Source: Bradymonas sediminis (GTDB lineage: Bacteria; Myxococcota_A; Bradymonadia; Bradymonadales; Bradymonadaceae). Taken from it: a stretch of 64,000 nt of DNA. Below are positions 1 to 64,000 of this stretch, piece after piece. The stretch lies in the NCBI RefSeq assembly GCF_003258315.1, contig NZ_CP030032.1:348001-412000 (forward strand), written 5' to 3'. Under the pieces are notes generated by a model. That model was not told where the DNA came from. It did no database searches and worked only from the letters and a program-made list of their open reading frames with translations. The translations under genes were made by a program, and so were the position numbers. The number at the start of each line of letters is the position of its first letter. The stretch's first letter is position 1.

Positions 1-2
1 AA

Positions 3-257
3 CCCGCCGACGTGCGCGCCCTCATCGGCCTGATTGAGCGCCCCCTGCCCTATATCGGCGTCATGGGAAGCCCCGCAAAGCTCGCCATGATTCGCCGCGA
101 CCTCATCCACGCGGGCTTCGATAAATCGGTGTTGGACGCCGAGAATATCTACGCCCCCATCGGGCTGCCGATGACGAGCAATACGCCCGAGGAGATCGCC
201 ATCAGTATTGCGGGGGAGTTGCTGGCGGAGCGTGGGGCGTTGTTTCCGATGGCGTAG
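3..257 (+). CDS. XdhC/CoxI family protein, C-terminal fragment
   Basis: The gene runs in from before the window; the frame is open from base 3, so the GTG at 12 is probably not its start. The 84 visible residues match the end of the Rossmann-like domain of XdhC/CoxI proteins: a YIGVMGS turn, an APIGL segment and the closing TPEEIAISIAGEL helix. Members help insert or protect the molybdenum cofactor of xanthine dehydrogenase and CO dehydrogenase-type enzymes. The N-terminal part and any linked molybdoenzyme genes lie outside the window, so the exact substrate cannot be judged. Confidence 0.75.
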   Translation, partial: PADVRALIGLIERPLPYIGVMGSPAKLAMIRRDLIHAGFDKSVLDAENIYAPIGLPMTSNTPEEIAISIAGELLAERGALFPMA

Positions 258-375
258 GTTTTAGGCCGACGCGCCGATTTTTTGTATTTTATCGTTTTTG
301 GCTGAACGGCCTTTCAGGGTTCACCCCTCCCAAAAGTCTTCTAGAACCCTTGCGAGAGGGGTCGATGAGAGTTTT

Positions 376-434
376 AAGTGTTCTGGAGCCCTTCTCGCTG
401 GGTCGACCCCGGCCACGAGGGTTCCAGAACACTT
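376..434. repeat. Long inverted repeat (hairpin)
   Basis: Arms 376-391 and 419-434 are complementary over 16 bases with one mismatch that would be a G-U pair in RNA. The loop holds a further palindrome, GGGTCGACCC. It lies between two genes whose 3' ends face each other. There is no T-run, so it is not a classical terminator; it may be a REP-like element. Confidence 0.5.
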
Positions 435-500
435 GTCGCCAGGGGCGAGTTGAACCCGGAGGGCTGGTCAGGGCTTGGCTCCGATATCACACATCAACGA

Positions 501-1631
501 TCACTCCGGGGGCCACGCCATCTCCGCCGTCACCGGCGCGTGGTCCGACAGCGGCATCGTCTCCATGCCGCCGCTCTTCTCGTCCTGGTGCACCATGCCG
601 CTACCTTCCTTGAATTTGGCGTTGGTGAATAGGTAGTCGAGCTTGCGGTTCCAGGTGCCGTTCTTGTCGGTGGTGTGGGTGAAATACGGGGTGTTGTCGG
701 CCTTGTATTTATCCAGGGGGATCGCGGCGTCGTATTGTGCGTAAAAATCATCGAGCACGCCGATGTCGGGGCGGTAGTCGTCGGCCTGGAAGCGGGCGGT
801 TTCGCAGACGCTGTCGGGGAAGTCGTGCAGGTGGGTGGAGCCGGGCGGGACGGTGTTGAGGTCGCCGGCGGCGATGAAGGTTTTGCCCTGCTCGTCGAGG
901 CGGGCGAGCTCGTCTTTGAAGATGGCGATCTGGCGGCTTTTGGTGCCGTCCTGGGCGAAGGCGGCGGTATGGACGTTGGCGACCCACAGCGGGGTGTCGC
1001 CGGGGACCTCGACGCGCGCGCGCAGGATATTGCGTTTCAGGTAAAAATATTGGGTGACCGGGTCTTGCTCGCCGATGAGCGGCAGGGCGAGGCGCTCGGC
1101 GTGGTTGATCTGCCACTTCGACAGGATGCCGTTGCCGGAGTCGACGTGGCCGATGCCGTCGGAGGGCACGAAGGTCGCGCGCCACTGAGAGGCGTAGGCG
1201 CCAAAATTTAAGTCGGTGTGGTCGAGCAGCCATTGGATCTGGTCGACGTCGGCGGCGCGCTTCGACTTGATGTCGATCTCCTGCAAGATCAGGATATCGG
1301 GGTCGTATTGTTTGATCTTTTTGGCGAGTCCTTCGAGGTTCTCGATGACCTCGTCGCGGGTCATGTCGACGCGGTCGCCGTGGCAATCAAAGAAGAAGTC
1401 GATGCGCCCGCCGCCGAATTTGGCGTTCCAATTCATGACGCGCAATTCGCCCACGTCGGTGCGCGGGATGGCGTAGGAGTCTGCGGTGTAGAGTTGGGCG
1501 TCTTCGACGTCTTCGAATTGGGTGTCAAAAGGGTCAAAGATGGCGCCCACGGCGGCGGCCAGGCCGAGGATGCCGAGGGCGCCCAGGCCCCCGATCAGGA
1601 GTCGTTTAGGCCAGGGGCTTTTGTTGCTCAT
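501..1631 (-). CDS. Endonuclease/exonuclease/phosphatase family protein, membrane-anchored or exported
   Basis: A 376-aa protein of the EEP (DNase I-like) metal-dependent phosphohydrolase fold. Visible motifs are the first strand VMNWNAKF, the metal-binding glutamate in ILQEID, the AAGDLN catalytic stretch, LDYLFTN, and the closing SDHAP histidine. A hydrophobic segment at about residues 8-28 suggests a signal anchor, so the catalytic domain probably works outside the cytoplasmic membrane. An in-frame GTG lies two codons upstream, but the ATG at 1631 fits better. The EEP fold covers nucleases, phosphoesterases and sphingomyelinases; the substrate cannot be assigned. It is last in a minus-strand run beginning near 7.8 kb, 78 bp downstream of the PhoH gene. 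Confidence 0.8.
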   Translation of the reverse strand: MSNKSPWPKRLLIGGLGALGILGLAAAVGAIFDPFDTQFEDVEDAQLYTADSYAIPRTDVGELRVMNWNAKFGGGRIDFFFDCHGDRVDMTRDEVIENLEGLAKKIKQYDPDILILQEIDIKSKRAADVDQIQWLLDHTDLNFGAYASQWRATFVPSDGIGHVDSGNGILSKWQINHAERLALPLIGEQDPVTQYFYLKRNILRARVEVPGDTPLWVANVHTAAFAQDGTKSRQIAIFKDELARLDEQGKTFIAAGDLNTVPPGSTHLHDFPDSVCETARFQADDYRPDIGVLDDFYAQYDAAIPLDKYKADNTPYFTHTTDKNGTWNRKLDYLFTNAKFKEGSGMVHQDEKSGGMETMPLSDHAPVTAEMAWPPE

Positions 1632-1709
1632 AATCACAGATCCACTTCACAAAAAAATTATTCTGCCAGACCCGGAGGGTCGGGCTCCAATAAAGGCAGT
1701 TGTGGCCTC

Positions 1710-3095
1710 TTATAGAAGATTCGCGGCGAGTTCGGCCAACTCGGAGCGCTCACCCTTGAACAGAGAAACGGTGGCGGCGATCGATTGTCCCTTAAATTTG
1801 CTGACGACGTAGGTCAGCCCGTTGGACTCGCTGTCCACGTAGGGGTTGTCGATCTGGTAGGGGTCGCCGGTCAACACGATCTTGGTCCCCTCGCCCACGC
1901 GGGTCAGGATGGTCTTGACCTCGTGGGGGGTGAGGTTCTGGGCCTCGTCGACGATCAGGAAGATATTGGGCAGCGAGCGGCCGCGAATATAGGTGAGCGG
2001 CTCGATCTCGATGATGCCCATATCGATGAGCTCCTGGGCGCCGCGCCCCGCGCGTTTGTCGGCCGCCGACACGCCCATCAGGTGCTCGACATTGTCGAAG
2101 ATGGGGCGCATCCAGGGGTTGAGCTTCTCTTCGACGGTGCCGGGCAGGTACCCGATATCGCGGCCCATCGGGAAGACCGGGCGGCTGACCAGGAGCTTCT
2201 GGTAGGACTGCTCGTCGGTGACCTTTTGCAGGCCGGCCGCGATGGCCAGGATGGTCTTGCCGGTGCCGGCTTTGCCGATGAGCGTGACTAGGTCGATATT
2301 CTTGTCGAGCAGGGCGTCCAGGGCGAAATATTGCTCCTTATTGCGCGGCTTGAGCCCCCAGACGCTGTCGCGCATCGGGCCGAGCGGGGCGATGCTGGCG
2401 AAGTTCGGCTCGTCGGGGTCCTCGATGGTGATGCGCCCCATCGAGTTTTGATTGCCGCCCTCGGAGTTGGTCAGCAGGACGTATTCGTTGGTGTAGGCGC
2501 GGCGCATCTGGGCGCCGGGGTCCTGGGTGGAGCTGCTGCTGATCTTGGGCGGGTAGGTCTTGAGGTCGAGCTCCAGGCCCTTGTCGTCGTGCAGCTTATT
2601 GATGAGGTCGCCGGGGACCGCGATCTCGCAGGCGCCGGGGTAGAGATCCGACACCGAGACGCCTTGCTCCTCGTAATTCTCGGACTCCATGCCCAGGGCG
2701 TTGGCCCGAATGCGCAGGTTCACGTCCTTGGTGAGCAGGATGCACGGGGTGTCGGGCTCGCGCTCCTGCAGGTCCAGGGCGACGGCGAGGATCAGGTTAT
2801 CTTTGGCGCTGGAGTGCAGGAATTTGCCGTCGAGCGAGCGGGTGGTGGCGAGCACCCGAAGCGTGCCGCCGCGCTCCAGCGCGACGCCCTCTTTGAGGTT
2901 TCCCTTGACGCGGTACTCGTCGAGGATGCGGCTGGTCTCGCGCGCGTTTCGCCCCAGCTCGGTCATCTGCTTTTTGAAGGTGTCGATCTCTTCGAGGACG
3001 TAAATGGGGATGACCACGTTATTGTCTTCGAGCTTGAAGATGGCTCGCGGGTCGTGCAGCAAAACGTTCGTGTCAAAAACGAAATTCTTTTGCAT
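1710..3095 (-). CDS. PIN-PhoH family ATPase
   Basis: A 461-aa two-domain protein. Residues 1-140 form a PIN-type RNase domain (VFDTNVLLHDP at the start, with later conserved acidic residues); the C-terminal half is a PhoH-like ATPase with Walker A GKAGTGKT and Walker B FLIVDEAQNL followed by VLTGDPYQID. This PIN plus PhoH layout is that of the PhoH2/YlaK group, thought to couple RNA unwinding to cleavage. The length is normal for the group and all nucleotide-binding motifs are present. The gene stands 110 bp downstream of the diguanylate cyclase gene on the same strand. Confidence 0.9.
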   Translation of the reverse strand: MQKNFVFDTNVLLHDPRAIFKLEDNNVVIPIYVLEEIDTFKKQMTELGRNARETSRILDEYRVKGNLKEGVALERGGTLRVLATTRSLDGKFLHSSAKDNLILAVALDLQEREPDTPCILLTKDVNLRIRANALGMESENYEEQGVSVSDLYPGACEIAVPGDLINKLHDDKGLELDLKTYPPKISSSSTQDPGAQMRRAYTNEYVLLTNSEGGNQNSMGRITIEDPDEPNFASIAPLGPMRDSVWGLKPRNKEQYFALDALLDKNIDLVTLIGKAGTGKTILAIAAGLQKVTDEQSYQKLLVSRPVFPMGRDIGYLPGTVEEKLNPWMRPIFDNVEHLMGVSAADKRAGRGAQELIDMGIIEIEPLTYIRGRSLPNIFLIVDEAQNLTPHEVKTILTRVGEGTKIVLTGDPYQIDNPYVDSESNGLTYVVSKFKGQSIAATVSLFKGERSELAELAANLL

Positions 3096-3205
3096 AAGTC
3101 CTCATCAAATTAAAGGAATTTCAAATTGAGCATTTCAATTGTGCCCGGCAATCATCCTGCGCTGCTATGCTTGGAGTCTCCGGCGTTTGAGCCTTATATC
3201 TCGGG

Positions 3206-5419
3206 TTAAAGTTGGTCTGCCGAGGTGACCTGGTTTCGGCCGTGTTCCTTCGAATAGTACAACGCCTGGTCGGTCAGGTCGATCAGCGGTTGCTTCTCTT
3301 CGGAGTCTTCGGGCCACACGGACACGCCCATACTGATGGTACATTTAAAGGTGCCTTGTTCGCTATTAAATTCCAACCGCCCGATATCTTCGCGCAGCCG
3401 GTTCGCCACGCGCATGGCGGTGGCGCGGTCCGCATCTTCTAAGATAATCGCGAATTCCTCGCCGCCATAGCGACAGGGGACATCGACCTCGCGCAGCGAG
3501 TCGATGAAGACCTTGGACACCTGGCGCAAGACCTCGTCGCCGGCGGGGTGGCCGTGGGTGTCGTTGACCGATTTGAAGTGGTCGATATCGGTGAGCACCA
3601 GCGCGAAGGGCTGCTGGGTGCGCCGATGCCGCGCGATGGTCGACTCCAGGCGCGATTGGAAGGTGCGGTGGTTTGACAGGCCGGTGAGCCCGTCGGTGGT
3701 CGCCATTTGCTCCATCTGGGCGTAGAGGCGCGCGTTCTGCAGGCTGATGGCGACCTGGTTGCCCACGACCTCGAGCATCTCGCGGCGCTCGGCGCCGAAT
3801 TGGCCGGCCTGGCGGTGGCAAATCACCAGCGTGCCGATGGCCTTATCGTGGGCGACCAGCGGCAAGACCAACATGCTGCGGATGTCTTTGATCGGCTCGT
3901 CGCGGGTGAAGATGATCGGGTCAGACTCGCGCACCTGTCCGCCGTAGGGCAGGTAGTGGCGGTTCTCCACGACCATGGCGACCAGCCCGCCGCTGGGCCG
4001 TGTCTCGTGGTGCGCGTCGTTGAAGGTGCGCCCCACCCAGTCTTCAAACGGACCCTCAAAATCAGCGGCGTGGTCGACCGCCTCGATGCGATGGGTATGG
4101 GTGTCCGGGTCGAAGGCGGTGATGGCGGCGAAGTCGTATTCGACGATGCTCGCGATGCTCTCCAGGGCGACGCGGTAGACGTCTTTTGGCGAGAGCACGC
4201 CGTTGAGGTTTCGGCTGGCCTCAAAGAAGCGGCTTAGCTCGAATTTCGTGCGCTCGATGCTGGTGAACATGCGCTCGTTTTCGATGGCGCGCAAAATATA
4301 AGCGGCGGCCTCCTCGGCGACGGCGGTGTCGGCGCTGGTGAAGCCGCTGCCGTCGACGCGGTCGGCGCAGAGGATCCCGCGCAGGTGGCCGTTTTCGATG
4401 ACCGGGATGCCCAAAAAATGCTGGATATTTTGGGGCTGGCGATAATAAGGAATGCCGCGAAAGCCCGGGCGAAGATCTTCTAATAAGAGCGGTTCGCGCT
4501 GGCGCGTGATGGTGCCGACGACGCCCTTGGCCGGCTTAATCTCGGTCTCAAGCAGCGCGTCGCTATCGCTGACGAGCTCCTTGATGCGCAGGTTCTCCTG
4601 GCGCACGTCGAACCACAAAAGCACGCAGGTGTTGCATTTCAGCGCGGCCTTGAGCATCGAGAGGCTGACATAGGTCGTGTGCTGGACGGCCTCGACGGCG
4701 TCGTAGACCGCCATCTCCTCGGCCTGCGCGCGCCCGGCCAGCGCGGCGTCGGTGCGACCGGAGTTGAGCAGGCGAAACTCCCGGGCCTGGCGCAACATTT
4801 TATCGCGCTCGGCGTCGACCTCGCGCTGGTGGCGCCGGCGTCGCTCCATCACCTCGGTGCCGTGGACGAAATAGGACAAAAATCCGAAGAGCGCGATAAA
4901 GACGCTGCGGGTGCCCAGAAGCGCGAGGTCGACCGAGGATTGCAGGTGGATGCCGGTGGTGATTTCGGCGGTGCCGCTCGGGGTGCCGAGCCAATGCGAG
5001 GCCCACTCGATGATAAGCGCGGTGAGCACCGCGCCGATCGCGGCGTTTCGGGCCTCGAAGGTGACCAGAAATGCCAGCAGCAGATAGATGAGCGGGTAGA
5101 TATCGACGCCGAGCGCGCTGAGCGTGCGGACCACGACGAAGCCGGTGGTGATGTAGAAGACCGATCGCTCGAGTTGGAAGCTCGTGGTGACCTGGCGCGC
5201 GTCGCTCGAGGCGGCCGCGCCGCGCATCGTGCGCGAGGCGAGCCAGCCGGAGATGCCCAGCAGGGCCACGGCGGGGATGATATTGAACCAGGCCGGATAT
5301 GACGGGTTCGCGATTAGGCCGGTGGCATATAACACCACCGCCAATACGGCTGCGCCGGTCGGCCAACTCGCCTCGATTTGGCGAGGCCGACGAATCAAGC
5401 TGCGTGTCGTCGCGCTCAT
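3206..5419 (-). CDS. Membrane-bound GAF-GGDEF diguanylate cyclase
   Basis: A 737-aa protein with about six predicted membrane segments (residues 20-200), a short coiled linker, two GAF-like domains (about 240-390 and 400-560) and a C-terminal GGDEF domain that makes cyclic-di-GMP. The signature is YGGEEF, an active form, and an RxxD (REVD) lies five residues before it, matching the product-inhibition I-site. No EAL domain is present. A second ATG (5419) preceded closely by AAGGATGGAG is preferred to the ATG at 5428. The membrane part and GAFs suggest sensing of an envelope or small-molecule cue. It follows the ExbB-ExbD-FtsB-like genes on the same strand. Confidence 0.88.
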   Translation of the reverse strand: MSATTRSLIRRPRQIEASWPTGAAVLAVVLYATGLIANPSYPAWFNIIPAVALLGISGWLASRTMRGAAASSDARQVTTSFQLERSVFYITTGFVVVRTLSALGVDIYPLIYLLLAFLVTFEARNAAIGAVLTALIIEWASHWLGTPSGTAEITTGIHLQSSVDLALLGTRSVFIALFGFLSYFVHGTEVMERRRRHQREVDAERDKMLRQAREFRLLNSGRTDAALAGRAQAEEMAVYDAVEAVQHTTYVSLSMLKAALKCNTCVLLWFDVRQENLRIKELVSDSDALLETEIKPAKGVVGTITRQREPLLLEDLRPGFRGIPYYRQPQNIQHFLGIPVIENGHLRGILCADRVDGSGFTSADTAVAEEAAAYILRAIENERMFTSIERTKFELSRFFEASRNLNGVLSPKDVYRVALESIASIVEYDFAAITAFDPDTHTHRIEAVDHAADFEGPFEDWVGRTFNDAHHETRPSGGLVAMVVENRHYLPYGGQVRESDPIIFTRDEPIKDIRSMLVLPLVAHDKAIGTLVICHRQAGQFGAERREMLEVVGNQVAISLQNARLYAQMEQMATTDGLTGLSNHRTFQSRLESTIARHRRTQQPFALVLTDIDHFKSVNDTHGHPAGDEVLRQVSKVFIDSLREVDVPCRYGGEEFAIILEDADRATAMRVANRLREDIGRLEFNSEQGTFKCTISMGVSVWPEDSEEKQPLIDLTDQALYYSKEHGRNQVTSADQL

Positions 5420-5481
5420 AGTCTCCATCCTTGGTCTATCTTTGGCTCAAAGCCGCGGCATCCTTGCCGGGGCGCGAGGCT

Positions 5482-6000
5482 CTATTTTGCGTCGTGCTTG
5501 ACGAACTCGGCCGGGGCGAGAACGGACGCTCCGACCAGGTCGCGCACGCGTTGCTCGCGCAGCGGGTCCACATGTTGGTCAAACTCCACCTGGAGTTTGG
5601 CGCTCGGAATATCTTCGTGAAGCGCTTCGAGCCCCTCGGGAAGCTGATCGATAAGGATCGTCTTGCCGGCGAGTCTCAAAGAGTCGGGGCTCACGGTGAG
5701 GAGGACGCTGACTTCGAGCGTCTCCTCGGGTTGCCCGAATTGGAAGATGACTTCGTCCGGGCGGGCGAGGCGGCTGTTGGCGCGCGCCTTGCGCTCGGCC
5801 AATCGCGGGTCGTCGCGCAGGGCGACGACCTTGCGCGCCATCTCCTTATTCTCAGCCTCTAATTCACGGTTCTGGCGGCGTAGCTCGTTGACTTCCTGCT
5901 CGATCTTCTCGGCGCGCTCGATATTCTCGTGCGTGAAAACATAATAGGTCGTGACCGATATGATGGTTAAAACCAATAATGTGAGTCCGAGACGCTGCAT
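5482..6000 (-). CDS. FtsB/DivIC-like membrane coiled-coil protein with an extra C-terminal domain
   Basis: A 172-aa protein with one N-terminal membrane segment (about residues 4-22), a coiled coil rich in Glu, Arg and Leu, and a stretch (ALRDDP then LARPDEVIFQFGQPEE) like the end of FtsB/DivIC septum proteins, which is usually where such proteins stop. About 80 further residues follow; their layout (LAGKTILIDQLPEGL then a helix and strand) vaguely recalls the periplasmic domain of ExbD/TolR, but it lacks the ExbD membrane aspartate. It lies 121 bp downstream of exbD. The start is put at ATG 6000 rather than TTG 6009. The function is unproven; the FtsB resemblance is moderate. Confidence 0.55.
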   Translation of the reverse strand: MQRLGLTLLVLTIISVTTYYVFTHENIERAEKIEQEVNELRRQNRELEAENKEMARKVVALRDDPRLAERKARANSRLARPDEVIFQFGQPEETLEVSVLLTVSPDSLRLAGKTILIDQLPEGLEALHEDIPSAKLQVEFDQHVDPLREQRVRDLVGASVLAPAEFVKHDAK

Positions 6001-6121
6001 GGAAGTCAAAGCTCATCGCGTTAAGGTGAATTCGTCGGGCTAAGTGGGTCGCCGGGGCAAGACTAGCAGAGAGAGAAGAGAGCGCAAGAAATTGCTGGTC
6101 CGGCGGCGCAGCGCGGCGGCT

Positions 6122-6580
6122 TTATTTGGAGGCGGGCTGGGTGATCACGAGGTTGACGGACTTAAATCCGCTCTCTTTGATCTGGTCGAGGATCTCGATG
6201 ACCTTGCCGTGGGTGGCGAGTTTGTCGCCGCGCAACAGCACGTTCGCGTCGGGGTGTTTGGCGTATAGATTCGCGAGCTTCTCGCTCAAATTGGCGCCTT
6301 CGATCTGCTCACCGTCGAGCACATTACCGGGGTCTGCGGCGTCGCTTTTGATCTCGACCGAGCCGTCTTCGGTGATGAAGAGCACGATCTTCTGGGCGTC
6401 CGAGATGGCCTCGCCGCTGGCTGCGCTGGGCAGGTTGATGGGGATCTCGGCGTCTTCGGTTTTGGAGAAGGTGCTGGTGACCAAAAAGAAGATCAGCAGC
6501 AAGAAGACTACGTCGATCAGCGGCGTCATATCGAGGTCAACGGTGACGCGCCGGCTTTTTCGCATGTCGCGCAAACTCAT
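6122..6580 (-). CDS. exbD: ExbD/TolR family biopolymer transport protein
   Basis: A 152-aa protein with the ExbD/TolR layout: basic N-terminus, one membrane helix carrying the proton-relay aspartate (DMTPLIDVVFLLLIFF), and a periplasmic domain ending in a helix and the strand SVNLVITQP. It forms the stator of a proton-driven motor together with ExbB. Its ATG overlaps the exbB stop by four bases, indicating translational coupling. Homologues energise TonB uptake, Tol-Pal, and in myxobacteria the AglRQS gliding motor; the sequence alone does not say which. Confidence 0.9.
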   Translation of the reverse strand: MSLRDMRKSRRVTVDLDMTPLIDVVFLLLIFFLVTSTFSKTEDAEIPINLPSAASGEAISDAQKIVLFITEDGSVEIKSDAADPGNVLDGEQIEGANLSEKLANLYAKHPDANVLLRGDKLATHGKVIEILDQIKESGFKSVNLVITQPASK

Positions 6581-7284
6581 GCGTTCTCCTCGGGCGCATC
6601 GGAAGAGTCGGTCGTGGCGCTCGCATGAGCGACGGCGGGCGTCGGGGCGTTCGCGCTGGTCTCGGCGGCGAGCAGGTCGAGGATGCTCAGGCTGATATCC
6701 TCGAGCTCGACGGCGTGGCGGTCGATGCGGCTCATAATATAGCGGTGGCCCAAGAAGACCGGGATCGCCACGGTGAGCCCGGCGGCTGTGGTGATCATCG
6801 CCTCCCAGATGCCCCCGGCCAGCGCTCCGGCGTCGACCACCCCGGCGCTGCCGGATTGAACCATGACGCCCTGAAAGACCGAGATCATGCCGACGACCGT
6901 GCCCAGAAGCCCCATCAGCGGGGTGACCGTGGCGATCGCGCCCAGCGCCCCGGTAAAGCGCTCCATAAAGAAGACCTCGCGCTCGCCTTTCTCGAGCATG
7001 ACCTCTTTGATGATCGCCCTGGGGCGCCCGGCGTTGTGGATGCCGATCTCGAGCATCGACGCGATGGGGGACTCGTTGGTCTTGCAGAGGTTCTCGGCCT
7101 CGTCGAAGCGCCCGTCATGGAGCATATCGCGCACGACCTGCACGAAGCGACTCGGCACGATCTTGGCGCGTTGAAGGGCCCAGAGGCGCTCCATAAAAAA
7201 TGCCAGCGCGACCACCGATGAGCCCAGGATCGGGATCATCAGCCAGCCACCTTTTGCCAGAAATTCGTAGACTTCGTTCATCAT
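6577..7284 (-). CDS. exbB: MotA/TolQ/ExbB proton channel family protein
   Basis: A 235-aa ExbB/TolQ-type channel with an N-terminal membrane helix (about 13-32), a cytoplasmic loop, and two C-terminal helices in the signature region (TVTPLMGLLGTVVGMISVF, then AMITTAAGLTVAIPVFLGH). The conserved Thr and Pro residues lining the proton path are present. It pairs with the overlapping exbD gene. A two-base gap separates it from the upstream two-TM gene, so the three are probably one operon. No TonB gene is seen beside it. Confidence 0.92.
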   Translation of the reverse strand: MMNEVYEFLAKGGWLMIPILGSSVVALAFFMERLWALQRAKIVPSRFVQVVRDMLHDGRFDEAENLCKTNESPIASMLEIGIHNAGRPRAIIKEVMLEKGEREVFFMERFTGALGAIATVTPLMGLLGTVVGMISVFQGVMVQSGSAGVVDAGALAGGIWEAMITTAAGLTVAIPVFLGHRYIMSRIDRHAVELEDISLSILDLLAAETSANAPTPAVAHASATTDSSDAPEENA

Positions 7285-7286
7285 AA

Positions 7287-7811
7287 TCAGGTCTCTTGGT
7301 CTTCAGAAGGCTCGATTGCGGGCGGGGCCGGGGCTTCGGGTGTGAGCGGCGCGTCCATGGCGATGCCGCGGCGCTCGGCGACCTCGAAGACCGAGGTGAA
7401 GAATTGGTAGGCGCCGTTTTTGGTCTGCTCGGAGCGCAGCGTCGCGATATGCATCTGGTTGGCCAGGCAATAGTGCTGGATCTTGGCCAACAGGTCTAAG
7501 GCTCGGCGTACGACAAAGATTCGTACCACGAAGAGGCTGACCAGAAATACCAGGACCACGCCGATCCACAGGCGCGCCATGCCGAGGGTTTCGGTGCCAA
7601 AGAGGGTGACGGTCAGCCCGAGGAAAAGCGCGAGCGCCGCCAGCACGCTGAGGCCGGCGCGGCTATAGGCGCGGCCAAATTGGCGGTCGACCTCGCTGAC
7701 GAATTCCTCGTGGGCCGGATTCACCCGGGCCGGAGGAGAGTCGGTTTCAGCAGGATCGCCCATCTTAGATTCGGCCGAGGTGGCGTCGGTTTGGGTGTCG
7801 GTATTCTTCAT
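7287..7811 (-). CDS. Hypothetical two-TM protein, first gene of the exbBD operon
   Basis: A 174-aa protein I do not recognise. Residues 1-40 are polar and probably disordered; two membrane helices follow (about 54-72 and 82-101), then a soluble helical segment and an Ala/Pro-rich acidic tail. Its stop lies two bases before the exbB start, so it is almost certainly cotranscribed with exbBD and may be an accessory factor of that motor. No clear Shine-Dalgarno sequence precedes the ATG at 7811. The only functional hint is operon position. Confidence 0.6.
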   Translation of the reverse strand: MKNTDTQTDATSAESKMGDPAETDSPPARVNPAHEEFVSEVDRQFGRAYSRAGLSVLAALALFLGLTVTLFGTETLGMARLWIGVVLVFLVSLFVVRIFVVRRALDLLAKIQHYCLANQMHIATLRSEQTKNGAYQFFTSVFEVAERRGIAMDAPLTPEAPAPPAIEPSEDQET

Positions 7812-8207
7812 AGAAGGTAGGGGCTTGGAACAAGATCGAATAGAAACTGAGAGTCATTCAGTCAAAAAATTTAGAAACTCAAGCGTTTGTACCTTACAAC
7901 TCAGAGCCCGTCTGGCCAACCACGCCAGCGGTGATCGCGGGTTTGAGCGAGGGTCTGCCGCCCGGGGCACAGGCAAGGAACACGCGTTGGGCGAAAAATA
8001 TTTTGCCAACAATGGAACGAGCAGCGTGTGTCGCGGGTTATAGTATGTGTCAGTCGGCCTGCGAAGCAGGTTTTTGATGAAATTTTCACTCAGATGCGTG
8101 CTTTCCCGACGACGAACCGTATATTTAATTTATAGAACCATTCCGAGGCGTTAGGCATTCGGCCAGCACCCCGGTTGAACTCAGTTTGTATGTGATGAGG
8201 TGAATTC
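7812..8207. other. Divergent intergenic region
   Basis: This 396-bp stretch separates the exbBD operon (leftwards) from the cold-shock gene (rightwards) and must hold both promoters. It is less GC-rich than its surroundings. A short hairpin (CCTGC, loop GAA, GCAGG) followed by five T lies at 8058-8075 and could act as a weak terminator or leader structure. An AT-rich patch with TATATTTAATTTATAG near 8119 is the best -10-like site, but no convincing -35 was found. The short frames here look non-coding. Confidence 0.4.
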
Positions 8208-8957
8208 ATGAGCATGTCCGAAAACATCTCCAATAAGTTGCACTCGCCCGATACCGAATTGTCGCGAAGGCTGCTCGAGTATTTCGAGCGCGCCGGGGCG
8301 ATGATAGATTCAAATCCGCGATTCCGAGATGAGTATTTGCTCGACTTCACGGTCACGGCCCTGGAAGACGTGCACGCGCACGTTAACCTGGGGATTCACG
8401 TGACCAGTGAGACCGACGATCTCGACCGACAGCAGGCATTCTTGCAGGCGTCGAACCGAGGAATTGTGCTGAAGTCACTCTATATAGAGATCGACGAAGA
8501 AACGGTAGAAAGCGGTGGCTTATTGGTCGCCTTTGGTACCTGTCTGTCCTTTCTTTTTGACCGGCGCTACAGCCATATCAAAGCAATGGGAGTCCGGATG
8601 CACCCGGATTGCTCCTTTAATTTCTTTGATATCGAAGAGAGCGTCGACCGCCTGGAGCGGATGTCGCTGGATGAAGAGCTGTCGGTCGGTGAAGATATTG
8701 ACGGGCGTATCATCGCCTATTTCACCGACAAAGGCTTCGGCTTTATCCAGACCGATGAGGAGCGCAAGTTCTTCTTCCATATCGCCAACGTCGTCGACGA
8801 CGAGCTTCGTACCCGGCTGCCGGCCTATGTGCCCGGCGAGATCATTCCGGTCGAGTTTCAGTACGGCGGCCACGATGGCAAGAAATATCCCAAAGCCATC
8901 AACGTCACGGTCATCGAGGATGACGACGACTATGATGACGATGACGACGACTATTAA
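8208..8957 (+). CDS. Cold-shock-domain protein with an uncharacterised N-terminal domain and acidic tail
   Basis: A 249-aa protein. Residues about 1-155 form a mixed alpha-beta domain I cannot assign. Residues about 163-230 are a cold-shock (OB-fold) domain with both RNA-binding motifs: KGFGFI (RNP1-like) and FFFHI (RNP2-like). The last 14 residues are almost all Asp and Tyr. Classical bacterial Csp proteins are about 70 aa with no extra domain. The start is backed by GAGGTG eight bases upstream. The expected role is single-stranded nucleic acid binding, with the N-terminal domain giving partner or signal specificity; that part is inference. Confidence 0.8.
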   Translation: MSMSENISNKLHSPDTELSRRLLEYFERAGAMIDSNPRFRDEYLLDFTVTALEDVHAHVNLGIHVTSETDDLDRQQAFLQASNRGIVLKSLYIEIDEETVESGGLLVAFGTCLSFLFDRRYSHIKAMGVRMHPDCSFNFFDIEESVDRLERMSLDEELSVGEDIDGRIIAYFTDKGFGFIQTDEERKFFFHIANVVDDELRTRLPAYVPGEIIPVEFQYGGHDGKKYPKAINVTVIEDDDDYDDDDDDY

Positions 8958-9012
8958 GTCCTCGGGGTATTCGGTCTGACCTTCGTTGGTCTGCGTTTAG
9001 TCCCTTCGCGTC

Positions 9013-9044
9013 GACGGCCGCTCCGCAAAAGTGGAGCGGCCGTC
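9013..9044. terminator. Perfect 12-bp hairpin after the cold-shock gene
   Basis: GACGGCCGCTCC pairs perfectly with GGAGCGGCCGTC across an eight-base loop. No T-run follows, so it may be an mRNA 3'-end stabiliser or an imperfect terminator between the cold-shock and DUF547 genes. Confidence 0.5.
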
Positions 9045-9095
9045 GTCTGCGAATTTATGTGAATTGTTGGCGGGTTTTTTATCGATAGGAAGTGG

Positions 9096-9947
9096 ATGCG
9101 AATATTTGCCGGAGTTGTGTTGGCGCTGGTTCTGATCGCTGGAGGTGCGTATGTGTTGCCCTCGACGAGTTTGGTGCGTTTTCTGGCGCCGAAGGTCGAC
9201 CTGGGGGACGCGCAGGTGCTCAAAGACGTGCGCCATAAGCCCGAAAAGTCAGCCATATTTGACCACTCGGGCTTCGCCCAATTGCTCGCCGAGCACGTCG
9301 ATAGCGCGGCCGGGCGGGTGGATTATGCCGGGCTTAAAAAAGACCAGAAGAAGCTCGACGCGTATCTCGAAAAGCTCGGCGCGGTCGACCTAAAGACGCT
9401 TGGCGCCGACGAGAAGCTCGCGCTGCTTATCAACGCCTATAACGCCTATACCCTTCAGCTTATCCTCGAAAATTATCCGGGGGTTAAGAGCATTAAAGAC
9501 CTGAAGTCCCCGTGGAAATCCAAGAGATATAAAGTGGGCGGGCATACGCTGAGCCTCGATGATATCGAGCATGGCCTGATTCGCCCGGTCTATAAGGATT
9601 CGCGCATCCACTTCGCGGTCAATTGCGCGTCGATCGGTTGTCCGCCCTTGCAGGCATTTGCGTTCGAGGGCGAGAAGATCGACGCCCAACTCGATCTCGC
9701 GGCGCGCAAAACCCTGCAGGATACGCGCTATGTGCGCATTGAGGGGGATAAGCTGAAGATCAGCGTGCTGCTCAATTGGTACGGCGATGATTTCATCGGC
9801 GAGGATTATTCGCCGCGCTCAAAGACCCTCGCCGCCTATGTCGCGCGTTTTGGCACGCCCGAGGTGCGCGCGTTTGTCGAGAAGCATCAGGGCGCGCCGA
9901 GCGTCGGGTTTATCGACTATGATTGGTCGCTTAATGATGTGAAATGA
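9096..9947 (+). CDS. DUF547 domain-containing exported protein
   Basis: A 283-aa protein with an N-terminal hydrophobic signal or anchor (about residues 2-24) and a DUF547 domain from about residue 65. Family hallmarks are visible: LLINAYNAYTLQLI, a short PWKSKRYKVGG strand, LDDIEHGLIRP, and the conserved HFAVNCASIGCPPL segment with two cysteines. DUF547 proteins are widespread but have no established biochemical role. The export signal places the domain in the periplasm or at the outer face of the inner membrane. It appears monocistronic, closed by the strong hairpin at 9981. Confidence 0.85.
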   Translation: MRIFAGVVLALVLIAGGAYVLPSTSLVRFLAPKVDLGDAQVLKDVRHKPEKSAIFDHSGFAQLLAEHVDSAAGRVDYAGLKKDQKKLDAYLEKLGAVDLKTLGADEKLALLINAYNAYTLQLILENYPGVKSIKDLKSPWKSKRYKVGGHTLSLDDIEHGLIRPVYKDSRIHFAVNCASIGCPPLQAFAFEGEKIDAQLDLAARKTLQDTRYVRIEGDKLKISVLLNWYGDDFIGEDYSPRSKTLAAYVARFGTPEVRAFVEKHQGAPSVGFIDYDWSLNDVK

Positions 9948-9980
9948 GGCAGGCCCGGCAGCCTCGCCGCGCAAATAGAA

Positions 9981-10016
9981 AAGCGCGCCTTCCAAAAAGG
10001 AGGGCGCGCTTTCTTT
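9981..10016. terminator. Bidirectional rho-independent terminator
   Basis: A 13-bp stem (AAGCGCGCCTTCC with GGAGGGCGCGCTT, one G-U pair) and a five-base loop sits between the convergent DUF547 and outer-membrane barrel genes. The flanks are A-rich on one side and T-rich on the other, so it can serve both strands. Confidence 0.85.
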
Positions 10017-10040
10017 ATGCGTCTTTTTTCTACGTCGACC

Positions 10041-11192
10041 TTAGTAGGTGCCGCTCACGGTCAGGTTGATCGAGGAGCGGTTGGCCGCGGCGCCGGTGAA
10101 GTTCCACCAGGGGAAGCGGAAACCTTTGTTGTCCGAGGTCTTCGGGGACTGGCTGGTGCTGATGCCGCCGGAGACGTTGAAGTGGTCGTTGATGGGGTAG
10201 CTTAGGCCGGCGGTGGCGCTGATGCCGTCGCCGTAGTTGCGACCCTGTTGGATGCCCTCGATATCGGAGCTGAACTCGTCATCGGCGTCGGCGCGGTCGT
10301 AGGTCCAATAGCTGCCATAGGAGTAGGAGGCCGAGGCGCGAAGCTTATCCCAGACAGGTAGGCTGGCGCTGAACGAGTGGCTCAGCGAGAACTCGGTGTT
10401 GTATCCGCCCACGGCGGCGACTTCGTTTCCGACGAGTTCGTCTTCGCGGTAGATCTGGGCGACGTCCGAGTCGACGGTGGCGATGGTGGTGCTGTGCGGC
10501 GTCCACCCGCCGGTCATGGTGTAGGAGAGCGATAATTTGCGCACGAAGGTCTTCGACAGCGAGAGGCCGACGTAGTTGCCCACGATGAGGTTGGCCGTCT
10601 GGCTCACGGTGCTCGTCGGCACGCTAAGGTCGTATTTGGCCGAAAAACGGGTGTCGATCGCTTCGATATTATAGCCGCTCCAACCCGCGCTAAAGACCAT
10701 ATCCTGGAAGCGGAACTCGTTGGGCTCATTGATGCCGCCAGCGCGCGACAGCCAATGCGACGCCACGGCGCGCGCGCCGAAATTAAAGTCGTCGAGCTTA
10801 TAGCCGGCCGCGATCGAGTAGACATTGCTCCAGCGGCTGTAGGAGCCGGAGGTGTCGGCCGCGTAGGGCGAGCTCAGGTTGTCGTCGGTGTTCTCCAGAT
10901 TAACGAACATGCCCTGATAGATGCGAGTGCCGACGCTGGCCGAGAGCGACCAGTTTTTCTTGTCTTCCTCGGTGTCCATCGCCTCTTCAATGGCGACCTC
11001 CGCCGCTTCGTCGGCCGGATCGACGTCGGCGTCGACCTGCGACAGCGTCGGGTCATCCGCCTTGGTGGAGGTTGCTGGGGAGGCCGAGGCGGGGTCCTGG
11101 GCCATCGCAGTTGCCGGCAGAAGGCCGGCGCCGAGGAGCAGTGCTCCACAGAGATATGTCTTCAAATGAATCGTTCCAAATTGGGTGCGCAT
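10041..11192 (-). CDS. Outer-membrane beta-barrel protein
   Basis: A 383-aa protein with a signal peptide cut after ATAMA, then an acidic low-complexity linker of about 60 residues (many Asp/Glu/Ala), then a region of alternating polar and aromatic residues typical of a transmembrane barrel, ending in SGTY with the terminal aromatic expected for BAM recognition. I do not recognise a specific family. GGAGAAG lies eight bases upstream of the ATG at 11192. Repeated strand-turn segments rich in Tyr, Ser and Asn suggest 10-14 strands. Likely roles are a porin-like or structural outer-membrane protein; the sequence does not tell which. Confidence 0.7.
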   Translation of the reverse strand: MRTQFGTIHLKTYLCGALLLGAGLLPATAMAQDPASASPATSTKADDPTLSQVDADVDPADEAAEVAIEEAMDTEEDKKNWSLSASVGTRIYQGMFVNLENTDDNLSSPYAADTSGSYSRWSNVYSIAAGYKLDDFNFGARAVASHWLSRAGGINEPNEFRFQDMVFSAGWSGYNIEAIDTRFSAKYDLSVPTSTVSQTANLIVGNYVGLSLSKTFVRKLSLSYTMTGGWTPHSTTIATVDSDVAQIYREDELVGNEVAAVGGYNTEFSLSHSFSASLPVWDKLRASASYSYGSYWTYDRADADDEFSSDIEGIQQGRNYGDGISATAGLSYPINDHFNVSGGISTSQSPKTSDNKGFRFPWWNFTGAAANRSSINLTVSGTY

Positions 11193-11533
11193 CCGTGTCT
11201 TCTCCTCAACATAATCGATTGCCCGCCGGGCGGGTGCGTCATAAAATGATCAACGGCGATATTTAATGCAAGAAGCGCGCCGTCGTTTCGCTAACACGCT
11301 GTGAGTGTGGCTGCGCAAAAAACTTGCTCGACTCATTCGCGGCAGGAATAGCATCAAACGCGCGCATCTTATGGGCAGCGCGGCTGGCGCGTCAACTATC
11401 GCGATTTTTGGTCGCGGGGGCGCGAAAATGAAAAAAATTGCGCTCCCGCGAATACCTCCTACAGTGGGTCCATGGACGAGCGCACTATGGATGGTGTGCG
11501 ACTAACACTGTTTTAATGCTCATGGAGGATGCA
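11193..11533. other. Divergent intergenic region
   Basis: A 341-bp region between the barrel gene (leftwards) and the roadblock-like gene (rightwards). The only strong element is GGAGG at 11524-11528, the ribosome site for the rightward gene. An in-frame extension back to 11438 exists but lacks a ribosome site and is not believed. No repeat or RNA structure was recognised. Confidence 0.4.
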
Positions 11534-11956
11534 ATGAATGTTGTCGATCTTTATGCCGAGCGTCGCAGCCAGCGTAGCCCGCAGGCTCATACCGCGATTA
11601 CCTACCAGCTTCAGCATATCTTCGGAACTCAGAATCTGAATAATTTTGTGCTCGGCGACAGCCGCGGCCTGGTGCTGGCCTCGGCCGGCGAAGAAGACGC
11701 CGCGACCGTGTTGGCCGCGTACGCGCCGATGCTGGCGGCCTACCGCGGCAACAGCCGTCGGATGATCGTCGAGAAATTGGAGGCGATGGTGCCCGGCTTC
11801 CGCACCGACTCGCTCTCGATTCGCAGCTTCGACATCGACGGTGAGACCCTGTACCTGTGCAGCGTGGGCCGCCAGACCGTCGCGCGCCAGGCCAGCCTGT
11901 ACCGCGCCGTGACGGGCATCCGTCGCATCCTCGAGCAGACCGCCGTGGCTGCGTAA
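11534..11956 (+). CDS. Roadblock/LC7-like small regulatory protein
   Basis: A 140-aa soluble protein. After about 30 residues, the segment GDSRGLVLASAG followed by a long helix and two strands resembles the roadblock/LC7 fold, in which small dimerising proteins bind or regulate GTPases (MglB in Myxococcus is the best-known bacterial case). The match is to the fold pattern only. The start at 11534 is chosen because GGAGG lies five bases upstream. No GTPase gene is adjacent in this window, so a partner is unknown. A strong terminator follows the stop codon. Confidence 0.5.
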   Translation: MNVVDLYAERRSQRSPQAHTAITYQLQHIFGTQNLNNFVLGDSRGLVLASAGEEDAATVLAAYAPMLAAYRGNSRRMIVEKLEAMVPGFRTDSLSIRSFDIDGETLYLCSVGRQTVARQASLYRAVTGIRRILEQTAVAA

Positions 11957-11973
11957 GTTCGGCGAGAATTGCA

Positions 11974-12008
11974 AAAGCCCCCGGGAATCCGGGGGCTTTT
12001 TTTTTTTT
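11974..12008 (+). terminator. Strong rho-independent terminator
   Basis: AGCCCCCGG and CCGGGGGCT form a short-loop GC stem followed by about twelve T residues, just after the roadblock-like gene. Confidence 0.93.
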
Positions 12009-12041
12009 GCGTTGCGGAGGGTTGTGGGATTCGAGGATTTT

Positions 12042-12173
12042 CGACGTTGCGCAACGTGGGTTTTGAATGATTCGCGACGTTGCACAATGTGGGTTTTGGA
12101 TGATTCGCGACGTTGCACAATGTGGGTTTTGGATGATTCGCGACGTTGCATAATGTGGGGTTTGGATGATTCG
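12042..12173. repeat. Four tandem 33-bp repeats with palindromic core
   Basis: Units start at 12042, 12075, 12108 and 12141, an exact 33-bp period. Each begins CGACGTTGC and ends in GATTCG. In the first copy the core ACGTTGCGCAACGT is a perfect 14-bp palindrome; in later copies it is ACGTTGCACAATGT or a close variant, which still pairs mostly with G-U help. The period is a multiple of three, so several frames stay open, but none has a ribosome site. Confidence 0.85.
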
Positions 12174-12467
12174 ACACGCCTTCCCGGGGGCTCGTCGGTT
12201 TGCGTTGGTGGTTGCGTTCTCGGAGAGCATTGCTAGGCGATGGCTTGCGATTTGTTGAGGACTCACCCCCGGCTAAAGAGGTCCCGCTTCGCGGGACGAC
12301 GCTTCGGCTACGCCTACGCTCATTAACGGCACCTAATTCGCAAATTTTTATATTATTAAAAGGCATCGATCCACGACGCCGTTATTGAGCGAAGCGACGT
12401 GTGGTGTCGCGAATCACCCCAAACACCTCATCGCCGATCGCCCCAAACACCATCGCCCCCGACGACG
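12174..12467. other. Non-coding stretch with a small hairpin
   Basis: No convincing gene. It holds a perfect GTCCCGC-TTC-GCGGGAC hairpin at 12281-12297, an AT-rich patch near 12345-12360, and a short imperfect direct repeat (ATCGCCCCAAACACC-like) near 12415-12455, just downstream of the kinase stop codon. Confidence 0.45.
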
Positions 12468-15400
12468 TCAAAGAGCCTCGCGGTCAATCAAACGCAGGAC
12501 GCGCTCGAGGTCCTCGGCGAGCTGCAGGTCGCGGTAAATCTCGGCGGCCTTCTTCCACAGCGCGACCGCCTCGCTCATCTTGCCGGCGTCGGCGCGCAAC
12601 ATCCCAAGGCGCTCTAGCGGTTGGGCGTAATCAAAGTCGGCGATCGGAAAACGCTCGGCCAGGTTGAGCACATCTTCGAGGATCTGATGACTCTGGTCGG
12701 CGTCGCCGCGCAGCGCCTTGACCAGCGCCAGGTTGAACTCAATGCCGGCCTGAACATAGGGGTATTGGTCGCCGGCGATCATCTCGCTGGCGGTGCTCAG
12801 GTACTCGTCCGCGGCCTCGTAGTCGGCCATCGCGATCGCGGTGATCCCCAGGTTGGTATAGACCACGGCGACGTCGTATTCGGCGCCGATGGCCTGGTAG
12901 ATTTCGATCGCCCGGGTGTAGTCGGTGCGGGCGTCCTCGTAGCGCGATTGGTAGCGGGCGATATCGCCCAGGCCGTTATAGCATTGGCCGGCGCCGCGGC
13001 GGTCGCCGAGGCTCTCGTAGCGCCCGAGGGCGCGCTGAAACAGGGTGACGGCTTCGTCGTAAATCTTATGGTGGCGGGCGAGCTGGGCCATGCTCAGCAG
13101 GCTTCGGGCGATGCCGCTGGGAAGATCGACCTGGCGAAATAGCTCCATCGCGGCGGCATAATGGGCGCGGGCGGATTCGCCTTCGCCCTGCATGCGGTCG
13201 ACCTCGCCGATGATCCACAGCGAGGTCGCCTCGGCCTGGGTGCTGCGGCGCTCGCGGGCCGAGGCCAGGGCGCTGCGGGCGATCTGTCCGGCCTGGGCGT
13301 ACTCGCCGCGATGCCAGAACACGCGCGCCAACCCGCGCGAGGCGTCTTCTTCGACCGCGCGAAGCGAGGGGTACGCCCCGGCGTAGGCGGCCATCAGGGC
13401 GCGCACCTTCTCGAACGCCCAGCAGGCACCCTCGAAATCGCCGCGTTGCCAGGCGATATGCCCGAGCCCCAGCCAGCTTAGGCCCAGCGAGCGCAGGACG
13501 ATCTCGCTGAATCTTTCTTTGATCTTCGCGTCGTCGAGTGGGTCCTGCGGGTCATCGGGGGTCGCGCTTCGCCCCACCATGCGCACGATGCGCCGGAACG
13601 CCTCTTCGGCGGGCTCGAAGTCGCCGAATCCCTCCAACAACTCGCCCAGGTGGTTCACCGTCTCGACATAATCGTCGACGCTCACGCCGATCGCCGCGAA
13701 GCGGGCGTGGTCGTGGACGCTGGGGTAATCGCCGTTCTGGACGCCCATCTCGGTGTCCATAAGCTCCACGCAGATTTTATAGGCCGCCGCGGCCTGGCGG
13801 TAGAGCGATGAGATCCGCAGCGATTGCGCGCCGCGCCCGTACCAAACGAGCGCGCGCTGGTTTCGCCCGGCGGCGCGCCAATGGGCCGCGATCTCTAAGG
13901 CGTAATGGGTGACGCGTGAGCCCAGCGTGTCCTGCATCGCTTCGGCGGCCAGGCGGTGAAGGGTGCGCTGCAGCCCCGGGCCGAGGCGTTGGCGCAAAAA
14001 ATAATCGCGCAAAAGGGCGTGGCTAAATTGGTACCAATCGCCCCCGCGCCCGGCGACCTCGATGAGCAGACCTTCGCTGAGCAGATGATCAAATAGGCTG
14101 TCGAAGTTCTCCAGGCGCTCGGCGTTGCGCTCCAATTCGACCACCCGCGCGAGCATGTCGAAGCTAAAGCGCGGGCGAATCACCGCGGCGCGCACCAGCA
14201 AGTCGGTCAGCGCCCCGTTGGTGCCCAGGCGCTCTTCGACCTGTTGGACGCGCACATGAAAGAGGTCGCTGAGGCTCGGCGGCATCGCCGCGCGGGCCAG
14301 CTCGAGGTCACGCGCCTGCCAATAGCCCTGGTGCGGATCTTCGGGCGTCGGCTCGGGGTTAAATTCGAGCAACTTCTCTTCGCGCAGATAGCGCAGCAGC
14401 AACATCAGGTGCAGCGGGTTTCCGTCCGAGCGTTCGTATACGATCGCGGTCAGGGCCGGGTCGCAGGGGAAGATCGCGTCGACCAATTGATAGCTATCGT
14501 CGCGGCCAAACCGCGCCAGATCGATGCGCTCGACGCTCTCGCCGACATAGCGGCTCAGCCCGTTGAGCTGGGCGGCCAGGCGCGGGCGCTCGGCCAGGTC
14601 TTCGGTGCGAATCGTGGAGATCAGCAGCATCGGAAATTTTCGGTGGCGCATCTCGACGGCCAGATAATCCAAGAATTCGGCCAACTCGCCGCCCGCCCAG
14701 TGCACGTCGTCGAGCAGGATCAGGCGCGGGCGATAGAGGCTGGCGAACTCGAAGATGCGCGCCACCGTCGCGAAGAGGGCGCTGGTCGACAGGTTCTGCT
14801 CCATGCCGTCGGGGCGCAAAAACTCGACCGCCGCGCCGGTGTCTTCGCTATCGGCGCGCCCCCAGCGCTCCATATGCCAGGCGACGCGCTCCTCAACTTC
14901 GGCGCGCGAGAGGCCGCGGGTGCCAAAGAGGTGCTCGAGCACCTCATAAAGACCGCGCAATCCGCCGCTGGCGCCGCGGGTGAACGCCCCCATATGGGCG
15001 CGCAGCACGCCGTGCTCCTCGCATTGCTCGCGCAACCAGGTCGACAGCCGGGTTTTACCGACGCCGGCCTCGCCGTGCAAAAGCACCTGAAAACCCACGC
15101 GTGATTCGCGCACCTTCAGGGCGATCTCCCAGAGCTGGTTGCGCTCATAGGTGCGCCCGACGAAGGGGACCTGTTGGAAGAGCGGGCCCAGCGGCGAGAG
15201 GCTGCGCGGGTCGTTTCGGTCAACCCGCGGTGCCACGGGGACCGGCGCGCGATACGGCGTCTCAAGGGGCTGGTTGAGGGTGCCGGAGGCGTGGGCGCTG
15301 AGGTGAGACTTTGGCGTGTCAAAGACCGTCTTATCTGCGCCGGGCTCAAAGGGCGCGTCCTGATGGGTCGCGATGATCGCCGCTGACGCTTTGGTGCGGG

Positions 15401-16301
15401 GCGTGGTGGCGGCCGGGATCTGCAAGGCGAGCGGGTTGGTGCGCGCGTCTTCGAGGATCGGCACCAGGTCCTGGCGGCACTCGGCCGCGGTGGCCCAGCG
15501 GTCGCGCGGTTCTTTGGCGAGCGCGCGCATCACAAGGGCGCGCAGCTGCGGGCTTAAGTAGAGGCCTTCGCGCGCGACCATCGGCGGGACCGCCTCGTGT
15601 ACGTGCAGGCTCATCACCGCCAGGCCCTTTTGGTTGCCGAAGGGTGGCTTGCCGGTGATGAGTTCATAGAGGATGAGGCCGACGTTATAGATATCGGTCT
15701 GCGGGCCGAGGTCGGACTCCCCAGATGCTTGCTCCGGGCTCATATAGCGCGGGGTTCCGACGACTTCGCCGTGGTTGGTCTCGGGGGTGTCGGAGGACTC
15801 AAAGGAGACCTTCGCGATGCCGAAGTCCACCAACTTCGGCACGCCCATTTCTTCGGGCAGCGCGGAGCCGGCGAGCAGGATATTGGAGGGCTTGAGGTCG
15901 CGGTGGATCACGCCCTTGGCGTGCGCGTGGGCGAGGCCAGCGAGCAGGCTGTCGGCCAATAAAACGACGTTGAGCGTCGACATGCCGGTCTCGATGCAGC
16001 GGTTGACCGGGTCGCCCTCGATAAGCTCCATGGCGATAAACATCCGGCCGGTATCATCGACGCCGAAGTCGAAGACCTGGGCGATATTCGGGTGGCTTAA
16101 GCGCGACGCGGCGCGCGCCTCGCGCGCGAAGCGCCGGCGCAGGTGCGGCAGGCTCGACATCTCCGGGCGCAACAATTTCAGCGCGACTTCGCCGCCAGTC
16201 TGCTGCTGCCAGGCCCGCCAGATCGTTCCGACGCCGCCCTGGCTAACCTGCTCAATGAGGCGGTAGCGCCCGTGAATAATTTGTCCGACCTGGACCTGCA
16301 T
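12468..16301 (-). CDS. Ser/Thr protein kinase fused to AAA ATPase and TPR domains (PknK-like)
   Basis: A 1277-aa signalling protein. Residues 10-280 are a Hanks-type kinase: glycine loop SQGGVGTIW, catalytic lysine K42 in VALKLL, HRDLKPSN catalytic loop and DFG in KLVDFGIAKV. After a linker of about 100 residues comes a STAND-like ATPase with Walker A GEAGVGKTRLS and Walker B LILLDDVHWA. The remaining 500 or so residues are helical repeats including clear TPRs (for example DRRGAGQCYNGLGDIARYQ). The order matches PknK/MalT-like kinases, which sense ligands or partners through the repeats. There is no membrane helix. It lies 230 bp downstream of a PAS histidine kinase gene on the same strand. 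Confidence 0.92.
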   Translation of the reverse strand: MQVQVGQIIHGRYRLIEQVSQGGVGTIWRAWQQQTGGEVALKLLRPEMSSLPHLRRRFAREARAASRLSHPNIAQVFDFGVDDTGRMFIAMELIEGDPVNRCIETGMSTLNVVLLADSLLAGLAHAHAKGVIHRDLKPSNILLAGSALPEEMGVPKLVDFGIAKVSFESSDTPETNHGEVVGTPRYMSPEQASGESDLGPQTDIYNVGLILYELITGKPPFGNQKGLAVMSLHVHEAVPPMVAREGLYLSPQLRALVMRALAKEPRDRWATAAECRQDLVPILEDARTNPLALQIPAATTPRTKASAAIIATHQDAPFEPGADKTVFDTPKSHLSAHASGTLNQPLETPYRAPVPVAPRVDRNDPRSLSPLGPLFQQVPFVGRTYERNQLWEIALKVRESRVGFQVLLHGEAGVGKTRLSTWLREQCEEHGVLRAHMGAFTRGASGGLRGLYEVLEHLFGTRGLSRAEVEERVAWHMERWGRADSEDTGAAVEFLRPDGMEQNLSTSALFATVARIFEFASLYRPRLILLDDVHWAGGELAEFLDYLAVEMRHRKFPMLLISTIRTEDLAERPRLAAQLNGLSRYVGESVERIDLARFGRDDSYQLVDAIFPCDPALTAIVYERSDGNPLHLMLLLRYLREEKLLEFNPEPTPEDPHQGYWQARDLELARAAMPPSLSDLFHVRVQQVEERLGTNGALTDLLVRAAVIRPRFSFDMLARVVELERNAERLENFDSLFDHLLSEGLLIEVAGRGGDWYQFSHALLRDYFLRQRLGPGLQRTLHRLAAEAMQDTLGSRVTHYALEIAAHWRAAGRNQRALVWYGRGAQSLRISSLYRQAAAAYKICVELMDTEMGVQNGDYPSVHDHARFAAIGVSVDDYVETVNHLGELLEGFGDFEPAEEAFRRIVRMVGRSATPDDPQDPLDDAKIKERFSEIVLRSLGLSWLGLGHIAWQRGDFEGACWAFEKVRALMAAYAGAYPSLRAVEEDASRGLARVFWHRGEYAQAGQIARSALASARERRSTQAEATSLWIIGEVDRMQGEGESARAHYAAAMELFRQVDLPSGIARSLLSMAQLARHHKIYDEAVTLFQRALGRYESLGDRRGAGQCYNGLGDIARYQSRYEDARTDYTRAIEIYQAIGAEYDVAVVYTNLGITAIAMADYEAADEYLSTASEMIAGDQYPYVQAGIEFNLALVKALRGDADQSHQILEDVLNLAERFPIADFDYAQPLERLGMLRADAGKMSEAVALWKKAAEIYRDLQLAEDLERVLRLIDREAL

Positions 16302-16531
16302 GATGTTGAGAGAGTTCGAGGCTTAGTGAGTGAAAACTGAGACAATCCGGGCGATTGTTGACCGGTTGCGGCTGCGGGGCATTTCATCCTCTGGCTGCGC
16401 GGTGGGCCTATTACGCGAAGTTGTCAGATTGCGCAACGCGTCAGCGATCGGGGGCGAAATTGCGGCGCGACGAAGAAAGTTGAGCGCGCGAGGTTTGAGC
16501 CGTCGCATACGATGTTCGCACGGGACGGAGG

Positions 16532-18151
16532 TTATGCGGAAGGGGTGTTCGCCGGCGCCGATGAGCTCATCGGGAAATAGAGGTCAAAGGTGGTGCCCTG
16601 GTCGGGCTCAGACTCCACGGTGAGGAACCCGCGATTGCGCGAGACCAGATTCTTCACGGTCGCCAGGCCCAGGCCGGTGCCGTGCGAGCACGGCTTGGTG
16701 CTGAAGAAGGGCTCGAAGATGCGGGCGCGGATTCCCTCGTCCATGCCGATGCCGCTGTCGCGCACGCGAAGGTGCAGATAGCGGCCAAACCCCAGCTGGG
16801 CCGGCGCGTTGACGGTGGTCGGGTGGTTGGAGAAATTTGTGACCTCCAGCTCAACGACGCCGCCCTCGGGCATCGCGTCGCTGGCGTTAATCACCAGGTT
16901 CATGATGATTTGCTCGAGCTCGATTCGGTCGATCCGGATCGCCCAGAGGTTCTGGGCGATGTCGAGCTGCAAGGTCACGCCGTCGGCCACAGCGCGCTCG
17001 CAGAGCGCGCAGGTTTGCATGATGGGCTCGCGCGGGGCGAGGACCTCGGGGGTTCTGGCGTCGGGGCGGGCCAGGGTGAGGAGCCGGCGCACCAGCAGCG
17101 CCGCGCTCTCGCCGGCCTCCAGGATCTTCTCGGTGTCGCGCTGGGCCTCGGGGTTGTCGTCGAGGCGCATCTTAATGACCTCGGCGAACCCGGTGATGAC
17201 GGATAATAGGTTGTTGAAGTCGTGGGCGGCGCCGCCGGCGATCTGGCCGATGAGCTCCATCTTCTGGACCTGGGCGAGCTGGTCGCGCGCGGCCTCGAGC
17301 TCGTGGGCGATTTGCTCTTGGCTGCTCACCGGCCGAATGGATGCTTGGATGATATATTCGTGGCCAAAGAATAGGAGGGTCGCCGCGATCTCGACCTCGA
17401 TGCTCTGGCGGTCCTTGCGCAGCATCGACGTGATCTTGCATCCCCCGAGCCCACTTCGCACCCGCTCCCAGGATTCGACCGCCGAGGCGAGCGTCCGGTC
17501 CTCAAAGAAGGAGGAGAAGTGCATGCGCGTCAATTCGTGGCGCTCAAACCCGAATAACTCGGCGGCGTGATGATTCGCCTCGATGACATAGCCGTGCCCG
17601 TCGAAGAGCATGATCGCGTCGGCGGCCTCTAAGAAGAGGTTGCGGTAGTTATTCTGAGTTGAGCTGATGCGAATCGTGCTGCGCTGATCTTCGGGGAGCG
17701 CGACTTCCTTGGGCCCAAATGTCGGGTGGTGCGGCCGGTCCTTGGGGTCGGTGATATCGGTGACGATCCCGGTCAGATGTTCGACGCGATGTTGGCCCGG
17801 CAGGTGCGGAAACGCGCGGTCGCGCACGATGCGCATGGTTCCGTCGGCGCGCAGAACCCGGTAAACCTCATCATAGCTCCCCGCGCGGTCGGGGGAGTAG
17901 GCGCGGCGGATGCGCTCGCGATCGTCGGGGTGGATGGCCTCAAAAAAGGAGGCGGCGTTGGAGGTTAACTCAGCGCGCGAGCGCTCCCAGATCCGCGTGT
18001 ACGCCCCGCCAATATAGATAAAGGAGTCGGTCTTGGGGTCGAAAACCCAGAAAAACTCCTCATGCTTCTCGACGCGCTCGCGCACGCGCCGCAATTTCTC
18101 ACCGGTGTCCGTATGATTTGTGCGTTCCCAGCTTGGCAGTCGGTTTGGCAT
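16532..18151 (-). CDS. PAS-domain sensor histidine kinase
   Basis: A 539-aa soluble kinase. Two PAS domains (about 25-145 and 165-285) precede a coiled helix and the kinase core. The phosphoacceptor is H310 in GGAAHDFNNLLSV, the H-box form typical of hybrid-type kinases. Downstream are N-box NLVINASDAMPEGG, G1 VRDSGIGMD and G2 GTGLGLATVKNLV. No membrane segment and no receiver domain are present, so it should phosphorylate a separate, unlinked response regulator in the cytoplasm. The PAS domains suggest sensing of redox state, light or a small ligand. Confidence 0.92.
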   Translation of the reverse strand: MPNRLPSWERTNHTDTGEKLRRVRERVEKHEEFFWVFDPKTDSFIYIGGAYTRIWERSRAELTSNAASFFEAIHPDDRERIRRAYSPDRAGSYDEVYRVLRADGTMRIVRDRAFPHLPGQHRVEHLTGIVTDITDPKDRPHHPTFGPKEVALPEDQRSTIRISSTQNNYRNLFLEAADAIMLFDGHGYVIEANHHAAELFGFERHELTRMHFSSFFEDRTLASAVESWERVRSGLGGCKITSMLRKDRQSIEVEIAATLLFFGHEYIIQASIRPVSSQEQIAHELEAARDQLAQVQKMELIGQIAGGAAHDFNNLLSVITGFAEVIKMRLDDNPEAQRDTEKILEAGESAALLVRRLLTLARPDARTPEVLAPREPIMQTCALCERAVADGVTLQLDIAQNLWAIRIDRIELEQIIMNLVINASDAMPEGGVVELEVTNFSNHPTTVNAPAQLGFGRYLHLRVRDSGIGMDEGIRARIFEPFFSTKPCSHGTGLGLATVKNLVSRNRGFLTVESEPDQGTTFDLYFPMSSSAPANTPSA

Positions 18152-18478
18152 CTGAGTTCGTGGTCAAAGGGAGGTGCGCTCAAAGATGATCGACATCGCG
18201 ATCAAATCGCCCCGTAGTGAAGGGTGCAATTGTTCAACCTCGGTGAATAACGATCTTTCTGAGATATACCGGACTGCGCTCGACTCGCCAAGGCGCGAAT
18301 CCCTCGACGCTGCCGAATTGTGCTGGCGTTTCGAGCGTGCGCGAAAAGCCCTTGACTGGGGCTTGAAAGCCCGGGCGAACCGGCGGCCTTAAACCTGTAT
18401 ATGCCGGATTGCGTCGAAGCCCCGAAAATCGTAACTCATTGGGGTCGACAGCAGATGACCCAATATAAAAGGACGAAG

Positions 18479-19135
18479 ATGCTCGAAATAATCTGGAGGC
18501 TGCGCGCGAAGGTGCTCAACGATGAAGCGGAGCTTCGGGCCCTTATCGCCGCCGTGGTGGCGCTGCCGGGGATGAACGCGACCCACTACGATCTCAATCG
18601 CAAGGGCCAATGGCGCCGCTATGAGCTTACCCACACGGTGGTGGACGCGTTGACCCAGCGCACCCAGCTCTTGGTGATGCACGACCAGGGCGTTGAGGAT
18701 GAGCGAACGCGCCCCCAGGCCATGATCGCGTTGGGGAAACATGGAGAGCAGCCCACGGTCATCGTGCGGGTGCCGGATACGCCCGGCGCGGCTCGGCAGA
18801 TGATTGAGCGCTGGGACGGGCTCTACGAGGCGATCGAGCTGGAGTCGACGTTTATCACCTCGGCGGCGCGCCGCATCGCGCTCACCGACGCCGGGCTGGA
18901 CTTGCCGGCGATCAGCGGGGCGCTCGCCATGGGCTGGGCGCCGGGGAGTATCCCTTCGGGGCTGCGTCGCCTTGAGCGTGCAAAATACGAGTGTACGCCG
19001 ATCGCGGTCGACAAGTTATCGACGCATTGGCGCGTCGATTTTGGCCTCGCGCCGGTGGATGGGGCTGAAATCGCCCCGGGAACGCCCTACAGCGCGGCTT
19101 TAAGCGATCTGAACGAGCGCTTACTCCAGGGTTGA
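18479..19135 (+). CDS. Hypothetical protein
   Basis: A 218-aa soluble alpha-beta protein that I do not recognise. The open frame extends to 18401, but the ATG at 18479 has AAGGA about six bases upstream and is preferred. There is no signal peptide or membrane helix. The N-terminal part is rich in charged helices; the middle contains a strand-rich section (PTVIVRVPDTPGAARQM) and a later segment around LPAISGALAMGW. It stands alone between the divergent histidine kinase gene and the tRNA-Phe gene. Confidence 0.6.
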   Translation: MLEIIWRLRAKVLNDEAELRALIAAVVALPGMNATHYDLNRKGQWRRYELTHTVVDALTQRTQLLVMHDQGVEDERTRPQAMIALGKHGEQPTVIVRVPDTPGAARQMIERWDGLYEAIELESTFITSAARRIALTDAGLDLPAISGALAMGWAPGSIPSGLRRLERAKYECTPIAVDKLSTHWRVDFGLAPVDGAEIAPGTPYSAALSDLNERLLQG

Positions 19136-19200
19136 GGGCGTCGAAAATGAGCGGCGCCGAAGAAAATTTGAATTCTTTGCAAAATAAAGTGAAATACTTG

Positions 19201-19229
19201 TTGACAGCATGGCGATCCGGCCCTATAAA
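19201..19229 (+). promoter_or_regulatory. Sigma-70-type promoter of tRNA-Phe
   Basis: TTGACA (19201-19206), a 17-bp spacer, then TATAAA (19224-19229): a near-consensus housekeeping promoter. Transcription would begin near 19236, about 64 bp before the mature tRNA. Confidence 0.88.
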
Positions 19230-19299
19230 CCACCGCACACCGCAACGAAGCCCACTCGGCTTTGAGGCGGCGAGTTCGGACTCTAGAGAAAGAGCTCGT

Positions 19300-19372
19300 G
19301 CGTTGGTAGCTCAGTCGGTAGAGCACGGCCCTGAAAAGGCCGGTGTCGGCGGTTCGATTCCGTTCCAACGCA
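19300..19372 (+). tRNA. tRNA-Phe (GAA anticodon)
   Basis: A full cloverleaf can be drawn: acceptor arm GCGTTGG with CCAACGC, D-arm GCTC/GAGC, anticodon stem CGGCC/GGCCG with loop CTGAAAA (anticodon GAA), a five-base variable loop, and a T-arm with TTCGATT. The discriminator base is A and the 3' CCA is not encoded. It has its own promoter and terminator and is monocistronic. Confidence 0.95.
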
Positions 19373-19404
19373 TTATTGATGCGCTTTAAGAGTGTATAAA
19401 GATT

Positions 19405-19457
19405 AGATGCAATAAGGCAGTTCGCGATTCAGCGTTTCCTTATTGCATCTTTTTTTA
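19405..19457 (+). terminator. Terminator of tRNA-Phe
   Basis: AGATGCAATAAGG pairs perfectly with CCTTATTGCATCT across a 20-base loop, followed by seven or eight T. The 13-bp stem and T-run are a clear intrinsic terminator. Confidence 0.9.
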
Positions 19458-19629
19458 TGTCCGCGATTTTGTGTTCGGGATTCGGTGCAAATAGGTGGCC
19501 AAAAGCCTTTCTCTTGCATCGATGGTTCTTTGCGGGTAGAACGTCGTGCCCCAGATGGGAAGATATTGGCTTAGGCGAACGATATGCCGAGTCATAAGGT
19601 TTGTTGTTGAAGTAATAGGATTGCGCAAA

Positions 19630-21357
19630 ATGATCGATAAGAATGGCCTTGAGTCGAGTTGGTTCAAATCGGGAAGCACCGGCGGAGTGCGCCGTCTCAG
19701 CGTAGCGCTGGCCACCCTTGGGGCGGTTGGCGCATTTGCGTTCGGCGCAGCGGGTTGCGATACCGCCGCGCAAATCAGCTTCTCGTCACGAACCTTTCAG
19801 GAGATTCACTCCTCCGGGTTTACGGCAGCGCCGGGGACCTGCGGTGGCGTGAGCGGCGGCGAGATGAAGGCACGCTTCGTGCTCGTCGATAATAAGAACG
19901 CGCCGATTATGGTAGGCGACGCGATCGACCGGCCCTCGAGCGGATCATCCGCCGTGGAGCTGGACTCGAACTCGGTCGCCTTCAGTGACGGCGCGCTGAT
20001 GGAGGTCACCCCTGGTGCCTGTGACGACGGTGGCTCTTGTCCATCCTCGTCGATCGGCTTTCAGTGCAAAGATGCGCCGAACCTGCAGGGCGCCCCGGGC
20101 GGGCAGAGCTTGAAGTCCTGCCAGATTCCGGAGGACGGCCTGTCGGTCGCCGCCGCTGCGTCGGGCGTTGAGTTTGTCTCCGACACCACCAATGACCAGG
20201 TTTACGGTATTCTCATGGAGAATAGCGGCGGGCTGAAGGGCTGGAGCCTTCCGGGCACCACCGAAGCCTGGGACGCCAACGGAAACGGCGTCGTCGGCGA
20301 CCCGGATGACCTCCCGGCCTTCGGCGTGCTTTACGGTGATACCATCGCATCCGACCCGCGTAATAAGCGAGTTCAGGGTGTCGTGAACGCCTATACGCGT
20401 TGGGTATATGCCTATCAGCTTGCGCGCAAGACCAAGCGCAAGACCTATTTCGGTCTCTGGAGCTTCAACGATAGCGAGTTCAAGCCGACCTCGCATATCG
20501 AGAACGTCGGTCGCCCGGGGTTCCCGTGGGCTTCCGAGTCGACCCCGATCACCGGCGCCATCAGCGACTACCAGAACTCGGCGATCAACGACCGCAGCCG
20601 CGCCAACGTCTACGAGGCAGCGCTCGCGCTCCTCAACGGTCCGTATTCGGACCAGGCGATGACCGACCTCGGCGTCGCCTCGCCCGCCACGGTCGACAAG
20701 GTCTTGGTGATGTTCGTCGACGGTTATGACGATATGCGCGAGAACGACAACTCCGACATCGATAAAGTCGTCGACGCCGCGGCCGCCAACAATGTTCGCA
20801 TCTTCATCGTGCACGTTGACCCGGCGTTCCAGGAGCCCCACCAGATTCGTGAGGACCCGGAGTATTGGAAGGGGCAGACCCCGTGCACCGACGATAGCAC
20901 GTGCAAAAATTACGAGACCTGCCGTAACCCCAAAGGTTACGGAACCGGTGTCGGCACCGAGGTCGAGAAGCCGGAAGGTTTCGACAATACCTACTGCCTG
21001 CCGGCGCGTGACGAAAACGGTCGCGTTGGACCCATCGAAGATTACTCGCGCCTCGCTTGCGCGACCGAGGGTGGCTATATGTACTCGCCGTCCATCGATT
21101 CGGTTGTGCGCAATATGGACTGGACGCCCTATGCCCTTGATGGCCTTTGGGAAGCAACGGTCACCTCGGCGACGATGAACCGAAAGGGCGATTTGGCGGG
21201 CATGCCGCTTAAGATTCACGCCGATATGGGTGTCACCGTTGCTGGCAAGTCCCGCAACTACCCCTTCACCCAGATGGGTCGTCCCAATAACGTCGACGCC
21301 AACGCGACCATCGACGCGTTTGATACCCGCGGTGTGATCTTCGTGGCCGACGAGTAA
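19630..21357 (+). CDS. CglB-like Cys-rich VWA-domain lipoprotein (candidate adhesin)
   Basis: A 575-aa exported protein. A hydrophobic signal ends in FGAAGC, a plausible lipobox (C43). The mature part is Cys-rich and contains a von Willebrand A-like fold: first strand ILMENSGGLKG where DxSxS would sit, strand YFGLWSFNDS, then VLVMFVDGYDD (D364), a helix and VRIFIVHVDP. A Cys-rich insert (TPCTDDSTCKNYETC) follows. This layout recalls CglB, the VWA lipoprotein adhesin of Myxococcus gliding. The gene leads the Glt/Nfs-like cluster, with the first barrel gene about 160 bp downstream on the same strand. The ATG at 19630 is preferred to 19546, which would put a long basic stretch before the signal. 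CglB identity is inferred from architecture and context. Confidence 0.65.
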   Translation: MIDKNGLESSWFKSGSTGGVRRLSVALATLGAVGAFAFGAAGCDTAAQISFSSRTFQEIHSSGFTAAPGTCGGVSGGEMKARFVLVDNKNAPIMVGDAIDRPSSGSSAVELDSNSVAFSDGALMEVTPGACDDGGSCPSSSIGFQCKDAPNLQGAPGGQSLKSCQIPEDGLSVAAAASGVEFVSDTTNDQVYGILMENSGGLKGWSLPGTTEAWDANGNGVVGDPDDLPAFGVLYGDTIASDPRNKRVQGVVNAYTRWVYAYQLARKTKRKTYFGLWSFNDSEFKPTSHIENVGRPGFPWASESTPITGAISDYQNSAINDRSRANVYEAALALLNGPYSDQAMTDLGVASPATVDKVLVMFVDGYDDMRENDNSDIDKVVDAAAANNVRIFIVHVDPAFQEPHQIREDPEYWKGQTPCTDDSTCKNYETCRNPKGYGTGVGTEVEKPEGFDNTYCLPARDENGRVGPIEDYSRLACATEGGYMYSPSIDSVVRNMDWTPYALDGLWEATVTSATMNRKGDLAGMPLKIHADMGVTVAGKSRNYPFTQMGRPNNVDANATIDAFDTRGVIFVADE

Positions 21358-21515
21358 ACCCGGCTTAACCCGCGCGCTCCGACTCGGTGGCGCGTGGGCG
21401 GTTTGTGTTTTGGCACAGGCTGACCGGGGAAGCCCGGCGCGATATCTTTTTCGATTTTGACTAATTGTTGATTCTTAGAAAGCTTTCGAGTTTTCGGCGT
21501 ACGCAGGAGATAGTG

Positions 21516-22268
21516 GTGCAGTCTCACTCCCATTCATCCAAAATTATCAGCCTCTTCGTCTTCGCGGCTTTGCTCGCGAGCGTGGCGCCAGCGATGGCTC
21601 AAGAGCCCGCGGCGGATCCCGCCGGGGCGGCCGACGCTAACGCCCAGGATACCCGCGAGGAAATTGACCCGAATGATCCGCTCTTCTGGGCCAAAACTCG
21701 CGATATCTTCACCGTCCAAAAACGCCCCTTCCAGAAGGAAGGCCGTTTCGCGGTGAGCGTCTACGGCGGCATCATTCCGAATAATATTTTCGAACAATAT
21801 TATCCGGTTGGCGTGCGCGTTAACTACTATATCCTCGAGAATATCGGTCTGGAGCTCGCGGGCTCCTACGCCTTTAAGGTCGATACCGGGCTGTCGGATA
21901 CGATCCAGACGCTCGACCGGGACGTGCCGGCGCCGCTGATCGGCGACCGCCAGGTCTCCCACAGTAACTTCGGGGTCGTTTGGAGCCCGTTTTACGGGAA
22001 GACCTCGTTCTATAACTCGGCGCTGAGCTATTTCGACATGTACGTCTTCGGCGGAGCCGGTCTGGTTATTACCCAGACCCAGCCCGATTACGGCGACGAG
22101 ATTAGTACCGAGGCCAAGCCCGAGGGCGTCTTGGGCGCCGGGCTTGCGTTCTATCTCGGCGATCATGTCTCGATTCGCGGCGACTTCCGACAATTTATTT
22201 TCCAGAAGGTCACCGGAGGAGTCGCTAATCCTTCCGAGGCTTCGCTGGGACTCGGTTGGTTCTTTTGA
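21516..22268 (+). CDS. Myxobacterial-type outer-membrane beta-barrel protein 1
   Basis: A 250-aa protein starting at GTG 21516 (or 21513), with AGGAGA five bases upstream; the ATG at 21465 is too far from a ribosome site. The signal peptide is cut after PAMA. A short acidic linker leads to FTVQKRPFQKEGRFAVS, the entry to the barrel in the family of outer-membrane barrels typical of myxobacteria, and the protein ends in LGLGWFF with a terminal aromatic. In Myxococcus such barrels form the outer-membrane part of the Glt gliding and Nfs spore-coat machines. The next barrel gene begins about 50 bp downstream, so the two are likely subunits of one complex. Confidence 0.8.
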   Translation: MQSHSHSSKIISLFVFAALLASVAPAMAQEPAADPAGAADANAQDTREEIDPNDPLFWAKTRDIFTVQKRPFQKEGRFAVSVYGGIIPNNIFEQYYPVGVRVNYYILENIGLELAGSYAFKVDTGLSDTIQTLDRDVPAPLIGDRQVSHSNFGVVWSPFYGKTSFYNSALSYFDMYVFGGAGLVITQTQPDYGDEISTEAKPEGVLGAGLAFYLGDHVSIRGDFRQFIFQKVTGGVANPSEASLGLGWFF

Positions 22269-22315
22269 TGATGATGAACCGTCCAAAATATTCGATTTGT
22301 AAAAGGTTAGCAGTC

Positions 22316-23191
22316 ATGACTTTGCTTCCGTACCCAGAACGCTCGGCCCAGACTCGCCGGCGACTCCGCACGCTGATGATGGCGCTGCTTGTTGGGGGCC
22401 TGCTCTCGGTGAGTGGAAACGCATTCGCCCAGGACGACGCCGCAGAAAACGACGTCGATGCCGTCTCGGCAACCTCCGATGACTCCGCCGAAGAGGCCGC
22501 CGCGCCCAGCGCGCCGGTGCTTCAGCTCGCCGGCGGCGATCGCAGCGCGATTGAAACCAAGATGGACTCCTTCTGGTCGGTGAAGAAAGATCTTTCATCG
22601 GTCGAAGGGCGAAAATATACCCGCGAGGGTAAGTTTCGCGCCGGTCTTTATACCGGTATCCTCTCCAGCCAGCCCTTCTATTGGTATATCCCGGTGGGGC
22701 TGCGCGCGACGTATTTCCTCAGTGATAACTTCGGTGTCGGCATCGAGGGCTCCTTCTCGGGCGCCACGAGCTTCAACACCGAGTTGAGCGATTACCTCGA
22801 AGGAGCCCGCCCGACGGACTTCACCGAGGCCAAGAAAGAGGACCGCTTCCTGTGGCGCGCGCACGCCGTCGCCACCTGGCACCCCCTCTACGGCAAGCTC
22901 GCCTTCTTGCAGCGCAAGTTGACGCATTTTGACCTCAACCTCGTTGCAGGGCTTGGCGCCGTTGGTGTCGACCGCCCGAACGCTGTCCAGACCCAGGTCG
23001 ACGGCGCGGTGGCCCCCGAGCTTCTGCTCGGCGGTGGCGTTGATATCTTCTTGACCGAGAGTGTCACGGTGCAGCTCGATGGACGTTTCTATATCTATCA
23101 GGCCGCCGAGAACGACATTAATAACGGCGACTTCTTCCAGAGCCTGGATGCGCCCTCGGAGTTTTTATTGGGCGTCTCGTACCTCTTTTAA
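22316..23191 (+). CDS. Myxobacterial-type outer-membrane beta-barrel protein 2
   Basis: A 291-aa paralogue of the preceding barrel. It has a signal peptide with an Arg-rich start and cleavage after NAFA, an acidic Ala/Ser linker, then YTREGKFRAGLYTGI, the same barrel entry motif, and the C-terminal strand LLGVSYLF ending in Phe. ATG 22316 with AAAAGG nine bases upstream is preferred; the frame also contains three ATGs overlapping the stop of the first barrel. Paired barrels of this type (GltA/GltB, NfsA/NfsB) are a hallmark of the Myxococcus machines. Confidence 0.78.
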   Translation: MTLLPYPERSAQTRRRLRTLMMALLVGGLLSVSGNAFAQDDAAENDVDAVSATSDDSAEEAAAPSAPVLQLAGGDRSAIETKMDSFWSVKKDLSSVEGRKYTREGKFRAGLYTGILSSQPFYWYIPVGLRATYFLSDNFGVGIEGSFSGATSFNTELSDYLEGARPTDFTEAKKEDRFLWRAHAVATWHPLYGKLAFLQRKLTHFDLNLVAGLGAVGVDRPNAVQTQVDGAVAPELLLGGGVDIFLTESVTVQLDGRFYIYQAAENDINNGDFFQSLDAPSEFLLGVSYLF

Positions 23192-23333
23192 GAGCGTATG
23201 ACTTGAAGACGTCATTTTCTATCGCTTCCCCGACCGCGCGCCCAATGCGCCAAACCCACGCCGCAAATGCGTGATATTGTTTAAGGGCGCGCCCGGGTGA
23301 GCAGTTACTGCAGCAAAACATACAGTGGTGTCT

Positions 23334-25304
23334 ATGCGAACGGACAATAAGCAAATCAATTCGGGCAACTCTCAACGTAGCGGGCGTTTCGGTCGGATCA
23401 AACGCGGTCTTGCCTGTCTACTGGTCGCCGTAGTCTGCAGCGTGCCGGCGATTGACGCCTCTGCGCTTGATAAGAACCAGATCGTCCAGATGACCAAGCT
23501 GGGCATGCAGGCCGGCGCCATCAAGGGCGCGATCGACGGCGCGGGCACCGATATGAAGCTCAGCGCCGAAGATATCGGCGAGCTGCGCGCCGCCGGTGTG
23601 GACGAAGAGGTCATCGAATACCTCGAAGCCACCGGTCACGCCGAGTCGACCGTCGAAGAGGCACCGGTTGACGCGCCCACAGGACCCGCTCCGGCCGACG
23701 ACGGCGCCGGCCCGTCGCCTGCGCCCGCGCCTGGCGCCGAAGAAGAGGGCGAGACCCTCAGCCAGGAAGAGCTCGAGCAGCGCATCTCCGAGCGCGCTGA
23801 GCAGCTTAACGCCGAGAAAAAGGCCGCCGCTGAGCGCGAGCAGAAGATCGCCGCCGAGGCGCGCAAGCTGCCCAACGCCAAGCGTATGCTCGCCTCCGGC
23901 GACAATATGGGCGCGGCCCGCATCTACCTGAAGTTCATCGATATGGGCCCGGATATGGCCTCCGATGAGTGGTATGAAGCGCAATTTGGCCTTGCGAGCG
24001 CGTTGTACGGCGAAGGCATCCTGTCTGGCGCCGCGCTTCCGCTGCTCGACGTCATCATGGCCGGCCCGCAGCGCACGCATTTCAAGAAAGCGTTCGGCAT
24101 GCTCAAAGAGCTGACCAAGCGAATTGGTTTCCAGCCGCCGATGCTTGAGGAGATGACGAAGTTCTATATCGGTGACATGAACCAGGATTTCAAAGATGAG
24201 TTTAACTACTATCTTGGGAAGTTCTTCTTCGACTACGGCCGAAATGACCTCGCCATCGATTACCTGAGCAAGGTCAGCAACAAAGCCAGCGATTACCCCG
24301 AGGCGCTCTATGTGATGGGCATAGCTCAGCTCGGCCAGCAGGCCAAGATGGGCGAGGCGCTCAAGAACTTCGAGCGCGCGATCATCGCCGGCGAGAACGA
24401 GCCGGGCGGTAATGAGGAGATTCTGCAGCTCGGGTATCTCGCCCTCGCGCGCGTCTTCTACGAGGTCGGCTATTACGACGTCGCCCTGTATTATTACCAG
24501 AAGATTCCGACCGATACCTCGCGAAACGCCCGCGCCGCTTTTGAGACGGCCTGGACATATTTCGTGAAAAACGATTATAAACGGGCACTTGGAGCTTTTC
24601 ATACGCTCCATAGTCCGTATTATGACGACTGGTATTTCCCGGACCTCTATATCCTGGAATCCACCGTTTACCTGAACCTCTGTGATTTCCAGAAGAGTAA
24701 GCAGGCGCTGGCGAAATTCCAGACCGACTATCTCGACCCGCAGCCGCGGCTGGATAAATTCCTCACGGAGACCACCGAGCCGAGCGAGTATTGGAAGGCG
24801 ATTGTGGAGTATTACTCCGACAAATCACCCAAGGGCGAGAAGGCTTTGCCCGAAGTGTTCGTCAGCCCGGTATTGGCCGACCTCGGTTTCCACCGCCTTT
24901 ACGGCGTGATTCGCACCCTCCAGGCAGAGCGTAACGCGCTCAAAGCCAATATCTCCACGCTCGGTGAGTTTGGAAATACGGTCCTGGGTGGGGTAGAATT
25001 GCAATTGCAGACCAAAATCGAAGAAGGTGGGATTTTGGTTCAGCAAAAGCTCAGTCAGGTAAATAAAGAGCTCCAAGATTGGGATATCAAGGCCACCCAG
25101 ATCTCCTTTGATATCGATAGTGAAGAGAAGAATCAGCTTCAGGCGAAACTTCTCAACCAAAACGTTCAGCAGGGGCCCCAACAGGGAACGTCGCTGCTGG
25201 TCGTAGCCGATGACTTTACTCCGTGGCCTTTCGAAGGCGAGTATTGGAGCGACGAGGTCACCAACTATCGTAGCCAACTGCAATCACAGTGCGCACCGGA
25301 ATAA
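23334..25304 (+). CDS. Exported TPR protein of the Glt/Nfs-like cluster
   Basis: A 656-aa protein with a signal peptide ending near DASA, an N-terminal helical segment (IVQMTKLGMQAGAIKGAI), an Ala/Pro/Glu linker with a coiled coil (about 100-185), then a long array of TPR-like helix pairs (for example YPEALYVMGIAQLGQQAKMG). The C-terminal 130 residues are helical without clear repeats. It is expected in the periplasm, where large TPR proteins of the Glt machine bridge membranes. No good Shine-Dalgarno sequence precedes the ATG at 23334; a GTG nine bases upstream is possible. A terminator-like hairpin lies downstream. Confidence 0.78.
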   Translation: MRTDNKQINSGNSQRSGRFGRIKRGLACLLVAVVCSVPAIDASALDKNQIVQMTKLGMQAGAIKGAIDGAGTDMKLSAEDIGELRAAGVDEEVIEYLEATGHAESTVEEAPVDAPTGPAPADDGAGPSPAPAPGAEEEGETLSQEELEQRISERAEQLNAEKKAAAEREQKIAAEARKLPNAKRMLASGDNMGAARIYLKFIDMGPDMASDEWYEAQFGLASALYGEGILSGAALPLLDVIMAGPQRTHFKKAFGMLKELTKRIGFQPPMLEEMTKFYIGDMNQDFKDEFNYYLGKFFFDYGRNDLAIDYLSKVSNKASDYPEALYVMGIAQLGQQAKMGEALKNFERAIIAGENEPGGNEEILQLGYLALARVFYEVGYYDVALYYYQKIPTDTSRNARAAFETAWTYFVKNDYKRALGAFHTLHSPYYDDWYFPDLYILESTVYLNLCDFQKSKQALAKFQTDYLDPQPRLDKFLTETTEPSEYWKAIVEYYSDKSPKGEKALPEVFVSPVLADLGFHRLYGVIRTLQAERNALKANISTLGEFGNTVLGGVELQLQTKIEEGGILVQQKLSQVNKELQDWDIKATQISFDIDSEEKNQLQAKLLNQNVQQGPQQGTSLLVVADDFTPWPFEGEYWSDEVTNYRSQLQSQCAPE

Positions 25305-25340
25305 GTGTGCTGGCTTGAAACAGGCTTGGCTTCGGAAAGT

Positions 25341-25367
25341 GGACGCATCTCTGGTGCGTCCGTTTTT
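25341..25367 (+). terminator. Intergenic terminator or attenuator inside the cluster
   Basis: GGACGCA and TGCGTCC form a 7-bp stem with a seven-base loop, followed by GTTTTT. It lies between two same-strand TPR genes, so it may reduce read-through to the downstream genes. Confidence 0.65.
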
Positions 25368-25402
25368 CGCATTCTGAAATCTGCGAATCAACAAGGCTCA
25401 AA

Positions 25403-28400
25403 GTGTATAAAGCGATGAATCCTATAAAAACCGGCAAGCGTGTTCTCTCCCTCCTGTGCGTGATGTCACTGTCGGGAATGGCGGTCACCGCCTCGGCCCA
25501 GGATATCACCAGCGGCGCCAAAAAGGACCGCGTCTCCGCGGATGCTAAGGCCGACGCCGTCAAGCGTGCCGGTGACCTCTCCAAGCGCCTCGACCAGGAT
25601 AAAACCGTCGAGGATAGCGGCCCCAAAGGCCCCGAAGCCAGCCTGAAAGAGTTTCAGGATGAGCAGCAGAAGATGACCCCCGAGCAGATCGAAGAGCTTA
25701 AGCGCCAGATCAGCGCCAAGAATAAGCAAATGATCGCCAAGCTCGACCGGATCATCGCGGGCGACCCCTATAACGAGCAAAAGCCCGAGTGGATGTTCCA
25801 GAAGGCCGAGCTGATGTGGGAAGTCCAGCACACCGAATACCTGCGCGCGCGCGCCGAGTATAACCAATGCCTGGGCGCCGAGGACCAGGGCACCGCAGAC
25901 TCCTGCAAAGAACCCGCCCCGGAGTACGCCGAGCCGCAGGCCATCTATAAAGAAATTCTGACCCAATATCCCGCCTACGACCGCCTCGACCAGGTCATCT
26001 ACCGCCTCGGCGACGGACTTATCGAGGACGGCAAGGGCGCGCAGGCCGTCAGCTACCTGCAGCGACTGGTCAAAAATTACCCGAACTCCAAATTCCTGCC
26101 GGACGCGCACCTCGCGCTCGCCGAGTTCTTCTTCAAGCAGGAGTTGCTGGGCGCCGCGCGCGATAATTACGAGGCGGTCCTGAAGTTCGAGAGTAACCCG
26201 AACTACGACTTCGCCCTCTATAAGCTCGGCTGGGTTTTCTATAACCAGGGCGAGTACCGCAAGAGCGTCGACACCTTCAAGGCGGTCGTCGAGCGTACCG
26301 ATGAGAAGCTTGGCTTCCAGAAGCAGGCGATCAACGACCTGGTCGTCGCCTATGCCGAGATTGACGACGGTTGGATGGAAGTCCGTGACTACCTGACCAA
26401 GCGCGTCGACATCGACTTCGCCTACCAGAAGCTCGGCCAGATGGCCGGCCTCTACGAGGGCCAGGGTAAATCCGACAAGGCCGTCGCGATCTACGAGTAC
26501 TTCATCGCCGAGCGTCCGGATCACCAGCGTATCCCGACCTGGATGGAGTCGATCATCGTCGCCAAGAAGACGATCAACGACTTCGATGATCTCGAAAAGA
26601 CGATGAACACCTATGTCGCCTATCTGGACCGGGATGGTACCTGGGCGCAGAAGAATAAAGGCAACGAAGGCCCGCTGAATAACGCCGATATGCTCTCGCA
26701 GGCGTCGCTGGCGTTCCTCGCCAACACCTACCACGTCCGCGCGCAGAAGGGTGATATCCAGCCCGATTACGTCAAAGCGGTCGACTATTATAAAGAGTTC
26801 ATCCGCCGCTTCCCCGAAGCGCCGGCGTCCTTCGACATGAACTTCTTCGTGGCTGATATCTACCTGGTTCAGCTCAAGGAATTCGAGAACGCCGCGACCT
26901 ATTATCAGAAGGTCGTCGACCTCTATAAGTCAGACAATGTTCCGGAAGGCGCTAAGAAAGAAGACGTCGACGAGATCGTGCAGGAGTCGGCCTTTGGTGT
27001 CGTGAGCTCCTATGACGCTCTGGTTAAGTCGAACCACCCGGACAGCATCCTGGTCCAGATGGCCGAGTACCAGAAGAAGTACGGCAACAAAGAGGTCAAG
27101 CGCGATAAGGTGGAGTCCGGCACCCAGTCCAAGCCCAACCCCAAGGTCGACCTGCTCAAATATGAGGAGGGCTTCGTTGTGGCGTCGGACCAGTTCTCCG
27201 AGATGTACCCGAACGAGGACGTCACCCCGACGGTCGACTACGTCTCCGCCGAGGTCTACAAGGCCCGTGGGCACTACGACCGCGCGATTCCGCGCTACGA
27301 GAGCATCATCGAAAACGCGCCGAAGCACCGCTACGCCGGCTACGCCGGTGGCAGCCTGCTCGTGTCGAATTACGTCCTCAAGAATTGGGACGAAGTCGAG
27401 AAGTGGGCGCGCTATATGATGGACAATAAGATCTTCCAGGTCACCCCGAAAGAAGACCTCGTGCAGGCCATCGCGCTTGCCATCAACGAGCGCGCGACCG
27501 AGCTCAAGGAAGCCAAAGAATTCGACAAGGCGACCGCCGAGCTGCTGCGTCTGGCCGAGGAATTCCCGAAATCCGACCTCGCCCCGGGCGCGTTGTTCAA
27601 CGCCGGTGCGATCTACGAGTCGGGTGACGACCTCAACAACGCCGTCGCCGCCTACGAGCGCGTCGTCAACGATTATCCGTCCAGCCGTCAGGCCCCCGAG
27701 GCGCTCTTCGTTATGGGCGCCATCTTCGAGGCCCGCGCGGACTTCGAGAAGGCCGCCGACTATTTCGCGCAGATGGGCTCGAATACCGAGTACGTCAACG
27801 AAGACGGCGACAAGATCGAGTATAAGAACCACCCGCAGGCCTCCGAGGCGGTCTATAACGCCGCGGTGCTCGACGCTGCCATGGAGAAATGGGGCAAGTC
27901 GATCGAGACCTTTGAGAAATATATTGCCCTCTACGGCCAGGACGAGAAGGAGGCCGAGCAGGTCAAGTCGGTTCGCCTGCGCCTCGGGTATCTTGAGATG
28001 GAGCGTAAGGAGCCGAAGGCCGCGCTCAAGCGCTTCCAGGACTATCGCAAGCTCAAGGATATCACCCCGGCAGAGACCGTGCAGGTCGACACCGAGTTGG
28101 GCCTGCTGACCGAAGAGATCAAGGGCCGCAATTGGGAGAAGATCTCGAACGACTACTTCACCGCAGCGCTCAACACCTGGAAGACGCTCGAGAAAGAAGA
28201 CCAGCTTAAGATGCGTTATTTTGCCGCGAATGCCCGCTTCCAGCAGGCCGAGCGCATCTATAACCAGTTCACCGAAGTGAAGCTGTCCTTCCCCATGAAG
28301 ACGCTCATCGCCGGCATGAAGAAGAAGGGCGCCCTGGAGCAAGAGGCTGAGGGTATCTATCTGGAGGTCCTTGAGTTCGGCAGTCCTCAGTGGATCGCGG

Positions 28401-28852
28401 CCAGTGGTTATCGGGTCGGTCAGATGTACCGGGACTTCGCCAAGAACCTGAGCGACCTGCCGATCCCCGAGGGGCTCAGCGAAGAGCAGGCGATGGATTA
28501 TCAGTGGACCCTCGACGAGCAAATCATGCCGCTGCAGGATAAGGCGCTGGCCGCCTTCCAGAGCGCGCAGAGGCGCGTCATCGAGAACCAGGCTTATAAC
28601 GAGTGGTCGCGTCTTTCCTCCGAGCAGATCAGCGCGATGGAGAGCGAGACCTACCCGATCACCGAGCAAGACGGCGTCAAAGTCGAGCACGCACGGATCA
28701 ACTTCTTCGTGCCCAAGCCGATGACCGATATGGACGCCATCGCCAAGGCTGTGGCCGAGCGCGAGGCTGCCAAGGTGCCGCCGACGCCCGAAGTCGCTCC
28801 GGACGCCACCGGTACGCCGGCTGGTGAGGCAGGCCCGCAGGCCAGCAAATAA
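25403..28852 (+). CDS. Giant exported TPR protein (GltI/AgmK-like role)
   Basis: A 1149-aa protein. GTG 25403 with AAGG six bases upstream is preferred to ATG 25415. The signal peptide is cut after ASA. Most of the mature chain is TPR-like, with repeated helix pairs such as YDFALYKLGWVFYNQGEYRKS and ALFVMGAIFEARADFEKAADY, giving roughly 15 or more repeats. The last 40 residues are Pro/Ala-rich. A long periplasmic TPR scaffold is a feature of the Myxococcus Glt machine (GltI/AgmK is much larger). Its place between other TPR genes and the AgmX-like gene supports the same structural role; this is inference. Confidence 0.75.
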   Translation: MYKAMNPIKTGKRVLSLLCVMSLSGMAVTASAQDITSGAKKDRVSADAKADAVKRAGDLSKRLDQDKTVEDSGPKGPEASLKEFQDEQQKMTPEQIEELKRQISAKNKQMIAKLDRIIAGDPYNEQKPEWMFQKAELMWEVQHTEYLRARAEYNQCLGAEDQGTADSCKEPAPEYAEPQAIYKEILTQYPAYDRLDQVIYRLGDGLIEDGKGAQAVSYLQRLVKNYPNSKFLPDAHLALAEFFFKQELLGAARDNYEAVLKFESNPNYDFALYKLGWVFYNQGEYRKSVDTFKAVVERTDEKLGFQKQAINDLVVAYAEIDDGWMEVRDYLTKRVDIDFAYQKLGQMAGLYEGQGKSDKAVAIYEYFIAERPDHQRIPTWMESIIVAKKTINDFDDLEKTMNTYVAYLDRDGTWAQKNKGNEGPLNNADMLSQASLAFLANTYHVRAQKGDIQPDYVKAVDYYKEFIRRFPEAPASFDMNFFVADIYLVQLKEFENAATYYQKVVDLYKSDNVPEGAKKEDVDEIVQESAFGVVSSYDALVKSNHPDSILVQMAEYQKKYGNKEVKRDKVESGTQSKPNPKVDLLKYEEGFVVASDQFSEMYPNEDVTPTVDYVSAEVYKARGHYDRAIPRYESIIENAPKHRYAGYAGGSLLVSNYVLKNWDEVEKWARYMMDNKIFQVTPKEDLVQAIALAINERATELKEAKEFDKATAELLRLAEEFPKSDLAPGALFNAGAIYESGDDLNNAVAAYERVVNDYPSSRQAPEALFVMGAIFEARADFEKAADYFAQMGSNTEYVNEDGDKIEYKNHPQASEAVYNAAVLDAAMEKWGKSIETFEKYIALYGQDEKEAEQVKSVRLRLGYLEMERKEPKAALKRFQDYRKLKDITPAETVQVDTELGLLTEEIKGRNWEKISNDYFTAALNTWKTLEKEDQLKMRYFAANARFQQAERIYNQFTEVKLSFPMKTLIAGMKKKGALEQEAEGIYLEVLEFGSPQWIAASGYRVGQMYRDFAKNLSDLPIPEGLSEEQAMDYQWTLDEQIMPLQDKALAAFQSAQRRVIENQAYNEWSRLSSEQISAMESETYPITEQDGVKVEHARINFFVPKPMTDMDAIAKAVAEREAAKVPPTPEVAPDATGTPAGEAGPQASK

Positions 28853-28948
28853 GTCCAGATGCTCGACTTGAAGCAGCCGTGAATCATGGGCGGCGGCGCC
28901 GTGTGCGCCGACGCCCGCAAAATGAGTGAACCATCGGGAAAGATACCC

Positions 28949-30256
28949 ATGAAGATACCGCAAAAATTGATGAGCCATCGCCTCAATAAACTCCTGGTCC
29001 CCCAACTCCTGCTCGTGGCCTTCGCTGGCGCGCAATTGGTCGCGTGCTCAAGCGCCCCGACCAAGGACGACAACCAGGTCGCCGAGCAGCAGAAAAAGGC
29101 CGAGATCGAGCTGCGCGCTGAGCAGATGGGCATGAGCGTCGAGACCGTCCAGGCATTTCAGGACGCCATCGAAGAGCTCGGAAAACCCGAGCCCGACCTT
29201 GAGAAGACCGAAGGTCTGCTGAAGTCGGTCGTCGCCGCGGAGCCCGACTTCGCCGAGGCGCATTATAACCTTGGCGTGCTTTACTCGACCCAGAACCGCT
29301 ACGATGAAGCCGTGACGCATATCGAGACCGCGCGCTCAATCGCCCCGGGTGAGCTCAGCCATACGGTCGCCCTCGCCCAGGCCTACGCGGTCACCGAGCA
29401 ATATACCAAGGCGCAGAACCTGCTCGAAGAGGTCATCGCGCGCCAGCCCACGAACCTGACCGCCAAGAATAACCTGGCCGTCCTCGCGCTTAAAGCCGGC
29501 GACGACGAGAAGGCGATGGAATACGTGCGCGACGTGCTTAAAGAGGACAATGAGAACGTCGGGGCGCTCAATTCGCTCGGGCTTATCTACGTCAAACGCG
29601 AGAACGCCTCGCTGGCCAAATACGTCTTCACCAAGGCGATTAAGCTCGCCGAGAAGAAGCCCGACCCCGACATCCATAATAACCTCGGCATGGTGTATAT
29701 GGCCGAGGACGAGGTCGCTCAGGGCGTTAAGCAATTTGAGGCCGCCAATAAGGTGGACCCGAATTACCTGGAGAGTCGTCTGAACCTGGGCTCGATCCTC
29801 ATCGAGTATCTTGACTATGAGCGCGCCGCAACTCAGTTTGAAGAAGCGGTTCGAATCTCGCCAAATAACTGCGTCGCCCACCTGGGGCACGCGGCGAGTA
29901 GCTTTGGCCTGGGTAAGGCCGAGGAGGCTCAGAAGGGGTTTGTCTTCTATGTCGAGAATTGCGACGCCGACCATGTCTCGAGCTTCGAGCGCCTGGCCAA
30001 GCTCAACGAGACCAAGCTCAATAACCCCGCCAAAGCCGCGGAGTATTACGAGAAGTTGATGACCCTGGTCGACGACGAGAAGAAGAAGGCCGGCTATAAA
30101 GCCATGGCTGGTTTCCTGAAGAATCAGGCGGAGAAATCCGACCAGAAGGAAGCCGCGCCGGTCGAGGACGAGCAAGCACCCGAGGATGACGCTCAAGCAC
30201 CTGAGGCCGACGACGCCGACGGTGAGCAAGCCCCCGCCGAAGACGCCGCTGAATAA
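28949..30256 (+). CDS. TPR lipoprotein (GltE/AglT-like)
   Basis: A 435-aa lipoprotein with lipobox LVAC (C33) and about six TPR units in the mature part (for example DFAEAHYNLGVLYSTQNRYDE and DIHNNLGMVYMAEDEVAQG). The last 50 residues are a disordered Glu/Ala/Asp/Pro tail. TPR lipoproteins such as AglT/GltE help assemble the outer-membrane part of the Myxococcus gliding machine. Upstream in-frame ATGs (28886, 28922) would place polar residues before the signal and are rejected. It lies about 100 bp after the giant TPR gene and about 100 bp before a small exported protein gene. Confidence 0.75.
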   Translation: MKIPQKLMSHRLNKLLVPQLLLVAFAGAQLVACSSAPTKDDNQVAEQQKKAEIELRAEQMGMSVETVQAFQDAIEELGKPEPDLEKTEGLLKSVVAAEPDFAEAHYNLGVLYSTQNRYDEAVTHIETARSIAPGELSHTVALAQAYAVTEQYTKAQNLLEEVIARQPTNLTAKNNLAVLALKAGDDEKAMEYVRDVLKEDNENVGALNSLGLIYVKRENASLAKYVFTKAIKLAEKKPDPDIHNNLGMVYMAEDEVAQGVKQFEAANKVDPNYLESRLNLGSILIEYLDYERAATQFEEAVRISPNNCVAHLGHAASSFGLGKAEEAQKGFVFYVENCDADHVSSFERLAKLNETKLNNPAKAAEYYEKLMTLVDDEKKKAGYKAMAGFLKNQAEKSDQKEAAPVEDEQAPEDDAQAPEADDADGEQAPAEDAAE

Positions 30257-30353
30257 GTTGCGCGCGGCTTAAGCCCGCGGGCGCGTTGACGCTCCGCGGG
30301 CCTCTCTGTTACTTTCGATGCAGCCGAAGTTTCCGCTCATTGAGGAGATGATT

Positions 30354-30608
30354 ATGCGAAAAACAATTGCGATCCTTTTTGCAATTACGTTTGTCCTGAC
30401 AAGCGCAACCGCCTTTGCCCAGGACAGCGGCGAAGCCCGTTCTAAATTCTATGACTTCGACGATATGCTCGTTGATGGTACGCTCAAGACGCCCGACCTG
30501 ATCAAGAACCAGGCGCGCGGTAAGGCTCAGTTTAAGCGTCTGCTTAATTTGAAGAAGAGCTTTATGCCCAATCTCGAGGAATCGGCCAACGAGGCCGCCC
30601 TCCAGTAG
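30354..30608 (+). CDS. Small exported protein of the Glt/Nfs-like cluster
   Basis: An 84-aa protein with a clean signal peptide (MRKTIAILFAIT, cleavage after TAFA) and a 60-residue mature part that is helical, mixed-charge and without cysteines (contains FYDFDDMLVDGTLKTPDLI). GAGGAG at 30342-30347, six bases before ATG 30354, fixes the start and rules out the longer frame from 30318. I do not recognise a family. It sits between the TPR lipoprotein and AgmX-like genes and is likely a small periplasmic component of the same machine. Confidence 0.7.
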   Translation: MRKTIAILFAITFVLTSATAFAQDSGEARSKFYDFDDMLVDGTLKTPDLIKNQARGKAQFKRLLNLKKSFMPNLEESANEAALQ

Positions 30609-30723
30609 AATATGCCAGCCGCCCGGCGTCGCCGGTTTCTGCCTGTCGGCGGAGCCCGACGCTGGGCGCAGTAGCGTTTCACCACTCGTAGTATTGTAAA
30701 CTCCGAAAGAGAGCTTAGTTACG

Positions 30724-32784
30724 ATGAAAATCGTTTGCGGAAGTTGTGGTGCGAAGTACTCCATTGCCGACGAAAAGGTCCAGGGCAAAGTCTTTAAAAT
30801 TCGTTGCAAGAAGTGCAGCAACGTCATCGTCGTAAAGGGGGACGCGCAACAAGAAAACGAACAGCCACAGAATTCTGTCGGGGATTCCAATCAGGCGGGT
30901 GCTTACGGCGCTGCGTCGACGGCATCGGAATGGTATGTCGTCGTTGATGGGAACCAGGTGGGACCGGTGTCTCCTCAGGAGATCGAAGGCTATTTCAGCG
31001 ACGGCAGCGTGACCGGCGAGAGTTTCGCCTGGCGCGAAGGTCTTGGCGATTGGGTCGCGTTGAGCTCGCTGGATGAGTTCGCCCACCTGGCCTCCCCCGC
31101 TGGCGCGGTCGGTGAGGACGCGACCGCGCTGATGGAGAGTCCATTGGCTGCGGGCAACTTCGACACCTCGGGCTTCGGTGATGGCTTCGGGGCCGACGAC
31201 GACGCGACTTCGCTTATGCCGGCTTCGGACTTTCGCGCGCAACTCGCCGCGAAAGAAGCCGAGGCCGAAGCGGCCGCTCAGGGCGGCTATGACATGGGCT
31301 CCGGGTTCGACTCGGGCGCAGCCTATGACTCGCCTGCGATGGACGCCCAGCAGGGTGGCTTCGGCGAGGCAGCCGCGGGCGGGTATGACGCCTTCGGAAG
31401 CAACGCGGACGCGGGCTACGACGCGAGTGGTTATGACGCGGCTGGCGGTGGCTTCGACGCGGGTGGCTACGACGCCGCCGGCGCCGGGTACGACGCGGGT
31501 GGCTATGACGCCGCGGGTGGCTACGATGCGGGTGGCGGATACGACGCCGCCGGTGGCTATGATGCGGGCGGCGGATACGACGCCGCCGGCGGTGGTTATG
31601 ATTCCTACGACGACGATTCCGCGAGTCAGGGTGGCATGTTCGCTGCCTTCGACTCGGGCGCCGACGGGGCGGACTCCGGTTATGACGGGTTTGACGGAGT
31701 TGGCGGCGATAGTTCAGCCGCAGCCGCGCCGGCCAATGATCTTATCGGTCAGCGAAACGAAAACTCGGTGCTCTTTAGCTTGAGCAGCCTTGACCAGGTC
31801 AGCGCCGTCTCCGGCGATTCACCCGAACCCGCCGCCGGCGGTGACGCGGGGATCACAGAAGGCTCGGGTCTGATCGATATTCAAGCCCTCGCCTCGGCTC
31901 ATAAGTCGATGAAGAACACCGGCGCCGCGGGCGCGGCAGGCCCGGGCGCAGGAGCCGAAGACCCCTTCGGCGCGGGCACCATGAGCATGCCCGCCCTGAT
32001 GCCGATGGGCAGCCACAAGAGCAATAAAGGTCTGATTATTGGCCTCGCGCTCCTGGGCGTCGTGCTTATCGTCGGCTTCGGTGTCGTCGGTTATATGCTG
32101 ATGAATAAAGATGAGCCGCAACCGACCGAGCGTATTATCGAGCGCGTGGTCGAGCGTGCCGTCCCGGCGGATGACTCCGCCGCGGCCAAGCAGGAAGCCG
32201 AAGCAGCTCAGGCCGCAGCTGCCGCTGCGAAGGCTGCCGAGGACTCCGAGAAGGACGACGAGGGCGCCGTCGCCGCTGCAGGGTCGGACGAAGAGAAGTC
32301 CGAGAAGGCAGCGCCTAAGAAGGCGGAGACGAAGCCTTCTTCGAAGCAAGCGGCTTCCAACACGAAGTCCAGCCCGGCGCCGGCTCCCAAGCCTTCGAGC
32401 CGACCCGCGAAGAAAAAGGACGACGATATCTTCGCGCTGCTGGACAAAAAGAAGGACGACAAGCCCGCTGCCGCACCCAAGCAAGCCGCTCCGAAAAAGG
32501 ACGTCCCGGAGAAGTTGAGCCGTTCGATGGTCAAGAATACCATCAGCAAATATAACGGTCGGGTTCAGACCTGTTCGAGCAATAATAACAAGAACAAATT
32601 GACCGGCACCGTGATGGTCAAGTTCAACATTCAGGAGTCCGGCCGCGTCAGCTCCGCGTCCATCTCGACCTCGAAGTTCAAAGGCACCGACGTCGGTACC
32701 TGCGTCGAGCGAGTGGTCCGCAGCATGAAGTTCCCGGAGACGCGCTCCTCCCTGCCGGTTAATTATCCCTTCGTCTTAAGATAA
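30724..32784 (+). CDS. AgmX/GltJ-like inner-membrane protein with zinc ribbon, GYF and TonB-like tail
   Basis: A 686-aa protein with a distinctive order: zinc ribbon (C5, C8, C28, C31), GYF-like domain (about 70-118, WYVVVDGNQVGPVS), a low-complexity section of Gly-Tyr-Asp-Ala repeats (about 190-300), one membrane helix (436-461), a Lys/Ala/Pro periplasmic linker, and a C-terminal domain (about 600-686, with TVMVKFNIQESGRVSSA and NYPFVLR) of the AgmX/PglI tail type. In Myxococcus, GltJ/AgmX uses the cytoplasmic zinc ribbon and GYF to contact the motor and MglA, and the TonB-like periplasmic tail to reach the outer-membrane platform. It closes the cluster before a bidirectional terminator. Confidence 0.88.
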   Translation: MKIVCGSCGAKYSIADEKVQGKVFKIRCKKCSNVIVVKGDAQQENEQPQNSVGDSNQAGAYGAASTASEWYVVVDGNQVGPVSPQEIEGYFSDGSVTGESFAWREGLGDWVALSSLDEFAHLASPAGAVGEDATALMESPLAAGNFDTSGFGDGFGADDDATSLMPASDFRAQLAAKEAEAEAAAQGGYDMGSGFDSGAAYDSPAMDAQQGGFGEAAAGGYDAFGSNADAGYDASGYDAAGGGFDAGGYDAAGAGYDAGGYDAAGGYDAGGGYDAAGGYDAGGGYDAAGGGYDSYDDDSASQGGMFAAFDSGADGADSGYDGFDGVGGDSSAAAAPANDLIGQRNENSVLFSLSSLDQVSAVSGDSPEPAAGGDAGITEGSGLIDIQALASAHKSMKNTGAAGAAGPGAGAEDPFGAGTMSMPALMPMGSHKSNKGLIIGLALLGVVLIVGFGVVGYMLMNKDEPQPTERIIERVVERAVPADDSAAAKQEAEAAQAAAAAAKAAEDSEKDDEGAVAAAGSDEEKSEKAAPKKAETKPSSKQAASNTKSSPAPAPKPSSRPAKKKDDDIFALLDKKKDDKPAAAPKQAAPKKDVPEKLSRSMVKNTISKYNGRVQTCSSNNNKNKLTGTVMVKFNIQESGRVSSASISTSKFKGTDVGTCVERVVRSMKFPETRSSLPVNYPFVLR

Positions 32785-32803
32785 GACCTCGGGTCCCTGG
32801 CAT

Positions 32804-32848
32804 CAAAAAGCCCCTCAATCGTCGGAGTCGATGATTGAGGGGCTTTTT
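32804..32848. terminator. Bidirectional terminator closing the Glt/Nfs-like cluster
   Basis: AAAAAGCCCCTCAATC pairs with GATTGAGGGGCTTTTT over 16 bases with a 13-base loop, between two convergent genes. Confidence 0.93.
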
Positions 32849-32871
32849 GCTCGCCGGGTTCGTTTCCTGGG

Positions 32872-34509
32872 CTATTCTTCGGAGTCCATCAGCCGCTTTA
32901 GGCGCTCTTGTTCGAGGCTCAGTCCGATGGTTGAGGCGTCCGCGACGGTGACGCGGCCCGGGGGGAAGCCCTTGGGTTTACGGATATATTTGGCGCGGGT
33001 GTAGGTGACGTCGATGAGCGTGTCGTTCTTGCCCTTCGAGAACCAGGCGGCAAGCGTCGCGGCGTCGAGGAGGTCTTCGTTCTTGAGCTCTTCTTTTCGC
33101 TGGTCCATGCGCAACAGAACATGAGAGCCAGCCCAGTCGCGCGCGTGAAACCACATGTCGCGCCCCCGCGCGATGCTCGTGCTGAGCGTGTCGTTGTCGG
33201 ACGCGCCGCGACCGACCATGATGACGTGGCCGTGAAAGCTGCGAAATTTGCGGTAGGGCACGCGCGCGGGCTTATCGCGCCCACTTTGCTGCTGGCGGGT
33301 GCGCTTGGGCTTGAGCGTGCCGGCGGCGATAAGCTCGGTCTCGAACGCCTCCAGGGCTTCGACCTGATCTTTTTCCTGGGCGGCGCGCTCTCGGATAAAT
33401 GCATCGCGCGCGTTGGGCGATAGCTGGGCGAGGGTGCGGGGCTCGTCGGCCGTGCCAAACGCCTCGGCTGCCTCGTCGAGTTTTTGCAGGGCATCGGCCA
33501 CCGCGTCTCGCAGCTCCATCGACTCCAGCAGCCGATCTTCGATCTGCGCGCGCGCGTCCTTAAGTCGCCGGTACTCGTGAAAATTATATTCGATATTTTG
33601 CTCAAGGCTCCACGACGGATCCAGCGCGATCTCAACTTCGGCCATGGACTCGTCGTAGAAGTCCACCACGCGCACCGACTTATCGCCGCGCTCCACCTTG
33701 CCCCACGCCGACTGCAATAGCTCCCCGCGCCGCCGAAACTCATCGGAGCTCTCGGCCCGCTCGAGGTCGCCCTCGATATGGCCGACCCGCCTGTCCAATT
33801 GCTTCAGGCGCTTTCGCAGGCGCGAACTCAACGCCCGGTGAATGGTCTCGAAATTCTGGGCGCTGACCTGGGTGCCGTAGTGCTCCTCAACCTTCGCAGA
33901 GCGCTCAAATTCGCCGGGGTCGAGCTCCTCCAGACCCCAGCGAACCTTCTGTCCGTAATCGCTATTCTGGGGCGCTTGGGGCGGTTGATAGGCCGAGCCG
34001 GGTTGGAGCACCCGTTCCCCGAGGGATTGACGCGATGCCTGCCCGATAATCATATCTTTGGCGTCGAGCAGATACCAATTGGGGTGCCGCCCGGTAAGCT
34101 CTACAACCAGCGCGACCGCCACGCGCGGCGCGCGCACCGGCGAATCCTCGGCGGCTAACTCCTCCTCATCGGGCTCCCACGCTGGGTCCACGGCCCTGAA
34201 GTCCATGCGCACAATCCGGTCGCCCTGCAATTGCGTGACCCGCTCAAAAAGGGCGCCTTGCAGCCAACGACGCAATTGCATCGTGAACGCCGTAGGTGTA
34301 GGCGGTTGTTGAGAGCGGTGGCGAATGAAATGAATTCGGGTCACCTGCGGTTGAGTACATAGGCAGAGGTAATGCGTATTGCCCGGCTCCCGAAGTTGTA
34401 AAATCCGCGTATGTGGATCGAATTCCAGCACACGTTGGACCACACCCCGCCCCGCGACGGCGTCGACTTCGGGGAGGATTAATTCGATTTCAGCGCGTGA
34501 TAAAGTCAT
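32872..34509 (-). CDS. rqcH: NFACT family protein (RqcH/Rqc2 homologue)
   Basis: A 545-aa protein with an N-terminal NFACT-N-like region, a central coiled coil (about 225-345) and a C-terminal NFACT-R (DUF814) RNA-binding domain with YRKFRSFHGHVIMVGRGASDN, MWFHARDWAGSHVLL and the closing PKGFPPGRVTV. RqcH binds split 50S subunits with stalled peptidyl-tRNA and adds C-terminal alanine tails that mark the chain for degradation. The length is usual for the family. It is convergent with the AgmX-like gene and has no linked quality-control gene in the window. Confidence 0.88.
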   Translation of the reverse strand: MTLSRAEIELILPEVDAVAGRGVVQRVLEFDPHTRILQLREPGNTHYLCLCTQPQVTRIHFIRHRSQQPPTPTAFTMQLRRWLQGALFERVTQLQGDRIVRMDFRAVDPAWEPDEEELAAEDSPVRAPRVAVALVVELTGRHPNWYLLDAKDMIIGQASRQSLGERVLQPGSAYQPPQAPQNSDYGQKVRWGLEELDPGEFERSAKVEEHYGTQVSAQNFETIHRALSSRLRKRLKQLDRRVGHIEGDLERAESSDEFRRRGELLQSAWGKVERGDKSVRVVDFYDESMAEVEIALDPSWSLEQNIEYNFHEYRRLKDARAQIEDRLLESMELRDAVADALQKLDEAAEAFGTADEPRTLAQLSPNARDAFIRERAAQEKDQVEALEAFETELIAAGTLKPKRTRQQQSGRDKPARVPYRKFRSFHGHVIMVGRGASDNDTLSTSIARGRDMWFHARDWAGSHVLLRMDQRKEELKNEDLLDAATLAAWFSKGKNDTLIDVTYTRAKYIRKPKGFPPGRVTVADASTIGLSLEQERLKRLMDSEE

Positions 34510-34722
34510 AATTGCATTGCTGGGGCTGAGAATAAGTCGCGGATTACCGGATTCGATTGAGCGACTATTTTAGTGTCGGTATCAAAATCTTGCAAAAGCC
34601 GCAGGGCGTGTAACAGTAGGCGAGCGTCGATTCTTTTGCGCGCCCCGGGCACCGTATTTGAAAAGTATTCCTAACACACGGGCGCGGATCCGCGAGTTTA
34701 GCTCTTTTAGGCAGGAAACACG

Positions 34723-35517
34723 ATGAAGTTGTGGACCCCATTGCGCCGCGCGTCGGCGCTGGTATTGCTGACTGGCGCGCTGCTCTTTTCGGCGGCGCTT
34801 TCGTCCGGCTGCGCCGGCGTGAATGAGCGCGGCGAGGCTCCCCAGAGCGTTCAGGACGCCGAGTGGCACTATAAGATGGGCGCGGGGTATTTTGAGTCCA
34901 GCGAGATCCCGCTGGCGATGCGTGAATTGCACACCTCGCTGAAGCTCAACCCCCAGGAATACCGGGCGCATTATTTGCTCGGATTTATCTCGATGGGCCG
35001 GCGCAAATATCCCGACGCGATCAAGCATTTTAAGGCGACGCTCGAGATCAAGCCCGACTATCATTTCGCCAAGAATAACCTGGGGACGGTGTATTTGGCC
35101 CAGGAGCGCTGGCGCGACGCGGCGGAGCTCTTCGTGGAGTTGCTCGAGGAGCCGCTCTACCCGACGCCGGAGCTCGCCCACAATAACCTGGGCTGGGCGT
35201 ATTTTAATCTGCGCCGCTATCCCGAGGCGGCCGAGAATTTCAAGATGGCGCAATTTCTCAAGCCCAGCATGTGCCTGGCCTATAATAACCTGGGCCAGAC
35301 CTACGAGAAGATGAACCGCTCGGAGCAGGCGGTGAGCCAATACCGGCGGGCCCTACGGAAATGTCCAGAAGGATACGCCGAGGCACATTTTAACCTGGCG
35401 AAGTTGCTACAAAAACAGGGAATGACCGGCGCGCGCGAGCATTTCGAGAAATGCGTCCAGGCTCAGCCCGATTCCAACCTCGCCGAACGTTGTCGTCAGT
35501 ATTTACAGGTTCGATAA
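34723..35517 (+). CDS. TPR lipoprotein, PilW/PilF/Tgl-like
   Basis: A 264-aa lipoprotein with lipobox LSSGC (C30) and five to six canonical TPRs from residue 45 to the end (for example YRAHYLLGFISMGRRKYPDAI and CLAYNNLGQTYEKMNRSEQA). Length, lipid anchor and repeat count match PilF/PilW/Tgl pilotins, which help the type IV pilus secretin insert in the outer membrane. No pilus genes are seen in this window, and generic TPR lipoproteins look similar, so the pilotin role is tentative. Its stop codon directly abuts the ATG of the L,D-transpeptidase gene. Confidence 0.65.
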   Translation: MKLWTPLRRASALVLLTGALLFSAALSSGCAGVNERGEAPQSVQDAEWHYKMGAGYFESSEIPLAMRELHTSLKLNPQEYRAHYLLGFISMGRRKYPDAIKHFKATLEIKPDYHFAKNNLGTVYLAQERWRDAAELFVELLEEPLYPTPELAHNNLGWAYFNLRRYPEAAENFKMAQFLKPSMCLAYNNLGQTYEKMNRSEQAVSQYRRALRKCPEGYAEAHFNLAKLLQKQGMTGAREHFEKCVQAQPDSNLAERCRQYLQVR

Positions 35518-37806
35518 ATGCAGCATGAAATTGCCAGATGGCATTGGAGCTTTAAGCGCGGCGCGCGTGCGCTGATTCTCTGCGTCCTCGTGGGGGCTGG
35601 CGGCGGGCTCATCGGGTGCACCGAAGAGTCGGGCGCCGAGCGTGAGATGCCCGCGCCGGTCGACCATACCCGGGTCTTCGTCGAGAAGCTGTTGCCCGAG
35701 CTGGACGCGCAATTGCGCGCGCAGGCCGACGCGGTGGCCACGGGCTCCGCGTTGCAAAATTACCTCGAGATCGAGGCCAGTCATTCCTGGAATACCCGCG
35801 TCGCCGGGGGCATCAAATACGCGGATCTCTTCGCGCGCCTGTACCCCGAGATTGGCTATCATAAGGCCTTCGCGCAATCCGACGGGTTGACCCCGCGCGG
35901 CGCCGTGGTGCTGGAGACTCTGCTCAACTCCGGGCGTCACGACCTGGCGCCCGAGCCCTATCATGTGGCGCGGATTCAGACGCTGGTCAGCGAGTTGGAA
36001 AAGGTCAGCGCGCAGGACCCGGCCTGGGAGCCCATCAAGCTCAGCGGCGAAGAGGCCAATCAATTGGTCAATTGGATCGATCAGCATAAATTAGATCCAA
36101 AAGACCCGGCGACGCGCACCAAGGTCCTCGACGCACTGGTCGGCGCGTCGGTTAAAGATAGTGTTGATAAAGACGAGCTCGCCGCGAAAAAGCCTGCAAA
36201 AAAAGAGGGCGAAGAAGCGAAGACAAAGCCGCCGGCGTCGTCCGAGTTTTTGGCCACGCCCATCCCTCGGATCACCGAGACGCTCCACGGGTATTTGGGC
36301 GTCTTTGAGGCCAGCGCGAAGCTCACCGCCGAGCTTGAGCTGCGGGTGGCCGACGGTGCGCTGCGCTACGCGCGCGATATGAAGCACTTCAACCTGGTGC
36401 GCATGGATTGGCGAGATTTTCGCGACGCCGGCGGCTCCACCGCGATCATCTACGCGCGCCTGGAGAAGACGTTTAACGCGTTGCGCGAGGCCGACGCCGA
36501 CACGACCCGCACGATCTTTAAGGAGCTTCAGCCCCAGCATCCCCAATACGAGCGCCTGCTCGACGCGCGCGCGCGTTATCTGGGCATCGCTGAGAACGGC
36601 GGGTGGGAGTCGGTTCGGCCCACCACGCTTGCCCTGGGCGCACGCTCAGCGCGCGTGATGGACCTGCGCACGCGTCTGGCCGCCGAGGGGTATTTGACCC
36701 TGGTCTCTGAGGAGCCTGCGCCCGTCGATGCCGCGGATTCGGATGCGGAGAGCGCCGGCGCCGATGGCTCGGCCGATGTGGCGGCGCAGCCCGACGCACA
36801 GCCCGCGCCCGTGGACCCCGATGTGGTCGACCAGGCCTTGCTCGATGCGGTCAAGCTCTACCAAGAGACCCACCAATTTAACGCCAGCACCACCTCTCCG
36901 GATGCCGGCTTTTGGCGCAGCCTGAACGTCCCGATCGCCCGGCGTATCGAGCAGATCGAGCTGAGCATTCAGCGCTGGCGCGAGTCTCAATACGAGGGCG
37001 AGAAAGACTATATTATGGTCAATATCCCGGACTTCCACGCCGAGGTCTTCGTCGACCACGAGCCCCAGATGCGCTTTCGCGTGGTGACCGGCGACAATAA
37101 GAGGGTCTGCGACCCGAAGACCGAAAAGTGGACCTACCCGCACGCCACGCCCATCATGATGGCCGAGCTGAACCACGTCATTATCAACCCCTATTGGTAT
37201 GTGCCCCAGAGCATCATCACCAATGAGCTTGAGCCGAAGATGAAGCGGGACCCGGATTATCTGGCCAAAAATGGCTATGAGATCGTCGAGCTCAACGGGC
37301 GTGAGTCGATCCGCCAGCTCCCGGGGCCCAATAACGCCCTGGGCTTCGTGAAGTTTATCTTCCCGAACGCCGGCAATATCTACATGCACGACACGCCGTC
37401 GAAGCGGTATTTCGACTACCCGGTGCGCGCGTTTAGCCACGGCTGTGTGCGCGTGCATGAGCCCAAGAAGCTCGCTGAGTTTTTGCTCGGCAATGACCCG
37501 ACGGCCAAAAAATACGATGTCGATGAGTTGATCGACTCGAAGCGGCAGCGCTACGTCGAGCTGGAGAAGAAGATCCCGGTCTTCCTCGAGTATAAGACCG
37601 TGCGCGTCGACGACGCGGGGCATGTGAACTTCCTGGCCGATATCTACCGCAAGGATCGTCTGCGCTCGATCACCGACCCCGAGGAGCGCAAGCAATACGA
37701 GATGTGTAGCCCGCGGCGGGCCAAGCCCGCGCCGGCGCCGCCGGAGGCCGGCGATGAGCACGACACCACGCTCCCCGAGGGCGTTGAGTCCGACGTCGGT
37801 CCCTGA
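35518..37806 (+). CDS. L,D-transpeptidase, LdtD/YcbB-like, lipoprotein
   Basis: A 762-aa protein with lipobox LIGC (C34), a long N-terminal scaffold, a Lys-rich linker near 225-240, a peptidoglycan-binding-like helical segment (about 375-480) and the YkuD catalytic domain (about 495-690). The active site AFSHGCVRV gives catalytic C643, and NPYWYVPQSII marks the strand usual in LdtD/YcbB enzymes. It would form 3-3 cross-links or attach substrates to peptidoglycan in the periplasm. It is longer than E. coli LdtD (about 615 aa), owing to the N-terminal part. Its ATG follows the upstream stop with no gap, so translation is coupled. Confidence 0.9.
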   Translation: MQHEIARWHWSFKRGARALILCVLVGAGGGLIGCTEESGAEREMPAPVDHTRVFVEKLLPELDAQLRAQADAVATGSALQNYLEIEASHSWNTRVAGGIKYADLFARLYPEIGYHKAFAQSDGLTPRGAVVLETLLNSGRHDLAPEPYHVARIQTLVSELEKVSAQDPAWEPIKLSGEEANQLVNWIDQHKLDPKDPATRTKVLDALVGASVKDSVDKDELAAKKPAKKEGEEAKTKPPASSEFLATPIPRITETLHGYLGVFEASAKLTAELELRVADGALRYARDMKHFNLVRMDWRDFRDAGGSTAIIYARLEKTFNALREADADTTRTIFKELQPQHPQYERLLDARARYLGIAENGGWESVRPTTLALGARSARVMDLRTRLAAEGYLTLVSEEPAPVDAADSDAESAGADGSADVAAQPDAQPAPVDPDVVDQALLDAVKLYQETHQFNASTTSPDAGFWRSLNVPIARRIEQIELSIQRWRESQYEGEKDYIMVNIPDFHAEVFVDHEPQMRFRVVTGDNKRVCDPKTEKWTYPHATPIMMAELNHVIINPYWYVPQSIITNELEPKMKRDPDYLAKNGYEIVELNGRESIRQLPGPNNALGFVKFIFPNAGNIYMHDTPSKRYFDYPVRAFSHGCVRVHEPKKLAEFLLGNDPTAKKYDVDELIDSKRQRYVELEKKIPVFLEYKTVRVDDAGHVNFLADIYRKDRLRSITDPEERKQYEMCSPRRAKPAPAPPEAGDEHDTTLPEGVESDVGP

Positions 37807-37809
37807 CCC

Positions 37810-37842
37810 AAAAAAACGGGCGCCTCGGGCGCCCGTTTTTTT
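37810..37842. terminator. Bidirectional rho-independent terminator
   Basis: AAAAAACGGGCGCC, a TCG loop and GGCGCCCGTTTTTT form a stem flanked by A- and T-runs, between the convergent transpeptidase and Nudix genes. Confidence 0.93.
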
Positions 37843-37859
37843 GGGGGAGTTCGGTGTGC

Positions 37860-38285
37860 TCAGAAGAGGATTTCGGGGACCGCCGGCTCCAGGCCGCGCG
37901 GCATCATCGGGGCCTTAAAGCCCGACAGGTCGAGCAGCGGGATGATCCGGCGAAGATCCATCACGGTGCCCAGCCCCAGGATCTCGTGGGGATAGACCCA
38001 GCGCCCGTCGATGCACTCGCGTTTGCTCAGCGACATGCTCTCGCGGCTGCCGTTTAGGGAGCAGACGAAATACCAGGCCGATTCGAATTTCGCGACCGGT
38101 CGGCGCACTGTGACCCGTAGGCCCGTCTCCTCGAAGGCCTCGCGCACGCACGCGACCTCCGGCCACTCGTTTCGCCAGATCGTCCCGCCCGGTGGGCACC
38201 ATTGGCCGCCGCGCCCCAGGTCGAGCGCCCGTCGTATAAAAAATATTTGGCCAGCGTCTTCGATTAACGCCCATGCAGAGGCCAT
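37860..38285 (-). CDS. Nudix hydrolase
   Basis: A 141-aa single-domain protein with a complete Nudix box (G, five residues, E, seven residues, REAFEETGL), which holds the metal ions that cleave nucleoside diphosphate-linked substrates. CPPGGTIWRNE precedes the helix as usual. Length is normal for small house-cleaning members. The substrate (oxidised nucleotide, NDP-sugar or other) cannot be read from sequence. It is transcribed divergently from recD2 over a 245-bp gap. Confidence 0.88.
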   Translation of the reverse strand: MASAWALIEDAGQIFFIRRALDLGRGGQWCPPGGTIWRNEWPEVACVREAFEETGLRVTVRRPVAKFESAWYFVCSLNGSRESMSLSKRECIDGRWVYPHEILGLGTVMDLRRIIPLLDLSGFKAPMMPRGLEPAVPEILF

Positions 38286-38530
38286 CGTGAATCCTTCTTG
38301 GTTTCGCTAATAGTAGTTGCCCTTTTATAGTGGCGAGGGCGTATCAAGAGCGCCACTCGCAACGGGCTCATACGATATAACATAAATGGCTCGCTTCTGA
38401 TTCCCGGAACTTGTCTCGGGACGAGCTTTCGCCTCAAGCATCCACGATATCGTGAATTAATCAAGAACCTCTATTTTTCGACCGCCCGCGGCGGGTCGAT
38501 TTTCGCCCCGAACTGCTGCAATATGAGCCC

Positions 38531-40744
38531 ATGAAGAGCACCGACCAAAATCAAAGCGCCGAGCTCGAAGTGCTCAAAGGGGAGCTGAGCCGGATTCGCT
38601 TCGCCAGCGAGAACGGTGAGTTCGCGGTGTGCGATCTGGAGTTGCGATCCGGCAAGACCGTCACGCTGGTGGGCAATACCCTTGGCGCCCAGCCCGGCGA
38701 GTCGGTCGAGGTCCGTGGCACCTGGCAAAAAGACCCGCGCTTTGGCCGGCAATTCGCGATCGCCTCGATCCGCGCGGTCGCGCCGACCACGCGCGAGGGC
38801 ATCGAGAAATATCTTTCTAGCGGGTTGATCGAGGGCGTCGGCCCGGTGCTGGCGCGCCGGATCGTCGCGCATTTTGGCGAAGACACCCTCGATCTTCTGG
38901 ACGCCGCGCCCGGGCGCATCCGCGAGGTTGAGGGGATCGGCAAGGTGCGCGCCGAGCGGATTCAGGCGGCCTGGGGCGAGCAGCGCCTGGTGCGAAGCGT
39001 CATGGTTTTCTTGCAATCCCACGGCGTCTCGCCGGGGTTTGCCGCCAAGATCTGGAAGGAATACGGCGACCAATCGGTGGCGATCGTGCGCGAGAATCCC
39101 TACCAATTGGCCGAGGATATCCGGGGCATCGGGTTTCGCAGCGCCGACGCGATCGCCCTGGACACCGGGCTCGCCCGGGACTCGCTGGCGCGGCTTCGCG
39201 CCGGCGTGCTCTACGCGCTTCGCCAGGCGCACTCGGACGGGCATATCTACCTGCCCATGGACGAGTTAAAGGCCCGCGCGGTCGAGCTCTTGGGGGTGCC
39301 GATGGATATGCTGGGCGCGGCGATCGAGTCGCTGACCCACGACGATCGCGTGGTCGTCGAGGCGCTGGGCGGCGGGCGGGCGCCGGCGGTGTATCGCGCC
39401 GCCGCCCACCGCGCCGAGAGCGGCGCCGCCGAGCGGCTCCTCGAGTTATTGCAGACCAACTCGTTGCTGAAATTTGGCGATCTCGAGGCGCATCTTCAGG
39501 CCTATCTCGACGCGCAGCGCAGCGGCGATGCGCCCTTTGAACTCGCGCCCGAGCAGCGCCGGGCGGTGCTCGCGGTCTTCGAGCAAAAAGTGGCGGTCAT
39601 CACCGGCGGGCCGGGCACCGGCAAGACCACGATCATCCGCGCGGTGGTGGCGCTCGCCGACAAGCTCAACCAACGCGTCGCGCTCGCCGCCCCCACGGGC
39701 CGCGCCGCCAAGCGCATGAGCGAGGCCTGCGGGCGCGAGGCGCGCACCATTCACCGCCTGCTCGAGTTCGCGCCGGGCGAGGGCGGGTTCAAATACGATA
39801 AGAAGCGCCCGTTGGACGTCGATCTTGTGGTGATCGACGAGGCATCGATGCTCGACACCTACCTTTTGCACGCCCTGGTGCGCGCGCTGCCCCCGCGCTG
39901 CGCCCTGCTGCTGGTGGGCGATATCGACCAACTTCCGAGCGTCGGGCCCGGCCACATCTTGGGCGATATCATCGACAGCGGGCGCGTCGCGGTGCTGCGG
40001 TTGACCCGCGTTTTTCGCCAGGCGCGCGAGTCGAGCATCATCGCCAACGCCCACCGCGTAAACGCCGGCCAGATGCCCGTCGCCCCGGCCCACGGCGGCG
40101 ACAAATTGGTCGATTTTTATACCATCGCCGCCGCCTCGCCGCTTGAGGCCCAGCAGAAGATCCTCGATCTCATCACCGATCGCATCCCCAACGCCTTCGG
40201 GCTCGACCCGCTCAACGACGTGCAGATCCTGTCGCCCATGCATAAGGGCGAGGTCGGCTGCGGGCAGCTCAATACGCTGATTCAGGCGCGCTTTAACCCG
40301 CTCAGCGCCCCCCTTGAGCACGGCTCAAAGCTGTGGAAGGTCGGCGATAAGGTCATGCAGGTGCGCAACAATTACGATCTCGACGTGTTCAACGGCGATA
40401 TCGGCCAGATTCAGGCGATCGACCGCGACGCCGAGACCGTGCGCGTCGGCTTCGACGGCCGCCCGGTGACCTATAAATTCTCGAGCCTCGACGAGCTCGT
40501 GCTGGCCTACGCGATCACCGTGCACAAGAGCCAGGGCAGCGAATACCCGGCGGTGATCCTGCCGATGCTCACCCAGCATTATGTGATGTTGCAGCGAAAC
40601 CTTTTGTATACCGCGCTGACTCGGGCTAAGAGTCTGGTCATCATCGTGGGCTCGGAGAAGGCCGTCAGCATCGCCACGGCCAACCACGAAGCCCAGATGC
40701 GCTATACCCGCCTGGCCGAGCGCCTGCGCGCCCAGGGATCGTAG
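38531..40744 (+). CDS. recD2: RecD2-like ATP-dependent DNA helicase
   Basis: A 737-aa SF1B helicase. The N-terminal third holds an OB-like segment and helix-hairpin-helix repeats (GLIEGVGPVLARRIV, REVEGIGKVRAERI) typical of RecD2. The motor has Walker A ITGGPGTGKTTII (about 360), Walker B LVVIDEASMLD (about 435), LLLVGDIDQLPSVGPG, and C-terminal motifs AITVHKSQGSEYPAV and LLYTALTRAK. RecD2 unwinds DNA 5' to 3' without RecBC and acts in repair and replication-fork maintenance. The length is standard and no motif is lost. Confidence 0.92.
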   Translation: MKSTDQNQSAELEVLKGELSRIRFASENGEFAVCDLELRSGKTVTLVGNTLGAQPGESVEVRGTWQKDPRFGRQFAIASIRAVAPTTREGIEKYLSSGLIEGVGPVLARRIVAHFGEDTLDLLDAAPGRIREVEGIGKVRAERIQAAWGEQRLVRSVMVFLQSHGVSPGFAAKIWKEYGDQSVAIVRENPYQLAEDIRGIGFRSADAIALDTGLARDSLARLRAGVLYALRQAHSDGHIYLPMDELKARAVELLGVPMDMLGAAIESLTHDDRVVVEALGGGRAPAVYRAAAHRAESGAAERLLELLQTNSLLKFGDLEAHLQAYLDAQRSGDAPFELAPEQRRAVLAVFEQKVAVITGGPGTGKTTIIRAVVALADKLNQRVALAAPTGRAAKRMSEACGREARTIHRLLEFAPGEGGFKYDKKRPLDVDLVVIDEASMLDTYLLHALVRALPPRCALLLVGDIDQLPSVGPGHILGDIIDSGRVAVLRLTRVFRQARESSIIANAHRVNAGQMPVAPAHGGDKLVDFYTIAAASPLEAQQKILDLITDRIPNAFGLDPLNDVQILSPMHKGEVGCGQLNTLIQARFNPLSAPLEHGSKLWKVGDKVMQVRNNYDLDVFNGDIGQIQAIDRDAETVRVGFDGRPVTYKFSSLDELVLAYAITVHKSQGSEYPAVILPMLTQHYVMLQRNLLYTALTRAKSLVIIVGSEKAVSIATANHEAQMRYTRLAERLRAQGS

Positions 40745-40815
40745 GGCGAGTGACCCGCGCGCATCCTGGCCGGTCTCCCCATTGAAAATAGAGCGAAAAT
40801 ACGCAGTTTAGGATT

Positions 40816-41544
40816 ATGAGTTACGCACCCGAAAGCGCTGGTTTTTTTGACACAATTCAGATGTATTTTCTGGAGGTCACCGGCCGCGGCGTCATGTTCA
40901 GCGGCCGCGATATGGAGCTGTTGTGCCGCTGGCGCGACGAGGGCGCGACCGCCGCGATCATCTGCCGCGGCATCAAAGAAGCCGTCTTGAGCATGGAAGA
41001 GGGCGAGCCGCCGCGCGGCGTGCGAAGCTGCCAGGGATGGATCGAGCGCGAGATCGAGAGTGCCCGCGAGCGCGCCTCGGGCGGGCATATCGTCGCGCCC
41101 CACGAAGAGGTCGCGCCCGAGCCTGCGCCTGCCCCCGCGCCGCCCGCGCCTGTCGAAGAACAAACCGCGCAACCCGCGCCCACCAACCCCTACGAGCCCT
41201 TGCTAAAAGACGTGCTCGCCAAGATCGAAGCCGCCGGGCAGGCCTGCACCGAGGACACCCTGCGCGCCGCCTACCGCGACGCCTGGCGCGCCACCCGCGC
41301 CCTGCTCGAGCGCGACACCCTGCCCGACCCCTACGGCGCCCTCGCCGGCATCGAGGACGCCCTGGCCGACGGGTATTTCCGCGCCCTCGACCAGCAAAAA
41401 CAACAAGCGATCGCCGACGCCATCAGCGCCGACGACCCCGCCGGCCTCGCCATGATGAGCCCCTCCGCCCGCGAAGAGCACCTCGCCGCCCGCCGCCGCA
41501 GCTTTTTGATGCGCGAGTATGGGTTGCCGAGTTTGTTGGATTGA
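40816..41544 (+). CDS. Hypothetical protein downstream of recD2
   Basis: A 242-aa soluble protein. Residues 1-90 form a helical domain (YFLEVTGRGVMFSGRDMELL, then CRGIKEAVLSM), followed by a Pro/Ala-rich linker (about 95-125) and a second helical domain with acidic ends. The first domain faintly recalls DnaD-like replication or primosome modules, but I cannot confirm this. It lies 71 bp after recD2 on the same strand, so a DNA-related role is possible. Just downstream begins the first composite repeat block. Confidence 0.6.
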   Translation: MSYAPESAGFFDTIQMYFLEVTGRGVMFSGRDMELLCRWRDEGATAAIICRGIKEAVLSMEEGEPPRGVRSCQGWIEREIESARERASGGHIVAPHEEVAPEPAPAPAPPAPVEEQTAQPAPTNPYEPLLKDVLAKIEAAGQACTEDTLRAAYRDAWRATRALLERDTLPDPYGALAGIEDALADGYFRALDQQKQQAIADAISADDPAGLAMMSPSAREEHLAARRRSFLMREYGLPSLLD

Positions 41545-41577
41545 GCTCGTGCGCAAAAAGGGAGGGGGTTCGGTCGC

Positions 41578-41921
41578 GTTGTGTTCGCGACGCCTCGTCG
41601 ATCCGTGACGCGATTCGTGACGCGATCCGCGGGCTCCCTACGCTTCGCTTCGGTCACCGCGCGGCTACAAGGCCCATGCTGCGCATGGTGGGGCGGCGTT
41701 CGATGGGTGGCGGGGCGGGCGAGACGCCCGCGGTCCGGGTGGGTTGGGGGGCGACGCGATCCGCGGGCTCCCTACGCTTCGCTTCGGTCACCGCGCGGCT
41801 ACAAGGCCCATGCTACGCATGGTGGGGCGTCGAGGCCGCGACGCCTAACCCACGGACGAAGCGAAGCGGAGTCCGGATTGGTAGCCGGGGGTGAGTCTCC
41901 TCGAAGCCCGAAGCTCGCGGG
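41578..41921. repeat. Repeat block 1: hairpin units (about 134 bp) and spacer element
   Basis: One full and one partial copy of a unit (starting near 41623 and 41757) whose core is GATCCGCGGGCTCCCTACG, ending in a small hairpin CCATGC-loop-GCATGG. From about 41843 a second element (TAACCCACGGACGAAGCGAA onward) leads into the 63-bp units. The same elements recur at 51.1-52.2 kb. Confidence 0.85.
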
Positions 41922-42044
41922 CGGCCTAAACTCGGCGAAACGCCCAAAACCATCATCGGGCAAGGAGCCCCCGGGGGCGGTCGAGCGGCCCAAACTCGCC
42001 GAAACGCCCAAAACCAACGTCGGGCAAGGAACCCTCGGGGGCGT
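41922..42044. repeat. Two 63/64-bp tandem repeats
   Basis: Two copies of a unit with CGAAACGCCCAAAACCA and GGGCAAGGAGCCCCCGGG. It is the same unit as the five-copy array at 52168-52480, with a one-base indel. Confidence 0.85.
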
Positions 42045-42066
42045 GTCGTATCGTCAAACACCCCCC

Positions 42067-42360
42067 GATGGCTCAAAAATGACGTCGAACGTGATTTTTT
42101 GGCAGGCCGATGGGTCAAAAATGACGTCGAACGTGATTTTTTGGCAGGCCGATGGGTCAAAAATGACGTCGAACGTGATTTTTTGGCAGGCCGATGGGTC
42201 GAAAATGACGTCGAACGTGGTTTTTTGGGAGGTCGATGGGTCAAAAATGACGTTGGACGTGATTTTTTGGGAGGTCGATGGGTCGAAAATGACGTCGAAC
42301 GTGGTTTTTGCGCCAGCGCGTGGCTTTGGAGGGACGTTGGGCGTGGTTTTGAGGGAGGTC
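42067..42360. repeat. 42-bp tandem repeat array A
   Basis: Six in-phase copies starting at 42067, 42109, 42151, 42193, 42235 and 42277 (GATGGGTCAAAAATGACGTC, then AACGTGATTTTTTGG), followed by a diverged copy. The unit equals 14 codons, so frames on both strands stay open throughout; no ribosome site supports translation. Confidence 0.92.
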
Positions 42361-42367
42361 AGGGGGG

Positions 42368-42402
42368 CAAAAACGCCCCCCGGCGCCGCCGCCGGGGGGC
42401 TC
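42368..42402 (-). terminator. Terminator of the minus-strand gene at 42423
   Basis: CCCCCCGGC pairs with GCCGGGGGG across a six-base loop. On the minus strand the stem is followed by TTTTT, 24 bases after the stop codon. Confidence 0.8.
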
Positions 42403-42422
42403 GGTGCGCCGCGGGGGCGCGT

Positions 42423-43256
42423 TTAGGTGATGGGGTCGGCGGCCGCCGGGGCGGGGGCGTCGGCCTCGGCAATGGGCTCAGCCTCGGGCTCGGCCACGGG
42501 CTCGCCGGTCTCGGGGTTTACGTCCTCGACCTTGCTCTGGCGGCGGTAGGCCTCGACGACGCTGGCGTTCTGGCGGTGGAATTCGGCCAGGCAGGCGGCG
42601 CGGCGCTCGGCGTGCTCGGCCGAGTCGGTGTCGAAGGTCGTCAGGACCGCGAAGACCGCGCCGGCGAATTGGTCCAGGCAGTCGCGCCGGGCGCGCTTGA
42701 CCTGCTCGAAGGTGACCTTGGCGGCGTTCTCGCGCTCGAGCTCGGCGCGGAATCTAGGCACCAAAAAGTTGAGATGCTCGACGTGGCGGCGCACGCCCAG
42801 CGCGTCGACCTGCGCGCCCAGGTCGCCTGTGTTGGGGTCGAAGCGCTCAAGCAGCAGCTCCTGGTGGGCCAATTGCGCCTCGAAGCTCAGCTTCACCAGC
42901 CCGGCCAGCCCCTCGGGGAAGACCTCTTTTAAGAACGCGCTGGCCTGCTCGGCCACCGCGTCCTCGCCCACCGCCTGCCCTTGGGCGACCGCGTGCACGC
43001 CGGCCCAGACCGCGTCGATCTCGCGGTCGAGCTCGGCCGCCCCGCCGCGCGCCGTCGTGGCGAAGCTCTTGCCCTGGCGGTACGTCATCTCCATGCGCAG
43101 GCAGGCCTCATCGGCCGCGATCGCCCGGTCGCAACGCGCCACGATCGCCGCCTCGCCCAACCCCTCAGCCACCCGCCGCATCGCCTTGAGCGCAAAAATA
43201 CGCCGCCCGGTCGGCAATTGACGGCTATTCAAATAATCAAACGTTCGGTGCTCCAT
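42423..43256 (-). CDS. Hypothetical helical protein
   Basis: A 277-aa soluble protein, almost entirely helical, with an acidic Pro/Ala/Glu tail after about residue 240. GGAGGAG six bases before the ATG at 43256 is one of the best ribosome sites in the window and rules out the longer frame to 43316. I recognise no family; helices carry many Arg/Glu and Ala residues, as in four-helix bundles. It has its own terminator and is flanked on both sides by repeat arrays, at the left edge of the accessory island. Confidence 0.7.
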   Translation of the reverse strand: MEHRTFDYLNSRQLPTGRRIFALKAMRRVAEGLGEAAIVARCDRAIAADEACLRMEMTYRQGKSFATTARGGAAELDREIDAVWAGVHAVAQGQAVGEDAVAEQASAFLKEVFPEGLAGLVKLSFEAQLAHQELLLERFDPNTGDLGAQVDALGVRRHVEHLNFLVPRFRAELERENAAKVTFEQVKRARRDCLDQFAGAVFAVLTTFDTDSAEHAERRAACLAEFHRQNASVVEAYRRQSKVEDVNPETGEPVAEPEAEPIAEADAPAPAAADPIT

Positions 43257-43437
43257 AGTCTCGCTCCTCCCATCGAATGGGACGCAAAAAAGGTAGTCAG
43301 CGGCCGACGAGCCCACGCTCGCCGACCCGGCATCACACGTCTTCCCAGCGATACTGCGTTGTGGAAATAGGAGGCCACGGTACTACGGATTTGATTTGTG
43401 TGTATAGGGGTGAGTGGGAGAAACCGTAAAAGCATGA

Positions 43438-43612
43438 GACCCCGGCCAGCTTGTCTGGCCGGTGAATGAGACTGACGGCCAAGCCAACCGCGCCCAGCGC
43501 GCAGACCCCGGCCAGCTCGCCTGGCCGGTGAATGAGACTGACGGGCAAGCCAACCGCGCCCCGCGCGCAGACCCCGGCCAGCTCGCCTGGCCGGTGAATG
43601 AGACTGACGGCC
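43438..43612. repeat. Three 66-bp repeats with perfect hairpins upstream of mntA
   Basis: Units begin at 43438, 43504 and 43570 (the last partial). Each contains CCGGCCAG, a five-base loop (CTTGT or CTCGC) and CTGGCCGG, followed by TGAATGAGACTGACGG. The array ends about 100 bp before the mntA start, inside the 459-bp gap between two divergent genes. Confidence 0.9.
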
Positions 43613-43715
43613 AAAAGACTGGTGGCCAGTCTCGTTCGACACGGCCCATGTTGGCGGGTAGAATCGCGCATCTCGTCACTCAAAGGGCGAACTCACCACG
43701 AAGCATGGAGGATCG

Positions 43716-44120
43716 ATGAGCATTCCCCACAAAGCAAAGATCATCGCGCATCTGCAGGCGGAGTTTGGGAGCCTGATGGCTATCTACGCCTTTGGCAGCC
43801 GCATTCAGGGCACCGCCACCCCCACGAGCGACCTGGACCTGGCCATCTTGGTGGAGGGCAAAGCCGACCCGCTCGCGTTGTGGAACGCCTCAGCCGACCT
43901 GGGAATCCTATTGGACCACGATGTCGATCTATTGGATTTTCGGGCCGCCTCGACTGTCATGCAGGCGCGGATTTTGGACACCGGCGAGCGCTGGTGGGTG
44001 CGCGATGAGCAGGCGTCGATTTATGAGGCGTTTGTGCTGAGCGAAAAGCTTCGACTCAACGAATTGCGGGCGGGAATCCTAAAAGATATTCAAGAAAGCG
44101 GGCGAATCTATGGCGAATGA
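43716..44120 (+). CDS. mntA: MntA-like nucleotidyltransferase antitoxin
   Basis: A 134-aa minimal nucleotidyltransferase. The signature GSRIQGTATPTSDLD (G27-S28 with D39 and D41) is the GSx10DxD motif that binds the nucleotide and metal. In characterised pairs MntA neutralises the HEPN toxin HepT by AMPylating a tyrosine next to its active site. The stop overlaps the downstream hepT start by 11 bases, which is typical of the pair. Hairpin repeats precede the gene and may be part of its control region. Confidence 0.92.
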   Translation: MSIPHKAKIIAHLQAEFGSLMAIYAFGSRIQGTATPTSDLDLAILVEGKADPLALWNASADLGILLDHDVDLLDFRAASTVMQARILDTGERWWVRDEQASIYEAFVLSEKLRLNELRAGILKDIQESGRIYGE

Positions 44121-44532
44121 TGTTCTCTACAATAAGGCCGCGACGATCGAGCGTTGCGTGGGTCGCGCGCGCGAAGAATACGAGGCCGATCCCGAGAGCT
44201 TTACGGACAATTACACCCGTCAGGACGCCGCTATTTTGAATATACAGCGAGCGTGCGAAGCGGCGATTGATATGGGAACGTTTTTGGTCCGACGTGAGCG
44301 GCTCGGCCTGCCACAGAGCGCGCGTGATGTGTTCACGCTGCTGGCCGAGGGTGGCTGGATTCCCAAAGAACTCGCCGAAGACATGAAGCGGATGGTCGGC
44401 TTTCGAAATATCGCGGTTCATGATTATCGCGCGATGCAAATTCCAATCGTCGTCGCGATTATTCGAGAGCATCTGGACGAGGTTTTGGCGTTTAGTGAGC
44501 TTTTGATTCAAGGAGAACAAAAGTCGGATTGA
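44110..44532 (+). CDS. hepT: HepT-like HEPN ribonuclease toxin
   Basis: A 140-aa helical HEPN protein (DUF86 type). The catalytic motif RNIAVHDY fits Rx4HxY with R99, H104 and Y106, the tyrosine being the expected AMPylation target of MntA. Active HEPN dimers cleave RNA, often tRNA. All key residues are present, so the toxin looks functional. It overlaps mntA by 11 bases. The pair lies next to, but on the opposite strand from, the methyltransferase-helicase-nuclease operon. Confidence 0.92.
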   Translation: MANDVLYNKAATIERCVGRAREEYEADPESFTDNYTRQDAAILNIQRACEAAIDMGTFLVRRERLGLPQSARDVFTLLAEGGWIPKELAEDMKRMVGFRNIAVHDYRAMQIPIVVAIIREHLDEVLAFSELLIQGEQKSD

Positions 44533-44859
44533 TAAGGTATGCGACGGGTGTGACTCCCAGCCAACTCGCACCCGCCCCCTTCGACGGCTGCGCTTCGCTA
44601 CGCCGCCACTTCCCCCGAGGGGGGAAGGATGCCCTGGGTTTTGGAGAGGCGTTGTTAATGTCCGGAGTGTTCCATTGTGGAACGCCCCGAAAGCCCGGAG
44701 CGTTCCAGTCCCCCGCCCACCAGGCGCGCCACAGGCGCGCAACAGTATCTCTTCCCCTCAGGGAAGATGTCGCGAAGCGACAGAAGGGGGGCGACGATCT
44801 GGCGAGGGGTTTCGATACGACAGAGAGGACCTTTGTGTATAAAAGCGGGTGGGCGCGCC
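44533..44859. other. Non-coding junction rich in inverted repeats
   Basis: A 327-bp gap between the convergent hepT and GIY-YIG genes. It contains hairpins near 44608-44630 (CTTCCCCC with GGGGGGAAG), near 44669-44686 (GTTCCA with TGGAAC) and near 44755-44800. It looks like small REP-type elements; no gene is seen. Confidence 0.5.
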
Positions 44860-46053
44860 TCAATTCACCTCGGCCTTCAACTCCAAACGCGCCTCGCCCG
44901 GGTTATAGCTATATTCCACGATCGACCCATCCTGAATGCGCTCGATAATCTCTTCGATGACGCTCAGCGGCACCAGGAACCATTCGCGCGGCGACACCGG
45001 CTTGCCGAAGCGGTCCTTAATGGTCAGGTCGATCTGGGCGTTGGCGAGATAGCCATGCAGCAGCTTTTCAAAGCGGTTGGGGGCGACGCCGACGAGTTGG
45101 TATTCGGCGACGATCTCGACGTCGGCGAGCAGGTAGGTGGCCTGGTTGGCGGCGTCGGCGATGCGCCTGGCGACCGTGTTGGTGGTGACGCCGATCTTGT
45201 GAATAAGTTCGCGATTTTGGGCGATAAAGGGGTGGTCGGATTGGCTGCGCAGCACGTAGATCGTGCCGCTGATGATGTCGCCCTCGGAGATTTCGTTCTC
45301 GAAGAGCGGCCCCAGGTCCGCCTTGGTGACCCGGCGTGACGTGTCGTCCTTATTGAGCGCGCGCTTTAGAGAGCGCATCAAGAGGGGGCTCTCGGTTTTA
45401 TTGTCAAAAATGACGCGCAGGCGCGCGTCCATATCGCCATATCCGGTCGGAAACTCCTCGCCTTTGTGAGCGACATAAGCGATCTGCCCGTTCAGGATAA
45501 ATAAGTCGCCTTCCTCGGTGATCTTATTGAAATCGCACGGAATCGTCTCGCGAATTCCGGTCTTTAGGTCGGCGCGCACCTGCTCAAATATCGGCGCGAA
45601 TGCCTCGAAATCCTCGCAGCGCTCGCGTTGGGCGACCTCTTCGGGCGCCAGGCGCTCGGCGGCGGGGCGCACGTGACGCAGCTCACCCAGGTCGTCGTCG
45701 TCGAATTCGCTGAGCGCGTCGGCCAATTCGTCGAAGGAGAGCTCCGCCAGGTCGTTCTCGGCCCAGCTCTTGTCTGGGTCCAATAGCCCCTCGGTGTCGA
45801 GGGGGGTGAGGAGCTCGAGCGCTTCGGGGTTTTGGCGCAGCGCTTCGAGCCGAACGGCGTAGAGGCGCTCAAATATCTCGACGCCCTCCTGGTTTCGGGG
45901 CAGGCGCTGGTGTTTTTGGACGAAGCCTAAAATATCCTCGAAGCCGAGCACGAGTTGGCGCTCGGTCTTGGAATAGCTGCGGTTTTTCTCCCGGGGGGCG
46001 AACTCTTCAAGCTCCGCGGCGAGTTCATCGATGGATAATTTATTCTTGGTCAT
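44860..46053 (-). CDS. GIY-YIG nuclease, third gene of a methyltransferase-helicase-nuclease operon
   Basis: A 397-aa protein. Residues 1-250 are mostly helical with an acidic mid-section and no family I can name. The C-terminal 130 residues form a GIY-YIG domain of the T5orf172/MUG113 kind: G263-x-IYVL, then HKIGV (286-288 region), Arg297/298, FEKLLH (E329, H333) and PREWF. Such domains cut DNA with a single metal ion. Its start overlaps the helicase gene by 14 bases, so the two are translationally coupled. In the operon it is the best candidate for the DNA-cleaving subunit. Confidence 0.85.
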   Translation of the reverse strand: MTKNKLSIDELAAELEEFAPREKNRSYSKTERQLVLGFEDILGFVQKHQRLPRNQEGVEIFERLYAVRLEALRQNPEALELLTPLDTEGLLDPDKSWAENDLAELSFDELADALSEFDDDDLGELRHVRPAAERLAPEEVAQRERCEDFEAFAPIFEQVRADLKTGIRETIPCDFNKITEEGDLFILNGQIAYVAHKGEEFPTGYGDMDARLRVIFDNKTESPLLMRSLKRALNKDDTSRRVTKADLGPLFENEISEGDIISGTIYVLRSQSDHPFIAQNRELIHKIGVTTNTVARRIADAANQATYLLADVEIVAEYQLVGVAPNRFEKLLHGYLANAQIDLTIKDRFGKPVSPREWFLVPLSVIEEIIERIQDGSIVEYSYNPGEARLELKAEVN

Positions 46054-48154
46054 AGAGTCCCTCCTTTCGGTAGCGCATAAAGGCGCGCGCGCCGGCGGCG
46101 AGGCGTTGTTCCCAGGCGTCAGCCGAGGTCTCCGACGGCGTTCGTCCGCGCTCTCGCTTAAATTGAACGGCGCGTAAAGCCAGTTCCTTGGCCTCGTCGA
46201 GCGGTATCTTGAGGCGCTTGCCGGTGATGGCCGCCTCGATCTTCTTCAGGTTTTTCTCATCCATCGCCTTCGACAAGATCGAATACGCTTCGCTAAACGG
46301 ATTGATGCTGTCGATCAGGTCGATATTCAATTCGCGCACGTCGAGCGCGTAGCGGCGAACGCCGTCGACGAAGGCGGTGTTGGGGCTTGGCCCGCTCTCG
46401 CTGGCACCGGCACCGGCACCTGCGTCGCCGCCGTCCATAATCGTGTCGACCAGGGCATGCTTGCCCTGTTGGGTGAGCGCCATCGCGGCGATCGCCTGCT
46501 GGCGAATCGCCTCCTGGTCGTCCTCGTCGAGGTCGGGATATCGATTTTTGATGATCTTGGCCATTTTGACCTGCGTGAGCTCTTGAGCCATCAAATCTTT
46601 GTCGAAGACCCCGCGCTCGACGACCTCTTTATCCTGCAGAAAGCTCGACTGCAGATCGGTCAAATCCTCGCGGCAGATACGCTTGGCCTCGGCGCTCCGT
46701 GGCTCTTTTAGGCCGGTGATCTCGATCTCAATCTGCTTGGTCTTGGTGTTGATGCCGACGTTGTTTTCGTCCTCTTGATACCCGTCCGGGCCGTAGTCGA
46801 TATCCGGGTTGGGGCCCGCGCCGGGGCGCTTGGCGCGGAACTCAAAGCGCGGGGCGAGCACTTGCTCCATGAGCAGGCTGGCCGCGATGGCCTTGAGGGT
46901 GTCGTTGACCGCCTCGGTGACGGATTCCTCCGAGGCGTCCGGCTCGGCGATGAGGTTGGTGAAGCGCGCGCGCGCCTTGCCCGGCGCGTCGCGCGTCGTA
47001 CGCCCGATAATCTGGACGATCTCGGTCAAACTCGCCCGATAGCCGACGGTAAGCGCGTGCTCGCACCAGATCCAATCAAAACCCTCTTTGGCCATGCCCA
47101 GCGCGATGATGATGTCGACGTGGTCGCGGTTATGCTTTTGGCTCGCGTCGGTGAGCGCGTTTACGACCTTTTGACGCTTCAAGGGCTCGTCGTCGACCAG
47201 GTCGGCGACGCGCAAGAGCTTGCCCTCGGGCGTGCGGATGAGCTGGAAGCCGGTGGCCTCGTCGCGCCCCTCCCAGGTGCCCAGGGCGTCGCAGATCTCT
47301 TCGACCTCGCGCAGCTTATCCTTGGTGCTCTCGCGCGAGTTGACGCTCGGGATATGCACGATGGTCTTGTAGCTGGGGTCGAGGACCTCGATGATCTCGT
47401 CGACATAGGCGCCCGAATAAAAATAATAGCCGATATCGAGCTGCTTGAGGTGCTCGTAGCCGTTGAGCTGCTCATAATAGGTGTAGGTGACGGTGGCGAA
47501 TTTCGCCTCGTCGATGGGGTGCAAGACGGCCTCGGCGTCGCCGCGAAAATACGAGCCGGTCATCGCCACGATATGGGCCTTGTCGCGGGCGATGAGCGCG
47601 TTGACCTGGGAGCCGAGCACATTATCGGGGTTGGCCGAGATATGATGGAACTCGTCGACCGCGACCAGGCGGCCGTCGAAGGCCTCGGCCCCCAGCGCCT
47701 CGAACGCGAAGCGGAAGGTCGCGTGGGTGCAGACCAGGAATTCATCGTCGCTCTTTAAAAACGCGGCCACCGCGTCGACCTTGCCCTCGTCGACGCCGCT
47801 GGCCTCGCAGAGATTCCAGCGCGGCTGGACCTCCCAATTGGCAAAAAAGCCGAATTCGGCGAGCGGCTCGTTATGAAAGCTCGAGCCGATGGAGCGCTCC
47901 GGCACGATCACCAGCGCCTGCTTTAAGCCCTGGCGGCGCACCTTATCGAGGGCGATAAACATCAGCGCGCGGCTCTTACCCGAGGCCGGCGGCGATTTGA
48001 TCAGCAAATATTGCTCGCCGCGCTGCTCGTAGGCGCGCGCCTGCATGGGTCGCATCCCCAATGCGTCATTTTGCTTGGACACGCCGGTCTGGGCGTAGGT
48101 CGCCGTCAGCGCGGGGATGGCCGTTTGGGGTTTTTTATTCGCTTCGCTCGCCAT
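46040..48154 (-). CDS. SF2 DEAD/DEAH-type helicase/translocase
   Basis: A 704-aa helicase. Residues about 50-75 carry Walker A (KSPPASGKSRA), the DExH box is LVAVDEFHHISA, motif III-like AMTGSYFRG follows, and motif VI is QIIGRTTRDAPGK near residue 385. After the two RecA-like domains there are about 280 residues of helical C-terminus without enzymatic motifs. It resembles helicases of restriction systems (ResIII-like). AAAGGA lies seven bases before the ATG at 48154. It is the middle gene of the operon: 144 bp after the methyltransferase gene and overlapping the nuclease gene. Confidence 0.88.
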   Translation of the reverse strand: MASEANKKPQTAIPALTATYAQTGVSKQNDALGMRPMQARAYEQRGEQYLLIKSPPASGKSRALMFIALDKVRRQGLKQALVIVPERSIGSSFHNEPLAEFGFFANWEVQPRWNLCEASGVDEGKVDAVAAFLKSDDEFLVCTHATFRFAFEALGAEAFDGRLVAVDEFHHISANPDNVLGSQVNALIARDKAHIVAMTGSYFRGDAEAVLHPIDEAKFATVTYTYYEQLNGYEHLKQLDIGYYFYSGAYVDEIIEVLDPSYKTIVHIPSVNSRESTKDKLREVEEICDALGTWEGRDEATGFQLIRTPEGKLLRVADLVDDEPLKRQKVVNALTDASQKHNRDHVDIIIALGMAKEGFDWIWCEHALTVGYRASLTEIVQIIGRTTRDAPGKARARFTNLIAEPDASEESVTEAVNDTLKAIAASLLMEQVLAPRFEFRAKRPGAGPNPDIDYGPDGYQEDENNVGINTKTKQIEIEITGLKEPRSAEAKRICREDLTDLQSSFLQDKEVVERGVFDKDLMAQELTQVKMAKIIKNRYPDLDEDDQEAIRQQAIAAMALTQQGKHALVDTIMDGGDAGAGAGASESGPSPNTAFVDGVRRYALDVRELNIDLIDSINPFSEAYSILSKAMDEKNLKKIEAAITGKRLKIPLDEAKELALRAVQFKRERGRTPSETSADAWEQRLAAGARAFMRYRKEGLYDQE

Positions 48155-48298
48155 ATTTATATCCTTTGGTCTGAACTTATTTATAAATCGTCGAACCTAT
48201 CTGAGCGAGATGATTTTGAGGTCATTTGAAGGCTTAAAACGCAGGTTTAGTGGTTCTAAACCGAGGCTTTAAGACAAAAATGAACCAAAATCAGCCGC

Positions 48299-51055
48299 TC
48301 AGGAGGCTTCGACCAGCTCCGCATAACGCTTGAACAACACCTCCAGCCGCTCCGTATCGTTTCGAAACCTGCGCCCGATAAAGATCCGCTCGACCACCTC
48401 ATCATTATGGGCGTGCGCCTCGCGCAGATTCTCGGGCATCGCATCGCCGTCGTATAGATCCGCGATGCTCGCCGGGAAATGCGCCTCGCGCGCCAGCAAG
48501 ATGCGCTCGGCGGCCTCGGTGAGGTCTTTTTTATTCTTTTCGGTCAGGGTGGGGACGGGGAAGGTGTGCCAGCCTAAAGCATTCGAGTAGCGGAAATCGG
48601 TCTTCATCTTGCCGCAGACCGCGCCGATCCAGATGAGGTGGATGCGCGAGGCGATGAGGGCGAGGTTCCAGAGGGGGGCGTCGAAGAGGGCGAAGACGAG
48701 ATTAGTTACTATATCTCCCTCAGGTTTAACACCAACAGGAAGATATTCACGATTTTCAGACGAAACGCTTGGGACAACAATAAGCTTTTCATTACCTTTT
48801 TGAGGACTCTGAATAAATCGATGAGGAGAATTTGCCCATTTTTGTGTTGAGTTAGCACGACTCTTTAATCGCATTTTGCGAACATTATCAATGCGTTGAC
48901 GGATTGCTGGGATAGACTGAGCTAATTCTAAATCCTCATCACAAATCCACAGACAATAGCGTTCCAAATCACGAATAAACTCTCGTGAACCGTAGACACG
49001 GCGAATCAGATGCAATGCCTCCACATTGACCGACGTAATGGAATCCTTCACTTCTAACATTTCGTCATAAGATAGCAACAAATAGCCGCCATCTGTAGGT
49101 TTGTTGCCATAGTTCATAGTGCTTAGGTTGGCACTTAATGGTTTGGTTACTTTCTTGACGACGACATTTGGACTCGCAGTTAAATAGGCATTAATGTTCT
49201 CGACCTGTTTTTCGATAAGTTCACCATCCTCAACACTATAAATATTGCGGTTGGTGGGAGGATTTTTACTCAGCCCTACAATCGCGACCGTCACGCCCGC
49301 ATTATGAGACGCTAGGTTTGCCCATTTAAAGGATTGATAGGCGAAGTGGATCTTAAAACCTGTTTCAAATATCGGGGGCCAGATCCGCATGACCGATTGG
49401 CCCTGACAGAGTGAATTCGTCGTCACGAGCGCGATATCCGCCTCGCCATATTCAGCCGCGCGCATAAACCAGCCCGCTACATAGTCGAGCGAACGATATC
49501 CCTTAACTTTTCCCTTAAATACATGAGCAATATCAGCTTTTTGCTCCTTAGATTGGTTACTAAACCCCAAATACGGCGGATTCCCACAGATATACGTCTC
49601 GCCCCCCTCATTCTCAAAATCGATAGTCGGCTCTTCAAGCGTCTCGGCAAAGAGATCCTGCTCGGTCGATTGGATGGTCTCGGCCCCGCCGCTGGGCGGG
49701 CAGACGGTGCGCCAGTCGATGCGAAGGGCGTTGCCGCAGACGATCCAATTCTCTTTTTTGAGGGGCAAAAACTCGCGCAGGGCGCTCTGCTGGCCCAGGT
49801 GGATCGCGTCGCATTGGTAGCGGGCGATGATGAGCGAGAGGCGGGCGATCTCGGCGGCGAAGTGGCCGATCTCGATGCCCCGAAAATTCAGCGGCGAGAT
49901 ATCGGAGGCGCGGCCTTCCTCGCCGCGTCGGCGGTTGACCTCGGCCTCGATAGCGCGCAGCTCTTTATAGGCGATGATCAAGAAATTGCCGGAGCCGCAG
50001 GCCGGGTCGAAGACGCGGATGCGCGCGATGCGCTTTCGCAGGTTGAGGAGCTTTCGAGGGTTGTCGCCGGCGCGCTCCAGGTGGGCGCGCAGGTCGTCCA
50101 AAAACAGCGGGTTTAGGACCTTTAGGATATTCGGCACGCTAGTGTAGTGCATGCCGGCGGTGCTGCGCAGCTCCGGGTCGGCGATGGTCTGGACCATCGA
50201 GCCGAAGATATCCGGGTTGATCTCGGTCCACTGCAGGCGGCCCAGCTCCAAAAAATAGCTGCGCGCCGCGCGCGAGAAGCGCGGCACCTCGACTGAACCG
50301 GCAAAAAGCCCGCCGTTCACATAGGGGAAGGGCAGCGCCCAGCGGGGCAGGTCGGCGGCCTCGCGCTCGTCGATGGGCGTATCCATCGACTTAAATAGGG
50401 TTTCGAGCACCTCGTGCACATTCCCACCGCTGGGCTCGCTCATCTGTTGGATGGTCTCCGAGAACGGCGCCAGGCCCCCGAAGATGCTGGTGTCTTCGGC
50501 GAAAAAGCAGAAGATAAGCCGCCCCATAAAATGGTTCATCTCGTCGGCGCGCTCGGCCGAGGCCCACTCCGGGTTGTGCTCAAATAGGCTGGTATAAAGC
50601 CTTCGGAGCCGGTTGGCCGCGCGGATATCGACCGCGTTATCCTTGATCTCGGCGACCATCTCGATGCCCGCGAGCGGCAAAAATACGCCGAAATGATTCG
50701 GGAAATCGCGGTATTCGCAGGCGACATATTCCCCGCTGCTCAAGTCCTCGGCCTCGACCATCTCGCCGTCGGTCGCCAGCACAAAACGCGCCCCGTGTTT
50801 TTGGGTCAGCGGGTTCGCCTTGAGCGACGCCACCGCCGCGCCCGCCTCGCCCGGCGCGCAGACCTGCAGGTGAATATTCTTTCGCTGCAGCACGCCGCCG
50901 TCGACGTCCGATTTATTCGTCCCGCCGTCTTTGAGGCGTTTGATCGTGGTGTCTTTGTTGCCAAAGGCCCTCAAAAAGCTGAAGGCGAAGGTCTCAGGCT
51001 GGAATTCGGCTTCAAATAGCTCGGCGAGGGCTTCTTCGATTTCGACTGCGTTCAT
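48299..51055 (-). CDS. MmeI-like class I DNA N6-adenine methyltransferase
   Basis: A 918-aa protein laid out like MmeI-type enzymes: N-terminal domain (1-165), helical spacer (165-335), methyltransferase with FDPACGSGNFL (F349, SAM binding) and GNPPY (N492, catalytic), a target-recognition region (about 510-790) and a C-terminal helical part. The N-terminal domain lacks the (D/E)xK pair of the MmeI nuclease, so it may only methylate and leave cutting to the linked GIY-YIG protein. Base composition falls sharply between about 48.7 and 49.57 kb, exactly the recognition region, unlike the rest of the gene. It is first in the operon. Confidence 0.88.
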   Translation of the reverse strand: MNAVEIEEALAELFEAEFQPETFAFSFLRAFGNKDTTIKRLKDGGTNKSDVDGGVLQRKNIHLQVCAPGEAGAAVASLKANPLTQKHGARFVLATDGEMVEAEDLSSGEYVACEYRDFPNHFGVFLPLAGIEMVAEIKDNAVDIRAANRLRRLYTSLFEHNPEWASAERADEMNHFMGRLIFCFFAEDTSIFGGLAPFSETIQQMSEPSGGNVHEVLETLFKSMDTPIDEREAADLPRWALPFPYVNGGLFAGSVEVPRFSRAARSYFLELGRLQWTEINPDIFGSMVQTIADPELRSTAGMHYTSVPNILKVLNPLFLDDLRAHLERAGDNPRKLLNLRKRIARIRVFDPACGSGNFLIIAYKELRAIEAEVNRRRGEEGRASDISPLNFRGIEIGHFAAEIARLSLIIARYQCDAIHLGQQSALREFLPLKKENWIVCGNALRIDWRTVCPPSGGAETIQSTEQDLFAETLEEPTIDFENEGGETYICGNPPYLGFSNQSKEQKADIAHVFKGKVKGYRSLDYVAGWFMRAAEYGEADIALVTTNSLCQGQSVMRIWPPIFETGFKIHFAYQSFKWANLASHNAGVTVAIVGLSKNPPTNRNIYSVEDGELIEKQVENINAYLTASPNVVVKKVTKPLSANLSTMNYGNKPTDGGYLLLSYDEMLEVKDSITSVNVEALHLIRRVYGSREFIRDLERYCLWICDEDLELAQSIPAIRQRIDNVRKMRLKSRANSTQKWANSPHRFIQSPQKGNEKLIVVPSVSSENREYLPVGVKPEGDIVTNLVFALFDAPLWNLALIASRIHLIWIGAVCGKMKTDFRYSNALGWHTFPVPTLTEKNKKDLTEAAERILLAREAHFPASIADLYDGDAMPENLREAHAHNDEVVERIFIGRRFRNDTERLEVLFKRYAELVEAS

Positions 51056-51339
51056 GGGGTCGCACTACTGAAAAGAGAGGGGTTACGGGTTGTGTTATTA
51101 ACACAAATCCTGTGGCGGTGGGTAGGTTGGCGTCACGCGCGTTGTGTTCGCGACGCGTCGCGGATTCGCGACGTGATCCGCGGGCTCCCTACGCTTCGCT
51201 TCGGTCACCACGCGGCTACAAGGCCCATGCTATGCATGGTGGGATGGAGTTTGATTGGCCGGGGCCTTGTATTGTTGACGGGCTCTTGATGGGTTTCAAA
51301 TCACGTTGTGCGTGCCTTTTTAGCGGTTGGCTCCCCCCA
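51056..51339. repeat. Repeat block 2, first hairpin unit
   Basis: Non-coding. From 51141 (GTTGTGTTCGCGACG) to about 51250 lies one copy of the 134-bp-type unit with hairpin CCATGC-TAT-GCATGG, followed by a short linker to the 42-bp array. Confidence 0.75.
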
Positions 51340-51623
51340 AAATGACGTTGGACGTGATTTTTTGGGAGGTCGATGGGTCAAAAATGACGCTGAACGTGAT
51401 TTTTTGGGAGGTCGATGGGTCAAAAATGACGTTGGACGTGATTTTTTGGCAGCCCGATGGGTCAAAAATGACGTTAGACGTGGTTTTTTGGCAGCCCGAT
51501 GGGTCAAAAATGACGTTGAACGTGGTTTTGGTGCCAGCGCGTCGCTTTGGAGGGACGTTGGGCGTGGTTTTTTGGGAGGCCGATGGGTCAAAAATGACGT
51601 TGGGGGTGGTTCTTGGGGTGTTG
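51340..51623. repeat. 42-bp tandem repeat array B
   Basis: Same 42-bp unit as array A; the GATGGGTCAAAAATGACG start recurs at 51372, 51414, 51456, 51498 and 51582, with a diverged copy in phase between the last two. That diverged copy (GCCAGCGCGT, then GGAGGGACGTTGGGCGTGG) is also found at the end of array A. Confidence 0.92.
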
Positions 51624-51659
51624 GGGGTGTTGATGTGGAAAATGGGGCCTCATCGATTC

Positions 51660-52068
51660 GCGACGCGATCCGCGGGCTCCCTACGCTTCGCTTCGGTCAC
51701 CGCGCGGCTACAAGGCCCATGCTACGCATGGTGGGGCGGCGTTCGATGGGTGGCGGGGCGGGCGAGACGCCCGCGGTCCGGGTGGGTTGGGGGGCGACGC
51801 GATCCGCGGGTTCCCTACGCTTCGCTTCGGTCACTGCGCGGCTACGAGGCCCATGCTACGCATGGTGGGATGGCGTTCGATTGGGCGGTCGAGCGGGCGA
51901 GACGCCCGCGGTCCAGGTGGGTTGAGGGCGACGCGATCCGCGGGTTCCCTACGCTTCGCTTCGGTCACCGCGCGGCTACGAGGCCCATGTTACGCATGGT
52001 GGAATGGCGTTCGATTGGGCGGTCGAGCGGGCGAGACGCCCGCGGTCCGGGTGGGTTGGGGGGCGTCG
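51660..52068. repeat. Three tandem 134-bp hairpin units
   Basis: Copies start near 51667, 51801 and 51935. Each runs from GATCCGCGGG through CCATG-loop-CATGG to GCGAGACGCCCGCGGTCC. The third copy has one stem change that keeps a G-U pair. Confidence 0.9.
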
Positions 52069-52074
52069 ACGGGC

Positions 52075-52480
52075 GTTGTGTTCGCGACGCCTAACCCACG
52101 GACGAAGCGAAGCGGAGTCCGGCTTGGTAGCCGGGGGTGAGTCCTCTCGAAGTCCGAAGCTCGCGGCCAACCCAAACCCGCCGAAACGCCCAAAATCATC
52201 GTCGGGCAAGGAGCCCCCGGGGCGGTCGACCAACCCAAACCCGCCGAAACGCCCAAAACCATCGTCGGGCAAGGAGCCCCCGGGGCGGTCGACCAACCCA
52301 AACCCGCCGAAACGCCCAAAACCATCGTCGGGCAAGGAGCCCCCGGGGCGGTCGGCCAACCCAAACCCGCCGAAACGCCCAAAATCATCGTCGGGCAAGG
52401 AGCCCCCGGGGCGGTCGACCAACCCAAACCCGCCGAAACGCCCAAAATCATCGTCGGGCAAGGAGCCCCCGGGGGTGTCA
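52075..52480. repeat. Spacer element and five 63-bp tandem repeats
   Basis: The element at 52075-52167 matches 41835-41921. Five 63-bp units follow (CCGAAACGCCC at 52181, 52244, 52307, 52370 and 52433), nearly identical to each other. The last unit ends within three bases of the rhomboid stop codon, on the opposite strand. Confidence 0.92.
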
Positions 52481-53365
52481 GCGCCCCCGCGGAAATAACG
52501 CCGGCTCCAACTCCGGATAACACGCAAAATACTGCGCGCGGTCGCCGGTGACGCATTCGCTGACCTCCATGGTCCAATTCGCGCCGGCCCATAGCAGGGT
52601 GAGCAGGGCGAGGGCGGCGCCGGCCCAGGCGAGTTTGTCGCCGAGGCGGTGCTTTTTGTCGGCCGGCTCGGGGCGAAGGCGCGAGCGGGTGATGAGCACC
52701 AGGAAGCCGCCGGCGAAGAGGCCGCCCAGGTGGGCGCCGTTGTCCATCGGGAGGCTGTCGAGAAACCCGATGCCGATGCTGAACGCGACCCACGGGAGCA
52801 TGCCGCGGGTGAGGGCCTTGGAGACGCGTTTGGGCAATTCGTTGCGGTATTTAACCCCGAAGACCAGCAGCACGCCGACCAGTCCGTAGATGGCGCCCGA
52901 GGCGCCGCCCGAGGGGGCCGACACGAAGAAATAGCTGGCGAGCGCGCCGGCGGTGCCTGCGGCGAGGTAGAGGGTGAGGAAGCGCTTCCACCCGTAGAAG
53001 CGCTCGACCATGGGGCCGAGCACGTAGAGGCCGTAGGCGTTGAACGCGATATGCATCACGTCCAGGTGTACGAATTGGCTGCTGATAAGCCGCCACCACT
53101 CGCCGGCGGCCACCAGCTCGTTGACCTTCATGCCGGTGAAGAGCACGAGCTGGGCGTTATTAAAATACGGGGTGCGGATGCCCAGGGTGTCGCCCCAGAA
53201 GAACGCGACCACCCAGATGACCACGTTGACCGCGATGAGGATCTTGGTCAGCGGGGTGCCGGTGCTCAGGACGTCGCGCAGGCGCATCTCGCGGGCGTGG
53301 GCGTCGCGCAGCTCCTCGGCCTCCTCGGCGGATAGAACGGGCGAGTGTGGGGCTTGTGTGCTCAT
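52478..53365 (-). CDS. Rhomboid family intramembrane serine protease
   Basis: A 295-aa membrane protein with six or seven helices. The catalytic serine lies in GGASGAIYGLVG and the paired histidine in NGAHLGGLFAGG, the usual GxSG and H arrangement; HLDVMHIAFNAYGLY is the conserved helix-2 H-x-x-x-N region. Rhomboids cut transmembrane substrates within the membrane. A helical cytoplasmic N-terminus of about 45 residues precedes the core. The gene follows thiD by 50 bp on the same strand. Its 3' end abuts the 63-bp repeat array, which may have replaced the original downstream sequence. Confidence 0.9.
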   Translation of the reverse strand: MSTQAPHSPVLSAEEAEELRDAHAREMRLRDVLSTGTPLTKILIAVNVVIWVVAFFWGDTLGIRTPYFNNAQLVLFTGMKVNELVAAGEWWRLISSQFVHLDVMHIAFNAYGLYVLGPMVERFYGWKRFLTLYLAAGTAGALASYFFVSAPSGGASGAIYGLVGVLLVFGVKYRNELPKRVSKALTRGMLPWVAFSIGIGFLDSLPMDNGAHLGGLFAGGFLVLITRSRLRPEPADKKHRLGDKLAWAGAALALLTLLWAGANWTMEVSECVTGDRAQYFACYPELEPALFPRGR

Positions 53366-53415
53366 AGAAAATAACGGGGGTTCGAAGGCGTTGGGTTAGG
53401 GCGTTAGGGCCTGGA

Positions 53416-54258
53416 TCAGGTGCGCGCGGGGCGCTCGCGAACGATAACAGGCCGACCGCCGCCAATATTGCGTCGGCGCGTATGAAGCAAGTGATTTAGG
53501 TAGGCGCGGGCGCGCTCGATGGCGTCGATACGCCCGGCGCGCGTGATGGCGGCCGGCGGCGAGGCGACGCAGGCCAAAATCGCGCTGGAGAGCTGGCAGC
53601 CGGTGCCGCGCACGTCGTCGGGGATGGCCGGCAATTCGCGCAGGCTCGCCACGCCCTGGGGGTCGGCGAAGAGGTCGCGGATGCCGGACGCTTCGGACGG
53701 CTGAGCCGGGAGATGCCCCGCTTTGAGCAGCGCCGCCCCGCACCCCAGCCCGAGCAGCTCGCTCGCCGCGGCCTGAAAGTCGGCCAGGGTGTGGATCTTT
53801 TGGCCGAGCAGGATCTCGGCCTCGTTTAGGTTCGGCGTGAGCAGGTCGACCTGGGGGATGAGGTGTGCGCGCATCGCCTCGACGCAGCCCGGCCCGACCA
53901 ATTGGTGCTTCGAGCTGCTGGCCAAGACCGGGTCAAAGACCACCGGGCAGGGGCGGGTCTCGCGCAGCTCTTTTAGGGCCGTCGCGACCGCCTCGACCAC
54001 CTCTTTGCTCGGCAGCAGGCCGATCTTAATGCCCGCCGGGCGCAGGTCCTCAAATACGCTCTTGAGCTGCTGGGCGACGGCGTCGGCCGGCATCGGGTCG
54101 ACGCGCTGCACGCCGCGGGTGTTCTGGCTCAAGACCGCGGTGATGGCCGACAGCCCGTGAAAGCCGAAGTCGCGAAAGACCTGCAGGTCGACCTGGATGC
54201 CCGCGCCGCCGCAGGGGTCGGTCCCAGCGATGGTGAGCAGGCTGGAGCTAGTGGGCAT
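53416..54258 (-). CDS. thiD: Hydroxymethylpyrimidine/phosphomethylpyrimidine kinase
   Basis: A 280-aa ribokinase-fold enzyme that phosphorylates HMP and HMP-P for thiamine synthesis. The N-terminal substrate loop is GTDPCGGAGIQVDL, close to the usual GSDPSGGAGIQADL; DLLTPNLNEAEILLG is the conserved middle; the C-terminal anion hole and base are in DVRGTGCQLSSAI, where NTHGTGC is more usual. The changes are conservative and the catalytic GTGC core is kept. No other thiamine gene is seen nearby. Confidence 0.88.
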   Translation of the reverse strand: MPTSSSLLTIAGTDPCGGAGIQVDLQVFRDFGFHGLSAITAVLSQNTRGVQRVDPMPADAVAQQLKSVFEDLRPAGIKIGLLPSKEVVEAVATALKELRETRPCPVVFDPVLASSSKHQLVGPGCVEAMRAHLIPQVDLLTPNLNEAEILLGQKIHTLADFQAAASELLGLGCGAALLKAGHLPAQPSEASGIRDLFADPQGVASLRELPAIPDDVRGTGCQLSSAILACVASPPAAITRAGRIDAIERARAYLNHLLHTRRRNIGGGRPVIVRERPART

Positions 54259-54374
54259 GGGATTCTCGGCGTTTGTTCAGAGTCATAAATAGGCGGCGCA
54301 ATGGGCTCAACGCGAAAGCGCTTGAAATCGCTACCTTAGAAGCAGACACCCGCCCCCGGCAACCTGTATGTAGT

Positions 54375-54404
54375 TTGTCGAGCCGGGCAGGGCGGTGGTA
54401 TATA
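54375..54404 (+). promoter_or_regulatory. Candidate promoter of the OmpA lipoprotein gene
   Basis: TTGTCG (54375-54380), an 18-bp spacer and TATATA (54399-54404), about 70 bp upstream of the ATG. A good -10 with a fair -35. Confidence 0.45.
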
Positions 54405-54471
54405 GGGGGCCACTCAAGCTGCACTTTATGTTGTGGTTCGTGCTTAAATTACGAGTTCTTGATGGAGGTTA

Positions 54472-55347
54472 ATGATGCGTTCCAATGCTCAAAGCAGGTC
54501 TTTTTTCTCGAAAGTCGGCGTCACCAAAGCTTCGCTGCTCGGCCTTTCGCTCGTGTGGGCGGTCGGCTGCGGCGTGCCCGAGGACAAACACAACGCGCTG
54601 GTCAAAGATTTCGAAAATACCAAGATCGAGCTGGCCGAGACCCAGCAGCGCGCCCAGGCCACCGAGGATGACCTGAATTCGCAGATCGCGGTGCTCAACG
54701 CCAAGATCGCCGAGCTCGAGAAGAAGCAGGCCGGGCTTGAGGACGAGCTCGAAGAGGCCAACGGCAACCTTCAGATGTACGAGTCGAAGCACGGCTCCCT
54801 CGAAGAGCGGCTGAAGTCGACCAAGGGCGAGCTTGAGGAGCTGCGCAAGGCGCGCGAGAAGACCCGAAAGCAGTTGGCGCAATTTCGCGACATCGCCAAT
54901 AAATTCGCCAGCATGGTCGAGTCCGGAAAATTGTCGGTCAAGATCCGCGACGGCAAGATGGTCATCGAGCTGACGAGCAATGTGCTCTTTGACTCCGGCA
55001 GCACCAAGATTAAGGAAGAGGGCCAGGTCTCGCTGACCGAGCTGGGCGCGGTGCTCCAGCAGATCGAGAATCGCGAGTTCCTCATCGCCGGGCACACCGA
55101 CGACGTCGGCCAGGAGGCCGCCAACTGGGTGCTGTCGACCAACCGGGCGGTGGAGGTCGTGAAATTTCTGCAGAGCTCGGGCGTTGACCCGACGCGTCTG
55201 GCCGCCGCAGGTTACGGCGAATACGCGCCCATCGAGAGCAATGACACCCCCGAGGGTAAGGCCCAGAACCGGCGCATCGAGGTCATTATGATGCCGAATC
55301 TCGAGGAACTCCCCACCATCCCCAAAGATATTTTGGAAGATAGCTAA
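54472..55347 (+). CDS. OmpA-domain coiled-coil lipoprotein
   Basis: A 291-aa lipoprotein with lipobox AVGC (C33), a long heptad coiled coil (about residues 40-140) and a C-terminal OmpA-like peptidoglycan-binding domain (about 160-280) containing LFDSGSTKIKEEG, HTDDVG and NRAVEVVKFL, then RLAAAGYGEYAP and NRRIEVIM. It should link the outer membrane to peptidoglycan with the coiled coil as spacer, as Pal does with a shorter linker. GGAGG precedes tandem ATGs at 54472 and 54475. A lipoprotein gene follows after four bases. Confidence 0.9.
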   Translation: MMRSNAQSRSFFSKVGVTKASLLGLSLVWAVGCGVPEDKHNALVKDFENTKIELAETQQRAQATEDDLNSQIAVLNAKIAELEKKQAGLEDELEEANGNLQMYESKHGSLEERLKSTKGELEELRKAREKTRKQLAQFRDIANKFASMVESGKLSVKIRDGKMVIELTSNVLFDSGSTKIKEEGQVSLTELGAVLQQIENREFLIAGHTDDVGQEAANWVLSTNRAVEVVKFLQSSGVDPTRLAAAGYGEYAPIESNDTPEGKAQNRRIEVIMMPNLEELPTIPKDILEDS

Positions 55348-55351
55348 GCCG

Positions 55352-56149
55352 ATGCTGATGCCCCGACGCCTTGGACCCATTCGCCCCTCACGCCTGCGCC
55401 GCGCGTGCGCGCTCGCCCTCGTTCTGTGGGCGGTGGGCGTGGGGGCGTCGGGGTGTTTTAATACCCGCGGCCCCGACCCGCTCGACCTGTCGGTGGCGCA
55501 GCAAAAGATCAGCGACGATAGCCAGCGCCTCGTCCAGATCCGCCAGGTGATGGAGCGCGATCTTAAAGAGCTGGAGGCGTTGCGCCTGAGCTTTGAGTCG
55601 GCGCCCCAGGAGCTCTACGCCCACCCCTTCCCGCTGGACCTCTTCAAATATGTGGCGATGCGCTGTTTTAATGATCCCTTTGATACGCGCGCGGGGGACG
55701 TGGGGGCGTCGGAGATCGACGGTCTGACCTGTCGGTCGGAATACGCCGGGCGCTTGATGGTTGAACTCCACGAGCAGGTGCCGCAGCACCAGGCTGCGGC
55801 GCTTGGCCAATTGACCGAGCTCGACCGCCTGCGCCAGATGCGCGCGAAGCTGCTGTTTCGGCTCGGGCAATTGCCCGGTGTTTTGCGCGAGATGCGCCAG
55901 GCGCTGGCGACCCGCCGCGCGGACCTGCGTCGCATGCGCGACGCCGAGGCGCGCCGCCGCACCGAATATCGCGGCGATAATTGGCAGGAAATGGAGCGCC
56001 GTTTCGCGCGCTTCGACCAAGAGCTTAACAATCTCAGCACCGAAATTGAGCAGTTAGCCGAGGTCACCCCAAGTTGGAAACCACTGGTGGAGACGCAAAT
56101 TGCTGCGCTCTACGCACACCTGACCTCATTATCCGCGCCACTTAAATAG
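55352..56149 (+). CDS. Hypothetical lipoprotein coupled to the OmpA lipoprotein
   Basis: A 265-aa protein with a basic signal and lipobox GASGC (C35). The mature chain is helical with heptad-like regions (about 48-80 and 150-235), a central section with two cysteines (RCFN and LTCRSEY) that could form a disulfide, and no recognised family. Four bases separate it from the OmpA-domain gene, with GGAAG inside the upstream gene as ribosome site, so the two products are probably made together and may form one envelope complex. Confidence 0.7.
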   Translation: MLMPRRLGPIRPSRLRRACALALVLWAVGVGASGCFNTRGPDPLDLSVAQQKISDDSQRLVQIRQVMERDLKELEALRLSFESAPQELYAHPFPLDLFKYVAMRCFNDPFDTRAGDVGASEIDGLTCRSEYAGRLMVELHEQVPQHQAAALGQLTELDRLRQMRAKLLFRLGQLPGVLREMRQALATRRADLRRMRDAEARRRTEYRGDNWQEMERRFARFDQELNNLSTEIEQLAEVTPSWKPLVETQIAALYAHLTSLSAPLK

Positions 56150-56184
56150 GGGCGTTCCCTTTGGCGGGCGAAGTTGCCCGATGA

Positions 56185-57912
56185 TTGGCTTATTTGGAGC
56201 GTTTAGCCCGAATCCTGCCGGCGTTTGAATGGCTGCCGGACTATAATAAGAAGTGGCTTCGCGGCGATCTCAGCGCCGGGTTGACCGTCGGAGTGATCGC
56301 GGTGCCACAGGTCATGGCGTATGCCATGCTCGCCGGGGTGCCGCCCATTCACGGCCTCTACGCCTCGCTGGTGCCGCTGATCGTGTACGCGCTGATGGGC
56401 ACCTCGCGCCAACTGGCCTCGGGGCCGGTGGCGACCAGCTTGCTGATTATCGCGGCTGGATTGGCGGGGCTGGCCGAGCCATTCTCACCCGAATATGTGG
56501 GGCTGGTCCTGCTCACGACCCTGATGGTCGGCCTGACCCAGGTGGTGATGGGGGTGTTCCGCCTCGGGTTTATCGTCAACTTCTTATCGCGCCCGGTGAT
56601 CGTCGGGTTTATGACCGCGGCGCCGCTGATTATCGCGTCGAGCCAGATCGGCAATCTTCTGGGGCTTGAGCTCACGCAGACCCAATATATCACCGACCTC
56701 TTCGTGGGGGTGTTCGCGCAATTCTCCAATATCGACACGCTCCCCCTTGGCATCGGCATGGCGACCATCGCCATTATGCTGGGGATCGAGTTCTTCAAAC
56801 CATCGGCGCCCTCGGCGCTGGTGGTGATGGTCCTGGGGATCGTGGCGGCCTGGGCGCTGAATCTGGAGGCATACGGGCTCGAGGTCGTGGGGAAAGTACC
56901 GGCGGGTTTGCCGGCGTTTGTGTTGCCCACGCTCGACCTGGAGTTGATGCGAAAGCTCATCCCGACCAGCCTCACCGTCGCGCTGGAGCAATGCATGGTG
57001 GTGATGTCGTTGGGGGCCGCGTTTGCCGCCAAGCATAAGATGACGGTGCGCCCTAATAAGGAGCTGATCGCCGTCGGCGCGGCCAATACGATGGGGAGTT
57101 TTTTCGGGGGCGTGCCGGTGTCCGGGAGCTTCTCGCGAAGCGCGGTGAACGACCAGGCCGGGGCGAAGACGCCGCTGGCGAATTTGATCTCGGCCGGCGT
57201 CGTCGCGCTCACCCTGATGTTCTTCACGCCGCTTTTTTACCACCTTCCGATCGCGGTGCTGGCCGCGGTGATCGTCGTGGTGGCGCTGAAGCTGATCAAT
57301 ATTCCGCAGATTCGCTATCTGTTGAAGACCAAGCGCCGGGACGCCGCGGTCGCGTTTTTGACCTTCGGGGCGACGCTGGTGCTGGGGATTCAGACGGGGA
57401 TCTTGCTCGGCGTGGCGGCGTCGGTCTTTCTTATCCTGTGGCGCATCAGTCGCCCCGAGATCCACGAACTGGGGCGCGTCCCGGGGACCGACGAGTATCG
57501 AAGCCTGGATAACTTCTCCAACGCCAAGGTGATCCCCGGGATTTATCTGCTGCGCGTTGACTCCTCGCTCTCGTTCGCCAACGCCGAGACGATCCGCCAG
57601 AAGTTACTCGAACCCACCACGTCGACCGGTAAGGGTTTTAAGGTGATCATCCTGGACGCCACCGGCATCAACGACCTGGACACCACCTCCGCGACCATGC
57701 TCGCCGGAGTGAGTGAGTCGCTTGGGGAGCGCCAGATCGAGCTCTATATCGCCGGGGCAAAGGGCCCGGTGCGCGAGACCATCGAGCGCTCCGGGTTGGA
57801 CAAAGAGCTCGGGAAGACCCACTTTTCGCTGACCGTCGACGAGGCTGTCCAGCGCGTGCAGGGCATTCCCGAGGGCGACGCGACGGTCGTGCCTAAGACT
57901 CGCGCGTCTTGA
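56185..57912 (+). CDS. SulP family anion transporter with STAS domain
   Basis: A 575-aa transporter with 10 or more membrane helices and a C-terminal STAS domain (about 440-550, LRVDSSLSFANAETI and VIILDATGINDLD). Family motifs DLSAGLTVGVIAVPQVMAYAMLAG (start of the region), GLYASLVPLIVYALMG and VPVSGSFSRSAVN are present. It would move sulfate, bicarbonate or another anion. A stop lies directly upstream in frame, so translation must start at TTG 56185 or later; no clear ribosome site is present. The 3' end overlaps the convergent kinase gene by 20 bases. Confidence 0.9.
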   Translation: MAYLERLARILPAFEWLPDYNKKWLRGDLSAGLTVGVIAVPQVMAYAMLAGVPPIHGLYASLVPLIVYALMGTSRQLASGPVATSLLIIAAGLAGLAEPFSPEYVGLVLLTTLMVGLTQVVMGVFRLGFIVNFLSRPVIVGFMTAAPLIIASSQIGNLLGLELTQTQYITDLFVGVFAQFSNIDTLPLGIGMATIAIMLGIEFFKPSAPSALVVMVLGIVAAWALNLEAYGLEVVGKVPAGLPAFVLPTLDLELMRKLIPTSLTVALEQCMVVMSLGAAFAAKHKMTVRPNKELIAVGAANTMGSFFGGVPVSGSFSRSAVNDQAGAKTPLANLISAGVVALTLMFFTPLFYHLPIAVLAAVIVVVALKLINIPQIRYLLKTKRRDAAVAFLTFGATLVLGIQTGILLGVAASVFLILWRISRPEIHELGRVPGTDEYRSLDNFSNAKVIPGIYLLRVDSSLSFANAETIRQKLLEPTTSTGKGFKVIILDATGINDLDTTSATMLAGVSESLGERQIELYIAGAKGPVRETIERSGLDKELGKTHFSLTVDEAVQRVQGIPEGDATVVPKTRAS

Positions 57913-59875
57913 GCGAGGCGCGGCGATCAACACGCCGCCAGCCCAGGGCCAGGGCGGTGAAGCCGACGAAGATGCTCGTGACCAACGCCGGGATGGCGAA
58001 TTCCGGGAAGAACCCCCCGGCGAGCGCGCCCAGCCCCATCGCCCCGCTTATCCACAACATCTGTCGGTCGGCAAAAAGCGCGGCCACAAGCCCGATCGCC
58101 GAATGCCCGGTCATCTCCATCACCATCACGGTCGACGGTGGGAGCTCCAACAGGAGCCCGAGGCCGCGAAAAAAGGCCGCAAACCCCAGAGAAATAAAGA
58201 CAAGATAGACAAGGTTCCGGTTGACGAGATTGAGCATCAACGCGCGCCTGGCGATGATCGTGGGGACCAGGGTCGTCACGAGGATCGCCAGGGAGTGAAT
58301 CAAGAGCGCAGACGGCTCCTTGGAGACCCCGGCCCATTGCAGGGCGAGTCGGCTGACGATCGCCAGAGCGCCCAGCAGGATGCCGAGCACCGCCGCATAT
58401 AAGCTGCGCGAGCGCCGGCCCACGGCGGTGCTATGTTCGAATTGCTTGCGCTTAAGGCCCTCGAATTCGCGCTCGCGCGACTCGTTGCGTTGGGTGAGTT
58501 CGGCCAGTCGCGCCTCAAGCGCCGGGTTGGGCTCGGGCAGGTCCGCCAGCAGCAGCGCGGCCGCGCGGTGGGCGCCTTGCTGAAGCTCACGCTCGACCAA
58601 TAGCTCAAGGACTTCCTGGAGGCCGCGCCGCGCCGCGGCGTTGTCTGGACTCGTCTGAAGCGCCTGCTCAAACCCGAATCGACAGGCCCCGAAGAGCCGG
58701 TAGATGGCGTGGCCGGAATGCTCGCGCTCGGCGGCGTCAGCGTCAGCCTGGGCGGTGATTTCCCGGGTCACCATCTCGCGTAGCAGCGCCAGACGCTCCT
58801 GCGATTGCTCGCCGATGCGCAGGGAGTCGCGGTGGCTTAGGTGGGTCTCCAGGGCGTTTCGCAGCGCGTCGGCCGACGCGTAGCGCTGCGCCGGGTCGGC
58901 GTGCATCGCCCGGTGGCAAATCGCGGCGAGTTGGGCGTCGACGTGCTCGCTATACTCCGGGGGCTGGGCGTTATAGGCGTCGAACATGATCTGGAAGAGC
59001 GTGTCTCCCTTATTGGGTGGCTCGCCGGTGAGGATCTCGTGGAGCACCGCCCCGAGCAAGAATATATCGGTCTTCTCGCTGAGTTCGCGGCCGTCGCCGT
59101 TGACCATCTCGGGCGCCATATAGGCGGGGGTGCCGGCAGGCGAGGTGATCTTGGCGGCCAGCGGTAGTCGACCCTCGTGGGTCTCCTCCATGCTCACCGC
59201 GATGCCCCAGTCGAGCAAATAGACCTCGCCGAACTCGCCCACCATGATATTTTCGGGCTTGATATCGCGATGCAAGATCCCGCGGCTATGCGCGTAATGC
59301 ACCGCGTTGCAGACCTGGGCGAGGATTTCAATATAAAAATCAAGGGGTTGCTTGGTGCCGAGGGAGCGCGGTGAGACGCTCGGGTCCACCATAAGATCGG
59401 CCAGCGAGACGCCCGCGATCTTCTTCATCACGATCAGCGGCTGCCCATCACTGGCGCGCCCGAGGGTATAGATCGGCACGATATTGGGGTGCTCCAGACG
59501 CCCGGTGATCCAGCCTTCGCGCAAAAGGGTGAGGATCGCCTCGGGGTCTGTCGTGTTTTTATGCAGCGATTTGACGGCGACTTCGCGGGCAACCGAGCGC
59601 TGGTGAGCCTGGTTGATCTTGCCCATCCCGCCCTCGCCGATCAGGGCGCCCAGGCTTATCTCGGCGAATTTGATCTGGGTCTGGTTCTGCGTCAGCCAGG
59701 GCAGCTCGCTCAATAAGAGGGAGGCGTCCAGCGACGCGAGGTCCGTCGACGGGCGCATGGTGCGGGTGCGGTCGGCCTCGAATTTCTCGGTCTTACCGAC
59801 CGCCATCGACTCCCAGAGGGTGTTGAATTTCCGGAGTTTTTCTTCGCGTACTCTATCCGTGGTATTTGCGAGCAT
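57893..59875 (-). CDS. Membrane Ser/Thr protein kinase with a C-terminal multi-TM domain
   Basis: A 660-aa Hanks-type kinase. After a 70-residue lead, the domain shows glycine loop GEGGMGKINQA, K102 in AVKSL, HRDIKPEN (202-209) and D222 in LLDWGIA, where DFG is replaced by DWG, a tolerated change. A helical region (about 350-470) with a TPR-like stretch leads to six or seven C-terminal membrane helices. Most bacterial kinases of this type have one TM helix and an external sensor; here the sensing part is probably the multi-TM domain. It is third in a minus-strand operon after a histidine kinase and a lipoprotein gene. Confidence 0.9.
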   Translation of the reverse strand: MLANTTDRVREEKLRKFNTLWESMAVGKTEKFEADRTRTMRPSTDLASLDASLLLSELPWLTQNQTQIKFAEISLGALIGEGGMGKINQAHQRSVAREVAVKSLHKNTTDPEAILTLLREGWITGRLEHPNIVPIYTLGRASDGQPLIVMKKIAGVSLADLMVDPSVSPRSLGTKQPLDFYIEILAQVCNAVHYAHSRGILHRDIKPENIMVGEFGEVYLLDWGIAVSMEETHEGRLPLAAKITSPAGTPAYMAPEMVNGDGRELSEKTDIFLLGAVLHEILTGEPPNKGDTLFQIMFDAYNAQPPEYSEHVDAQLAAICHRAMHADPAQRYASADALRNALETHLSHRDSLRIGEQSQERLALLREMVTREITAQADADAAEREHSGHAIYRLFGACRFGFEQALQTSPDNAAARRGLQEVLELLVERELQQGAHRAAALLLADLPEPNPALEARLAELTQRNESREREFEGLKRKQFEHSTAVGRRSRSLYAAVLGILLGALAIVSRLALQWAGVSKEPSALLIHSLAILVTTLVPTIIARRALMLNLVNRNLVYLVFISLGFAAFFRGLGLLLELPPSTVMVMEMTGHSAIGLVAALFADRQMLWISGAMGLGALAGGFFPEFAIPALVTSIFVGFTALALGWRRVDRRASLKTRES

Positions 59876-59923
59876 CAGGCGTTTCTCAAGGGCATACGAG
59901 AGTGGGAGACGAAGATTATTTGA

Positions 59924-60955
59924 TCATTTGATGGGCAGTTCGTTCTTATCGTCGACGACGGTCGGGCCGCTGGTGGCGTCGGCAGGGTCAAGGCCGAGCT
60001 CTTTGATCTCTTTGAGCGCCTGCTGGGCGGACATGCGCACCAGCGGGCTCGGGTCGTTCATGGTCAATCCCTCAAGCGCCGGGATGGCCTCGACCGCGCC
60101 CATTTGCCCGAGCACCGTGGCGGCCTGGCGGCGCACGTCGGGGGACTCGGCGCGCAGCGCCTTTTGGGTCGCCGCGCTGGCGCGCTCGTCGCTGACCAGC
60201 GAGAAGATGCTGAGCACCTCCAGGCGCTCCTCGGGGGTCGATTTTGAGGATTCGAGGCGCGCCGACAATTTGTAGATCTGCTGCTCATAGGCGTAAAACG
60301 CCTTGGCCGCCTCGTCGTTATTGCCGGTCACCGCGTAGATTTTACCCAGCTCAAGCTGGGCGAAGACATAGTCCGGCTGCGTCTTCAAGAGCTTTCTATA
60401 GGCCCGAATCGCGCGCTCAAACTCGTTGAGATCGGCGTAGGCGCGCGCGATGACGAGCTGGATCTCGGGCAGGGCGCTGACCTCGTCGGAGAGGTCATCG
60501 TAGAGCTTCACCGCTTTGTCGGGGCGCTCGGTTTCGTTATAAATCTGAGCCAGCGCGATGACCGCCGAGACCTGCGGCCCCGAGATGGGCTTGGACTTGA
60601 CCAGGGTCTCGAAGAGGGCCTCGGCCCGGGTGAGGTCATCGGTTAAGAAGGCCTTCTTGGCCTCCAAAAGAAGCATCTGCTGGCTGTCGGTCGCCTCGGC
60701 CAGCCCAGCGATCGCGGGGCCTTCTGCCTTCTCCTGGCCGTCGCCATCTTCCTCGGCCTTCGCCGCTGATTTGTCGCCCGCGGCCTCGATCTTCTCATAC
60801 GCCGGCGCGCCCGATTGGGGCGTCGGCGCCGCCGGCGTATCGGCGGGCTTGTCACAACCGGCGCTACAGATGAGCAAGGCGCTCGTCAGGGCAAGGGCGG
60901 TTCGATAAGAGCGCGCGCGCGCGTGATTCTTGAGCGATAAAAGAGCAGAAATCAT
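59924..60955 (-). CDS. TPR-HEAT repeat lipoprotein
   Basis: A 343-aa lipoprotein with lipobox SAGC (C34), an Ala/Pro/Glu disordered linker (35-85), about four TPRs (90-225) and two HEAT-like repeats (about 245-320, including SPDVRRQAATVLGQMG and SPLVRMSAQQALKEI). It lies between a histidine kinase gene (12 bp upstream) and a Ser/Thr kinase gene (48 bp downstream), which suggests an envelope partner of signalling, but both kinases have cytoplasmic catalytic domains, so contact would have to be indirect or through the kinase membrane domain. Confidence 0.75.
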   Translation of the reverse strand: MISALLSLKNHARARSYRTALALTSALLICSAGCDKPADTPAAPTPQSGAPAYEKIEAAGDKSAAKAEEDGDGQEKAEGPAIAGLAEATDSQQMLLLEAKKAFLTDDLTRAEALFETLVKSKPISGPQVSAVIALAQIYNETERPDKAVKLYDDLSDEVSALPEIQLVIARAYADLNEFERAIRAYRKLLKTQPDYVFAQLELGKIYAVTGNNDEAAKAFYAYEQQIYKLSARLESSKSTPEERLEVLSIFSLVSDERASAATQKALRAESPDVRRQAATVLGQMGAVEAIPALEGLTMNDPSPLVRMSAQQALKEIKELGLDPADATSGPTVVDDKNELPIK

Positions 60956-60967
60956 AGGATGAAAGTC

Positions 60968-62989
60968 TCAGATACTGGCAAGCTGGGGGATGCGGATGAT
61001 AAATGCAGCGCCGCCGTCGGCCTGGTTTTGGTAGGTGATCGAGGCGTGGTGGTCGTCGACGATCTTCTTGACGATCGCCAGGCCCAGGCCGGTGCCGTTT
61101 TGCTTGCCGGAGGTGACAAATGAGTCGAAGAGGGTGGCCTGGATGTCCTCGGGGACGCCGGGGCCGGTGTCGCTGCAGACGAAGCGGATCTCGGCCGGGT
61201 TCTCGTCGCGCTCCACGCGCATCTCGAAGTGGCCGCCGTCGGGCATCGCCTCGGCGGCGTTTCGCGCCAGGTTCATGATGGCGCGCTTGATCTTGCCGGC
61301 GTCGAATTTAGCGGTCTTCGGCGCGTCGTTCTTGCGGATAAGCTTGGTCTCGTAGGTCACGCCGGTGTCGTTAAGCTCGTGGAGCAGCAGCTCATCAACC
61401 TCGGCGTTGAACGCCTCGAGGTCGACCTCGGCCATCGTGATCTCGTGCTCCCCGCGCGCGAAGCTCAGCAGCTCGCGGGTCATCTGGTTGAGATGCTCAA
61501 ATTGCTTATTGATGCTCGCGGCGTATTCGCTGCGCTTCTCGCGGTCGTCGGCGCGCACCATCAATTGGGCGTTGCCCGAGATGACCGCGATCGGGTTCTT
61601 GAGGTCGTGGACCACGCCGGTGAGCATCTGGCCGATGGCCGAGAGGCGCTCGACCTTCTCCTGTTTATAGCGGTGGCGCCGCGCGGCGACCGTGCTGGCG
61701 ATCTGGCCGGCGATCAGGGTCAGGACCTTGCGGTCGTCCTCGCTAAACCCGAGGGGTTGGTCGATAAAGGGCGCCATCGAGTCGTTGGGGGAGGGCACGC
61801 GGTTCATGACCTCGAGGGCGCCGATGCACTCGTCTTCGTCGAAGAGCGGCACGCAGATGACGCTCTCGACGCAGATGCCGATCTCATCGCTGGCGGCGTC
61901 GGCCACCTCGCCGCAGCCGCCGGTGTCACAGCGAAACGTGGTCTTCGACGCGATGACCTTGCTGGCGATGCCGTAGCCGTGGGGGATATCGCGGGTGCTA
62001 AACTCCCATTGGGGCTCGCCGGTGGCGGTTGCCCGGCCGTTGCTCGCGTCGCCACCGTCGCAGGTCTTTGCGCCCGCGCGGTTGACCATCACGAACATCC
62101 GGTTGTGCTCGGCCTCGTGCAGGGTCAGCGCGGAGGCCTGCGCCGAGATAAGCTCCAGCGTCTTCTGGGTGATCGACTCGACCAGCTCCTCGAGGTCGAC
62201 CGCGGCGCTGAGCTCGCGCTCGACATCATAGAGCAGGTCGAGCTCGCGCACCTTATGCTGCAGCTCCATGCGCGCGCGCTCGAGCTTCGTATTTTGCTCG
62301 AGCACCGACAGGTATAATTTGGAATTCTCGATGGCCACCGCGGTCTGGCTGGCGATGGCGCTGAGCAGGCTCTCGTCCTGGTCGCTAAACGAGCCCTCGG
62401 CCCGGTTGAGCACCTGGACGACCCCGATGATCTCGCCCTCCTGGTTGCGCACCGGTTGGCAGAGCATATTGCGGGTGTCGAAGCCGGTTTGCAGGTCGAC
62501 GCCGCGCTGGAAGCGCTCGTCATTATAGGCGTCGCGCACGTTGATGCTGGTGCCGGTCTGGGCGACCCAGCCGGCGAGCCCCTCGCCGGGTTGCAGCCGG
62601 ATCTCGGTGTTGATGTCGCCCTGGGCGACCTTGCTCCAGAGCTCGCCGGTCTCCGGGTCGACCAGAAAGAGGGTGGCCCGCTCGGCGTCCATCAGGCGCA
62701 CGATCTTGTCCATGATGAGCTGCAATAGCTCATCGAGGTGCATGGTCTGACCCAGCGCGCTGCCGATCTCCTGCATGCCCGTAAATTTGGTGACCTGGCG
62801 ACGAAAGACCTCGCCGATCCCGCTCAACAGGCGGGTGATCTGTTCGGGCGACAAATCGCGCACCGCATCCGCGAGTTCATGCTCAGGCTGGTTCAGCCAG
62901 GTGAGCAACACGTCGTGTGCATCCGGGCTAGAGGCCCGCAATGCGCTACGCTGCGTGATTGAATCGCTTGTGATGAGGTCCTCACTCAT
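60968..62989 (-). CDS. GAF-domain sensor histidine kinase
   Basis: A 673-aa soluble kinase with an N-terminal helical region, a first GAF domain (about 75-225), a coiled coil, a second GAF domain (about 260-430) and a kinase core with H461 in GVVHDLKNPIAV, NLARNAAEAMPDGG, DTGPGVPE and GTGLGLAIVKKIV. The second GAF contains cysteines (CDTGGCGEV) that could bind metal or form a disulfide. The start at 62989 is preferred because an extension to 63184 would run across the L28 terminator. No receiver is encoded nearby. It heads the operon with the TPR-HEAT lipoprotein and Ser/Thr kinase. Confidence 0.9.
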   Translation of the reverse strand: MSEDLITSDSITQRSALRASSPDAHDVLLTWLNQPEHELADAVRDLSPEQITRLLSGIGEVFRRQVTKFTGMQEIGSALGQTMHLDELLQLIMDKIVRLMDAERATLFLVDPETGELWSKVAQGDINTEIRLQPGEGLAGWVAQTGTSINVRDAYNDERFQRGVDLQTGFDTRNMLCQPVRNQEGEIIGVVQVLNRAEGSFSDQDESLLSAIASQTAVAIENSKLYLSVLEQNTKLERARMELQHKVRELDLLYDVERELSAAVDLEELVESITQKTLELISAQASALTLHEAEHNRMFVMVNRAGAKTCDGGDASNGRATATGEPQWEFSTRDIPHGYGIASKVIASKTTFRCDTGGCGEVADAASDEIGICVESVICVPLFDEDECIGALEVMNRVPSPNDSMAPFIDQPLGFSEDDRKVLTLIAGQIASTVAARRHRYKQEKVERLSAIGQMLTGVVHDLKNPIAVISGNAQLMVRADDREKRSEYAASINKQFEHLNQMTRELLSFARGEHEITMAEVDLEAFNAEVDELLLHELNDTGVTYETKLIRKNDAPKTAKFDAGKIKRAIMNLARNAAEAMPDGGHFEMRVERDENPAEIRFVCSDTGPGVPEDIQATLFDSFVTSGKQNGTGLGLAIVKKIVDDHHASITYQNQADGGAAFIIRIPQLASI

Positions 62990-63132
62990 GGTCTTCTCGG
63001 TCCATTGCGTTGGTGTCCAACAAAACCCAAACGTACCTGCCATTACACCTGCCAAAGTAGCACATAAATCGGCCAAGCGAAAAGCTGGACCTGTGCCGGG
63101 CGGCGGATGCGCTCTGGAGGTTCGATAAACGC

Positions 63133-63192
63133 AAAAAGCCCGACTTCTGTCGAAGGGGGCGCCAATCGGCGAGGCCTTCGACAAAAGTCGGG
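63133..63192 (-). terminator. Terminator of rpmB
   Basis: On the minus strand, a long stem (CCCGAC...TCGAAGG with its complement, one mismatch) encloses a second small hairpin and is followed by CTTTTT. It lies 64-123 bases after the rpmB stop. Confidence 0.85.
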
Positions 63193-63255
63193 ATGCTGCG
63201 CCGAGTCGAGCGGCGCACTTTCAGAGACTGAAAGCCGGTGCTAGTGCGACCGCAA

Positions 63256-63498
63256 TTAAGCGATCACGTCCTTGAGGGTCAGGCCCTGGGACTTCAGGTA
63301 CGGCATCAGGCCTTTCTTGGAGACCGTGCGCAGCGCGCGGGTCGAAAGACGCAGACGGACCCAGCGATCCTGCTCCGGGATATAAATGCGCTTGAGCTGC
63401 AGGTTCGGCTGCTGACGCATTTTGGAGTGGTTCTTGGCGTGGGAGACTTTGTTGCCGACGAGCGGCTTTTTATTCGTAAGTTTGCAAGTGCGCGACAT
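63256..63498 (-). CDS. rpmB: 50S ribosomal protein L28
   Basis: An 80-aa basic protein of the L28 family, slightly longer at the C-terminus than the short forms. It starts MSRTCKLTNKKPLVGNKVSH, where most L28 have a CxxC pair; here only one cysteine remains, the zinc-free type. RWVRLRLSTRALRTVSKKG is the conserved core. AGGATC lies just upstream of the ATG. It is a monocistronic gene with its own terminator and encodes a component of the large ribosomal subunit. Confidence 0.95.
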   Translation of the reverse strand: MSRTCKLTNKKPLVGNKVSHAKNHSKMRQQPNLQLKRIYIPEQDRWVRLRLSTRALRTVSKKGLMPYLKSQGLTLKDVIA

Positions 63499-63804
63499 GA
63501 TAGATCCTATTTGTTGCTCGACGAGAGTTAAATCGACGGGCTAAAAATTCAGCGATTCCCGTCGTATATAAAATAAGGGCGCGATCTTAACAAAAGGGCT
63601 AAAAGACTAGCTGATGTGCGCATGGCTCGATGACCGCCATTCGCGCCACCCTTCCCTAAGGCAGCGCAAACTGCCAGCTCATCCCGAATATGTCAAGAGA
63701 TCCCATATATATCCGCGAACACGCTGCGATTGGGTCGGGGGCAGGCGAGGCGAGGGGGCACAAAAATTTGCTTTTTTGGCCAGCAGCGCTAGCGTGGCGT
63801 GGCC
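63499..63804. other. Divergent intergenic region
   Basis: A 306-bp gap between rpmB (leftwards) and a membrane-protein gene (rightwards) that must hold both promoters. AT-rich patches at 63560-63600 could be the rpmB promoter; no exact -35/-10 pair stood out. No gene or repeat was recognised. Confidence 0.35.
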
Positions 63805-64000
63805 ATGCATCCACTTGTTACAAGAATACATCCGAGTTATCGCACCGCCTTTTTGGCCTGGTTTGTCACGCGCTCCGTCCTGTGGATCGCGGCGGCCCTG
63901 GCCGGGGTGTCACCCATGTTGGCCGCCGAGGACTTTTCGAGTTTTGCGGGCGGCTCGCCGGGCTGGAGCCTGCTGGTGCATACGGTGGGGCTCTGCGGCG
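63805..64000 (+). CDS. Membrane protein, N-terminal fragment
   Basis: An ATG at 63805 opens a frame that runs off the window end (65 residues visible). The fragment has a basic start, a hydrophobic segment (FLAWFVTRSVLWIAAALAGV) and a second hydrophobic stretch near the window edge. The first helix with an Arg in the middle resembles the start of PIG-V-like and other multi-TM mannosyltransferases, but the fragment is too short to assign. No strong ribosome site is seen. Confidence 0.5.
   Translation, partial: MHPLVTRIHPSYRTAFLAWFVTRSVLWIAAALAGVSPMLAAEDFSSFAGGSPGWSLLVHTVGLCG

Follow-up and report, generated by a model that had tools for sequence, protein, structure and literature searches.

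A probable second Glt-like trans-envelope complex with its own candidate adhesin in Bradymonas sediminis

Gene content of the locus

The window is a 64,000-nucleotide stretch of the Bradymonas sediminis genome. The ORF list and profile searches placed eight genes in a row on its + strand at 19630-32784, running from a VWA lipoprotein to a GltJ-like protein:

19630..21357, +, VWA-domain, Cys-containing outer-membrane lipoprotein of 575 aa, candidate adhesin (reading frame open from a GTG at 19546)
21465..22268, +, OMP1, outer-membrane beta-barrel of GltA/GltB type (TIGR04565 OMP_myx_plus, 93.4 bits, cut-off 60; PF13505)
22256..23191, +, OMP2, outer-membrane beta-barrel of GltA/GltB type (TIGR04565, 82 bits, cut-off 60)
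23325..25304, +, GltC-like periplasmic TPR protein (NF033756, 212 bits, E 1.5e-62, over most of its length; equivalog cut-off 450)
25403..28852, +, GltD-like large periplasmic TPR protein (TPR/YbgF matches; type-2 clade of GltD-position proteins, support 100/100)
28886..30256, +, GltE-like TPR lipoprotein (NF033758, 110 bits, 1.2e-31, cut-off 225; signal sequence ending in VAC)
30348..30608, +, GltF/CglF-like small exported protein of 86 aa (NF033764 CglF, 29 bits, 7.5e-7, cut-off 90)
30724..32784, +, GltJ/AgmX-like inner-membrane protein (NF033761, 158 bits, cut-off 450; NF033768, 67 bits; PF13717, PF14237)

The intergenic gaps range from -13 to 133 bases. All ten loci of the same family with both ends complete have exactly this gene order, which is therefore not due to chance. 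Promoter and terminator scans gave signals near background. The eight same-strand genes and their order, as listed in a preliminary description of this DNA, were confirmed by the ORFs and by domain and family matches, and both barrels that it called myxobacterial-type scored above the TIGR04565 cut-off. Its assignment to the Glt/Nfs family also held: in profile and sequence searches seven of the genes were homologous to Glt parts, with GltA/B-type barrels and homologs of GltC, GltD, GltE and GltF all together in the locus, followed by the GltJ homolog. The same description saw no GltC-like gene, which was mistaken, since the first large TPR protein matches the GltC profile. The product that it described as a small exported protein is indeed one, and can further be identified as GltF/CglF-like; CglF is GltF (PMC4488436). 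GltG was not found by profile search of the cluster, GltH and GltK were not seen there, and no motor genes lie inside the operon.

The GltJ-like protein is composed of a zinc ribbon, a GYF_2 domain, one transmembrane segment (~432-462) and an AgmX/PglI C-terminal domain (myxo_SS_tail), which is the architecture of M. xanthus GltJ. Its sequence matched the M. xanthus AgmX structures 7z3c (3e-10) and 7zok (1.3e-6), in agreement with the AgmX/GltJ-like label given at first.

Two lineages of Glt-like loci

A separate and complete C-D-E-F-G locus was found in the same genome at 3.66-3.67 Mb. Its C, D, E and F are paralogous to those of the window cluster, and it differs in having an FHA-GltG (NF033760, 2.2e-123) and extra tail proteins, with neither a VWA gene nor adjacent barrels. 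The reported lack of GltG is thus true of the cluster but not of the genome. A third Glt-like locus, C-D-E-F-motor-G, adjoins a polysaccharide-export-like region. The genome also contains two AglRQS-like motors (ExbB-ExbD-ExbD sets, at 2.353 and 2.857 Mb) and an mglBA pair at ~521.3 kb.

A scan of genome contigs yielded 80 loci, none of them from M. xanthus. We call the C-D-E-F-G loci type 1 and loci of the window kind type 2. In GltD trees, which are unrooted and whose sample does not include M. xanthus GltD, the Glt-like loci fell into two deep groups (support 100/100), and the window GltD was inside the type-2 clade (100/100), not with the type-1 lineage. Consistently, the window GltC, GltE, CglF and GltJ homologs were all below the curated NCBIfam cut-offs, whereas a type-1 reference locus exceeded those for GltC (480 bits) and CglF (100 bits). 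By sequence comparison, the window cluster is a separate, deep paralogous lineage, sister to type 1, and the type-1 locus of this genome appears closer than the window cluster to the Myxococcus Glt/Nfs genes. The cluster had been regarded as a compact or reduced Glt set, possibly ancestral or streamlined. A reduced Glt set was ruled out, because the genome has a full type-1 locus as well. An ancestral state was not borne out because the GltD tree is unrooted, and streamlining is unlikely.

Type-2 loci are present in many Myxococcota families, and Lujinxingia vulgaris, a cultured Bradymonabacterium, also has the operon. The GltJ-like gene was found in 23 of 41 type-2 loci versus none of 28 type-1 loci. 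It is missing from the other 18 type-2 loci, in several other families, and therefore J is not essential to type 2.

The VWA lipoprotein and its linkage to type 2

The VWA protein has an AAGC lipobox, whose Cys is invariant across 32 homologs, and 11 Cys in total. A structure prediction (pLDDT 78.5, pTM 0.84) gave a model that aligned to the integrin alpha-M I domain with a Z score of 19.4 (2.7 A over 183 residues), and profile searches matched TRAP/integrin I domains. The product is thus predicted to have an integrin-I-like fold. Its likeness to integrin I, VWF A and TRAP domains is one of fold only (~10-14% identity). The MIDAS motif exists in the wider bacterial family (D in 26/32, the two S in 28/32 each, the TDG Asp in 32/32), but it is degenerate in the window protein, with ENSGG in place of DxSGS and VDG in place of TDG. 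Metal-dependent ligand binding may therefore be lost or altered in this copy. The lipobox and the predicted fold agree with the earlier suggestion of a CglB-like adhesin. The VWA protein is also the most divergent member of the operon (mean identity 34% versus 43-55% for the others), as expected for a surface part.

The linkage of the VWA gene was assessed at loci that had been collected by their GltD, without regard to the adhesin, and that had not contributed to the VWA model. The gene was upstream of the barrels in 23 of 23 type-2 loci and in none of 15 type-1 loci. Its conservation beside the machine in relatives, whose absence had been set beforehand as grounds for refutation, was observed far beyond the order, and its linkage to the type-2 lineage is near-obligatory. 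A search for CglB in genomes with type-1 Glt loci returned weak, generic VWA-level matches and no mutually similar candidate group. In every intact locus with readable upstream sequence the VWA gene comes first in the operon, so the adhesin and the barrels form one heritable unit. An integrin-like VWA gene that heads the operon and is kept with the machine phylum-wide suggests that the eight-gene system probably grips surfaces.

Interpretation of the type-2 operon

We think it probable that the product of the operon is a second Glt-like trans-envelope complex, of 'type 2', equipped with a surface adhesin of its own. It most likely works like Glt-CglB, with the barrels displaying the dedicated VWA adhesin and a shared motor pulling it. 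An AglRQS-like proton-driven motor encoded elsewhere, for which the free-standing set at ~2.353-2.358 Mb is the best candidate, would engage the inner-membrane GltJ homolog. Through the zinc ribbon and GYF domain of this protein, MglA or another cytoplasmic regulator would be able to switch it. Its C-terminal domain would pass force to the TPR proteins D, E, F and C, the periplasmic scaffold, which would relay it to the two outer-membrane barrels; the barrels would hold and expose the VWA lipoprotein, and this would grip the substratum or a prey cell. The gene content, the domains, the predicted VWA fold, the VWA linkage, the deep split from type 1, and the motors and MglA of the genome were observed; from these we infer a single assembled complex, exposure at the surface, adhesion, the choice of motor, and surface movement as the result. 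The operon has neither a motor gene nor GltG and the MIDAS of its VWA protein is degenerate, which count against this explanation.

In M. xanthus, AglRQS powers both Glt and Nfs, GltJ is an MglA effector, and CglB co-purifies with outer-membrane Glt components (PMC12288465). Compared with the Glt machine (GltA-K) and AglRQS of that species, the window cluster has homologs of A/B, C, D, E, F and J, and AglRQS-like motors and MglA are likewise present in the genome; however, it belongs to a separate GltD lineage, lacks GltG, and has its adhesin gene inside the operon and its motor genes elsewhere. CglB, the VWA surface adhesin of M. xanthus, and the window protein are both VWA-domain lipoproteins tied to barrels and GltC, the former by co-purification and the latter by its operon; they differ in gene position and in the MIDAS of the window copy. 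The gliding of cultured predatory Bradymonabacteria has been ascribed to type IV pili. Gliding is weak in B. sediminis and also occurs in Persicimonas caeni (PMC7188933). The M. xanthus gltD paralog clusters G3, G4 and G5 had no effect on motility (PMC3169522), so having a gltD paralog does not by itself make a cluster a motility machine.

The complex might instead act on a secreted polymer, moving or winding it at the cell surface, with the VWA protein binding this polymer and not the substratum. Glt and Nfs are paralogs with one common motor (PMC12288465), and the type-2 complex shares the A/B-C-D-E-F core with Nfs (NfsA-H), the spore-coat machine of M. xanthus. We nevertheless consider such Nfs-like transport unlikely: the window cluster has J and VWA and lacks G, J is missing from Nfs (PMC3169522), and the type-1 loci, the group that contains the closer Glt/Nfs relatives, have no VWA gene. 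Moreover, no polysaccharide genes lie beside the window cluster, unlike the third locus of the genome. It is quite unlikely that the operon serves attachment to prey or other cells for predation with little or no locomotion, the VWA adhesin being pulled by a motor or displayed statically. Static display would not need the GltJ-like and force-chain parts, and type 2 also occurs in MAG families without known predation, although predation by Bradymonabacteria depends on contact (PMC7188933, PMC7460792) and the VWA sequence diverges fast, with its gene duplicated in some relatives (L089, G013). A Tol-Pal-like envelope-maintenance tether or assembly complex, in which the VWA protein would be no adhesin but a scaffold in the periplasm, is very improbable. 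The TPR proteins do match YbgF/BamD-type profiles, and VWA domains also have intracellular roles, but the VWA protein evolves fastest in the operon, varies in length and Cys content among homologs, and is encoded next to the barrels.

A broader and rather doubtful scenario is that Myxococcota have two kinds of ancient force-transmitting envelope machine in parallel: the Glt/Nfs-like type 1 with its GltG, and type 2, which has a dedicated integrin-like adhesin and, in many lineages, a GltJ. The machine truly responsible for adhesion-gliding in Bradymonadia would be type 2, and gliding in M. xanthus would have arisen when a type-1 core acquired adhesin and GltJ functions of the kind found in type 2. 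In the model of Luciano et al., parts were recruited step by step, and gltJ did not appear until the ancestor of Myxococcales (PMC3169522). A phylum-wide sister machine bears on the evolution of a gliding machine from an Nfs-like envelope transporter, and offers a natural comparison of which parts make a trans-envelope motor complex an adhesion machine. For predatory Bradymonabacteria in culture, the operon itself supplies a set of genes whose part in surface movement can be tested.

Composition of the operon and its VWA protein

The genome is closed (5,045,683 bases). The eight genes of the operon (window 19630-32784, + strand) are separated by intergenic gaps of -13 to 133 bases, and are flanked by a tRNA-Phe gene (19299-19373) and a convergent NFACT-type gene (32872-34509).

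Genes of the operon, in order
Gene 1, + strand: VWA lipoprotein, 575 aa
Genes 2 and 3, + strand: two OMP_myx_plus outer-membrane barrels
Gene 4, + strand: GltC-like TPR protein (NF033756, 1.5e-62)
Gene 5, + strand: TPR protein of GltD size
Gene 6, + strand: GltE-like TPR lipoprotein (NF033758, 1.2e-31)
Gene 7, + strand: GltF/CglF-like protein (NF033764, 7.5e-7)
Gene 8, + strand: GltJ/AgmX-like protein with a zinc ribbon, GYF_2, one TM segment and an AgmX/PglI C-terminal domain

GltC had been listed as missing in the preliminary description. Gene 4 is GltC-like, therefore this claim was wrong; otherwise the operon had been correctly observed. The GltJ-like protein matched both solved M. xanthus AgmX domains (7z3c and 7zok), and its linker carries tandem GYDA-rich repeats in 18/36-base units (31410-31592).

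The AlphaFold model of the VWA protein (pLDDT 78.5, pTM 0.84) places a VWA domain at about residues 186-506; residues from about 419 to 477 are Cys-rich, and beta strands flank the domain on both sides. Its structural matches included a bacterial VWA protein (Z 21.4), the integrin alpha-M I domain (Z 19.4) and VWF A domains. A profile built from 32 homologs gave E values of 1.7e-4 to 6e-3 against TRAP and integrin I domains. All 32 (32/32) keep the lipobox Cys. The MIDAS residues are well kept across the wider family, whereas the window protein has ENSGG and VDG instead. With a mean pairwise identity of 34% within the family, the VWA protein is the most divergent member of the operon (43-55% for the others), and its gene is duplicated in some relatives.

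Linkage of the VWA gene to window-like loci

The VWA protein was present in 20/20 other genomes of the family. Of the same-family loci, ten are complete at both ends and all share one order, VWA-OMP-OMP-C-D-E-F-J; contig ends truncate the rest. Across the phylum, the VWA profile gave remote matches in 60 of 379 genomes. Nearly all fetched cases, from class families f2-f7 and other families of the phylum, adjoin OMP-C-D-E-F; the exceptions were three in family f6 and one on a short contig (L165). The three f6 loci (L161, L162 and L163) carry the same VWA family with no Glt-like cluster in the fetched stretch, which may be compared with the stand-alone CglB of M. xanthus.

An adhesin-blind set was obtained by scanning named genome contigs with GltD, which gave 80 loci, including one from the isolate Lujinxingia vulgaris TMQ2 (L174). 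These were sorted by C and D profiles into window-like loci (type 2) and C-D-E-F-G loci (type 1). When contigs behind the VWA model were excluded and a locus needed 4 kb or more of sequence upstream of C to be counted, the VWA gene was found in 23/23 type-2 loci versus 0/15 type-1 loci, where an over-divergent VWA could escape the profile. Over all fetched loci the counts were 59/59 (some genomes counted twice) versus 0/17. Downstream of F, GltG was found in 27/28 type-1 loci versus 1/41 type-2 loci, and a GltJ-like gene in 23 of the 41 type-2 loci but, with the same profile, in no type-1 locus. No VWA gene was seen upstream in L235, which has a type-2 GltD and belongs to a lineage whose cluster is apparently broken up. 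The window system is real and conserved, a variant within the Glt/Nfs kind.

Close downstream of the operon are genes for a TPR lipoprotein and an L,D-transpeptidase (34723-37806); many relatives encode a TPR protein, about 260 aa long, at a similar distance downstream.

Two deep groups of Glt-like loci

In a 97-row GltD tree, every VWA-bearing Glt-like locus fell in one clade (SH-aLRT 100), which also took in eight rows labelled VWA-lacking, nearly all cut by a contig end. At most one labelled row lay outside, a type-1 locus near an unrelated label. In a careful, unrooted 38-row tree, type 2 formed one side of a branch (100/100; 200/200 bootstrap trees), with the paralog from the same genome and the loci of reference genome G058 on the type-1 side. 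G058 passes the curated equivalog thresholds for GltC (480 bits, cut-off 450) and CglF (100, cut-off 90), and its locus, like M. xanthus G1, continues into a very large TPR ORF and a GltJ-like one. The Lujinxingiaceae type-1 GltC scored 328 versus 212 in the window, and CglF 64 in the type-1 locus of the same genome versus 29. Given the placement of the G058 loci and these higher scores, M. xanthus Glt/Nfs is more closely related to type 1. The window locus is a deep paralogous system. It had been taken for a reduced Glt locus; this reading does not hold, since a type-1 C-D-E-F-G locus is co-resident.

That locus (about 3.66-3.67 Mb) encodes GltG (2.2e-123) and then more AgmX/PglI-tail proteins; GltG is thus present elsewhere in the genome and was not lost. 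In this stretch (L042:7290-11316, genome about 3662.3-3666.3 kb) the proteins 3' of GltG are consecutive and consist largely of AgmX/PglI C-terminal domains, of which one protein carries two. A third locus (about 2.854-2.867 Mb) contains C-D-E-F-like genes, ExbB, two ExbD and G, and adjoins a polysaccharide-export-like region. The fourth (about 2.353-2.358 Mb) consists of ExbB, two ExbD, a small exported protein and a kinase-GltG-tail fusion. C-D-E-F thus occurs three times in the genome and an AglRQS-like motor twice; an mglBA pair lies at about 521.3 kb. At the fourth locus (L037:12836-17979, genome about 2352.8-2358.0 kb) the ExbB-ExbD-ExbD motor is free-standing, the small exported protein looks GltF-like, and the 964-aa fusion has a Ser/Thr kinase domain attached to a tail of the GltG/AgmX type. 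ExbD-like and ExbB-like genes also lie some 12 kb away from the operon (6143-7284, - strand); only one ExbD was seen there, so this is a Tol/Ton-type motor rather than an AglRQS-type one.

Possible working of the system

In M. xanthus, Glt is driven by AglRQS, the motor that Nfs also uses; the VWA adhesin CglB co-purifies with outer-membrane Glt components and is unmasked at focal adhesions, and the effectors of MglA include GltJ (PMC12288465; PMC13104615). The operon-linked adhesin, barrels and GltC described here correspond to that physically associating outer-membrane module. By this analogy, a motor encoded outside the operon would act on the barrels via the GltJ-like protein and the TPR scaffold, and the barrels would present the VWA protein. 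We infer assembly, exposure at the surface, the choice of motor and movement.

The system may instead transport a polymer, mediate static adhesion or adhesion to prey, or tether the envelope. Gliding of B. sediminis is weak and attributed to type IV pili, and P. caeni glides (PMC7188933). We hold with moderate confidence that the window system works like a Glt-CglB adhesion machine. No description of a Glt locus in Bradymonadia was found in the literature searched, which did not include the key CglB paper, so the synteny may have been noticed earlier.

Elsewhere in the window, arrays built on one 42-base tandem-repeat unit, and on a related unit of 63/64 bases, lie at 41921-42309 and 51339-52474. 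The block between them (42.4-51 kb) encodes an MmeI-like type IIG restriction-methyltransferase, a DEAD-box helicase and a T5orf172 nuclease-like gene, and is a defence-like island with matching minisatellites on either side.
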